Of a stretch of 64,000 nucleotides of DNA, positions 1 to 64,000 are shown in pieces. The stretch is from Styela clava. Taxonomy: Eukaryota > Chordata > Ascidiacea > Stolidobranchia > Styelidae. Numbering within the stretch: position 1 is the stretch's first letter; each line of letters begins with the position of its first letter. Under the pieces are notes generated by a model. That model made no database searches and had not been told where the DNA came from. It was given only the letters and a program-made list of their open reading frames with translations. The stretch lies in contig NC_135261.1 in assembly GCF_964204865.1 (NCBI RefSeq), positions 16,802,001 to 16,866,000 of the forward strand, given 5' to 3'. The position numbers were made by a program, and so were the translations under genes.

Positions 1-402
1 GGACATGGAACATAAAACTGAAAGAGGTAATAGAAAAAATGGATAATTGAAAGTCAGTATGAGGCCACCACATCACTTGAGTAAGGTTCAGTAGTAAGTA
101 GCCGTATGGGAGAATAATAAAATGAAAAAGGAAAACGGTCAAATCAGTCATGCGATAAAATAGGTCATGGAAATTTACATAAGTGCTTAAAACTTTTTAA
201 TATTTCGAAATATTTTGCACAATGTGAGATAAATATCAACATAAACATACAGTTGCTATAAAAAAATGCAGTATTGTAATATGTGAAAATGTGAAAAATT
301 TGTCATGAAAATTCATATAATATGGATGGCTATATATATTGTTTATATATAAGAAATGTAGCAGTCATGGTGAAACATTGAAGGTCATGGAAAATTATAG
401 TA

Positions 403-3400
403 CTAAAGTGCAGTTTCATTTTCAGGTAAAACGGTATTTTCTCTTTCTCGTTCATAAAATAAAACTTTCCGTTTCAGCTCTTGTATCTGAAAAAAAAATG
501 CTTTTACCATAAGAAAACTACCAGCAAACTGCAGAAATAAAACATCATAATTGCAAGTAAATTGAAGTAAAAATATTCTATCCCACTAGTTTAACTAGTT
601 TTACCTTGTGATGTTTGAATTCTAATCAGATATTCAGAAATATATTATTTTACATTACGCACCTGTATTAAATGCTTTGCATCTGATATTGCAAGTACTT
701 TCTCAAGTTCTTGTACTCTGGTTCTGTGTTTTAATTTTTCCTTTTTGCTGTTTTCCAACAAAGTACTGAATAAAAAGGGAATAGTTTTAGAAAAGTTTAA
801 TCAAATATTTTAAAGTATCGCCAAAGCATTAATGCTTTTCAACCAAGGTACCAGCCAACCAAAAAAACGCCACTCTTTCATAAATAAGACAAACACCACT
901 TGGCCACCACCAAAACAAAATGATTGAGTGAAAATCCCAGTCCACTCTTAAAAAGACACTCAGTGAATGGGAAGATAGTGGAATTTTTCATACATACCTA
1001 TATGAATCCTTGAGACTTGACATAACTTGAGACGACTTGATATGTCTGTTTTCACTGTTTTGTTGAATTTGCTGTAAACTAAAAGCCAGTCTATCATTCT
1101 CCTTCTTTAATCGTTGCTCCCTTACAGAAAAATTGATTAAATACACCAACGATTGTAATAATTTGAATTGGTTGTTATATAAGTTGAAATGTGTACAACA
1201 AAAATGGACACAACCAATACCAGATGGAATGACAAATACCTTTTTAATGCTTCTGATAACTCTGTGCCAAGTTCTGACTCTGCCATAGTACTAATTCTGA
1301 GATCAGCCAGAGATAAAAAAGCAGGCTTTTTATTCATTTCAGCATCGGCTTCAGCCTGTCAAAAGTATAGTTAACTTTAAAAAACAAGTGAGTGCGGGTT
1401 TTCACTGTTTTTTCACAGGTTTTGCAAGGTTTGGCGGTGGTATCAAATCCCATGCCAAACAACTCACTCAGGGTGTAATGAATGTAGGAAATGGAAAAAC
1501 TGGAAAAAATTTGATCATTCCAAAAATAAGCAAATTTGGGTAGAATAACTTATACCAAAATTTTAAAACAAGGGTTTAAGCAACTTGTATTATTTAAAGT
1601 AGTTATCTAAAGTAGCTTAGTTTTTTTCTTCTTCAATAGAATGTATTTATTGAAATTTATATTAAAATCCTCTATATGTGTTGTGCATTGGAAATAGATC
1701 TATTAACAACTTGCAGACACATCATATTCTCCATAATTTGCATTGTTGTGCATCTTGTCATTGGGTTTTCTACTCCTACAATACTTGAACCATAACTGAT
1801 GGAATGATTCAATTAGATTAATTATTTAAACAAAAAATGTATTCCAAACCTCATTCATAGATTTTGCAGAATCAGTCCAAACGCAATTATATGAAGCTGC
1901 TGAAGATGTCTGAAACAATAATGATGATTTCTTAAATGGAGCTATTGATACAAAATGGATGTTATAAGACAAGGCTACTCAAGGAGTTGACCGCATTCTT
2001 CATCCGTCTTTATTTTTACACATTAGCTCCATGAAGTTTGGATGAGTGATTTCCTTGCTTGCCATAGTTTTAAAGAATGCTGTACCCATCCCTTTCAATC
2101 ATACCTGCATATGCTTCTAGCCTTTTGTTTGCCTACTTTACATCAAGTTGTGTAAAGGGACTGAAACCTATTGGAAAGGGGGTATATTCACTTGGCACAG
2201 ACAGTCCCGACACTCGTAATAAAACTAAAATAAGGAAATAAGGAAAATAAGGAATAGAATTATGGCCTAACCCGAACCTGGTACACACACTACGGGAGTA
2301 CCTTTTTCAATCCGACTTACCCTACTTTTGATCGATTTTGGTTTCAGATCCAAACTGGATTCATGAAGACTCTGGTTTGCTTTTTGATATTCACATTTAA
2401 GATTGACAAGCTCTTCCTGGAACAAAACTCAAATTTCAGAAAACTGGCATGTGAAAATTTACGGTCGTATTGGATATCAAATATCGAATTTTCAAACTGA
2501 AATTTTGTAGGAGAAGGTGGGCCACCACAAAGTTTCCAAAAGGATCGTTATCGTTAGGCTAAAACACTCTTGTAAATAATCGAACCTTTACACTTGTTAA
2601 TTCATGCAACAAGACTGCGTTTTCAAGATCAAATTCAGAGACAACTTTATCCGATTTGTTGGAATAAGATGGAGATTGTAGGGTTCCAATAGAGAAGGAA
2701 TCAAGATCCACAATCGCACGTTTCACTGCCTGGGTAGAAATAAACAAAAAACAATGTTGTTGTGATTCATGAATTATATTGAGAAAAATTTTTCCATCTG
2801 TATGGTGGCCCACCGATGTCACACATGAAACAAAAATTTTTAAAAAAAAAAATTGATGAATAAAAAAATAAATAAAATTTGCAAAAATTGAAAAAACGAA
2901 AATGAAATAAAAATGGAATGAAAAATATGAAAATGAAAAAGGTTGACAACAATGGGCCGTTTGCCTATCTAATCTTTTTTTTTGCAAATTTAATTTTTTA
3001 ATTTTTTTATTTTGTTTGGATTTTTTTTTAATTTCACATGTGACAACGATGGGCCACCATACATCTGACATTTTAATATAGATTCATGAATAATTCAAAT
3101 CGGATTTCATAATGATGACTATCAAAACTTTAAATTTTAGAACAAATACTCAATTAGTGCTTTCATGTCACTGTCATACAGATAAACTTGAATGAAAGGA
3201 GCAGTAAAGAAAAGCATGACTAGCACAACCCACAGTAATTTTCTAAGGAAACATATTACATTCTATGATTAAAAACTAAAAAATGGTGTTGCATTTTCAA
3301 AGTATTTATTCGTCTGACCTGTTTCTTCTTTTCTACTTCTTTACAGAGTTCCATCATTGTTAGAAAATCAGATGCAGTAACTTCATATAATGAACAGCTG

Positions 3401-6400
3401 ACATAAATAACAGAAAAGTAAATTAGAATATCAAAATACAGATTCAATAATTTTTTATATTTATCCAACCCCTGATCAAATCATAAAAAAAAATTGTACC
3501 TTTCCATGATTTGGTCTAAAAAATCAGGAAGATGACTTGAAACATCTGATGGACTGAAATCATCATTTAAAGAATGTTGAAGGCCGTTTAAAGTTCTTCT
3601 TAACCTATATTTATGAGTGTGTTTGATGTGATGAAAAGTATCTGGAAAAGAAGAATTATATTGTCACACTGCAGTTATCTGCTAAAAGCCATGAGATAGC
3701 CGTAAGAATTTGATATTTTCAATAGATGATTTCACATATTCACTTCAAACAAGACTCTTTATAAGTAGGGCCTGATATTTATGAAAAAATCTTTCCGGTT
3801 CAACCTTTTTCTTCCTAAATTATTGCTTCCAGGTGAAGCGGTGGGCATGGGAATTAAACTTGAGGTCTTCGACCTTGGTTACAAACAAATTTAACTAGTA
3901 CCGTCCACCAGACATTTGCGATCCATCAGGATCCTAGTAGATCTACCAGCACTACAAAACTGTCCTCTATTTCCACCAAATATAAAGCTTTCAATGCAGG
4001 TGCTTGTCAATATTATCAGACACCGAAAAACAGGCCACTGAGGCATGTTTAGAAAGTAAGTATGAAATATACATGAATTTCAAACCCTACCTTCAAGAAA
4101 CTCTTGTTCAAGGACAACCTTTTCCAAACAAGAAATAAGTGCAAGATAGGCCTCTGATGTTAGTTCACTGGAAATATAAAAATAATCATTTGTATAATCT
4201 ACTTCCATACAAAAAGAAATAAAATAAGGTATATTCTAAGATTAAATACCAAAAATCACATACTTAAAAATTGGTCTTCCTTTAATTTATCACACCCTGG
4301 GTAAAGTAGGGGGAATTGGAAACATGATATGTGTAACCTACAAAGTCAACGCAGTTAAATCAATGTAATACAACTAAGCTTACCCCTCTCATCTATATAA
4401 TTCAAAGCAAACTAAACACTCAATGAATTTTGATACAGGTTCCATCACCCTGATGGTGGGTCAAAGTATCACCTTACCATTTGGGCAATCATTACGTATT
4501 TGTCAATCTTAAGAAAAAATGTTGTTGAAAAAGGTAAATTTTATTGAAGATCAAAAACTTGAACAGCTCCTATATTTACCTATAAAATAGTGTCATCTTT
4601 TGAACAGTGTTGTTGGATTCAAATTTTGATAATAGCATTTGAAGTTGCTCTGTTTTATTTTTACTTTCTTGAAGAGTCAAACGAAGTAAATTATTCTCCG
4701 ATTTTAGATGATCATTGCAACTGGAAATTTTGAAATACAATAGAAAATAAGGAATAAAATTAAAAAAATCTAATCAACTATCCATTTAGCAATAAGAGAA
4801 AGAAAAAATAAATAAGTTTACAAATGTATGACACCAATCAATTGCTTTTAGTCTATTTTTCACATTTATTCGTTTTGTACAAATATTTTTCAGTCCATTA
4901 TATTCACGTTTAAAGATTCGTTTCACTCAGACAAATACTACTCAAACTACTATAGATAAAGACGGTTTTATTAACAATAAGGATAATAAATCTTACAAGA
5001 CAAGCAAATTTTCTCTAACAAAGTTTTTCACCATATCAAATTCGAATATTACATAGCACAAAGTAGTACAGTGATACCTCAGTTGACGAACAACTCGATA
5101 CTCGAACAATTTGGTAGTAGAATAAAAGATTCGTCTAAAAAACACTGCGGTACTCAAACACCCAAGCGTGCCACCTAGTGATATTCTGAACGAATTATGT
5201 TCGACTACCGAGGGAGGTATCCTTGTATATAACAATTTTATTATATCAGCATAAAATCAACTCACCAACTCAGTCGTTTTAATTCAATTTCAAACTTGCT
5301 CTGTATTGATGGATTTGTTGAATCGTTTAATATTTCTTGAATATTTGAACTTGTTCGAAAATCTTGAACTAGTTGTTCTGTGAATCGTGATGATAACTAG
5401 ATAGATATGTTTGTAACTTTTAGACAAGATATACACCCGAATCCAATTTATTATCTATGCCTATGGACTATGGTGTTACAATGCCCTAACAAATAGCTTG
5501 TGCGAAGCGAACAATGCATGTCATAAGATCAATAACCAAAATTTTTGCGCCTGCAACTACGAGAAAGTTTATGTTAAATGAAGGTGCGGCCCACAGTTTC
5601 ACCCACTTATTTAAATCTGGCCCTCTTGTATTTAAGGTTGCACATCCTGCCATAGACATACAGATATTTAGTTGTACGGAGATTTTTCATATGACACTTT
5701 TTCAAACCAATCAAGGCTATTAGTTACCTCTATTCTATGATGATAAACAAAAAGCTATTTTTTCGTGAAAGGATGCAATATCCTGACTCAACATTGCTTA
5801 GCCAATTGATTGCACTTTAGGTGAGGTGATGAACACGATATATGACACCAGTACAGCTAAAGTCAGCATACCAATTACAGAGCTCCAGGGTTTGTGTCAA
5901 TCAGTACAGTTATGGTTGAGCATAGTGTGTCAGTTAGTTACTTTGTAAATAGTCACAAAGATGAGTTTTCTATGAATACAAACAAAGTATTCAACCTACT
6001 TTTTCAGAATCTAAGTCTTTTCCATGAAACTTTCCTACTATATCCTCAGTAACATTGGAATTTTTGACTGGTGTTTTCTTCAACTTGACACGTTTAGCTT
6101 TTTTCGATACAGCAATACCAGAAGGACCTAAAAATAGAAAGATTTGAACCCAAGATCTGTAACCTGTGATGCTAACATAGTTACCGTAAGTTAACATTTT
6201 CTTACTTGCTGTTCCTTGTCCATTATTCCTGCCATCATCTCTCTTTGTACCTTTTAGTTGGTTTAACTCATTGAGAAGATTGTGCACCTATAAGCAATAT
6301 CGCCGGATGAGAACAGAACAGGCCTAAGTCACAATTTTGAGTTTTGAGAAAAACGCAAAAAACAATTTGGAATTTTTTTATTTTCGAATTTCTAGATATT

Positions 6401-8778
6401 CACACTTAGTAAAGTCCTGAGCTCTGGTTATTTTAATGTGGATGAGAATATCTTTGTAATCAATATTTTTTGGCACTTCAGCTTCAATTCCTTCCTGCTT
6501 TTTTACCCTCATAAGAAACTTTGGCCCATTCTGTTCTCAACAACTTCTGAAATTTTTTGTATGGGATGCAAGGTAAAACAAGGTGACTTAGGCCTAAGTT
6601 GCACTGAACAAATTTTTAGGGATGTAAATTTCGACATTTCATTTCTGATGTTCATGCCCATCATATTGGAACTTAGGACTATCTTTTTTCAATATTTTGG
6701 GGTTTTGAGCCATGCTCTACAAGGTGGTGGTCTTGAAATCCTGAATTTCTCAATAATAAAAATTTTAGCTGGACTTAGGCCCATTCTGTTCTGAAATATT
6801 TTAGGCCAAGTCCAGCTAAAATATTTATTATTGAGAAATTCAGGATTTCAAGACCACCACCTTGTAGAGCATGGCTCAAAACCCCAAAATATTGAAAAAA
6901 GTCAATTTTCCAAAAATGTAACTTAGGCCCCTTCTGTTCTCATCCGGCGATATGGAGATAATTTAATCAATATTTTATACAAATTCACAAGAACAAATCT
7001 TATATCCATATAAAAATTGTGTTCAACTGGCAGTGATAAAAAATAACAATGAAGTAGCATTTTAGAATAAATGTCATATTTATGACTACCAACTAGACTA
7101 CCAACTAGCCTATATTTCAATTATACTTTTCCAAGTTCGTAGGTCGAATCCCATGCGGGGATGGTTATATGCGTATTGCTGGACTTCTCGCCACCTTAGG
7201 GTGGTTCACATAACCGCTGGTCGGTTACGGCTTCCGCCATCAAGTCTATGCTTTCAAAAACAAATAACTGGCTAACTAATCCCATACCAGACTTGGACTG
7301 AGGCGCAGTTCTTACCACTTCATGGCAGCTCCTGCCACGAACAAACCGCGGCAGCTCTTGCCATGGTTAAATAGCGCTATTCAGTATTCAGTAATCGGTA
7401 TTAGCGGTATATTCACAAATTAATGTGGAATTATATGTACTTAAACCCTAACCCCAAATCCATCAAAACTGTATCCATAAGAAAAACGTTCCGATTTACC
7501 CAATATTTGTCACCATAAGGGACAGCCCTGTCTTTACGGCCTACCTGCCGCGTTTACGGCAGCAAAATTTTACCTGCCATTGGTTTTCAATTTGCTGCCG
7601 CGGTGACGGCAGCTCGACATTGGTTTGTGGCAGCTAAAATGTCAGTCGCCATAGGTTTGGCTGTAGCGGCCATGGTAGGGAAATACCGCCATGGTTTTGC
7701 GGCAGCTGCAGACGCCACATGATACTTAAAACTGCACTTGCTTGGACTGGTAACCGGATGAGAGGCCGTGGTTCGGCATATGATTGAGCTGTCTTATCGG
7801 CTTTCTTCTCCCCCTATATAAATATGTGAATCCTATCCTATGATGCATTTGCCAATCTGCCCTAGTTTATATATAGTTTCAAACTTCGTTACCTTTCTTC
7901 TTAAATGATCTCTTTCCTCTCTAATGCCATCTAAAGTTGCTCTGGTTTTATTTAATTCTTCTTCTTTTTTATAAAGAAGTTCTTGGACATCTAGTACCTA
8001 AAATAATGGCAATTATAAACATAGAGAGCCGAAATGATAGTGTTGTAATACATTTCAGTATGATATATACTATGATATATAGTTGTGCGTAGAGCTCTAC
8101 TCAGTGTTTGATTCGATTCGGTTGATCTGTCTCACGCTATGGAATTTACGGGCTTCTATCCACTGCTGCAGGGGTGTGCAACCTTTAATACAGGAGGGCC
8201 AAATACAAATAACTAAATGGAATCGCGAGCCGCACCTTTATTTAACATGTACTTTCTAGTATTTGCAGGCACAAAAATTTTGGTTATTGATCTTATGAAA
8301 TGTGTAGTTCGCCAGGTTTTGTTTGTTTACCCGATACTGCTGTCATTTGTATTGTTCATTTTTTGAGCTGTGTTATAGACTCAAGATTGAAATAAAAGTG
8401 TTTGTGAAAAGTATTGTATCACAAGTACTTCTAGTGGAATTGTCTCAACAATTTTTGCATGAGTTATTCTAATCCTCACCTAACTATGGCATCCAAAAAT
8501 ATATGAATGATCGTCCAAACCATGAGAACAATCACCCAAAACCAAAAAAACAAAAGCATACTCTCTCTCTCTCGTTTTTTTGTTGTTGGTGGATCATCTT
8601 TCGATTGCAAGTGTTTGACTACGGTTTTTTGGACAACCATCCGTATATTTTGCCAGGTATGAGGTAATTCATGTAATTGTAAAAATTACCTAAATCTGTA
8701 AATACTTACATTCTTATCTGAATGGTTGATGTGGTCATGGCTTAAGAACCAAGGCTTACGTTTGCTCACAGGGTTCAT
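403..8778 (-). CDS. mcc: MCC (colorectal mutant cancer protein) homologue, 16 exons
   Basis: Exons 5' to 3' on the minus strand: 8778-8710, 7997-7893, 6287-6206, 6127-6000, 5396-5266, 4720-4580, 4167-4091, 3641-3500, 3397-3319, 2729-2586, 2416-2321, 1909-1850, 1355-1240, 1120-998, 765-663, 486-403. All introns are GT/AG, phases agree, and the sum is 1680 nt (559 aa plus TAG). The product is coiled-coil. Alignment to MCC from memory is collinear: KKEEELNKTRATLDGIREER (exon 2), SNIQEIL (exon 5), FESNNT (exon 6), EAYLALISCLE (exon 7), DLENAVLLHEL (exon 10), LSLADLR (exon 13) and a C-terminal ETAL, like the ETSL PDZ ligand of vertebrate MCC. In vertebrates MCC is a cytoplasmic/junctional scaffold that binds PDZ proteins such as Scribble and affects Wnt signalling and migration. 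Vertebrate MCC is about 829 aa; the N-terminal coiled coil is missing here or lies in unfound upstream exons. The start ATG in exon 1 has an in-frame stop upstream. Identity is strong; the 5' end is less sure. Confidence 0.88.
2185..2305. repeat. Dispersed repeat, copy in mcc intron
   Basis: This stretch (cacttggcacagacagt ... cactacgggagtacc) has a diverged second copy at about 22795-22945 inside an intron of the sushi/vWA gene. Shared landmarks are the segments reading gcctaacccgaacc / gcctaaccctaaccc and the closing cgggagtacc. No termini or coding potential were recognised, so the repeat class is unknown. Confidence 0.5.
2800..3062. mobile_element. 263-bp MITE in mcc intron
   Basis: The ends are inverted repeats of about 30 bp: the left starts GTATGGTGGCCCACCGATGT and the reverse complement of the right starts GTATGGTGGCCCATCGTTGT. 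ATCT flanks both sides (2796-2799 and 3063-3066), which suits a 4-bp target duplication. The interior is A/T homopolymer-rich and codes for nothing. It lies in the intron between the exons at 3397-3319 and 2729-2586 of the MCC homologue. The superfamily is unassigned. Confidence 0.7.
5069..5225. mobile_element. 157-bp mariner-type MITE in mcc intron
   Basis: The element is flanked by TA (5067-5068 and 5226-5227). Its ends are inverted: CAGTGATACCTCAGTTGACG on the left, and the reverse complement of the right end reads CAAGGATACCTCCCTCGGTA. The CAGTGATACCTC start and TA target are typical of Tc1/mariner-derived MITEs in animals. It is non-coding and lies between the MCC exons at 5396-5266 and 4720-4580. 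Confidence 0.72.
5500..5655. repeat. hAT-like MITE fragment, inverse of the 8165-8330 copy
   Basis: Read on the minus strand this segment (ggcaggatgtgcaacctta, then aagagggccagat ... tttggttattgatcttatga) matches 8165-8330 on the plus strand. Both contain a ggccgcac/gagccgcac block and a shared inner end. The ends resemble SPIN/hAT-type MITEs (caggg.tgtgcaacc), but no clear 8-bp target duplication was found. Confidence 0.45.
6297..6953. mobile_element. Palindromic MITE next to an mcc splice acceptor
   Basis: The ends are inverted repeats: ATATCGCCGGATGAGAACAG on the left and its mirror at 6932-6953. A second, near-perfect palindrome of about 110 bp per arm lies inside (about 6676-6795 against 6798-6903), so transcripts could fold into a long hairpin. 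A central segment shares the phrase ggcctaag with the ends. No transposase is present. The left end is about 9 bp from the 3' splice site of the MCC exon at 6287-6206. Confidence 0.75.
7130..7290 (+). repeat. tRNA-derived SINE-like repeat
   Basis: The segment contains a Pol III B-box-like motif (ggtcgaatcccatgcgggga) followed by a conserved block (ggtggttcacataaccgctg) and an A-rich tail near acaaataactggctaac. The same unit appears at 35780-35930 (+) and 37380-37560 (inverted) in the arms of the foldback-like structure. B-box similarity supports a tRNA origin; a complete A box was not resolved. Confidence 0.5.
7291..7745. repeat. GC-rich dispersed repeat, uninterrupted copy
   Basis: The repeat is rich in short palindromic ggcagc / gctgcc and ccatgg motifs (ggcagctcctgccacgaac, accgccatggttttgcggca) and carries a telomere-like aaaccctaacccc. 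A second copy is split by the hAT insertion into 9215-9323 and 16736-17105. This intact copy gives the pre-insertion sequence (ggtattagcggtatattcac) and so confirms the hAT ends. No coding capacity is evident. Confidence 0.7.
8165..8330. repeat. hAT-like MITE fragment upstream of mcc coding exons
   Basis: The segment begins caggggtgtgcaaccttta and contains agggccaaat and gcgagccgcac. It is an inverse copy of 5500-5655. It lies in the intron between MCC exons 1 and 2. Its ends look like hAT MITEs, but a target duplication was not found. Confidence 0.45.
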
Positions 8779-11639
8779 GGACTGGTATCCACTGAATATA
8801 GTTTGCTTGCAAATGAGTTAGAGACATAACAAGCGAAGCTGCCAAGAAATTAAGATGATTCCAAGCTGAAAATTTTCTCTGTAAATTAAAAAACCAAAGT
8901 TTTTAGACTACTGCAATACAGAACAAATTAGGTATACTGATATAAGTTGGATATTGAACTAAATTAGTCAAAACTTTGAACCGACGGCAGAACAGGATAT
9001 TATCACATTATCGCACAGGTAATCAATGATCAATATAGTGACGAATGATATGTGAAATAAAATAAATAAACTTCCGTACCGGTACCGGTACTAAATTCAG
9101 CCAGGTCTGCAGGTTTAGGAAAACTGGACAGGCGATCTAAATCTCTTTGTACTTTTGTCTCTAGCAAAGTACGTCGTAAACAAAACTTAGAAGTTTTATC
9201 GGCGACGCATGTGGGCGAGGCGCAGTTCTTACCACTTCATGGCAGCTCCTGCCACGAACGAACCGCGCAGCTCTTGCCATGGTTTTATAGCGCTATTCAA
9301 TATTCAGTAATCAGTATTAACGGCAGTGGCGGCGCGTGGTCATTTTGACAACCGGGGCAAGCTACTGCGGGATCAAGTCACCCCCATCTACGGGGACAGG
9401 ATGAGCTCTGTAAGTTCTCGCATCATTTTATGAGTATAAAAACCATTCCATCGGTAACAACCAAGTATAAGTATAAGTTTATTTCGACTCCATAATCAGC
9501 AATAGACGATAAAAAAATAGATAAAAACAAAAGTAACTGATTATAGAATCGGGAAAGCGAACAAAACCTAGAGTAAGGTTTGAAACGTACAGATTTTAGA
9601 TAGAAAGGTATTGAATTGATAAAAGAAGTAGTACGTGTTCGCTCACCCAAAAGTAAAAAAAAACTAATTAAGGCACGCACGCACACACACAATCATCGAG
9701 ACATGATACTGTCGGAAGCGAAAAAAGCGAGACTTAAAAGTAAAAAGGAAGGAAAATATACAAACAAATAAAAAAAAAAATGAATAAATTCTTTTGCCAC
9801 ACCAAATTAATAATTTTATGAGGATTGCAAAATTGGATACCAAATTAGTCAACAAGAGTAATGTATTGTGGATAAAAAAGTAGGATAGGATTTACATATT
9901 TATCCCGGGGGAGAGGAAAGCCGATAAGACGGCTTATCCATATGGCGAACCACGGCCTCTCGTCCGGTAAGTATTCCTCAAAAGATATCGTCAAGCTGAT
10001 TATAATTGGAGTCACCTGATGCCAAATTGCCCAATCAGAATTGCCAAGAAGGATGTATGAAGAGGTGGGCTAGACCTGCTTCACTCATCAAATAGAAGCC
10101 ACAACAAGCCAAATAACGTCCAAATTATTTTAAATACTATTAATCAATAACAGTACCGGTAATCATAATTAAAATTAATTAGGGAGGTATGATACAGAGG
10201 TAGGAAAACTGGTTAGGGGAATATATATGGTGTTTAAGGTTCAAGTAAGGTTTCTAGGGTCATGGATTATAGGCAAGTAACTTCAATTGAGGTTGTTGAT
10301 CACTGCGGTCAGTTCAAATTCATCACGGATGATTCATCAGTCTGCAAGTTTTGTTGATGTATACACCTTTCATGTTGACATAGATAGCATTTAAATTGAT
10401 CATCATGACGTCCTGAAAAACGAAAAATATATCTGCGAGTACAATATTCAATGATTGCAAATAAGGAATCAATAGAAAACTACCCTACACCTTTGAGTGG
10501 AAGTTGTTGAATTGTGTAAATAGTGATTAATATTTTTTAAATATCATTAGACTGCTAGTTGAAAGACCTGAGAAAGAAGAGATTGTGGTTGGGACACAAG
10601 AGAAATTGTTCACAAACCATGCAAAAACCTTTCGATGTCGGTCAAACCACACACATGTATGCCATTATCTTAGTCATTAACATCAGTATCAGTAGTTTAT
10701 TTTTACACATGCCGAAAATACACATTATACGAATAGGATTAAGTAAAAAAAGAAAAAAAATGCATTTTAGTGTGAAGGAAGACGCGATAAACCAGTAATG
10801 GTTATCGAGCAGCGTCACCTACAAGGAAGTCTAACATCAAATTTTATAAAGGAATAAAAATACGAACATTAAATACTAAGAGAATAAGGAAATAGAATAT
10901 ATTCAGGCGACCCGAATATCCGAGTCTCGTTCATAACGAAGGAAGCAAGCGACTCCAGTCACAACAGGCGGGGTAACCATGTCAACCGCGTTTTATTAGA
11001 TATCAGAGTGATAAACCATAGCATTATGAGGTAACTATGGATAAACGGGCTAAGAAACCTCGCCTGTCAGCTGCAGTAAGGGCCATTGTTTTGGGGGTAG
11101 TACCTCATTCGGGAGACATTAATAACAAACAATATTATTGGAATCAGGTTCCGAAAGGGGTTTTTAAATCTATACGGTACCGTACTCATGGAATTCTACA
11201 GTGGCCTGAGCCGCCTGATGACTGAGTGCTGGTGGCAAATTCATACATGAACAGAAAAAGAGATCAACTTAAAAAGGTAAACAAAATTCTGGTAAATACT
11301 AGATTATCGTTGAACCAAACATAAGTTAGATCTAGCAGAAATCCACAAACAGACTGCACAGATATTATTAAAATAGGCTACTGAAGGCAATTACAATGCA
11401 ATAAGAGATCTGAAATATAACTTATAATTTTAGATCATGTACCACATGGCTATTGTGGTATAATTTCAACAAAAGTGAGAGCACTTATGTTTGACTGCAG
11501 GTAACAAATGCAAAAAAAGATATTGGTTAATTCAAAACATGAACCCTCGAGTGTGACTGCACTTCCACAGATATCTGTGGATTACAGGAAGAATAGAAAC
11601 AAACTCATGTGCAAAATAAAAAGTATAATAAATATAAGA

Positions 11640-12020
11640 CATGACTATTCATTTCTCTGCATAAAATTAAACAGTCCTTGTAGAATTCAAAAAAAGTAAG
11701 CATGGAGATTCATTTCACTGTACAATATATGAAGTAAATTAAGAAATAGACAGAAATAACCATGAATATCCATTCCACTGTGCAGTATCAAAGGTGCAGA
11801 ACGAATTCAACAAGAATAAGCATGAAAATTTATTTCACTGTGCAGTATATAAAGTAGGCAACAACAAAAGAGTGAATATTCATTCCACTGGGCAATATAT
11901 AAAGTACGACAAAAGTGTGACATAGAAAAATAAGCATGAAAATTTATTCCACTGTGGAATATATGAAGTAATAACAAGAATCTAATAAAAACAAACATGA
12001 TTGTTTCTTCCACAGTGCAG
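11640..12020. repeat. Tandem array, ~60-bp period, about 6-7 units
   Basis: Units begin near 11641, 11701, 11761, 11821, 11876, 11935 and 11996. Each has the form catgaa-A/T-rich-ttccactgtgcagtatataaagt, with the core ttccactgtg most conserved. The array ends at a similar but altered unit (ttcttccacagtgcag). It lies within the hAT element just 3' of a LINE fragment on the opposite strand. Confidence 0.75.
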
Positions 12021-12123
12021 AAAATTGATTATTAAAAGTATCAAGTCAATCTATTCGAGAGGCTGTGGATCAGATCAAGCAATCCTGGCAATGACAAAGA
12101 GGAAAGCTGACAGCACATCAACT

Positions 12124-12855
12124 CTAGGTGCTGGCAGGTGACAGGTAAGAAGAGAGCATGAATTTTTTAAATTTAAATTTAAAGATGTCATAAGTGGAGT
12201 CACGTAGACTGAGGGGAATACTGTTCCAAATTAGTACACCTTTGTATTTTAGGGAATTTTGTGTTAAGCCTAGGGAAAAACGTGGTACAAAAAGATTAGA
12301 CTTAGTCGAGGAGCGGGTATTGTGCTCATGTACATTACTAAGACTTAGAAAATAATTGTCAAAAGCTGCGGGTAGATTATTGTTGTGGTATTGGTGCATA
12401 ATCTTGGAGACCTCTAATTTGTAGATGTCTGACAATTTTAGCACCCTGGTCTTAGGGTATAGGATGTTTAGGTTGGAACGAAAAGGAGCTCTAGCGAGAG
12501 TTCTAACAGCTCTATTTTGAAGAACTTTTAATTTATGCAAATTTGTTTGGGAGGCAGCCCCCCAAGCAGCTACAGCATATTGTATATATGGTTGGAAAAG
12601 GGCAAAGTATACGGTTCGAAGGGTTGCGTCATGTATATAATGCCTGAGCTTTCCTAGAATACCTACTGATCTTGAAAGTTTCCTATGTATTTCAACAGTG
12701 TGGGTGTTCCACTTTAATTTGTTGTCAATAATGAGCCCTAAATATTTGTAAGAGTTGACAATTTCGAGCGAGATTCCTTTAATCACACTAACCCTTACAC
12801 ATTTGCATGCTATACACAGCATAAATTCGACCAAGGATAAAAATTTTGTACACAC
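12124..12855 (-). pseudogene. LINE reverse transcriptase C-terminal fragment
   Basis: A 243-codon open frame matches the thumb and C-terminal part of non-LTR retrotransposon polymerases of the Jockey/CR1/L2 type. It contains YKYLGLIIDNKLKWNTH, then LRTVYFALFQPYIQYAVAAW, LQNRAVRTLARAP and the terminal NSIPLSLRDS. The catalytic RT palm (the xADD box) and the endonuclease are absent, so this is a 5'-truncated copy, as LINE insertions often are. It belongs to a different lineage from the copy at 13524-14882 by sequence. Confidence 0.8.
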
Positions 12856-12890
12856 GCAGGACGCAGCATATAGTACTACAGCAAGTTAAA

Positions 12891-13450
12891 ATGTAGGGGA
12901 GAATCCAAATATACCTCGACGTACAGGAGTTAAATTTTACCGTCTACAACCCTCACAAAGAATCACACCACCCAAACAGAAAACAAAGTTCACGCATGTG
13001 GAATATCAGAAACCCAACATTGAAAAGAAAGGAAACATGCGCATGCAGATATCAGAATGTGAACAGCCATATTAAGGAAAATCTAGAACAAAATAAATGG
13101 CCAACTAGAATGCAAAACAGATGGAGAGAGCTCAACTGCTTGTTCAAAATTAATTAGTAATCTCAGAAACAATAACAATAGGGGAGAATCCAAATATACC
13201 TCGACTGGTCACCTAATTACAATATTAGGTACAGGAGTTTAATTCTACTGTCTACAACCCTCACAAAGAATCACACCACCCAAATAGAAAACAAAGTTCA
13301 CGCATGTGGAATATCAGAAACCCAACATTGAATGAAAAGGAAACATGCGCACGCAGATATCAGAATGTGAACAGCCATATTAAGGAAAATCTTATGCTAT
13401 AGAACATGCCAACTAGAATGCAAAACAGATGAAGAGAGCTCAACTTATGT
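12891..13450. repeat. Two ~250-270-bp direct repeats
   Basis: The block beginning aggggagaatccaaatatac at about 12896 recurs at about 13181 and shares over 200 bp (ctacaaccctcacaaagaat, acgcatgtggaatatcagaa, gaacagccatattaaggaaa). The second copy has an extra piece (ctggtcacctaattacaata) near its start. It is non-coding and lies between the two LINE fragments inside the hAT element. Confidence 0.8.
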
Positions 13451-13523
13451 CATGGTCTTTCTTTTGAAGTTGTAGCTAATTACATACGAAAAATATATAA
13501 CAGTGTGATTCTAATAATAAATT

Positions 13524-14882
13524 TTAATATTTTGATACCAAGTAGGACTTGACTTTTTTCTGAAAAGATTTTTTGGATTTCAATGTCTTCAAATTCAAGG
13601 GGAGAGAATTCCACAGCTTGGGCCCAGTATAACATAAGGCATGCTGGCTCACAGATGTACTCATAAAAGGTATGAACAGGTTGGAACTACTTCTTCGATT
13701 GGAAGTAATTTTAGTTAGTATGTCGTCGAAGCAGTTTGGCAAGGAATTGTTATGGAAATCATGGACTAATGATAATACTTCAAATTTCATTAAATCTTCA
13801 ACTTTGAGTATATTTAGCTTTTTATAGAAATGGTTTACACTTTCACGTTTACCTTTCCTAAAAAGAATTCTTAAAAAATTATTATAAATACTTTGCAATT
13901 TTGAGACAAGTGTTTTATTACCATGGAGCCAGACTGAGCAACAATATCGGATATAGCTGAGTAGTAATGATTGGAACATTGCTAGTAAAGCTGATTGATT
14001 AACACACTGGAATACTTTGGCAGCAACTGCCAAGTTTCTTTTTGTTTTACCAATAACATGCAGTATGTGTGATTTCCAAGACAGATTTTCATCGAAGATA
14101 ACTCCTAGAAATTTTATTTCTTTCACTCTTTCAATTTCATTGCCATTGAGCAGCAGTGGTTTTGTACAACTCACACTTTTATGCTTGCTTGGATGGAATA
14201 ATACAAATTTAGTCATGTTAGCATTAAGAGATAATTTATTAACTAACATCCAGCTATGAATGTTGGCTAGTTCGTAGTTTGCAACTGTGAACAGATCTTA
14301 AAGGTTTTCCCCATGAAGAATCAAGTCAGTGTCATCAGCAAATATGATTGACTCAGAGGATTTCAGACACCTGGACATATCATTAATGTAGGCTAGAAAA
14401 GATAATGGACCAAGTAAAGATCCTTGAGGAACTCCGGGCTTCATGACACAAATATTTGTAGAGAATGAATTGTCATATTGCACAATTTGTTTTCTGTCTT
14501 GCAGGTAGCTCCTGATCCAATTGAATGGGACGCCTCTAATTCCATAGTGATAGAGCTTACTTAAAAGGATGGAATGGTCAATGGTGTCAAAAGCTTTTGA
14601 AATATCAAGGAATATTCAAATTGCATGTTGTTTGCCTTCAAAGGCCTTGGTTAGTTTGTGTACCAAAACATTAGCAGCCATAGCAGTGGAGTGTTGCTTG
14701 TAGAAACCGAATTGATGCGAGTGGAAAACATTGTTGGTTTCAAAGTAGTTTGACATTCTACTATACATTATTTTTTCAAGAATCTTAGGCAATCGGCACC
14801 AATCGGCAAAAGCGACAATTTTTAACGATAAGAAATTGTCTTTAAAACCGGTCCAAGTCAAGGGATTAATAAATATAGACAT
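13524..14882 (-). pseudogene. LINE polymerase fragment, broken
   Basis: Minus-strand pieces of one non-LTR polymerase lie in order: RT fingers (14882-14616: RLPKILEKIMYSRMS, FHSHQFGF), palm (14483-14298: [13 protein letters not shown] and [11 protein letters not shown]) and thumb/C-terminus (14249-13524: IKFLGVIFDENLSWKSH, KLWNSLPLNLK). Frame changes and stops separate the pieces and the endonuclease is missing. The family looks Jockey/CR1-like. A more decayed copy of the same family lies at 17980-18180. Confidence 0.8.
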
Positions 14883-15075
14883 AGTTTATTTTGAAACCTC
14901 TTTCAAAAGGAAAGGATATATTTACCCAGATAAATACAATGACATATTAACAGAAACTTCGGGAAAGCAGACAAAACCTAAAATAAGGTTTAAAACGTTA
15001 CTATGAAGAAAGGAAAGTTAATGCAAAGATAAGGACATGCGTCGCTCACTCATAAATATATATGCTACTAGACTT

Positions 15076-16271
15076 CTACTGCTTGAACATATATGCAACA
15101 CGCCGCGGTTTCTTGGAAGCAAAATGCTCAATAACGCGCTGATTAAAGTCATGCATCCCAGATATAACTTCTCTGTGAATGGATAAAACAGCCAAGGAAT
15201 TTAATCTATCTTGCTTCATTGTGTTTCTGAGATACGTTTTAATACGCTTCAGCGTGCTGAATGTTCGCTTTGCGTCGGCGGAAGAAATAGGCGTCGTCAA
15301 AATGATGTCCAGAAATTTTGCAGACGCCGCAAAGGTAGTTACTAGAGTGTTATCTATGAGGAACCCATAGAGCGCGCAATTTGATGTGATGTTCAAAAAA
15401 GTTTGATTGGTGTATATACATCGCAATTCATTTTCCAATTTACCCACGTTTATCATGGGGTAAAATTTGGAGACAGTAGCCAACAAATGGATGGGAAATT
15501 GACCTGCAAATTTTGAAAAATTTTTGGGGTTCATCAAAGAGAACGCGGCAAGGTGTTCAGTGCGCAGACGATCGCCTATTTGATTCACCAGAATGTCACA
15601 GCATTCCTTTGCAGACAAAATCAAACGCTGCGTTGTTTGCCCGCGGCGTAAAGAAGCACTCCATGTGTCGTCGTATTTTATTGTTTCCCGGATACGAGAT
15701 ACAGCATTGCAGAAGTCTGAAATACACGACTGCACAGACGCTCTATCCATTAGCCTTGACTGCAATGCGCCGTATAATACATCCACGTGATAGAATATTG
15801 TGGAGAAAAAGCGAGAAAAAATGAAAACTCACCATCTTCTAGCAGAAGCTTTAGACCTGCCGCCTCCCTCACAGAGCGTTCGTCCCAAACCGGAGAGCTC
15901 TGAATGCCATTGAAACACTCAATGAGCTCAGACCTAATTTCGGACACGCCCTGCACCATGCGTGATTGGAAGTTCCAACGTGTTGGTGCACAAGCTGGGA
16001 GACGGCGGCTACATATCTGGCGAAGGAGGTCAGAGCGCTTCGGCGAAACGGAAAAAAATGAAGAAAACCCCGAAACATTTGTTGCAAAAAATATACGGAC
16101 GAGAGGGGTATCAAGACACATATTTTTAATAACGAGGTTAAATTGGTGTGCATAACAATGTAAAAAATGCGCATGAGGAAAATCTTCTTTTATATAAATT
16201 TGAACACCATGTTTCGACCCACTCATGACTGCCGCGCCGTCATAAGTTTGAGCTATCAATTTTGACTTCAA
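15076..16271 (-). pseudogene. hAT transposase relic (ZMYM1/DUF4371-like)
   Basis: The N-terminal part present (16271-15830) has AQTYDGAAVMSGSKHGVQ and AHFLHCYAHQFNLVIKN, the catalytic-core hallmark of ZMYM-type hAT transposases. The C-terminal part (15786-15076) has TTPISSADAKRTFSTLKRIK followed by RLNSLAVLSIHRE, the hAT dimerisation region. The parts lie in different frames joined near 15780-15830, by a frameshift or an unresolved short intron. The zinc finger and the first half of the RNase-H fold are missing upstream. It is the only transposase in the 9324-16735 element and is read from its right end inward. Confidence 0.82.
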
Positions 16272-16735
16272 TTTTGACTAAAGGTCTCTAACTGATTCAA
16301 ATAGCGAAACAAGCGACAAAAACGAAGGCGAGGAAACTATCAACTCTTCAAGCAACCAACGAACGAGAAGGAATGCGTGAATATGTCAACACGTTGTTGT
16401 AAGAAACGTCGGCATTGTGTCGTCATAATTTTGGGGCTAGCCCCGATCGGCCCTGATGATTCAGTAAAAGAAACAGAAAACAAACGAGACAAACGCGGCG
16501 AGTGGAAGATAAAAGAGAGAATACGATATACAATGAGCAACCGGGGCAAAATCGGCGTCGTCCCGTCGACGTTCGGCGAAGGCTTTGCGAGCGAAAAATG
16601 AACCATGTCGGGAGAATATGGCTAGTGTAGACAGTCTGTGCAACCGATATTGAGGTATTTTTCGAATATTTTTTATTATACCGAAAAAACAACCGGGGCA
16701 TTGCCCCGGTTGGCCCTATTGACGCGCCGCCACTG

Positions 16736-17105
16736 ATTAACGGTATATTCACAAATGAATGTACCAGATTTTAATTGATCATGTGGAATTATATCTACTT
16801 AAACCCCAACCCTAACCCCAAATCCATCAAAACTGTACCCATAAGAAAAACGTTACAACTTATCCAATATTTGTCACCATAAGAGACAACCCTATCTTTA
16901 CGGCCCACCTGCCGCGGTTACGGCAGCAAAATTTTACCTGCCATTGGTTTTCAATTTGCTGCCGCGCTAACGGCAGCTCGACATTGGTTTGTGGCAGCTA
17001 AAAAGTCAGTCGCCATAGGTTTGGCCGTAGCGGCCATGGTATGGAAATACCGCCATGGTTTTGCGGCAGCTGCAGACGCCACAGAATACTTAAAACTGCA
17101 CTTGA
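16736..17105. repeat. Right half of the GC-rich repeat split by hAT
   Basis: After the ATTAACGG target duplication the sequence continues ggtatattcacaaatgaatg and matches 7398-7740 nearly to its end, including the tacctgccattggttttcaa and ccgccatggttttgcggcag segments. The left half is at 9215-9323. This copy has a short insertion (taccagattttaattgatca) relative to the intact one. Confidence 0.75.
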
Positions 17106-17144
17106 TGTGGGCAGTATTGGGTCCAAAATTTGCTGCATTGGACT

Positions 17145-17225
17145 CGAAAGAAACCTATGGTTATTGGACACGAAAGAAACCTATGGTAATTGGACACGAA
17201 AAAGCCTATGGTTTTTGGACAGTGG
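17145..17225. repeat. Short tandem repeat, ~26-bp unit
   Basis: Three successive units of the form ggacacgaaagaaacctatg-gttatt occur, then a fourth diverged one ending in ttggacagtggacac. The array abuts the GC-rich repeat. An open frame on the + strand spans it only because the repeat lacks stops in that frame. Confidence 0.6.
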
Positions 17226-17979
17226 ACACAATGTATATGAATAAGTATAAGTTTATTTCGACTCCATATTCAGCATAGTAGACGATAAAATGATTGATAA
17301 AAACAAAATAAATACAACTTATTAAAGAATCAGGAGCGCAAACATATACGCTTTGCCCATTGGACGCCCTTTTACAAATTTCCCGTTAACTTGCACAAAT
17401 AAGACAAATGTAATGATCATCAGTGCAGAGAAGATCCAGGGGTAGTTGAATGGCAGTCGAGTTTTTGTGTGATAATCTTTTTTTAATATCCTTTATTACC
17501 ACCATAGGAAAATGCGTGCACATTGAAACTAGATGCCGATTGAAACGTAGATTTTCTCTGATGTTGCGTTGTTGTGATTGTGGCGCAACAATGTGAAATT
17601 CAAGGTTATGCATGCAAACTGTGAAATCTCTAAAGACAGCGTGCTGCGAGCATTGGACAAGTGATTATGCTTATTCAAAATTGGGAGAGATTTTATAAAT
17701 TCATTAGTTAGGCAGACGACAAGGGCAATACTATCAACAAGACGATTTAATTTAGTTACATAAGGTCAATAAATTGGTGTTGCAACAAATTGTTAGTCAA
17801 TATATCACACCTCTTATTTGAAGAAAGAAGTGCATTCTTTCTATTCGACCTTTAGATATGACCTCCACTCTTGCGACAACTCTTTCTACCGATAATCTCA
17901 AGGTCCTGGTCAAAATAATCAATATTGACTTAACTGCAAGACTTCCGAATTTATTGTCCAGTCTCTTCCTGTAATGATA

Positions 17980-18180
17980 TTTTTGGATTTCAATGTTTTC
18001 AAATGGGAAAGAATTCATTCAATAGTTTGAGTCCAATATAACATAGAGCATGCTGGCGCTCAGATTTACTCATGAAAGGTATGTCGTCAAAGCAATTTCA
18101 AAGAATTGTTTTGAAAATTAATACTTCAAATTTCATTATTTCTTCTTAACCATGAGTATATTTAGCATTTGAAGTAATGG
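17980..18180 (-). repeat. Decayed LINE fragment related to 13524-14882
   Basis: The sequence tttttggatttcaatgtttt, then ccaatataacatagagcatg and atacttcaaatttcattatt, matches the 3' coding part of the LINE at about 13560-13830, with many indels. No open frame survives. 17226-17345 holds another dispersed repeat (aagtataagtttatttcgac) shared with about 9466-9560. Confidence 0.6.
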
Positions 18181-18604
18181 CTTACACTAGTGGTTCCCAA
18201 CCTTTCATGGCCCGTGATCCATTTCCGGTGGATTTTAGTGCTCATGACTAGGGGTGTATTCGAATCGAATTTCGAATCAGAACGTTCCGATTAGAATATT
18301 TCCGAATCTGATTCTATTGAATTTTTTTTTTAACTTGGAAAGAAGTAAAGCATTGTTTGTGATTTAGTAATAATGAAGAACTAAAAAATGAACTAAAAAA
18401 TGAATTTCTCGGAAAATATACGTCCCTTGAATAATTAAATTTTTTTAACACCTCAGGCGACACAGGTGACACATATTTTTTTTTCTTTCTAACAAAATCA
18501 TGTATGTGTATTGTGATCATTCTTTACTAATATTGACTTATATATATAATTTGTGCAAATGCCCTTTATTTCACATGTTATAGTATACAGCAGTATCTCT
18601 AGTA

Positions 18605-19214
18605 CAGTGGTCTCCAACACGCGGCTGCGTCATGGTCGAGATGAGTGGGCTTTACTATGAGTAGGTTATATCGTGTTATTTAACATCAAGAGTCCAGTCC
18701 GACAAACTGTAAAAAGTGAAACACCCCCTCCCCCCAATGCAACAATGGTGAAGGAGAAGGATTCAGAAGTCAATGTTCCAGAGTTTTACCGGTATGTGTC
18801 CGAAGAATAGTTCCCAAAGTTAATTGTAGGCTACACTACTTGCGATGTTTGGCAGTACTTATATTTGCGACCAGTTCTTTTTTTCAACATTGAAAGGTAA
18901 AAATTCAGCGTTCCGCACACGACCAACGAACGAGCATTTGCATGCTGCCTTAGACTAGCAAACTAACTCAAAATAATGCCAAACTTCAGTTTCTCGCCGC
19001 TATACAAAACGGCGCTAAATATCCAGCACACGTATATGAATATGTTTCATGTTTTGTTTGGTGTAAGATTCAAGTGTAATTTCAACACAGTACATTCAAA
19101 TTTCTTTTGTTATTTTATGTGTATCCATTTTGTAGCTGTTTGTTGGTTTGTTGCCCGCGTCGTCAATAAAGTTCAAAAAGTGGCCCATTACATATTTTGA
19201 GTTGGAGACCCCTG
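18605..19214. mobile_element. 610-bp hAT-type non-autonomous element
   Basis: The left end is CAGTGGTCTCCAAC and the reverse complement of the right end is CAGGGGTCTCCAAC. Flanking octamers CTCTAGTA (18597-18604) and CTCTGGTA (19215-19222) match at 7 of 8 positions, as expected for an ageing hAT target duplication. The interior has no recognisable transposase. Confidence 0.8.
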
Positions 19215-19231
19215 CTCTGGTACCTCTATTC

Positions 19232-20352
19232 CAGTGTTTTCCGAGTCCGCGGTCTCAAATGAGTCCGCAGAACGTTCGAATGAGTCCGCAACGACCAAAT
19301 TAGAAAGTTATGTAGTAGTATATTTAATATAGGTCACTAACCTTTTCAGTGTCGCAAAATTCATTGCGGGGCGAAAACGTTTTTACCAGACTTAAGTACC
19401 TGCCAAGTTACGATTCACGTTAGTATTTACATAAAACATAAAATTCAAGTTTATTCACATAAAATTAATCGAGTCAATAATTACTCGAAAAATTACTCGA
19501 ACAGCAAACTATTGGAATACCTGGTAACACGTGACTTGGACACAGCATGTCAATCGCGCTGAATCAAACGATTAAATTGCACAACGGACTCGCAGATTTC
19601 TGACAAAAACACGAGTTGACACGTACTTTTCGCTTCCGTTAAGATTGAGTGTCATATTTGTGTTTTTTATCTATTTGTTTCCTGTAACACCATTGGCACA
19701 TTTTTAAATGATCTTATTGTGCGCCAATATCGCATGAATTTCACATCTTTTCAGTGGGCCATTTGGTAAAATTCGATTCACCAATACAAATAACAAAGAT
19801 GTAACATTTCAAAATTTTCCGAGCGGATATAATAATTTGAATATACAATACCATTAGATGAGTTCTATCAGATTTCAATGGATACGCAGTAACAACATTT
19901 CGGAGGATTTGTTTCGAGGCAAAAAAGACATAGACTCGATACAGACAGAAAATGACAGCAAATTCAGGAACCAGTCATAAAGATATTGTTAATTTTTTAA
20001 TTTTACGAAGACGATCGATAAGGACAAAAATCAAAATGAATTTATTTGAAAATCTTAGTTGTAAATTCCTTCCTATGATTTTCGTCAGCGAATTGTAGCC
20101 AGTGATCTCATAATATCTTTCGAGTTTGTCAGAGCGAGCAGTTCTCGATGTCTCAATGACTGAGCACCTCGCTATGGTTTCGATTAAATTTTGTAAATAT
20201 GGATTGTAAACGGACTTCGTTAAAATTCTGTTGTCTTTGATTTTATTGCTCCTTCACACAGAGTTCGGTTTTAAAGTTACCGCAGGTTGAGTCCGCAAAG
20301 ATTTTCCCTGGTGTGAAAATAGTCCGCGACCAAAAAAGGTTGGGAAACACTG
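19232..20352. mobile_element. 1.1-kb hAT-type non-autonomous element
   Basis: The ends are CAGTGTTTTCC and, reverse-complemented, CAGTGTTTCCC, with a perfect 8-bp duplication CTCTATTC at 19224-19231 and 20353-20360. The subterminal regions share gagtccgc motifs (19244-19300 and 20287-20330). There is no transposase frame. It starts only about 10 bp from the end of the preceding element's target duplication. Confidence 0.85.
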
Positions 20353-20360
20353 CTCTATTC

Positions 20361-22150
20361 AGTTGTGTCATTCATCATTCCAGAAGTACAAATGACTTCG
20401 AAGGAACCATCGCAGTTTTATGTTTGATAAGGAATAATGCTATGCTATGATGTGGTAATAAAATGATGTCATTTGTAACCAAAAGATTGCTTATAATAAC
20501 AACATATTAGATAAAAATTCAAACATTTTAAGTGGCGAAAAAAAGAGATAGGGAAGGGGTAAAGAGTGACCCCAAGGTAATGAAATCAGGTAGAGCGGGA
20601 AATTTTGTTATAAAAGGAAAAGTATGCAAAGAAATTCGCTTTAAAATAAATTTTGAGCCGAGTAGCCTCCCTCCATTTGCGATTGCGACCAAACACTCTC
20701 AAAATATAAGTATCAAAAACTTTAAAATAGTAAAGTAAAGGCAGAAATTTTAAGAGGTCAAGCAAGGGTCAAAGAAACATCAATTGCTGTTTGAGCTATG
20801 TTACAAAAATAACCAAGAAAGTCGATGTTTCAGGAAACATCCGTTGGGATATGAGCTTGTTTGACCTAATTTTTCTCCTGTGGATAAAGTGTAGGCAATC
20901 TCTTTACCAATTATGCTTGGTTTTGATTTAGAGTTGTATAGCCGTGATTTGCGCAAAGCCGGCGTTAATAAAAATAACCTAATGTTGGGTGAACTCTGAC
21001 CCGCTTTTCATCCATTCAGTGTATGAAAATATTAATTGGTCTAAAGATTTCTACCAGGGTAACGTTCACGTGGAGCTTCGTTATCAGTCAAATTATGCAA
21101 ATCGTGTATGAGATTGCAAATTTGTACAATATTAATACTAACGTAGTCCCACCACTCTCTATGGTTTCCAACAATACAAACCAGAGTATTGGTCGGAGAC
21201 CGAAGACTTATCGATCGAAACTGCGGTTTCGATTCTTGACTTTATAGTGACTTTATAGTGACACCGCGTGTCCCATCACTAATTAATCAATGACTCGCTA
21301 TGATACGACATAATTCATCCAAAATCAATAGGATTCTGATCCGAGATATGATGAATGCACATGCAAAATTTGGAGCAGATTCAACCTTGCCTTCTTGAGA
21401 TATCGCGTTCATCTAACAGACAAACGAACAGACATATAGACAGACGAATACCTATCAACATACCTACCGATCTTAAGATCGATAAGTAATTAGTGAGCGA
21501 GGCGAATATTTTTTAGATGTTTCTAAAATGTCTAACAGGTATGTGGCCATCCAGCTTCTCATGTTTTGCTGCATCTGCGAGGTTAAATATGGGTAGGATG
21601 GGCAGTATACGAATGGAAAGCGTAAATGATATTATATGGAGAGTCACACGCATAAATTTTTATTTCAAAAAAACTTACAAAGTTATTTGCGAGAGGGTCA
21701 TACTTCGTTCGATAGCTGTTAACTCGCTCGTGGATCGCAAATTCGTAACCAAGGATTGCAACGCAGGGCGCGAAGATTTGGGCACATTTGATTTTGAGGA
21801 GTTTTATGATCGTAAAGTTCATTGTCAAAGAGTTGTCTACCCTAACACAACGGGAAACTGAGCCACTCATTTCGATACCTTTATCCAGTAAGATAATATA
21901 TTTGATTCTATAAAAAGTAAAAAATTACGATTATTTAGTGCTACAGACATTAAGCAATGTTTTATATAAAGTACAAATAACGATAAACAACAATGAAAGA
22001 AAGAGAATAAAAATGATATATAGAAGGCAATCCTTAAAAAAATAGCAAAAAAAGCATGAAAACAATTGGTAATATGGACTAATAAATCATTTCTGTGGGT
22101 CAATATTAAAAATCTAGTTCAATACATATATATGGTGTAAAATTTAAATA
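20361..22150. other. Intergenic, no gene recognised
   Basis: No supported coding region was seen. About 21290-21490 (ttgagatatcgcgttcatct, then cagacaaacgaacagacata and a short inverted pair around gatcttaagatc) looks like a common animal dispersed repeat. The open frames here have no family resemblance and no splice-consistent neighbours. Confidence 0.4.
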
Positions 22151-22207
22151 TGTATATATAAAAACTTTATGTGTACAGAATAGAAACCGTACTCATGTTT
22201 GGCAATT

Positions 22208-25200
22208 TTACATATTTGCGTGATAGCAAGGATCCCCGCACACAACATCTCCAATCTTCTTAGCTAATTTCACGTTCAGATCATCAAATCCGTTTTCCCA
22301 AGCGTCCATTATGACGTTTTCTTCACCTCCGGCTATTTGAGTAATCTCACCAAGTAGAGCTTCTTCGTCATATGGGCCGGTAGGCTTGATAGGCAACACT
22401 TTTATCTGAAATGAGATAATGAAAGTATTAAAACAACAGAACAGAATTTTTTATTAATTTAAAACTATAAATTCATTACTATTTTATTTTTCTTATGTCT
22501 TCAGCAAAGTTCTGCAACAAGTAATCGTAAAAATACTTACCATTCCTTTGTTTGCCACAGCTCGGAAATATTCAGCGGCAAAAACAGCATCGTCTTGTGG
22601 TTGTCCATCAGTTACCAGAAGAATCATATCATGAGAATCATCTCTGTTTTCGGGCGAATCAAAAATAGTAGCTGCATATGTAATTGCTTTGCCGGTACGA
22701 GTTCCTAGTAAAAGTAATACGATGGGGTGAAAATGTACATCGTCGGAGAATAATTACATGCATTTGTGTATTAGATCAATCGGCGCTCCGGTGTGTGTGG
22801 AGGTAACTAATTTTGTTCGCCTACTTCGTATATACACTTGGCTAAAACAGACAGTTCCCGAACTTGTAATAGAACTAAAATAAAGAGAATCGGAAAAAAA
22901 TTATCGCCTAACCCTAACCCGGTACATACATTACGGGAGTACCGATTAATCATTTAGATGCCCTGTCAAAAAAAATTCTGATTGTCATCGTAAATTCTTA
23001 AAGCTATTGCATTAAAAGGAAAGACTTCTTACCACTTCCGTCATATGGAACATTTCTGAGATGCTCGATAAATTCTTCATTTGTTCTGATCTGACCAAGG
23101 TTAACCTGTATTGGAAAGTGATAAAATGAAGCTAATAATTATGTGTTTGTTTTAAATCTAACGACTCCCTATAATCCCTATAAAAACTGACATGGGCAAA
23201 CTACGGCGCGTTGGGTACTTCAATTTGATCCGTTGGATGAAGCCACAACCAAACTAAATCCAAATTTTGATGTTTGAGCTAGAAAATAGCTCAAGGAATT
23301 TGTTAAGATTGAATTAAATTCAGTTTTGGTACGAAGCTTACTGTTTTCCACTTTTGCTTTTGTAACACTGTAACATTGGTCATAAAATGTCACTTTTTAC
23401 GTCACACTTACATGTCCCGCTAGTCTAGATGGGAAAACCTTGCCCACCCATGCTGTAAAACAATCCCACCAAGACAACTAGTATATAACAAAGATTGTAT
23501 TCGATATATAGTTTCATCTCTTTTTCTTTGGTTTATGAATCATTTAACCTTCTTTCTCAGGCTCTCACTTTTATTGGATATTATGTGAATGCCGCGTCAT
23601 CTGCTTTTTGATAGAATTCTATCAGAAGAATTATTGAAAAATGTTCATATTGGTACATACCTGCGATTCTACATCAACTTCAGAATTGTATCTTGCAAAG
23701 GCAAAACGAGATGAGTCGAGAGAAAGATCGAACTCTCTGAATTAAATATACATGTTAAAATTATTTAAGTCCAAATCTTTTATATGTATGTAAACTTATT
23801 AAATTAAGCACCATCTATATATTATTGAGTTGTAACCTAATTTATTGCCATACATAAATCATATTCAAGATTTGTTAAAAATCAAGTAGTTGACATTAAT
23901 ATACACAAACATACTGATTGTACACAATTTTAGTTTTCCTTTTGGTAGAAATTATGTGCAAAACCAAATAAAAGAGTTTAAAATACTCACGAAATGAAGC
24001 CGATTAGAAAATCAATCATTTTGTTCCAGTTTGGCAATGTGATGGACGAAGATGAATCAATCAAAAGCAATAAATCCATAAAGGCATGTGGCGGACAAGT
24101 TTCTGTTGAAAAGACAAAAAATGATAGTAACAAACTACCTTAGCTATTTTCAACCATTTTCCAGGCCAGCACAATTTGTAATCGTGGTGGGTTATCGGGA
24201 ACGTAGAAGCGCCCGCCAGTTGGCGCATCGTGTCAAGTAGTAGAAACACGCCTGCCATCGCATGTCTTTTAATGATATGATTAAGCCCACGTATCAATTT
24301 ACTCTCGTCTTGATGAATATAAAAATACTCTGAATTCTATTGCCTATGTATAATTAAACGGCACTAGACTGAAAACCAGAATATCTACAGATCCACGTCT
24401 AGAATGAATTTTCAACGTTTTATTATTCAATTTAAAAACATGACCATATGAAAAAGAATAAAAGTTTACATACTTGCACAGCAAGGCTTGGCAACGCTCC
24501 ATTTTAAATTGTTTTGACAAGTGCTTTGAATAGAATTTGGTGGGTAAAGATAAAATCCGTCATCCAAACATTTGTATTCACACACTGAGTTTACATCGGT
24601 GTCATTAGAACATGAAATTTCACCGTGCTTCAAAATTCCAGGTTCATTGCATTGTAGAGCTGTAATGAAAAGAGCGAATTTCAATGGACTACTCAAAAAT
24701 CGCACAATTACGTCAGTTTTCGGCAGAACCAATCTCCAACTCATTTAATCAACAAATCAATAATTGCATGTACCTTTGCACGTAGGTACTGATTCCGACC
24801 AGGCACCATATTGTTTACTTCCAGAGTTTTTGCAGATAGAATTTCTTTTTCCAATCATAGTGTAACCTGCACTGCACTTAAAGTTACAAATGTTTCCAAC
24901 TTTATCACCGTTGCATGAGACAGTTCCAAATTCTAAATACTTCGGTGCATTTCTACACGTGATTGCTAAATGATAAGAATAGATAAGATACCTTCAACCA
25001 GCCAATATTTTTTGAAATTCCATAAATGCTGTTCGAACAAAGACAAATTGTTGGCTAAGTTGATAAAATGTACCTTTTAAATACAGATTTATAAAAAAGA
25101 TAGTTATGGCTTACGGGCGCAAAAAGGTTCCTTTCCTTTCCATACACCTGTTTTAGGAATAGTGTCATGGAGAGAACATGTCCTCTGGGCATTTCCACCA

Positions 25201-28200
25201 CCAAGCCAATATCCAAAATCGCAAGAATATGTGCAGACACTACCGACTTTAAAGTCACGTTTGCACTTGATTCTTGAGTTGCTAGGTGCCTCTAATGGTT
25301 CGCACTCAACGCCTAAAAAATATGTAAATGTAAATAAAATTGTACGGTATTCATATCGATAAATAATATTCAAAATTTTATTTAAATGCATTATGTCGAA
25401 ATGCATTATTTGGAGACGTTTCAAACAAAAAAACTAAAATGACCCTATTACTATAATGACTGCGGGTATCGTACTATCGGAGTGTGATTAATTAATGGGG
25501 TTATATGTTCCACCGTTTTTGTTTTCAACTATCACGTGATTCTACGGGATTCTACTAAGTTCACATTGCAAACGATGTTTTCTATAAGAAAATACCTTCA
25601 AACTAGATAATTAAGAAAAATTATATTACGGTTAACCTACCGGTTTGTATAGGGCTATCTATTACAAGCTTGACAATAATCGATATCGAAATCTTCTTAT
25701 AGCCAGTACAAAAATATTTTATTCGTTGTGGTAACTTACGTTTACACGTTGGTGGTACATTAGTCCATCTTCCAACTGAATTGTCATTATACATGCATGT
25801 AATTCGTTTGTCTCCGACAAGAATATGATTCTTTGAACATCTGAACTCACAGACCTGTCCTTGTTTGTGAATTGCTCCAAACGTACATGCCCGAGCTCCA
25901 AACGCTGGAGTTTTGATATCATTACACAGCACCTCTGTTAAAATAAATATGATGTAATAAAGCAAACAATTATTTCAAAATAGAAGAAATAACATTGCTT
26001 ATTAAAAACTCTTCTATATGAGGATATTTAAACATATACAGCAATATTCTCACTTTGCTAATATTTTTTCTCAACAAAAGACGTATTTTCTTGTCACACT
26101 CGCAACACTTTTTATTGTGGCAACATTTCCGGTTATGGTGTAATGTATTTGTTTCCTACCTTTACAATATCCACTAAACTCTGACCATTTTCCTGTCTCC
26201 TGGCACTCTGACGTCAAATAACCAATGGCGTGGTAACCAGCATTGCACGATGCCCTAAAATGAAAAGTTATAATCATATGAGTTGAAAAGTTTGAAGAAT
26301 GTAATAGGCATGAATTCAATATTTTGATTGAAATTGGACTTTGTATTCACGGAACACTACTTACACACAAGTACTCTGATAGAAATTTCCTTCCCTGCAG
26401 GAGGTAATTGTTCCCATGAATGGGTCTTCCGGTTTCACTGGTTCGCATTTGACCTCGACGCACGTAGCACTAAACGGCACATACTTGACGCCATCATTTC
26501 CAAGATCTTTTAAATTAGGAAATTACGTAAAAATCGCATTCATACATATTAATTTGTTGTCATTAATTAGCAAAAATAATAAACAAATCAGAATTCTAAT
26601 ATTGAATTGGCAATAATCCACTGGAATTGGCGTAGAATGAAGTGATGTTTAAACATGGAGGAAATCACATTATTCCAATCTTTAAATTTAGCACACTTGA
26701 TTTAATAAGATATCGTTTCCCGATTAAACCCTACTTACCCATGCATGTAGTTGATTTTTGTCCGATAAGTCTGTAACCCTTTATACACGAGAATCTACAT
26801 TTATCTCCAATCGTGTCATCTCCCATGCATTGTATGATACCGTGCTTGGGTGCCACTGGACGTCTTTTGCACTTGTTCACTGTAATGAATGTGAAGTATT
26901 TCATGAAACACTCAACCTTATTTTTTATTGATAACACGCGTTTGCTCACTCTATCGCAGATTCAATTTCCAGCATAGTAAAGTACATTGGTCATTTGTTT
27001 CCGAATACAAATGTAAATACAATAGCTTGACTAAGTGAATTCTTTGAAAGTAATTAAACCCACTTGAACGTATCATGTAGGACGTATGTAATCGGATTAT
27101 GTAACACAGATTCTAAATGCTCTTCACACACGACACTTTAAAATGTTTAATTAGATTAACAGTCTGGCATGTGCAATATTGTCGAATTCGATGTTACTGT
27201 GTGTTGAAGTTTCGCGTTGCATTGCGTTGGGCCATTTGTGAAACTTGCGGTATTTCAATCAAAGTTAAGTCATCTTGATCAATTTGGGACATTAGACACA
27301 GGACAGTTCTAACTCACCAATTACACACTTCACATGCTAACTCACATTTGCATTTCGGCATAGGCGAACTCCATTTCGCGATTGGAGTTCCGACGTCACG
27401 GCAAACAGATGTCAAGGCTCCTATCAAAACATATTCAGCTGGGCAAGAAAACGTACACGTGCTATTCAGGTCATTATCATCACTACATGACGTGAACAGC
27501 AGACCTTGAGGTTTTCGAACGCGACAAGTTTTTTCTGTAAAAACAGTGAAATGAATTTATTATGATGTCACGATCAGGAGATTTAAATACATTATCAAGG
27601 TCGTAACCCTTTCGGGAAGCACTGATGGAGCAAATTTGATTCGAACTATTTATGACAAGTCTAACGGCACATTTTTATGCATTCGTTGCTTCACGATCAT
27701 TAGTGGGCGCAAGTAAAATAGAGTTAGTTTTGCAGTATAACGTCACCATACAATTATATTTTGAAAGTGTGAATAGTTTTGTGATATTTTTCATCGGAAT
27801 TCTAATCAGACTAGCATACCAAAGAATTGGATATAGAATTGGTGGGTAATGATTTAACCAAGGTGATTTAATAAACATATTTCCGTGGAAAGCGTCGGCA
27901 AATAAAAAGTTTTTAACGCAATCTACATACCCAAGCAATAACCAGTAGAATCAGACCACAGTCCGTTTTCTTGGCATATAATGCTCAGTTCATCGACTTG
28001 AAAATAACTCTCTTCACAAGAAATCCTGCGTAAGAAAATATAATAATCAACATGAATTTCTCAAACAAATTTTAAAATTACACAAATGAGAAATGTATAG
28101 AACATGAATAGTCAAACATTCACCACCATAATGCAAACAACACATTACAGTTTAAATAAAGCGTTTGATTAAATCTGCTCTATCGTTGTGCTGTTACCCG

Positions 28201-30503
28201 TGGGTAAAGTTATATATATACATACTCGCACACGCTCCCGATATTGTCCTCGTCAGAGCAATTCCCTCTAACTGCACCCGAAGAAATCGTCGTGTTTGAG
28301 GGGCAAGTTGTTCTCTGACAAACTGGTGGAAAAGGCTGGTAGATGGATCCAAGTGCACCGGCGGCTAACAGAAACAATTAGGTCGTTAAAAAAAATCTTA
28401 CATGTTTTCTAAATCATTATTATTAGGTTTTGTTGCGAATTAAACTTAGGGAATGCAAAAAAAAAACCTACCATAATAACAAAAGCAGTGGGCAAAAATT
28501 TGAAACTAACATTGTTCTTCCACCTCTCTTTCAATTTGGTCTGCGACTGTACCGGGTGACACGAATTTCATAATGTTAATTTAACTGTGTTGAAGAATTG
28601 AAATGAAACAAAATATATACAGTTGACTGTGATACTCAAAAACATTTTTTAATTAAATTAGCTATGCAGTCTTGGCACGAAGCTTATTGTTTTCCACTTT
28701 TGCTTTTGTAACACTGTAATCATTGGTTATAAAATGTCACTTTTTACGTCACACTTACATGACCCGCTAGTCTAGGTGGGATATTATGTGAATTTAGCCA
28801 ATCATGCATTTGAAAGCAAAATTGATAATCTTACGTAGACATGTTGTGATGATTTCTCCAACCAACTCGAATCCTGGATTGCATGTATAACTACAAAATC
28901 CTCCGATTATGTTGCCTCCGATACAATCAAATTTACCGTTTTCAATGGGTGATGGAGTCTCACATTTGTCACCGGCTGCAGATATGAAAATATATAATTG
29001 ATCATAAAGAATACCGAAATGTCCGGTATTATTAATACCATAAATTATACATTTACAAAATCAGAAAGCAAAGTTGCACTCACATCTTCTGTCTGGAGCA
29101 AGTGTTGGCAATATGTCCGTCACAGGCGTTCCAATGCAGCCATCCAAGTGGTTGCATTCATCGGTAAAACAACAACAATGGCAAACAGAGTTCTCGGTAC
29201 CGGAGTTACATTGTGTTGAAGGTCCTGATGGCATAGTGTTCTAAAAAAAAATATATATATATATTTACACAGAGAAAAAAAAACGACTAAAAAATTACTA
29301 AACATAGCTCGAGTCAATTCGTTCTTGATTAGATTTGGTAAGGGAAAAGATGCAAATTGAGTTTCGATTACCGGAATTGTTTTTGGAGTAGTATCCTCTT
29401 TTGAAATCATCTTTTAAATCGACATTTTGTCGTATATACATGATCATGACAAAAATAAGTTGCGCAGGGAAGCTTTTCTATTTTTGAGCGTAATAAAAAT
29501 CTAACATTGTGTCACAATAGTCGGTCATGAATATTAAGCGTTTGAGTTGTACATATCAACCAACCCTTTGCTATCAATTACGTCCAACACATTTTAAATT
29601 ACTTTTCGAAATAGCTTACTTACCTGTTTGACGTTGTTTTCGCAAGCGTGCTGCTGTTTACATCTTTTAGTTATTCTTGTCACTCCGCTATGGATTCGTA
29701 CTTGAGCATGACATGATTGCTGAAAAGGGAATAATATTTAATTAAACAAATGGATAATTGCAAGTATTTTGCATTAAATAGCTATCGAGACATGGGGAGT
29801 AAATGCTAGATAAATTCATCAGGGGGTATATTTTAAAAAACTTTGCTTTTTGAAGAATCAAAGAAAATTATCGACACCAGTGTAACTTTCCACACGGAAT
29901 TAAGCGCAATATCAAATATAATAAATTTTAATAAAATACCATTGGTAAACAATCACAGCAAAATAAATGAAATTTTTCTTACTTCGTTTTCTTGGCAGGT
30001 CACAATTTTTCCGTTTGTCTTGCAGTCGTCGTGACTTTGCGCGTTATCGCAACTAATGCAACGAAGGGCTAAATAAACAATTAGGATGTTTATAAAATTT
30101 GTAAATAGAATACGGTAGTATAGGTAAGCAATAAACAAAACTAAGCAGTTTATACAAACACTTGAATGATTATAATAAATATCGCATTAAAGTGCAAATA
30201 TATATATAACAGAAATAACGCATTGCTGCAAATAAAAACTGCTTCAGCAAAATTAAGACTTGATTCAAATAAATATTAAACTACTGATATTTTGAGTTTG
30301 ACACGAAAAATGAAATTTATAGCTTACTCAAATTGGCCAAAAATTGTTCAGTGAAAATACGAGTTCAATACTCATACATAGAGTACAGAAGACAAGAAGC
30401 TGCCGAACCCTCAGAAACTTTTCAAAGTTCAAACTTTCTACTAACCTTCGGAAGTCGCAGCAAAGCAACATGCTATCAATATGAAAAATTTCTTCGCGTC
30501 CAT
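22208..30503 (-). CDS. Secreted Ly6/uPAR - nine-sushi - vWA protein, 20 exons
   Basis: Exons 5' to 3' on the minus strand: 30503-30446, 30068-29983, 29719-29624, 29240-29084, 28975-28835, 28364-28226, 28025-27931, 27534-27346, 26879-26739, 26506-26365, 26254-26160, 25934-25740, 25312-25115, 24965-24774, 24659-24474, 24102-23991, 23736-23661, 23105-23033, 22704-22541, 22405-22208. Introns are GT/AG, phases agree, total 2733 nt (910 aa plus TAA). Residues 1-19 are a signal peptide (MDAKKFFILIACCFAATSE). A Ly6/uPAR-type cysteine-rich domain (LRCISCDN ... CCCFTDECN) spans about 21-120. Nine sushi/CCP modules span about 135-703, mostly with the six-cysteine pattern known from selectins (CKRRPVAPKHGIIQC, KCRFSCIKGYRLIG). 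A vWA domain spans about 706-900 with MIDAS motifs LLIDSSSSI, GTRTGKA and LLVTDGQ. No protease or transmembrane segment follows. Adhesion or complement-like recognition is inferred from domains only; I recognise no named orthologue. Confidence 0.86.
22795..22945. repeat. Dispersed repeat, intron copy of 2185-2305
   Basis: This segment of the intron between the last vWA exons reads acttggctaaaacagacagt, then cgcctaaccctaacccggta and attacgggagtacc. It matches the MCC-intron copy at 2185-2305. It shows no inverted termini. Confidence 0.5.
23330..23455. repeat. Dispersed repeat present twice in the sushi/vWA gene
   Basis: About 120 bp (acgaagcttactgttttcca ... acatgtcccgctagtctaga) recur at 28672-28790 in another intron of the same gene with few differences, including the shared tttttacgtcacacttacat. 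It is non-coding and the class is unknown. Confidence 0.6.
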
Positions 30504-30580
30504 GTTTCAAGAGCTTGCTTGTAACAACTTCAAATGTGTGTTTCAACTCCGATTTGTAATTTTGTGAGCGAACAGAACCG

Positions 30581-30588
30581 CTTATATA
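30581..30588 (-). promoter_or_regulatory. TATA box of the sushi/vWA gene
   Basis: On the minus strand GGTATATAAGCGG lies about 80 nt upstream of the ATG at 30503. A TATA box here would place the transcription start near 30555 and leave a 5' UTR of about 50 nt with no ATG. It fits the start chosen from the signal peptide. Confidence 0.6.
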
Positions 30589-30599
30589 CCAAGAGGGAT

Positions 30600-33190
30600 T
30601 AAAACGTGGGTCAAATTACACAAGATATTAATCGCACGCATATTCGAGAAATCTTCTAAAAATGTACGTGTTTAGAGGTATTTAAGTTGTCCATTTTCTC
30701 TCTCTTCATATATTGAAACAATACGGATTAGCTTCTACGATGCGCCCGGGAGGAGCCTTTGCGTTGCTGATTAGAATGCAGCCTCCAAAAATTTGACATT
30801 GGAAATGACACGGAAAGGAACAATCCAATCAAATTACACGGCTTTGGACTCGAACTAATAGAATTATTGATTAATGGTAAACATATGTAACGTGAAGACG
30901 GCGAGGGGGTTGATATCGCTCACTTGCCTATGGATCATATATAAATATCTAAGGCCATGTTTGTTACATCCACGAACAATTTTGTTTCGTTTTAATAGCA
31001 AGTGATTCTAATTTGTTTCTGTTAGGGGACATTGCGCTGATTACATAATACCAATTGAGCTTAGTAAATAAAGTATGTCAAAAGCAATTTGAATAAGTTT
31101 AGAAATGAAATGTCAATTGTCGTTTCAAAGTTTCCGCCGCCACACAAACAACATGGCCACAGAAGACGAACCACACGGGGACGTACCATTATACGTGTGT
31201 CATTAAAAAGACACAAAGTAGCCAAATGGATCTTGGTTGTAGTTGGGGCGAAATTTTTGGTGTGGGTAAAGTCGCTTTTTCCGTAACTAATGAACCAATA
31301 GATTTTTAATTTTTAGACAATACCTAAAGATGGAATTAGTCACCAGAAGGCTATTACTTTTTTTCTCTAATTTTTTTGGGTCCTATGAGATCTGATATTT
31401 CAGCCAAAAATTCAATGTTTTATGTTAATTGATGGGGGAATACTTTTTTCATTCTGCCACACGTGACTGTCCGTGTCACGGTTGCACTTTATTTTCATTT
31501 TGCGAACTCTGTGTTTGAACACATTTCGCAGTGTAAGGCTATCGGTATTGCGGTTAGTTATTGGACTTCGTGTTCATAAATATATAAATGAGTCTTGATT
31601 ACTTGTTTCATCATAATAATAACAGAGAATTGAAAAGTGTCTTCTGCCCGATACTATATCTAACCCAATCTTTTGCAACCTCCATATTTGGATTTTAACG
31701 TTAGACAGAAGGAAAATTCAATGAAATAAATTAAAGAAAGTAATCACGTTACCATAGTAAGAGTTTATATATTGTGACTCAATAATTACAGGTCTTTCAA
31801 TGTGGAATTCAACCGTATCGTATACTTTTTTAAATAGAAATATTGTAGTATTCATTCCAAGCCATAAATCGATTCCAATTTTGCTCCTCTTCTTCTTCTA
31901 CAAGTTCAATGATAAATTGAAAATATATATAGCTTTTTTTTCAGTTCGTCCACTCCATACTATTTGTAAGGAACGATGAGATCAAGACACAATGCAAATA
32001 CCACAGTTAAAAAACCCGGTTGGTCTTTTGGTATTATGCTTATTAATATTCTGTATATATATATAAGTGGTTTCGTTTGCAAACTTTTTCCTTTGAAAGA
32101 AATCACATTTCTCCTTAGTTTCATCACCTGAGAAGGTTATTGGACACGAAATGTAAATATGGGTCGTTTTGTTATTATTATTATGTTGTTGACCATCTTT
32201 CAAGTATTTCTTTCCTCATCTTTTTGTTGATAATAAATCGATTTTCTTTTGGATCACTAGCTTTGAAATATTTAGTAGTTAAAGATTGTGTTTGTCCCTA
32301 GAAGGCCTTTACTTTTATTCATTTCAAAACCTTCTGTGTGGTTTGTGGGATTTGATTTCCCATCTGAAGTTTAATGTGGTGGCGTCAATTTAAAACGGTA
32401 GCCTGGTATCGGATCCGATAATACAGTAGTGTCTCGGGTATTGGTATTTCAATTCATGTTGAAAGTTGAAACATGAATCATCTTCCCAAGACTTGGAAAA
32501 GCTATGACAATTTGGGTACCGTTACCCTGATTCAGGTACTGTAGTAATATTTTATTTCGTCACCAATGTAAAATAGTTTATTGGACACGTCAGTGGACAT
32601 AACGATCGTTTCAATATTATGTTGTTGTTGTTCTTGTTTCTTGACACGGTTTTAAAAAGTCGCTTTTCTCTTTGATTATTGGACCAATTGCTTTGAAATT
32701 TCAGTAGTTAAAGATTGAATTTTTTTCTAGAAGGCTATTACTTTTATTAATTTCAAATATTCCTGAGAGCTTTATGGGATTCGTTTTTATTTTGAGCTAT
32801 GACGCCATCAGAATTTGCCACCACGTGGCAATTCCGCAAACACATATTGATCACGTGATCAGCGAACAAGTTCCGTGGCCAAGTCCTGCTAATAAGTTAT
32901 CGTACCGTACCACAGTAAATTTCAGCGTAACGTGTCCATATATTTGAGTTTCTTGCCTTCCTGCCAACAGCGGCTGGTGGTGCGAGTATGTATCACTTGT
33001 AACTATCGATATATATCTATATGTATATATGAAATTATGCGAATTGCTTTGTTTTGCAGTATACTGAGCTTTTTCAAATGCTGGTGTGGAGCACAGCCCC
33101 ATATTATTATTCCGTAAGATATATAATATGTGAATGAAAGAGACTGTGATATGATATGTAAAAAATGTACTTGTAGCTTACTTAGTTTTC
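30600..33190. repeat. Gene-poor spacer with three diverged copies of one block
   Basis: A block reading attg-gaccaattgctttgaaat, then cagtagttaaagattg, tagaaggctattactttt and an A/T-rich end is found at about 31285-31430, 32255-32370 and 32680-32800. Copies 2 and 3 are the more alike. Simple tatata tracts occur near 32050 and 33005. No coding region is supported. The upstream part (30600-31080) contains nothing I recognise. Confidence 0.55.
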
Positions 33191-33199
33191 CAGCGGCAC

Positions 33200-35106
33200 G
33201 TGCTATTTTTTTTTGGATAGCAGTTCAATGTGACCACTCCAGTTCAACAAACAATCAATTTCAAGTTCCAAGTAAGAAGCTGTTTCTACTTTTTTCAGCT
33301 TTATACTATCAAAATACAAATTACCACTCGCATGTTCATCCTTGAAAATTACAATGTATTTGACCTCCTGGGGATTCACAGTTAGCTTGTTGGAGTGCAT
33401 CCATTTACTGATCTTCGAGAGCGCAGAATTGCAATCGGTTTCTAACTGGTGAAAGGAACATCTCGAAATTTTGAAAGAAGTGTCATCAGCGAAAAATGTG
33501 TCGAAAATTTACTGGAATTATGAATACCATTCACATAGAGTATAAATAATAGAGGCCCCAAAACAGAACCTCGTGGTACATCCATATATAAACATGTTTT
33601 GACGTAGATCTCACATTACCACAAATGACATGTTGCATACGTTCGCTCATGTCACTTTTGATCAGCACCAGGGCTTATATACCATAATGATGAACATTGT
33701 GCAATAATATGGAGCGATCAATTGGGAAACAGATTTTTTCAAGTCCACATGAATGTTAACAGAATGTTTTATTTTCCGCAATATTCATATAATGATGAGT
33801 ACCACTGTCTAAAACTGCGTGAATAGTTGAGTGTTCAATCTCAAACCGAATTGTTTATCTGACAAAATATCAAATTTGTCCGAATATTCTGTCAATCTAG
33901 AATGCAAAAGTTTTCCAAAAACTTTAGATATAGCTGAAAAAACTGGAACTACTGATTTTAACACAGGTAGCCTACCACTTTTGTTACGTTCAGGCATTGG
34001 GAGAAAGCTCTTCGCTGCATGCATGCATTAAATAAATCTGTAAGGTCTTTGCTAATGATATGACTCATAAGTTTTAGAAAACAAATAGACAGATCGTCCG
34101 GACCAGAAGTTTTTCCCGTATCCATTTTATTTACAATAGAAATAATTTCATATTCTAGTATATGCTCCAGATAAATAGATTTTTTTTGAGGTTTGCCCAA
34201 ATCCATAAAATTTATAGAATTATTCGTCAGCTCCGATGAAAGATTGGGACCAGTGTGAAATTCTTGACATATTGGCATATGGATTGGTTGTTGCATATGA
34301 TGCCATGAGTTCGTGTGGAAATTTACGTTTAAGTTTCTTATTTGTGATTGTGTTAGTCAGACTTCGTGTTTTTTTTCTGTCACCCTCTCGTTCTTCAAAT
34401 CCTTTTTGTTATCATCATTCTAGCATTTTGCTTGATGTGTGTGAGAATGTTGGAGTATCTTTTGTAATATGTTATTTTTGTTTTGTCGGTGGACAAAAAA
34501 AAGACTTTCATATAAAAATTTACGAGTCGAGATCGATTACTTGATATCTAACGTGAACCATGGTTTTGAGTCAAATCTCAGTTCTTTACGTGTTTTTTCC
34601 TTAGCAGGGCATGTATGTCATCAACGCATTTTAGAGTTTTCAGAAGCGTATCAAATGATTTTTCAATATCAGTCTTGAACAGTCAATATTTAATTTAGCT
34701 GTTGATTTTTCAATGTCTTCCAAGAACGAGTCAAATTGAAAGTATTTCAATGATCGCACAAATTTTTTCTTGGAATATTTTTTTTTTGATGTATGCGAAG
34801 TATGCACACTATAGGAGAATGGTCAGAAATACCTTATTACAAGGCATAACCTAACAGCTGTAATCCATTTTCGTCGCTGTAGCCTAAATAAGATCAATTA
34901 ATGCAAAAATTATCAATGATTATGGTAGGCGCAGTTGTTAACACTTGTAATGAATTACACAATAACATGTTTGAGGATTCTAAAACGAAAGAATCGGAAG
35001 TTTTGCACAAATTTATATTGAAGTCGCCATGAAAGAAAACTTTTTTCTTGTTTGCCCTAATTTTGTGCAGCGACTCGTTTAGCAATGTGTGGAAGAGGAC
35101 TTGCAC
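33200..35106 (-). pseudogene. Degenerate LINE: endonuclease plus reverse transcriptase
   Basis: Minus-strand pieces in order: an apurinic-type endonuclease with FFHGDFNINL (near 35010-35050) and ISDHSPIVC (near 34810-34845); the RT N-terminal part with SGPDDLSICFLK (34296-33958); the fingers with VFSAISKVFGKLLHSRL (34024-33809); and the post-palm fragment NKLTVNPQEVKYIVIF (33400-33203). Stops and frameshifts separate all pieces. This order is that of Jockey/CR1-type elements. Its upstream end meets the foldback-like structure at about 35092. Confidence 0.72.
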
Positions 35107-38100
35107 GGGTCACGTGACTTTGTTACTGGACGGCAATAAAACAAAAACGTCCATTTGGCTCCTGTCAGTTGCAAGTCGGATTATACGTTTCCGTTTTGTT
35201 TGGCTGTTGAAAATGGTTATTTCGTATTGTTCCGTTTGATGTACGTATAGTATATAGACAACGAAATAAATCTTAGGTTATCTTCCATTGATTTCAAAAG
35301 ATCCGGAACGTCGCGCAATGTGGATATCATCTATTGCCTATTGGCAGAACTGCTTGGTGTCAAGTCCAGAAGCCATCTCACTTGTGTTTCACTGTTTGCG
35401 GACAGCACTTCGTTGATAGTGAGTGATAATGTGGTGATAGTGTGCCGTTATCAATTTCTTTAAATATTCACAAGCTCCCTCATTTCAATGGAAAGCAGAT
35501 GACAAACTACTGTTATTAGTAGGCCTAGGCGTGGGCCTACTTGCAGTTGCAGACTTGACTTGTGTAAGACAGTAATGAATTAATAATCAATTGCTTTGAG
35601 CCTTATAGTATAAGGTATTGTTTCCCTTATTAGCAGGTAATCTATTACTAAGTGTGAAAGGTTGAATAGATAACTAAAGTTTAACACCATGGGGCCTGGA
35701 AAAAATAACCAGAATTAAATTGAATTCGCCATCTAGGAATACGCTCGCCACCGCATCTCTGATCACCCTGGTAGTTTCACAGGTTCCAATCCCATGCGGG
35801 GATGTGCGAGAAGATTGCAGCTCTACTCCCACCGAGGGTGGTTCACATGACCGCTGATCGGTTACGACCATTCCCCACCATCCAAGTCCATGCTTCTGAA
35901 AATAAATAACTGGCTCCTCACCCAGATAAATCCTATCCTAATGGTGCTTGTACAACTGATCCAAAATGTCTTTTTATTGTCATTGGTAAAAAAGATATGC
36001 TACCCGGAATCAAATTCATTTACGACTAGCGGCTGTGGTGGGATATGAACATAAATTTCACACTCCTTGATCGTTAGATTTTATGAAAACTCTATCTGTA
36101 TCCATTATCTTACAGATATGGGTGTGACCATGGAATAGATGAATGGCAAAGTATAAGTTGCAACAAGACCACAGTGGCACAAGACCTCAGCTTGCGTGAC
36201 TTGATAATACATCCTCAGTATCCATTTATTGATGCTTATCGTAATGACAAAGTAACTTGGGATTACTGTGGATTGGTGGAGATAAAGTGTCCATTGTGCT
36301 TTAACGAAAGCAACTTCAAAACGACCCTATCAAGAAAAAAAATTGTTTCGGTGGGTCTGGTAGTGAAGGTTTCAGTCTAAAGTTGGACACCGATACTACA
36401 ACCAGATACAGTTGCCAATGCACCTGGCGTAATATTGCGACTTTGTGATCTGAAAGAAAATTCTGATGGGTAGCCGACTAGCAGCAACATTTTGTTTAAA
36501 GAAGATTATGAGATATGACTTAAGAGTCTAAACTTTTATTTGAGAGGGGTGTAACCCAAGCTAATTTGCAAATGGTATTCATGGTACCAAATGTATCACA
36601 CACTTTACAGTAATTATAAATTATATTTGAAAAATAAAGCACATCAAAAATGTATTTTTAAAAAACAATTGGTTTTATCTGCAGATACTAGGTTGATATT
36701 GAGATTGACCATTTCAATGCTAAATCAATGTCAAAAGGCACACTTGATTCGCAAAGATTTGTGAATGCGCACAGTACACCAATTTGTGTAATGTTTTGAT
36801 TCCATAGGCAGGAGGTTGTGGATCGGTGCTGCTCAGGATGGGATATTTTTGCCTATAAATGCATATTACGTGTTTCACAATCCATCGTGCTCAGATTCTT
36901 TAGAGTGTGGTAGGTCTAGTCGAAAGACACATTAAATGTTTATGCTAACAACTGCAAAGTAATATTGCAACGCATACAAGTTAACAGAATTTGTTGAAAT
37001 GGTCCTGCCTTTTGCCTTTCTTCAAAATCCCCCTTTTTCTAACTATTCTCTTCCTCTCTGGAGATGGCGAAAATTCAAATATCGATGGGACATATAAGCA
37101 GCTGATAATGGGTTATCTTCCCTTATTCCTGAAAATAAATTAAACACTAATCATCATTTGACAGTGCCAAGTTTGTGTATCAGATCAGTAATAAATTACC
37201 TGCTAACTATTAAAACAATCAGACAACACCTTCTGACCATTAATGAAGATTTCTTTCAATTTAAAACGCAACTATGCCTACCAATGTGGGTAGTTTTTAG
37301 AATAGAATTTATCTGTGGTTATGGACGGATTGCAAGGTGCAACATCGTACGATTACCATTCTATGTCGGGATTAGTTAGCCAGTTGTTTGTTTTAGAAGC
37401 ATGGTATTGATGGTGGGAGATGTCGTAATCAACCAGCGGTCGTGTGAACCACCCTCAGTGGAAGGAGAGCTGCAATCCCCTAGCACATAACTATCCCCGC
37501 GTGGGATTGGAACCTGTGAAACTCCCAGGGGGATCAGAGATGCGGTGGCGAGCGTATTCTTAGATGGAGAATTGAATTGAATTTTGGTTATTTTTTGCAT
37601 AAGCACTGATGTTAAACTTTAGTTATCTATTCAACTTTTCACACTTACTAATAGATTACCTGCTAACTAGGGAAACAATACTCCATGGCAATTATTGATT
37701 AATACCTTACACGAGTCAAGTCTGCAAGTAGGCCTACGCTTAGGCCTACCAATAACAGTAGTTTGTCATCTGCTTTCCATTGAAATGAGGGAGCTTATGA
37801 ATATTTAAAAAATTGATAACGGCACATTATCACTCACCATCAACGAAGTGCTGTCTGCAAACAGTGAAACACAAATGAGATGGCTTCTGGACTTGACACC
37901 AAGCAGTTCTGCCAATAGGCAATAGATGATATCCACATTGCGCGACGTTCCGGATCTTTTGAAAACAGTGGAATATAACTGAAGATCCATTTCGTTGTCT
38001 ATAACTCTATACTATACGTACAGCCAGCGGAACAATACGAAATAACCATTTTCAACAGACAGACAAAACAGAAACGTATAATCCGACTTGCAACTGACAG

Positions 38101-38174
38101 GAGCCAAATAAACGTTTTTGTTTTATTGCCGTCCAGTAAACAAGGTCACGTGACACGTGCAAGTCCTCTATATA
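35092..38174. mobile_element. Foldback-like element with ~0.8-kb inverted arms
   Basis: The left arm (35092-35913) and right arm (37378-38174) are inverted copies. Outer ends both read agaggacttgcacg; shared inner blocks include ggcaataaaacaaaaacgt, gtttctgttttg-type and ccatgcttct-aaataactggct segments, and each arm contains the SINE-like unit seen at 7130-7290. Some indels separate the arms. The 1.46-kb loop carries a YqaJ-like remnant (36117-36335). It may be a transposon with long inverted termini or an inverted duplication; a target duplication was not resolved. Confidence 0.68.
36117..36335 (+). pseudogene. YqaJ-type exonuclease-like exon remnant
   Basis: After an acceptor-like tatcttacag, the frame reads YGCDHGIDEWQSI, then LIIHPQYPFIDAYRNDK and CGLVEIKCPLC. 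This resembles the C-terminal half of the YqaJ/lambda-exonuclease-like fold (hP..PF..a.pD...CG.GLVEIKCP). The catalytic aspartate region looks altered (DAYRND in place of the usual SPDG). No complete gene surrounds it. YqaJ domains occur in animal mobile elements, so it may be a remnant of the structure's own gene or of captured host DNA. Confidence 0.45.
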
Positions 38175-38740
38175 TTACCTCAATCGTCGCTTGTTTGCCA
38201 TTGTTTAGTTTAACACAATTATCCACAGATCCTCACATCCATCAAGATTAAGCTTATATTCATCAGTTTTGAAATATTTAACATAGTTTCTTATATAAAA
38301 ACAAAAACACCCGGCCGCTGTTGGAAAATGCTCCTAGACTGGTGTATTCGTGTCTTTGATACTGGTAACATTGCTAAGTTACCTAACGTAGCTGTTCCAC
38401 AGTACCAGTATGTTCCCCAGCTTTTCTTTTTAGGGGGGGGTGTTTCAAAATTTAGGGCAGGTGTGGCCAACCTTTCACATACCATGCGCCACGTTTTAAA
38501 CATAATGTTTCAGATGCGCCGTAAATATCTTGTATTCCCACGCCTAATGTCCGCTTCTTGTTGAAATTATATAAATTTATAATACACACACATATATACA
38601 CACGTATATGTAGTTTTTACAATTTACAACTTCACATGAATAGAAATTAAGCAAGGAAGTATAATAAATAAAACTGATCAATTTTATTTAAGTACCGCCT
38701 TCATGAGACTTTTGCTGCTGTTTTACTTTCGCCAGTTTTT

Positions 38741-38887
38741 TTATTCTTGGAGTTCTATTTTTGAAAGAGTTTTTTCACAAACAATGCACACCGGTTTTCT
38801 TGACGGACCTGCAATAAATAACAACTCATTTTCCCATTGTTCATTAAATTCACGCTTACTATCAGTTTCCGCCTTTCTTTTGTTCAT
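38741..38887 (-). pseudogene. hAT transposase N-terminal fragment
   Basis: From an ATG at 38887 the frame reads MNKRKAETDSKREFNEQWEN, then LLFIAGPSRKPVCIVCEKTL. This matches the N-terminus of DUF4371/EPM2AIP1-type hAT transposases, where a CxxC begins the zinc-binding region. The frame ends shortly after, so only the first 49 or so residues survive. Confidence 0.7.
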
Positions 38888-38936
38888 TTTCTTTCGCACT
38901 GTGTTGGGTAACAAAATATATAAAAGCAAAGCTTAA

Positions 38937-40862
38937 CTCTTTGAACTCTGACGCCTCTGAGCGAAGTTACTCGCTCACCCTGAAGGTTCGCAGCGCCGTA
39001 TTGGTAGAACCATAAAATAAGTCCAAATACTGGCTATTTGGCACGCTTATAATTTTTTACCAATTATAGGTAGCACGTTGTGTGACATTTCAATCAAAAG
39101 AAAATTTTATCGTGCATTCAGAATGTATTTTCCATTTCGAAATACATTTTGTCAAAATTAATAAAATTGACCCTAATCTAACAGTGATTTTTCTGCATGT
39201 ATGTGAGTTTGGGCTTGAAATTTTGTTACTTTGGTACAAAATATACTGCCAATATTAAAGAGTTTTTTATAAGCTTTTTGTTGATATTCGAATTACTATT
39301 GTGGCTGCCATATAACCAATTTTATATTTAATTGTGTATCATTGTGTCGGGTGAACAACTTCGATAAGCGGTCATGACGCACTGATTACGCAGCTACGCA
39401 AAAGCCGATCACGTGACTACCGTCATGAAGATGTTGATAAGTACGTTCGAAACGTATTGCGTGGCAAAATGCGCAAGATAACTTTCACGACGACGTTCTC
39501 AGCGGGACATCGGTCGCCGAGTTTCGATATGATATTAACCCTGTATGGATTGAAGTACCAACGTCGAGTAATGCGTGCAGTAATAGCGAAGTGAAGGGAA
39601 GTTAATATCGTCATATAAAATTTCACGTGGAAAATGTTTTATTCGCCCATCAGTATTTGTTCAAATATCAACCAAAATAAGTACTTGCCTGCTCTGCAGA
39701 TCAAAATATCTGATTGTACGAATGTTAGGCGAAGCAAGTGGATGGATCTATATCTGAGAGAACTAATAATGCAGAAAGAGCAACTCTTATTCCAACAAGG
39801 TCATATGCGTCGCCAGAACTAAATACCCTACCGCAAAACGCCAGTTCTAATAATAGATGCGTCGTATGCAGCAAAATTTACATTATTGGCAAAAAACCAA
39901 TCCAGCTGCTAAAGACAAAGCGTTGGTGAAACGATGCGAGACAGTATATAAGTACAAATACTGTAATGAGTACCTATGTATAGGTAACGAAACCAACAAC
40001 CATGGGTTATAACTGGCACAACAAAGTGCAATATTGGATTTAGAATGTGTCTTTTATCTGCATAATATTTTCATGTTCTTCATTGTTCCGGACACAACAA
40101 AGTGCAATATTCAATTTAAATTTTTTAGCAAGCAGTCTTTTATGTACATACATTTTTCATGGTTTTTATTGCAATCTTGTTCATATTGCGTATACGTAAC
40201 CACAACTTAATGGGGCTTGAGCGGGCAGTCAAAGTCAAAGCGTAGTGCGAATTTTGAATGCGTAGCATCGGGTTATTTAATTACCTTATGCGGTCATTTA
40301 AATAATAACATCTCGACGTAGCGTTATTACGGATATCGTCACGTTTGGTTGCATTTGCGTAATATACGTAAAGTTGTGCGTGACGAGACGTAGCCTCCCT
40401 TCAATGAGAACATCATTTTGACGCAGTGTCGCTGTTAAATCTACAGATAATCTAATATATTTGACCATAAAATTTGAATGGCTCATCGTAAAATCGTTTT
40501 GGATACGTATATAAAAAGCTATTCAAATTCTCCACATATATTGCCGATTGAATATGTGGCTATTTAGGCAAGAAGTCGAAATTTTTCATATTAAATATTT
40601 GTTATCATACAATAATTTCATACGCACTTTCAAATTGCCAATTTTACTGAAACATCGTATATTAGAGCACCGATATTTACAATATAATTAGTCCCAATAA
40701 CAAGCTTTCATGCCATCTTATTTAAATACTCATTGTGGTTCTTGAGATACGAGATCATAAAGTTGATTCCTCCCGACACGAAAAACAAGCCGGTAAACCG
40801 GCTTCCCGGGCCACAGAGCGTACTCAAACAAGCCGGTAAACCGGCTTGCCGGGTTCAAGCGG
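38937..40862. mobile_element. piggyBac-like element nested in the hAT
   Basis: TTAA flanks both ends (38933-38936 and 40863-40866). The ends are imperfect inverted repeats (CTCTTTGAACTC and, reverse-complemented, CCGCTTGAACCC). Inside, at about 39855-39990 (+), fragments RCVVCSK and RCETVYKYKYCNEYLC recall the cysteine-rich C-terminal domain of piggyBac transposases. The catalytic part is not recognisable, so this is a decayed copy. Confidence 0.6.
40784..40862. repeat. Duplicated perfect palindromes near an element end
   Basis: The palindrome aagccggtaaaccggctt occurs twice, each preceded by aac and followed by cccggg- or gccggg-, about 42 bp apart. Each can form a stem of 7 bp with a 4-nt loop. 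They sit at the right end of the piggyBac-like element, where subterminal transposase-binding repeats are common. Confidence 0.6.
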
Positions 40863-41610
40863 TTAAGTCTTGAAAAGTACACAACTGCAAATGTTTACAA
40901 ACAAAAATCAACCTTTAATACACGCCTTTACACACACAAGAAGAAACTTTACCAATTAAGATTACAGAAAACCACTCATTTAGAGAATTACCGAATCACT
41001 GAATTAAACACTGAATGAATAAATTTCAATGACAGCCTCATATATATAGTTAACTCAACGAAAATTCTCGTATCCACGCAAAAATTCGAGCAATTTACGA
41101 TAAACAGATTACGATTGATAACGAAACAGGGAATCATTGTGACGCCATGCTTCAAATATAAACTACAGCCTTCCTGAAAGTAGGAGAAAAACGCATTCTG
41201 TCTTATGAGCATTACACCATAAAGCTGTTTTTAACAACGAAGAGAAAAAGGTACGATTAAGAAGTAAAGTTAGGCGTAATATTGTGACAACAGGCCTTTA
41301 GTATCAATATTTGAACTTCATTTATTTTCCTGTTAAAGATGCAATGCGCCACCTCCAATCATGCAATGCGCCACGTTTGGCGCATGCGCCATAGGTTGGC
41401 CACCCCTGATTTAGGGGGTGGTAAATAATTTGCTATTAGAGATAAAACTAGGCTTTTTATATTCTTAAAAAAATGGTATGTATTTAAGAAACGATGTACA
41501 TGGGGGCCCCCCAAGTTGATTGACGGCAAGCCAAAATCCACAGCAGAATGAAATTGTAGGGCCAAAGAAGGGGAGCGAGTAAAATTGCGGGACGACACGG
41601 CTGGGGTTCA

Positions 41611-41706
41611 AACGCCGGGATAAGGCGCCCGATGCGACGCTCATCAGAGCCCACAAAAGGTGTTGGTTGATCTAGACAGCAGGACGGTGGCCATGGAAGT
41701 CGGAAT

Positions 41707-41740
<34 letters not shown>

Positions 41741-42698
41741 TCAACCAGCCCTGAAAATGGATGGCGCTGGAGCGTCGGGCCTATACCCGGCCGTCGCGAC
41801 GACACGGGCCGTTCCACGGCGCTATGTCGCGACGAGTAGAAAGGCCGCAGCGGCGGGCGTCGAAGCGTCGAGCGAGAGCTCGCGTGGAGCAGCCGTCGGT
41901 GCAGATCTTAGTGGTAGTAGCAAATATTCAAATGAGAGCTTTGAAGGTCGAAGAGAAGAAGGGTTCTATGTGAACAGCAGTTGAACATGGGTCAGTCGGC
42001 CCTAAGGAACAAGCGAACGCAGTTCGACGGGGGGCGTTGCTCGTCTTCGCCCCCGGTGTCCGAAAGGGAATCTGGTTAATATTCCCGAGCCTCGACACGG
42101 AGATTGGCGCTTCGGCGCCCGGTGCGGCAACGCAACCGAACTCGGAGACGCTGGCGTGGGTCCCGGGAAGAGTTCTCTTCTCTTGGTGAGGAGCGCAGGC
42201 TCTGGAATCGGATCGCCCGGAGATAGGGCTGGCAGCTCCGTAAAGCACCGCGTCTCTTGCGGTGTCCGGTGAACCCGCGTCGGCCCTTGAAAATCCGACA
42301 AGATGGTGTAATTGTCGTGCGAGGCCGTACCCATATCCGCAGCAGGTCTCCAAGGTGAACAGCCTCTGGCCGACGGAACAATGTAGGCAAGGGAAGTCGG
42401 GAAATCAGATCCGTAACTTCGGGAAAAGAATTGGCTCTAAGGGCTGGGTCGGTCGGGCTGAGGTACAAAGCGGATGCCGGGACTTGACCGGACTGGGCGA
42501 ACGCTTGCCGCTTCACGGCGGCCGGCGTGAGCTCGGACCTGCGTCCGGTCCCTATTCGTGGACTGCCGCAGCTGCGCGGGCCTCGCGGCTCGCTTCGGCC
42601 GGCGTCGAACAGCCAACTTAGAACTGGTACGGACCAGGGGAATCCGACTGTTTAATTAAAACAAAGCATCGCGATGGCCGCAACCCGGTGTTGACGCG

Positions 42699-42730
<32 letters not shown>

Positions 42731-42751
42731 AGTGAAGAAATTCAACCAAGT

Positions 42752-42831
<80 letters not shown>

Positions 42832-42897
42832 AAGATTCCCTCTGTCCCTGTCTGCTATCCGGCGAAACCACAGCCAAGGGAACGGGCTTGGTAGAAT

Positions 42898-42931
<34 letters not shown>

Positions 42932-43288
42932 GAGTCCGACTTTGTGAAGAGACATGAGAGGCGTAGGATAAGTGGGAGGCCTTCGGGCCGACAGTGAAAT
43001 ACCACTACTCGAATCGTTTTTTGCGCATTCAGTAAAGCGGAAAGCGACCCGGCAACCCCGGGTCACACTTCTGGCCTTAAGCCGCCGGCGTTCGGTCGCC
43101 GGCGATCCGCTCTGAAGACGGTGTCAGGCGGGGAGTTTGCCTGGGGCGGTACATCTGTCAAAGAGTAACGCAGGTGTCCTAAGGTGAGCAAAAGGGCAAA
43201 AGCTCACTTGATTTGGATTTTCAGTATGAATACAGACAGCGAAAGCGTGGCCTATCGATCCCTTTGAGTTTGCGAGTTTCAAGCAACG

Positions 43289-43328
<40 letters not shown>

Positions 43329-43431
43329 AGCCAAGCGTTCATAGCGACGTTGCTTTTTGATCCTTCGATGTCGGCTTTTCCTATCATTGTGAAGCAGAAT
43401 TCACCAAGCGTTGGATTGTTCACCCACTAAT

Positions 43432-43475
<44 letters not shown>

Positions 43476-43827
43476 TTACCCTACTAATGTAGTGTTGTTG
43501 CGATAGTAATTCTGCTCAGTACGAGAGGAACCGCAGATTCAGACATTTGGTTCATGTGCTTGGCTGATAAGCCAATGGTGCGAAGCTACCATCTGGGGGA
43601 TTATGACTGAACGCCTCTGAAGTCAGAATCCCGCCTAAGTAGCGACGATAATCTGGTGCCTTGCCGCCGTCGAGGCGAAATTAAGCGGCCGTCTGGCCGC
43701 CGGCGAAGCCGAGTGTTTCGACCCTTTGGCGCGAGTGAACGACTTGCGCCTAAGTCGAGGCGAGCAACCTGCGCGAAGGCAAGGTGCTAAATCATTTGCA
43801 GACGACCTAGTTGAAGATCGGGGTGTC
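41611..43827 (+). pseudogene. 28S rRNA 3' part, copy 1 (5'-truncated, with deletions)
   Basis: The sequence joins 28S abruptly at aacgccgggataaggcgccc, well inside the molecule, and continues through ggtgttggttgatctagaca, the R2 target region and the sarcin-ricin loop agtacgagaggaacc (43519) to the 3' end near 43827. Against copy 2 and the conserved 28S core it lacks 7 nt (about 42800) and about 29 nt (about 43189). The region before 41611 is single-copy-looking DNA next to a hAT. Loss of conserved helices makes a functional product unlikely. Confidence 0.88.
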
Positions 43828-44807
43828 GTAGGGAAAGGTGGGGCACGTTGGGACATGGGGCACAGTGGAAAATCAGCTGTCGCACTGATACTATATCCGC
43901 AATCTTGTCCGCGGTTCGATGTTTCAATCCGCCTTTCGGTGAGTTACAACGTCCCCGCGAATGGACAACGGACGGGTGGAGCGGCGCAATCTATGAGGTG
44001 AAATTGGTTTTGGGAGGTTGAAACTAAAATTTCACCGTTTCAGTTTTTTCTTTTTTTTACTGTAGCCTTCCCAACATGACAAACCACCGTCTGATATTTT
44101 TCCGCTTTAGTCCACTGTAAAATATTCATAACGTTGGCGAGTGGATGTGCCTTCCGAATTTCGCCGTGGGATGGTCTGAAAATATTTGTTTCCTATGGGG
44201 AACAATGGACCTGGGTCCAGTGGGACATGCCCTACAGGGCACAATTCGACAGTGTTTGATACAATAAGTGCTTAGAGACCTAGAGATGCAATATATTTTG
44301 TGTAGTATTATGGTTTCTTTCGACCCATGGCCCAATATGGAATATATTCGAGAATCAATAATATTTCCACATTTAGATTCACGGAAGGAAATAATCAGTT
44401 TTATTTGCAAACTTTTTGGCCAAATATCTGAACTATTCCAGTTGAACATTGATTTAAAAAATATTAAATCTTCAAATTTGAAGTCTTTCTGTTCTTTAGA
44501 CGATTATGCTGATTAAGTGCTTATTTTTAAGGGCATACTTCGTTGAATTTTGGCAGACTGACCCATTGTGCCCCAGAGTCTGTTCGAATGTGCCCCACAA
44601 GTGGGGTACAGTGGAACACTTGACATACGATTTTCAAAGCATTTTGGTAATAAAATGTGTGTCGCAAGGAAATTTCTTAGTCGCTGAATAAAAACTACAT
44701 TTACCCCTCTATGCATTAGTCCCGCCAACTTAAGTTAATATGCTGAATTAACGGCTCAAAATATGCAAAAGAAAAAAAGTGTCCCAACCTTCCCCACTTT
44801 CCCCTAC
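43828..44807. mobile_element. 980-bp TIR DNA element at the 28S 3' end
   Basis: The ends are inverted repeats of about 27 bp: GTAGGGAAAGGTGGGGCACG on the left and, reverse-complemented, GTAGGGGAAAGTGGGGAAGG on the right, both followed by TTGGGACA. A TA at each border (43829-43830 and 44805-44806) could be the target duplication. The interior repeats a tggggcacagtgg / ctgggtccagtgggacatgc theme near both ends but codes for nothing recognisable. Confidence 0.72.
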
Positions 44808-45359
44808 CTACTAGAGCAGTTTTTCACTGCGATGTGTTGAAAGTCATCCTCCAGTTCTACGATTTGTCCTTTTGAGACTTGCTTTTTTTTTCGACTCGCC
44901 CGCCCGTGGTGTCGGACTTGTCCTATTTTTTTTTTCCGCGCCGGACTTGTCCTATTTTTTTTTACCGAGCCTGGCGGGGCACATCGGCGGCGTAATCGTG
45001 GTGTCAGACTTATTTTCACCACGCCGAGTGGGGCCGACGGGATGAGAAGCCGTCACTCATCAGCGACGAAGCCCACGTGTCATTTCGCAATACGACCAGG
45101 GGGCGTCGCCGCCCTCCATTTGCTCGCGCCCCGTTTCGAAATCTTCCACGTGATTGCCGCTCGCTCGCTTGGCTGGTTTCGCGCCGATTGCTGACACGTG
45201 ATTGGCCGTTACTCACTCATCCGCGACGAAGCCCACGTGTCATTTTGCAATACGAAAAGGGGGCGTCGCCGCCGCCCATTGGATCGCCCAATTTCGCAAT
45301 ACGACCAGGTACAAACTAACCAAACCAAAAAAGTTCTAGAGACCGCACGTGCAAGCACA
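44808..45359 (+). other. Intergenic spacer between 28S copy 1 and IGS array 1
   Basis: The spacer holds two copies of gcgacgaagcccacgtgtca (45063 and 45223), each followed by a gaaagggggcgtcgccgcc-like block. A doubled ccggacttgtcctatttttt motif lies near 44905-44965. There is no coding evidence. Confidence 0.6.
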
Positions 45360-46742
45360 CTAACCTAACCCTAGGTGAGGCCTGTAAGAGCGAAAGACAG
45401 AGTTAAGTCGAATGAGCCAAGAGCGGCGTGCGGTGCGGGGCAGTCGGGGCGGGATGAGGCGCACACTCCCTCGGCGGCGGGCGAAAGAGTGCTGCGTCGC
45501 CGGCATCGGCGTCGAGAGAGGACGTGCCGAAAAGCGTTAAGTAACGGCACGAGCAAGCATACTAACCTAACCCTAGGTAAGGCCTGTAAGAGCGAAAGAC
45601 AGAGTTAACTCGAATGAGCCAAGAGCGGCGTGCGGTGCGGGGCAGTCGGGTCGGGATGGGGCGCACACTCCCTCGGCGGCGGGCGAAAGAGTGCTGCGTC
45701 GCCGCCATCGGCGTCGAGAGAGGCCGTGCCGAAAAGAGTTGAGTGACGGCACGTGCAAGCATACTAACCTAACCCTAGATAAGGCCCGTGAGAGCGAAAC
45801 ACAGTAAACTCGAATGAGCCAAGAGCGACGTGCGGTGCGAGGCAGTCGGTGGGATGGGACGCACACTCCCTCGGCGGCGGGCGAGAGAGTGCTGCGTCGC
45901 CGGCATCGGCGTCGAGAGAGGCCGTGTCAAAAAGATTTAAGTAACGGCACGAGCAAGCATACTAACCTAACCCTAGGTAAGGCCTGTAGGAGCGAAAGAC
46001 AGAGTTAACTAGAATGAGCTGAGAACGGCGTGCGGTGCGGGGCAGTCGGGTCGGGATGGGGCGCGCACTCCCTCGGCGGCGGGCTAAAGAGTGCTGCGTC
46101 GCCGGCATCGGCGTCGAGAGAGGCCGTGCCGAAAAAAGTTGAGTGACGGCACGTGCAAGCATACTAACCTAACCCTAGGTAAGGCCCGTGAGATCGAAAC
46201 ACAGTAAACTCGAATGAGCCAAGAGCGACGTGCGGTGCGGGGCAGTCGGGTCGGGATGGGGCGCACACTCCTTCGGCGACGGGCGAGACAGTGCTGCGTC
46301 GCCGGCATCGGCGTCGAAAGAGGCCGTGCCGAAAAGAGTTTAGCGACGGCACGTGCAAGCATACTAACCTAACCCTAGGTAAGGCCTGTAAGAGCGAAAG
46401 ACAGAGTTAACTCGAATGAGCCAAGAGCGGCGTGCGGTGCGGGGCAGTCGGGGCGGGATGGGGCACACACTTCCTTGGCGGCGGGCGAAAGAGTGCCGTG
46501 TCGCTGGCATCGGCTTCGAGAGAAGCCGAGCCGAAAAGAGTTAAGTGACGGCACGTGCAAGCATACTAACCTAACCCTAGGTAAGGCCTGTAAGAGCGAA
46601 AGACAGAGTTAACCTGAATGAGCCAAGAGCGGCGTGCGGTGCGGGGCAGTCGGGGCGGGATGGGGCGCACACTCCCTCGGCGGCGGGCGAAAGAGTGCCG
46701 TGTCGCCGGCATCGGCTTCGAGAGAAGCCGAGCCGAAAAAAG
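45360..46742 (+). repeat. IGS tandem array 1, ~200-bp units (about 7)
   Basis: Units start at ctaacctaaccctagg: 45360, 45562, 45764, 45962, 46164, 46364 and 46566 (spacing 198-202 bp). Each contains agagcgaaagacagagttaa, a ggcgcacactccctcggcgg block and a closing gtgacggcacgtgcaagcat with an E-box-like CACGTG. Such arrays upstream of the Pol I promoter act as enhancers or spacer promoters in other animals; here that is inferred from position. Confidence 0.9.
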
Positions 46743-47114
46743 TTAAGTACAAACGCGATGCTAATGAGCGAGCCGTTGTCTCGACTAATATGTAGGAGGC
46801 GCTCGATTGAGCGTCTGGCTTGAGCGCTTGTCGGCCTATCAGAACGGTCGCATTGTTATGCCCGGGTTTTAGGCACCGCTGCAGGCGGCCGGCAGAGCTC
46901 TTGTTCGTGCGAAACTGAATGGATCGAGCCCGAGAGAGGGCGAGCAAAGACGAAACTCAAAGCGCTCCGCCTGGCACTGCCTGGCGATGGCGTGGACGTC
47001 GCGGCCAGCGACTGTCGAAGCCGAGTACGTCCGCAGGCGATCGCCTCGTTCTTAAACGAATGCGACGAGTACGCGCCGGGCGGCCCAGCAAGGGCCGAGC
47101 GCAGCTGTCGCAGC
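46743..47114 (+). other. Pol I promoter/5' ETS region, copy 1
   Basis: About 370 bp between the last IGS unit and the 18S start (acaaacgcgatgctaatgag ... gagcgcagctgtcgcagc). It is nearly identical to 49217-49588. The transcription start should lie here; ggttttaggcaccgctgc is one candidate neighbourhood, but nothing fixes it. The leader is very short for an animal. Confidence 0.6.
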
Positions 47115-47683
47115 TATCTGGTTGATCCTGCCAGTAGTGACATGCTTTTCTCAAAGATTAATCCATGCAGGTGCAACTACGAGTTCTCGTAAAGCGAAAC
47201 TGCCAATGGCTCATTAAATCAGTCTTGGTTTATTTGGTCTCGTAAGCGAAGTGGATAACTGTGGTAATTCTAGAGCTAATACACGCTTTTATCAGATCAA
47301 AACCGACCGGGTTCGTCCTGTGACGTTTGATGACTCTGGATAACCACGCGGATCGTACGGTCTCTGCACCGACGACGTATCATTCAAGTGTCTGCGCTAT
47401 CAACTGTCGAAGGTACGCTCCGTTCCTACCTTTGTGATAACGGGTAACGAGAAATCAGGGTTCGATTCCTGAGAGGGAGCCTGAGAAACGGCTTTCACAT
47501 CCAAGGAAGGCAGCAGGCGCGCAAATTACCCATTCCCGACACGGGGAGGTAGTGACGAAAAATAACAATACAGGACTCTAACGAGGCCCTGTAATTGGAA
47601 TGAGTACATCCTAAAACTCTTAACGAGTATCCATTGGAGGGCAAGTCTGGTGCCAGCAGCCGCGGTAATTCCAGCTCCAACCG
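47115..47683 (+). pseudogene. 18S rRNA 5' fragment (569 bp), truncated
   Basis: The fragment starts tatctggttgatcctgcc and runs to ccagcagccgcggtaattcc agctccaaccgt, i.e. through the 530-loop, then joins an IGS repeat in mid-unit. Relative to the full copy it carries changes at near-universal positions (gacatgcttttctc in place of gatatgcttgtctc; attaatcc in place of attaagcc). It cannot give a functional 18S. Confidence 0.92.
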
Positions 47684-49216
47684 TAAGACAGAGTTAACTC
47701 GAATGAGCCGAGAGCAGCGTGCGGTGCGGGGCAGTCGGGTTGGGATGGGGCGCACACTCCCTCGGCGGCGGGCGAAAGAGTGCTGCGTCGCCGCCATCGG
47801 CGTCGATAGAGGCCGTGCCGAAAAGAGTTGAGTGACGGCACGTGCAAGCATACTAACCTAACCCTATATAAGGCCCGTGAGAGCGAAACACAGTAAACTC
47901 GAATGAGCCAAGAGCGACGGGCGGTGCGGGGCAGTCGGGCGGGATGGGGCGCACACTCCTTCGGCGGCGGGCGAGAGAGTGCTGCGTCGCCAGCATCGGC
48001 GTCGAGAGAGGCCGTGTCAAAAAGAGTTAAGTAACGGCACGAGCAAGCATACTAACCTAACCCTAGGTAAGGCCTGTAGGAGCGAAAGACAGAGTTAACT
48101 CGAATAAGCCGAGAGCGGCGTGCGGTGAGGGGCAGTCGGGTCAGGATGAGGCGCACACTCCCTCGGCGGCGGGATAAAGAGTGCTGCGTCGCCGGCATCG
48201 GCGTCGAGAGAGGCCGTGCCGAAAAAAGTTGAGTGACGGCACGTGCAAGCATACTAACCTAATCCTAGGTAAGGCCCGTGAGATCGAAACACAGTAAACT
48301 CGAATGAGCCAAGAGCGACGTGCGGTGCGGGGCAGTCGGGGCGGGATGGGGCGCACACTCCCTCGGCGGCGGGCGAGAGAGTGCGGCGTCGAAAGAGGCC
48401 GTGCCGAAAAAAGTTAAGTGACGGCACGTGCAAGCATACTAACCTAACCCCAGGTAAGGCCTGTAAGAGCAAAAGACAGAGTTAACTCGAATGAGCCGAG
48501 AGCGGCGTGCGGTGCGGGGCGGTCGAGGCGGGATGAGGCGCAAACTCCATCGGCGGCGGGCGAAAGAGTGCTGCGTCGCCGGCATCGGCAACGAGAGAGG
48601 CCGTGCCGAAAAGAGCTAAGTAACGGCACGAGCAAGCATACTAACCTAACCCTAGGTAAAGCCTGTAGAAGCGAAAGACAGAGTTAACTCGAATAAGCCG
48701 AAAGCGACGTGCGGGGCAGTCGGGTCGGGATGGGGCGCACACTCCCTCGGCGGCGGGCGAGACAGTGCTGCGTCGCCGGCATCGGCGTCGAAAGAGGCCG
48801 TGCCGAAAAGAGTTTAGTGACGGCACGTGCAAGCATACTAACCTAACCCTAGGTAAGGCCTGTAGAAGCGAAAGACAGAGTTAACTCGAATGAGCCGAAA
48901 GCAACGTGCGGTGCGGGGCAGTCGGGTCGGGATGGGGTGCACACTTCTTTGGCGGCGGGCGAAAGAGTGCCGTGTCGCCGGCATCGGCTACGAGAGAGGC
49001 CGAGCCGAAAAGAGTTAAGTGACGGCACGTGCAAGCATACTAACCTAACCCTAGGTAAGGCCTTTAACAGCGAAAGACAGAGTTAACCTGAATGAGCCAA
49101 GAGCGGCGTGCGGTGCGGGGCAGTCGGGGCGGGATGGGGCGCACACTCCCTCGGCGACGGGCGAAAGAGTGCCGTGTCGCCGGCATCGGCTTCGATAGAA
49201 GCCGAGCCGAAAAAAG
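47684..49216 (+). repeat. IGS tandem array 2, ~200-bp units
   Basis: The array starts inside a unit (aagacagagttaactcgaat) fused to the 18S fragment. Units start at 47853, 48052, 48254, 48439, 48641, 48838 and 49040. The unit at 48254 is shortened to 185 bp by loss of part of its middle (gcggcgtcgaaag). It ends in the same aaaaaagttaagtacaaacg junction with the ETS as array 1. Confidence 0.9.
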
Positions 49217-49588
49217 TTAAGTACAAACGCGATGCTAATGAGCGAGCCGTTGTCTCGACTAATATGTAGGAGGCACTCGATCGAGCGTCTGGCTTGAGCG
49301 CTTGTCGGCCTATCAGAACGGTCGCATTGTTATGCCCGGGTTTTAGGCACCGCTGCAGGCGGCCGGCAGAGCTCTTGTTTGTGCGAAACTGAATGGATCG
49401 AGCCCGAGAGAGGGCGAGCAAAGACGAAACTCAAAGCGCTCCGCCTGGCACTGCCTGGCGATGGCGCGGACGTCGCGGCCAGCGACTGTCGAAGCCGAGT
49501 ACGGCCGCAGGCGATCGCCTCGGTCTTAAACGAATGCGACGAGTACGCGCCGGGCGGCCCAGCAAGGGCCGAGCGCAGCTGTCGCAGC
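49217..49588 (+). promoter_or_regulatory. Pol I promoter/5' ETS region, copy 2
   Basis: This directly precedes the full-length 18S and differs from copy 1 (46743-47114) at only a few positions (for example aggaggcactcgatcgagcg). Position, between enhancer-like repeats and 18S, makes it the promoter and external spacer. No transcription start can be fixed from sequence alone. Confidence 0.6.
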
Positions 49589-58816: not shown

Positions 58817-61800
58817 TTTGCTCCGCATTGGAGTAAACCATGTGCCTATCCGGGGCCTCCACGTGGCGAGAGTCGGGCAATGCCTTCGGTATCCTTGGTA
58901 GCTAAAATCGGATAGGTTTTATAGTCCATCTGGGGCTACCAACCCCATTCGGACTTAACCCAAACCCGGTAGCTCAAAAATAAACGAAAAAATATCCACT
59001 GAACCCCCTGCCACTGCGGGGGTATGTGGTTTGGACCCAGCCGGGAACCAGAAAAGTAGTGGCACCTTTTTCTTGTTTTTTCCATGCCCTGACTGTGACC
59101 GTGAATTTACCACCAAGACCGGTCTCGGACTGCATAGGAGAAGCAAACATGCGATCAACTTCCATCTTGATCATGTCCCTAAACGATCTCGAGCGAGGTG
59201 GAATCATGAGGAGGACTTTTTGCTAGCGAAAGAAGATCTACGCCTAGACAAGGAGGGCATTAAAAAAAACCGATATGCCTTCCTGCAAAAGGTCCTCCCC
59301 CACCGCTCACTGGATGCTATTAAATCGAGAATTAAGCGAGGAGAATATAAAGACCTAAAGAGAAAGGTCGGGGTAGGCAAAGAGGCAGAGCCAAGGCTTG
59401 AACAAAACGAGATGCTGCAGCCAATGCTCGAAAAACATGAGATACGGCCTCAAGAACCCAAGGTACAAAGCCTACCACCCTTGCATATGCGTCCGGAAGA
59501 TGCCGCCTCTGAGAGCAGTTGGAAACATACCATATGGGCATACCTCGATTCCCTAGGAATATCAGAGCATAATTCCTGGGGAGCCCCGCTGCTCGACGAG
59601 GCCATTCAGCTAAAACTCGATGGGGACGAGTTGAGGTCAATACTCGATGAACACGCTTCGGAGATGACCTCCCGCTCATCAGCTTCCAATCGGGGATCAC
59701 ACCGATCCCCACCGAAGCAACATCCTAGGAAGCTATCTAATCGGCAGAAGCGCAGGCTAGAATATAAAAAGGTTCAGAACTTGTTCCGCAAGAAACGAAC
59801 CTCCTGCGCTGAGCTGGTATTGAGTGGGGCATGGAAAACGAACATCGCCGAAGGGAATGGACCTGCCAGAAATGACTTGACATCATTCTGGAGAAACATC
59901 ATGGAAGCTCCAAAAATAGAAGACAACCGACCGGTCACCGCGATAAGACCTACGGCATGGGAGGTGATTGAACCTATAACGAAGGAGGTAGTCCGAGATA
60001 CTCTAAAAGGACTGACCGAATCATCTCCTGGACCGGACGGAGTCTCTCTTCGGATGCTAAAGTCCATTCCCTTGAGCATCATCACGAAGATGTTCAATCT
60101 GTGGATGTTGAGCTGTAGTCAACCCCGATCCCTGCGGAAATCAAGAACCATCTTGATTCCTAAAGTGTCCTCCCCGACAAACCCGGGGGAATTCAGACCT
60201 ATTACAATAGGTCCGATGATAACCCGGGTCTACCACAAGATCTTGGGAAGGCGGCTCGGTGAATGCTTCCCTCTCAAACCGATTCAACGGGCATTCCGTC
60301 CTACGGACGGCTGTGCAGAGAATATTATGCTGCTAGATGCCCTGTTGGAAAATGCAAGGCAGCAACAAAATCCGTTGCAATTAGCATTTTTGGACCTGAG
60401 GAAAGCGTTTGACTCGGTTCACCATTCGAGTATTGGACGCGCTGCCATAAGGATGGGAACACCACCACCTATGGTAGCTTACATTACGAGTTGCTACGTT
60501 GAGGCTGTAACAACGATACATGGTGTCGAGGTGCACCAGAACACCGGTGTAAAGCAGGGTGACTCCCTATCTCCAATACTATTTAATGCAGTGTTGGACG
60601 AAGCCTTCTCGGCCCTAGAAGATCTTGGGCCAAAAATGGAAGGCATCAGGGTCTCTGCTTTGGGACTTGCCGACGATGCCATTATAGCGACGGAGACTGG
60701 AAAAGCCCTGCAACATCAGGTAGACATCTTCCTGACTGAAGTAGGGAAAACCGGTCTCCGGCCTAATGCCAGAAAGTGTAGCACGCTCTCGATTAAGATC
60801 GATGGTAAAAAGAAAAGGTGGGTTGTCGATAAAAACAGCAAGATCGAAATAGAAGGAGAAGAAGTTCCGAGCATGGGGCCGGAAGGGGTGTATAAATACC
60901 TGGGCATAAATATTGGGGCCCAAGGTAGGAGAGGCACATTGGGACCTAAACTCCATCAAGGTCTCGAAGAACTGTCTCATGCACCTCTGAAGCCCCAGCA
61001 ACGGCTTTACCTCCTTCGCGCCCACCTGATACCCAAGGTATCATACGTTGGAGTGCTCGGCAAAACAACAATGACCGAACTCCGGCGTCTTGATAGACAT
61101 ATACGCAACCGTGTAAGGGCATGGCTTCGCCTGCCCAAGGACACACCAACTCCCTACTTTCATGCTGATGCGAAGTATGGCGGCCTTGGAGTACCATCCC
61201 TGGCCACGTCGATAGGACTGATGAAGACTGTTCGCTTTGGTAAAATGGCAATGTCTGATGACCCCACCGTTGTGGCCATCAGCAGGCACCCTAATACACA
61301 ACGCCTGCTCAAACGATGGGGTACTACCAAAGTGCAAGGCACGTCTGTAACAAACAAAGACGAAGCCAAAGAGACCTGGGCGAGTAAACTCCATTGTACC
61401 ATAGATGGGGCTGGACTTGCCGAGGCCAATCTCGTCAGTTACGCCCACAGATGGGTAACAGATGGCACACGAATACTCACTGGGAGGAATTTCATCGACG
61501 CAGTCAAAATAAGAGGCAATCTCGTAGGCACAAGGAGTCGATCATCCAGAGGTCGCCCCGAATCAGATCCTTACTGCCCCCACCAGCACTGTAATCCCCA
61601 CCACAGAAGGGAGACATTAGGGCACATAAGCCAACAGTGCCCCGGGCTGTGGGGGCTTAGGATTCGGCGACATAATCGACTCCTCCAACTCGTAGAAGGC
61701 AGACTGAGACAGAGAGGCATGTGTACCCGCATTGAGCCTCACATATCAACCCCGGCAGGGGTGCGCAAGCCAGACCTAATTTGCTGGGGTCATAACAGCA

Positions 61801-62340
61801 GCGCTTGGGTGCTAGACGCCCAAATCACATCTGACTCCACAGTGGGGTCGATCTCTCTGGCCCATAAAAGGAAAATAGACTATTATGATAATACGTCTAT
61901 TAGACAATATGTGGCCAGAGAATCAGGTACCCCCGCAGAATTGGTCAAGTTCTCCTCCATAACAATCAATTGGAGGGGATGCTGGTGCCCACAATCAGCT
62001 AGGGATCTTGAATACTTGGGGATCAGAAGGGCAGACCTCATGCTCATGTCTGTACGAACGCTAGAAGACACCTCCTATATGTGCAATATCAGGAGAAGGT
62101 CATCGGGAAGACAGGAAGAATAGTGTCACTATGATGACGCAATAATAAGCCGACTGACTTGGAAGGTTCCCGGCAATAAAACGACCCAAGCTCAGGTCAA
62201 TGTATCGTTCACTGTGTCCTTATTTATTAAATGTGTGTGTGTATTATGTGTCCTGTATTGTCCACTATTGTCTTGTCATTGCATAATCGTGTGAGCAAAT
62301 TGGGCGGCCGCAAAATATAACCGGTCTCCCTTTTTTTTTT
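58817..62340 (+). mobile_element. R2 non-LTR retrotransposon at the canonical 28S site
   Basis: The element interrupts 28S exactly between TTAAGG and TAGCCAAATG, the R2 cleavage site, in the same orientation as 28S, and is 3.5 kb with an unbroken ORF. The 5' UTR is about 140-210 nt and starts with a 10-bp hairpin (58815-58839). The 3' UTR (62124-62340) ends in ten T residues instead of the poly(A) or none seen in many R2s. No flanking duplication or deletion of target is apparent. R2 uses target-primed reverse transcription by its own endonuclease and RT. Confidence 0.95.
58959..62123 (+). CDS. R2 protein: zinc finger, Myb, RT, restriction-like endonuclease
   Basis: The frame is open from 58959 (after TAA) to TAG at 62121-62123. 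No ATG precedes the zinc finger; a TTG at 59031 gives 1030 residues. R2 ORFs without an AUG are known, as R2 RNA is cut out of the 28S co-transcript. Positions below count from 59031. A single C2H2 finger (CPDCDREF ... HRRSKH, residues 19-40) fits the one-finger R2 clade (R2-D type); a Myb-like region follows (RARWNHEEDFLLAKEDLRLD). RT spans about 300-560 with SSPGPDGVSLRML, FRPTDGCAENIMLLDALL, AFLDLRKAFDSV, GVKQGDSLSPILFNAVL and the catalytic LADDAIIAT. A CCHC motif (CNPHHRRETLGHISQQC, near 860) and the RLE motif RKPDLICWGHNSSAWVLDAQ (near 920) close it. All catalytic residues are present. Confidence 0.94.
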   Translation, partial: PKPGSSKINEKISTEPPATAGVCGLDPAGNQKSSGTFFLFFPCPDCDREFTTKTGLGLHRRSKHAINFHLDHVPKRSRARWNHEEDFLLAKEDLRLDKEGIKKNRYAFLQKVLPHRSLDAIKSRIKRGEYKDLKRKVGVGKEAEPRLEQNEMLQPMLEKHEIRPQEPKVQSLPPLHMRPEDAASESSWKHTIWAYLDSLGISEHNSWGAPLLDEAIQLKLDGDELRSILDEHASEMTSRSSASNRGSHRSPPKQHPRKLSNRQKRRLEYKKVQNLFRKKRTSCAELVLSGAWKTNIAEGNGPARNDLTSFWRNIMEAPKIEDNRPVTAIRPTAWEVIEPITKEVVRDTLKGLTESSPGPDGVSLRMLKSIPLSIITKMFNLWMLSCSQPRSLRKSRTILIPKVSSPTNPGEFRPITIGPMITRVYHKILGRRLGECFPLKPIQRAFRPTDGCAENIMLLDALLENARQQQNPLQLAFLDLRKAFDSVHHSSIGRAAIRMGTPPPMVAYITSCYVEAVTTIHGVEVHQNTGVKQGDSLSPILFNAVLDEAFSALEDLGPKMEGIRVSALGLADDAIIATETGKALQHQVDIFLTEVGKTGLRPNARKCSTLSIKIDGKKKRWVVDKNSKIEIEGEEVPSMGPEGVYKYLGINIGAQGRRGTLGPKLHQGLEELSHAPLKPQQRLYLLRAHLIPKVSYVGVLGKTTMTELRRLDRHIRNRVRAWLRLPKDTPTPYFHADAKYGGLGVPSLATSIGLMKTVRFGKMAMSDDPTVVAISRHPNTQRLLKRWGTTKVQGTSVTNKDEAKETWASKLHCTIDGAGLAEANLVSYAHRWVTDGTRILTGRNFIDAVKIRGNLVGTRSRSSRGRPESDPYCPHQHCNPHHRRETLGHISQQCPGLWGLRIRRHNRLLQLVEGRLRQRGMCTRIEPHISTPAGVRKPDLICWGHNSSAWVLDAQITSDSTVGSISLAHKRKIDYYDNTSIRQYVARESGTPAELVKFSSITINWRGCWCPQSARDLEYLGIRRADLMLMSVRTLEDTSYMCNIRRRSSGRQEE

Positions 62341-62360
62341 TAGCCAAATGCCTCGTCATT

Positions 62361-62395
<35 letters not shown>

Positions 62396-62455
62396 TCCTC
62401 TGTCCCTGTCTGCTATCCGGCGAAACCACAGCCAGGGGAACGGGCTTGGCGGAAT

Positions 62456-62496
<41 letters not shown>

Positions 62497-62875
62497 ACTT
62501 TGTGAAGAGACATGAGAGTCGTAGGATAAGTGGGAGGCCTTCGGGCGACAGTGAAATATCACTACTCCCATCGTTTTTTTGCTTATTCAGTAAAGCGGAA
62601 AGCGACCCGGCAACCCCGGGTCACACTTCTGGCCTTAAGCCGGCGGCGTTCGGTCGCCGGCGATCCGCTCTGAAGACGGTGTCAGGCGGGGAGTTTGACT
62701 GGGGCGGTACATCTGTCAAAGAGTAACGCAGGTGTCCTAAGGTGAGCTCAGCGAGGACGGAAACCTCGCGTAGAGCAAAAGGGCAAAAGCTCACTTGATT
62801 TGGATTTTCAGTATGAATACAGACCGCGAAAGCGTGGCCTATCGATCCCTTTGAGTTTGCGAGTTTCAAGCAAGG

Positions 62876-62915
<40 letters not shown>

Positions 62916-62943
62916 AGCCAAGCGTTCATAGCGACGTTGCTTT
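62341..62943 (+). pseudogene. 28S rRNA copy 2, portion 3' of R2, truncated
   Basis: 28S resumes as tagccaaatgcctcgtcatt and matches copy 1 from 42789 to about 43355, keeping both segments that copy 1 has lost (ctcgtca and tcagcgaggacggaaacctc). It stops at gacgttgctttt (62943), where copy 1 continues gatccttcgatgtcggc. Unrelated LTR sequence follows. Confidence 0.92.
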
Positions 62944-64000
62944 TGTAACAACTTTGCAATTTGTCACTTTAAATCATCGATCATGATTCATATTCACGAG
63001 ACAAATGAAATCATTGCTATTTTTAGACATAAAACTAGATCATTTCATAACTTTACAAGATAATTGACCTAAATAACCATGCCGATGAAATAAGAAATTA
63101 TCGTGCGCATCCAAAATTCCTCCTATCAAAAACGAGACAAACTTAAAATTGATTGGTCAAGAAAAACCTTCTTCCCGGAAAAGTAATAAATAAAGATAGA
63201 CAAATTATCCTCTAAATTGAGAAACCCCCAATTCCATATAAATAGACTTATCGGAACAAAGAAGTTAGAAAGAGAGGAGTAGTGAACGGTAGGAGAAAGG
63301 TTAGCTGTTCTGGCTAATCCAGCTGTTATCTAATGGACAATACTATTTAAGGTACAATTTATATTTATGCTTTACCTTAGGGACAATGCTATTTAGGGTG
63401 TAATTGTATTTTATGCTTTGAGTCGTGATTTATAATTTCTTGTTAATGTAAATTGTAATTGTTTAAACGGAGCAATAAAATTACATTAAAGTAAAGATAT
63501 TGAGTCGATTTGTTATATAAAATTAACAGGAACTCCCAATTGAGCTCGTATAACTTCTGATTAATATAACTGTTTTATATCGGAGTCTAGATAGTCGGAG
63601 CACAATATATATCGAAGTAGTAAATCAATCAACTGACGGAGAAGATAACCAAATAGAAGCTTTTGGCGACACTGGTGACCCCGAATTGGGAACAAAAATG
63701 AGCGACAAAACAAAGAGGTTGGTAAATTAATTTACTTATTGTTTCTGCAATATAGGTTTAGATGTTAGTATTAATAAAAGCATTAGATGTTAAATAAGAT
63801 AAATGGATAAATTCGCAAAAATGATAACACGCAGTAAAGCACGACAAATACAAAGGCAAAGTCGCGGAACGTTGGAAAGTGAATTTGAACCGTATCGACT
63901 AGTGCATGTTACTGACGAGAACATAGACTTACAGCGTGATTTTGAAAATACAATACCGGAAACGAACGCGGGTGTAGAACATAGGCCTATTTCCTCTCCA
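62944..64000 (+). mobile_element. LTR retrotransposon (Ty3/gypsy-like) cutting 28S, runs off window
   Basis: A likely 5' LTR of about 0.73 kb (62944 to about 63671) starts TGTAACAACTT. It has a TATA box (ccatataaatagac, near 63235) and a polyadenylation signal (caataaaattac, near 63473). A primer-binding-like tggtgaccccgaattggg follows at about 63672, then a gag-like frame from ATG 63803 to the window end. The class is inferred from LTR layout and the PBS type; RT lies outside the window. Target duplication cannot be tested here. Confidence 0.65.
63803..64000 (+). CDS. Start of a retrotransposon Gag-like ORF (partial)
   Basis: An ATG (tgaaatggataa context) opens a frame with no stop through 66 codons to the edge. 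It begins MDKFAKMITRSKARQIQRQS and is basic, then acidic, with no recognised domain. Placement about 130 nt after the primer-binding-like site is that of a gag start. The remainder is beyond the window. Confidence 0.5.
   Translation, partial: MDKFAKMITRSKARQIQRQSRGTLESEFEPYRLVHVTDENIDLQRDFENTIPETNAGVEHRPISSP

Follow-up and report, generated by a model that had tools for sequence, protein, structure and literature searches.

A secreted mosaic protein with a Ly6/uPAR (LU) head, nine six-cysteine sushi modules and a C-terminal vWA domain is probably encoded by a single intact gene on the minus strand of the Styela clava DNA analyzed here (64,000 nucleotides of contig NC_135261.1, referred to as the window). 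The product would serve as an adhesion or recognition bridge, either in solution or deposited in the matrix. An earlier note on this DNA had proposed the same modules in the same order, and this architecture, both in content and in order, was supported by the exon chain, by Pfam, by a match of the head to LYPD1 and by the cysteine patterns.

Gene structure and exon chain

The exon chain was built by hand from splice sites on the minus strand and checked by script. Twenty exons, running from the start ATG at 30503 to the stop codon at 22208, join into a single 910-residue frame with a single stop, and the encoded product has a mass just under 100 kDa. The rebuilt chain thereby reached the same counts of exons and residues as had been given earlier. 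GT-AG boundaries were found in all 19 introns, which range in length from 108 to 555 bases, and the G+C content is 0.428 in the exons vs 0.309 in the introns. A TATA-like GGTATATAAG lies 5' of the start codon. AATAAA is absent from the 500 bases 3' of the stop codon, the nearest one listed being at 21664. The exons and the modules assigned to them are as follows.

30446..30503, minus strand: exon 1, start codon and signal-peptide-like stretch (MDAKKFFILIACCFAATS...)
29084..30068 (30068-29983, 29719-29624, 29240-29084), minus strand: exons 2-4, putative Ly6/uPAR domain at about residues 21-112 and linker up to 132, based on the LYPD1 match and the ten LU cysteines
28226..28975 (28975-28835, 28364-28226), minus strand: exons 5-6, sushi 1 (137-196, phase-1 intron inside) and first part of sushi 2, based on Pfam and alignment
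27931..28025, minus strand: exon 7, second part of sushi 2 (200-256), behind a phase-2 intron
27346..27534, minus strand: exon 8, sushi 3 (261-320)
26365..26879 (26879-26739, 26506-26365), minus strand: exons 9-10, sushi 4 (324-383, phase-1 intron inside) and first part of sushi 5
26160..26254, minus strand: exon 11, second part of sushi 5 (388-445), behind a phase-2 intron
25740..25934, minus strand: exon 12, sushi 6 (450 to about 510)
25115..25312, minus strand: exon 13, sushi 7 (515 to about 576)
24774..24965, minus strand: exon 14, sushi 8 (581 to about 640)
24474..24659, minus strand: exon 15, sushi 9 (645-702), seven cysteines, CC at the end
22208..24102 (24102-23991, 23736-23661, 23105-23033, 22704-22541, 22405-22208 including the stop), minus strand: exons 16-20, vWA with predicted MIDAS and the tail CGDPCYHANM, based on Pfam VWA at 713-880, the PDB ranking, and D719-S723 with D823

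We rejected a candidate exon at about 28560-28509, in the intron that separates exons 5 and 6, because it breaks sushi 1, a module that is completed by the direct junction of exons 5 and 6 (CLPAGALGSIYQPFPPVC). Exon entry in phase 1 coincides with the module start for nine of the eleven modules (LU, sushi 1, 3, 4, 6, 7, 8 and 9, and vWA); sushi 2 and 5 begin within exons 6 and 10. The arrangement fits the phase-1 rule for exon shuffling of extracellular modules. A ribosomal DNA cluster carrying retrotransposon insertions lies about 11 kb to the right of the gene, on its upstream side, and both 18S (49589-51371) and 28S fall within the window.

Sushi modules

Pfam Sushi matched nine stretches of the protein (E = 2.3e-45, 153.2 bits). 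Each of the nine modules contains six cysteines at near-constant spacing (13-16, 9-12, 4, 14-17 and then 12-19 residues), and the ninth has a seventh cysteine at the vWA junction; we take these six-cysteine modules to be of the selectin type. Sushi 3, 6, 7, 8 and 9 occupy one exon each; sushi 1 and 4 each have a phase-1 intron within them, and sushi 2 and 5 each a phase-2 intron. A pattern for the six-cysteine core occurred seven times in the 64-kb window, and all seven hits fall on the coding strand of this gene; 50 first-order Markov copies of window positions 20001-41000 gave a mean of 0.1 occurrences and a maximum of 2. The two remaining modules escape the pattern because introns cut inside the core. 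In a tblastn search for paralogues within the window, 62 segments were obtained, of which five lay outside the gene with a best E of 0.53, and no paralogue was thus found. The best PDB matches of the sushi region were CR1, CR2, CD55, beta-2-glycoprotein I and factor H, and E-selectin matched residues 387-511 (E = 3.6e-7). The likeness to CR1, CR2 and factor H is generic, since scores add up over the repeats of such repeat-rich chains.

The LU head

Pfam did not detect a Ly6/uPAR domain in the 910-residue protein at E ≤ 1, and NCBIfam returned nothing for residues 1-196. When the head was trimmed, its only Pfam match was the toxin/LU-type PF00087 (E = 0.13, 13.4 bits, under the cut-off of 21.2). 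In a phmmer search against PDB chains with a 97-aa head query, LYPD1 was matched over residues 1-90 (E = 0.0017), the sole other match being activin receptor 1B (E = 1.9). A reversed copy of the head, used as a control in the same search, matched no LU protein and gave only nidogen (E = 1.1).

As described in PMC4839075, the LU domain has about 80 residues and ten cysteines in fixed order, paired 3-26, 6-13, 19-39, 45-63 and 64-69. Compared with that numbering, the ten places are filled in order by Cys 23, 26, 35, 44, 51, 68, 74, 103, 104 and 109, and several loops of the head are longer. The third loop holds the extra cysteines 91, 100 and 102, two of which align with LYPD1 cysteines; one further cysteine (115) is found just beyond the head, which ends in CC-x4-CN. 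From these sequence comparisons, we take the putative LU domain as real but divergent.

The vWA domain

Pfam VWA was assigned to residues 713-880 (E = 8e-26, 91.7 bits), with the overlapping VWA_2 also above its cut-off, and NCBIfam gave only weak vWA matches, the best at 0.0065 and far below its cut-off. DSSSS at 719-723, T792/T794, and TDG with D823 are present, and were assigned as the MIDAS by motif. The C-terminal vWA with intact MIDAS proposed earlier therefore stands, with the metal site as a prediction. Among the best 60 of 80 PDB matches, the chains closest to the vWA domain were collagen VI alpha 3, sporozoite surface protein 2, von Willebrand factor and integrin alpha-L, and neither factor B nor C2 was among these 60. 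The collagen VI alpha 3 value of 6.7e-34 is summed over repeats, the best single repeat among those listed giving 3.3e-6. All four chains come from matrix or adhesion proteins.

Secretion, anchor and accessory domains

The most hydrophobic 19-residue windows of the protein start at residues 3-9 and form a signal-peptide-like stretch. The top internal value was 1.34 vs 1.83 in the signal stretch, none of the 12 windows of highest hydrophobicity listed lies at the C-terminus, and no membrane segment was found. The frame contains no protease, as the stop codon comes after vWA, and 17 sampled out of 43 minus-strand ORFs (at least 38 aa) within 5.9 kb downstream contained no Pfam domain. These results bear out the earlier view that protease and membrane anchor are both missing. 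The word 'receptor', also used in the earlier note, is a poor fit for a protein lacking an anchor. Only Sushi, VWA and VWA_2 exceeded the Pfam cut-offs; C-type lectin, EGF and pentraxin domains were not found. The predicted protein has four N-glycosylation sequons, and 72 of its 74 cysteines come later than residues 12-13 in the signal stretch. As this count is even, all of these cysteines could pair, and the protein might then exist as a monomer.

Proposed role

In the mechanism that we propose, the nine sushi modules would form a rod separating two binding ends. The vWA end would use a divalent metal in its MIDAS to bind a matrix or cell-surface ligand, and the LU head would bind a second protein. 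The product would bridge cells, matrix or foreign surfaces, and would be neither an enzyme nor a membrane receptor. An 'immune or adhesion' role is a reasonable prediction, and no result favors immune over matrix.

Mosaics of sushi and vWA form a known class, and what is unusual here is the LU head. In the titles and abstract openings listed from the open-licence literature, no description of a protein combining Ly6, sushi and vWA was found. Searches for related loci in IMG/VR (one pattern-matched stretch) and in GTDB genomes (13) gave none that was confirmed, as expected for viral and prokaryote collections. A far bolder reading would be a lineage-specific fusion in which an LU head of three-finger fold, a rod of nine six-cysteine sushi modules and a MIDAS vWA of integrin type make up a soluble, metal-dependent bridge for self/non-self or pathogen recognition, with an architecture undescribed elsewhere; this we hold to be quite unlikely.

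Alternative explanations

The earlier note had considered that the Ly6 exons or the vWA exons could belong to separate genes. Checked on the sequence, this is not favored: the LU-to-sushi intron (intron 4) and the sushi-to-vWA intron (intron 15) measure 108 and 371 bases, both with canonical sites, and neither provides an in-frame start, as the frame upstream of exons 5 and 16 hits a stop before any in-frame ATG. Separate Ly6 or vWA genes are therefore unlikely, and the single-gene reading appears favored. A fusion in the model of what are really two or three genes (one for a short secreted Ly6 protein, one for sushi and one for vWA), or an additional output of shorter products from the locus, is on the whole very unlikely, although several features could be cited for it. 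Read-through of the exon 4 donor would yield a short secreted LU protein, and in-frame ATGs occur in the preceding intron for two of the nine exons tested, namely exon 13 (25406 and 25391) and exon 15 (24744). Shorter products beginning before these two exons are possible, but the ATGs lie away from the LU/sushi and sushi/vWA borders. AATAAA or ATTAAA is present in 12 of the 19 introns, as expected from A+T-rich DNA. Intron 4 also holds a hydrophobic 22-codon ATG stretch at 29041, though it enters exon 5 out of the sushi frame, and among the four stretches tested exon 1 was the strongest signal-like start (2.98 vs ≤2.12).

With regard to function, the product may be a matrix protein with a structural or adhesive task, in the tunic, an egg coat or a glue, with the vWA domain linking collagen-like or carbohydrate partners. 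Collagen VI alpha 3 has the closest vWA among the matches listed, CCP and VWA modules are named among Oikopleura house proteins in PMC3390340, and PMC8495957 reports a P-selectin-like 'Ci-sushi' from the larval tail of Ciona. A house or tunic role would, however, be assigned by analogy only. As the matrix protein is a narrower form of the adhesion or recognition bridge and overlaps it, the odds that we attach to the several explanations do not add up to one. A complement regulator in soluble form, of the factor H or CR1 kind, in which the sushi rod would bind C3 fragments and the other domains would tether, is an unlikely alternative in spite of the complement proteins that head the PDB matches of the sushi region, given that this similarity is generic and that repeat-rich chains collect summed scores. 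Complement regulators have sushi modules with four cysteines, against six per module here, and neither LU nor vWA is known as a usual component of those that work in the fluid phase. On the other side, C3, Bf and CCP-domain proteins are reported in ascidians (PMC5465252). Descent from factor B/C2 with subsequent loss of the protease is hardly credible, the ranking of the vWA matches (best 60 of 80, with factor B and C2 not included) and the absence of any Pfam domain from the 17 downstream ORFs sampled out of 43 both speaking against it. An LU head is not known from factor B. The order of sushi modules followed by vWA is nevertheless that of factor B/C2 (PMC11312191).

We thus prefer the secreted adhesion or recognition bridge encoded by one gene. 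If transcripts agree, the gene would be a clear case of module shuffling yielding a new mosaic of adhesion domains, and its LU-headed sushi rod would be of interest for the early evolution of complement-like and matrix proteins; the finding alone settles no long-standing question.

Comparison with known systems

The head resembles LYPD1 and other LU proteins in having ten cysteines in LU order and the CC-x4-CN ending, with LYPD1 aligned over residues 1-90. LYPD1 is a single GPI-anchored LU domain, whereas the LU domain here would be the head of an anchorless 910-aa mosaic. Selectins and the Ciona Ci-sushi share with the present protein the six-cysteine sushi modules, which we presume to be of selectin type and among which the E-selectin match was found, but Pfam detected neither a C-type lectin nor an EGF domain and the hydropathy profile showed no membrane segment, in contrast to selectins. 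SVEP1 (polydom) likewise combines many sushi modules and a vWA domain in one secreted protein. Its vWA is N-terminal, however, and it has EGF and pentraxin domains, which were not found here, where vWA is C-terminal. Collagen VI, von Willebrand factor and integrins provided the best vWA matches (best 60 of 80), but the triple helix of collagen VI and the integrin head are absent, and LU and sushi modules are found instead.

Within the tunicates, the Oikopleura house proteins, the Ciona Ci-sushi together with an SVEP1-named gene listed for Ciona (PMC8495957), and the variable sushi protein vCRL1 (PMC9265791 and PMC5465252) may be regarded as thematic relatives and serve as leads only. In the species surveyed in PMC11312191, factor B and C2 consist of sushi modules, vWA and a protease. 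The present protein shares with them the sushi modules followed by vWA, but as its frame stops after vWA with no serine protease, it is not factor B/C2 by that definition; it differs further in its putative LU head and in a vWA domain that is closer, among the best 60 of 80 matches, to those of collagen VI, vWF and the integrins.

Mobile-element-like sequences around the Ly6-sushi-vWA gene

To the left of the predicted 20-exon Ly6-sushi-vWA gene, minus-strand ORFs extend across 12127-16277, including a hAT transposase C-terminal region (15079-15828, minus strand). The minus-strand ORFs at 12127-12885 and 13527-14297 gave no Pfam match; by eye, their translations look like the tails of non-LTR reverse transcriptases. 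Within the gene, introns 17 (23374-23434) and 5 (28721-28781) share a short repeat, 95% alike across 61 bases, which is perhaps a dispersed element. On the other side of the gene, minus-strand fragments with reverse-transcriptase-like text (GSVLGPLLFILYVN) were recognized by eye only at 33203-34356, and five pairs of inverted repeats were identified at 35118-38144, with arms 82-95% complementary and 1.5-2.7 kb apart, perhaps representing a foldback-like or nested element.

Retrotransposons in the ribosomal DNA cluster

Plus-strand ribosomal DNA spans 41611-63157, with tandem repeats at 45.3-49.2 kb whose unit, judged from their spacings, is roughly 200 bases. The following features were identified:

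41611-43894, plus strand: 3' part of 28S, first copy
47118-47699, plus strand: 18S, partial
49589-51371, plus strand: 18S, full-length match
51864-56849: BEL/Pao LTR retrotransposon
57249-63157, plus strand: second LSU match
58817-62341: R2-like retrotransposon, inside the second 28S

The BEL/Pao element carries LTRs of 360 bases each (97.8% identity), and its coding region shows up as four ORFs. Because it is located between 18S and the following LSU match, it probably sits in the transcribed spacer. The second 28S match is interrupted exactly at the point reading TTAAGG/TAGCC in the first copy (42784-42794), and picks up again at 62341. The intervening R2-like element contains an ORF of 1054 codons, in which a reverse transcriptase is accompanied by a single weak C2H2 finger.
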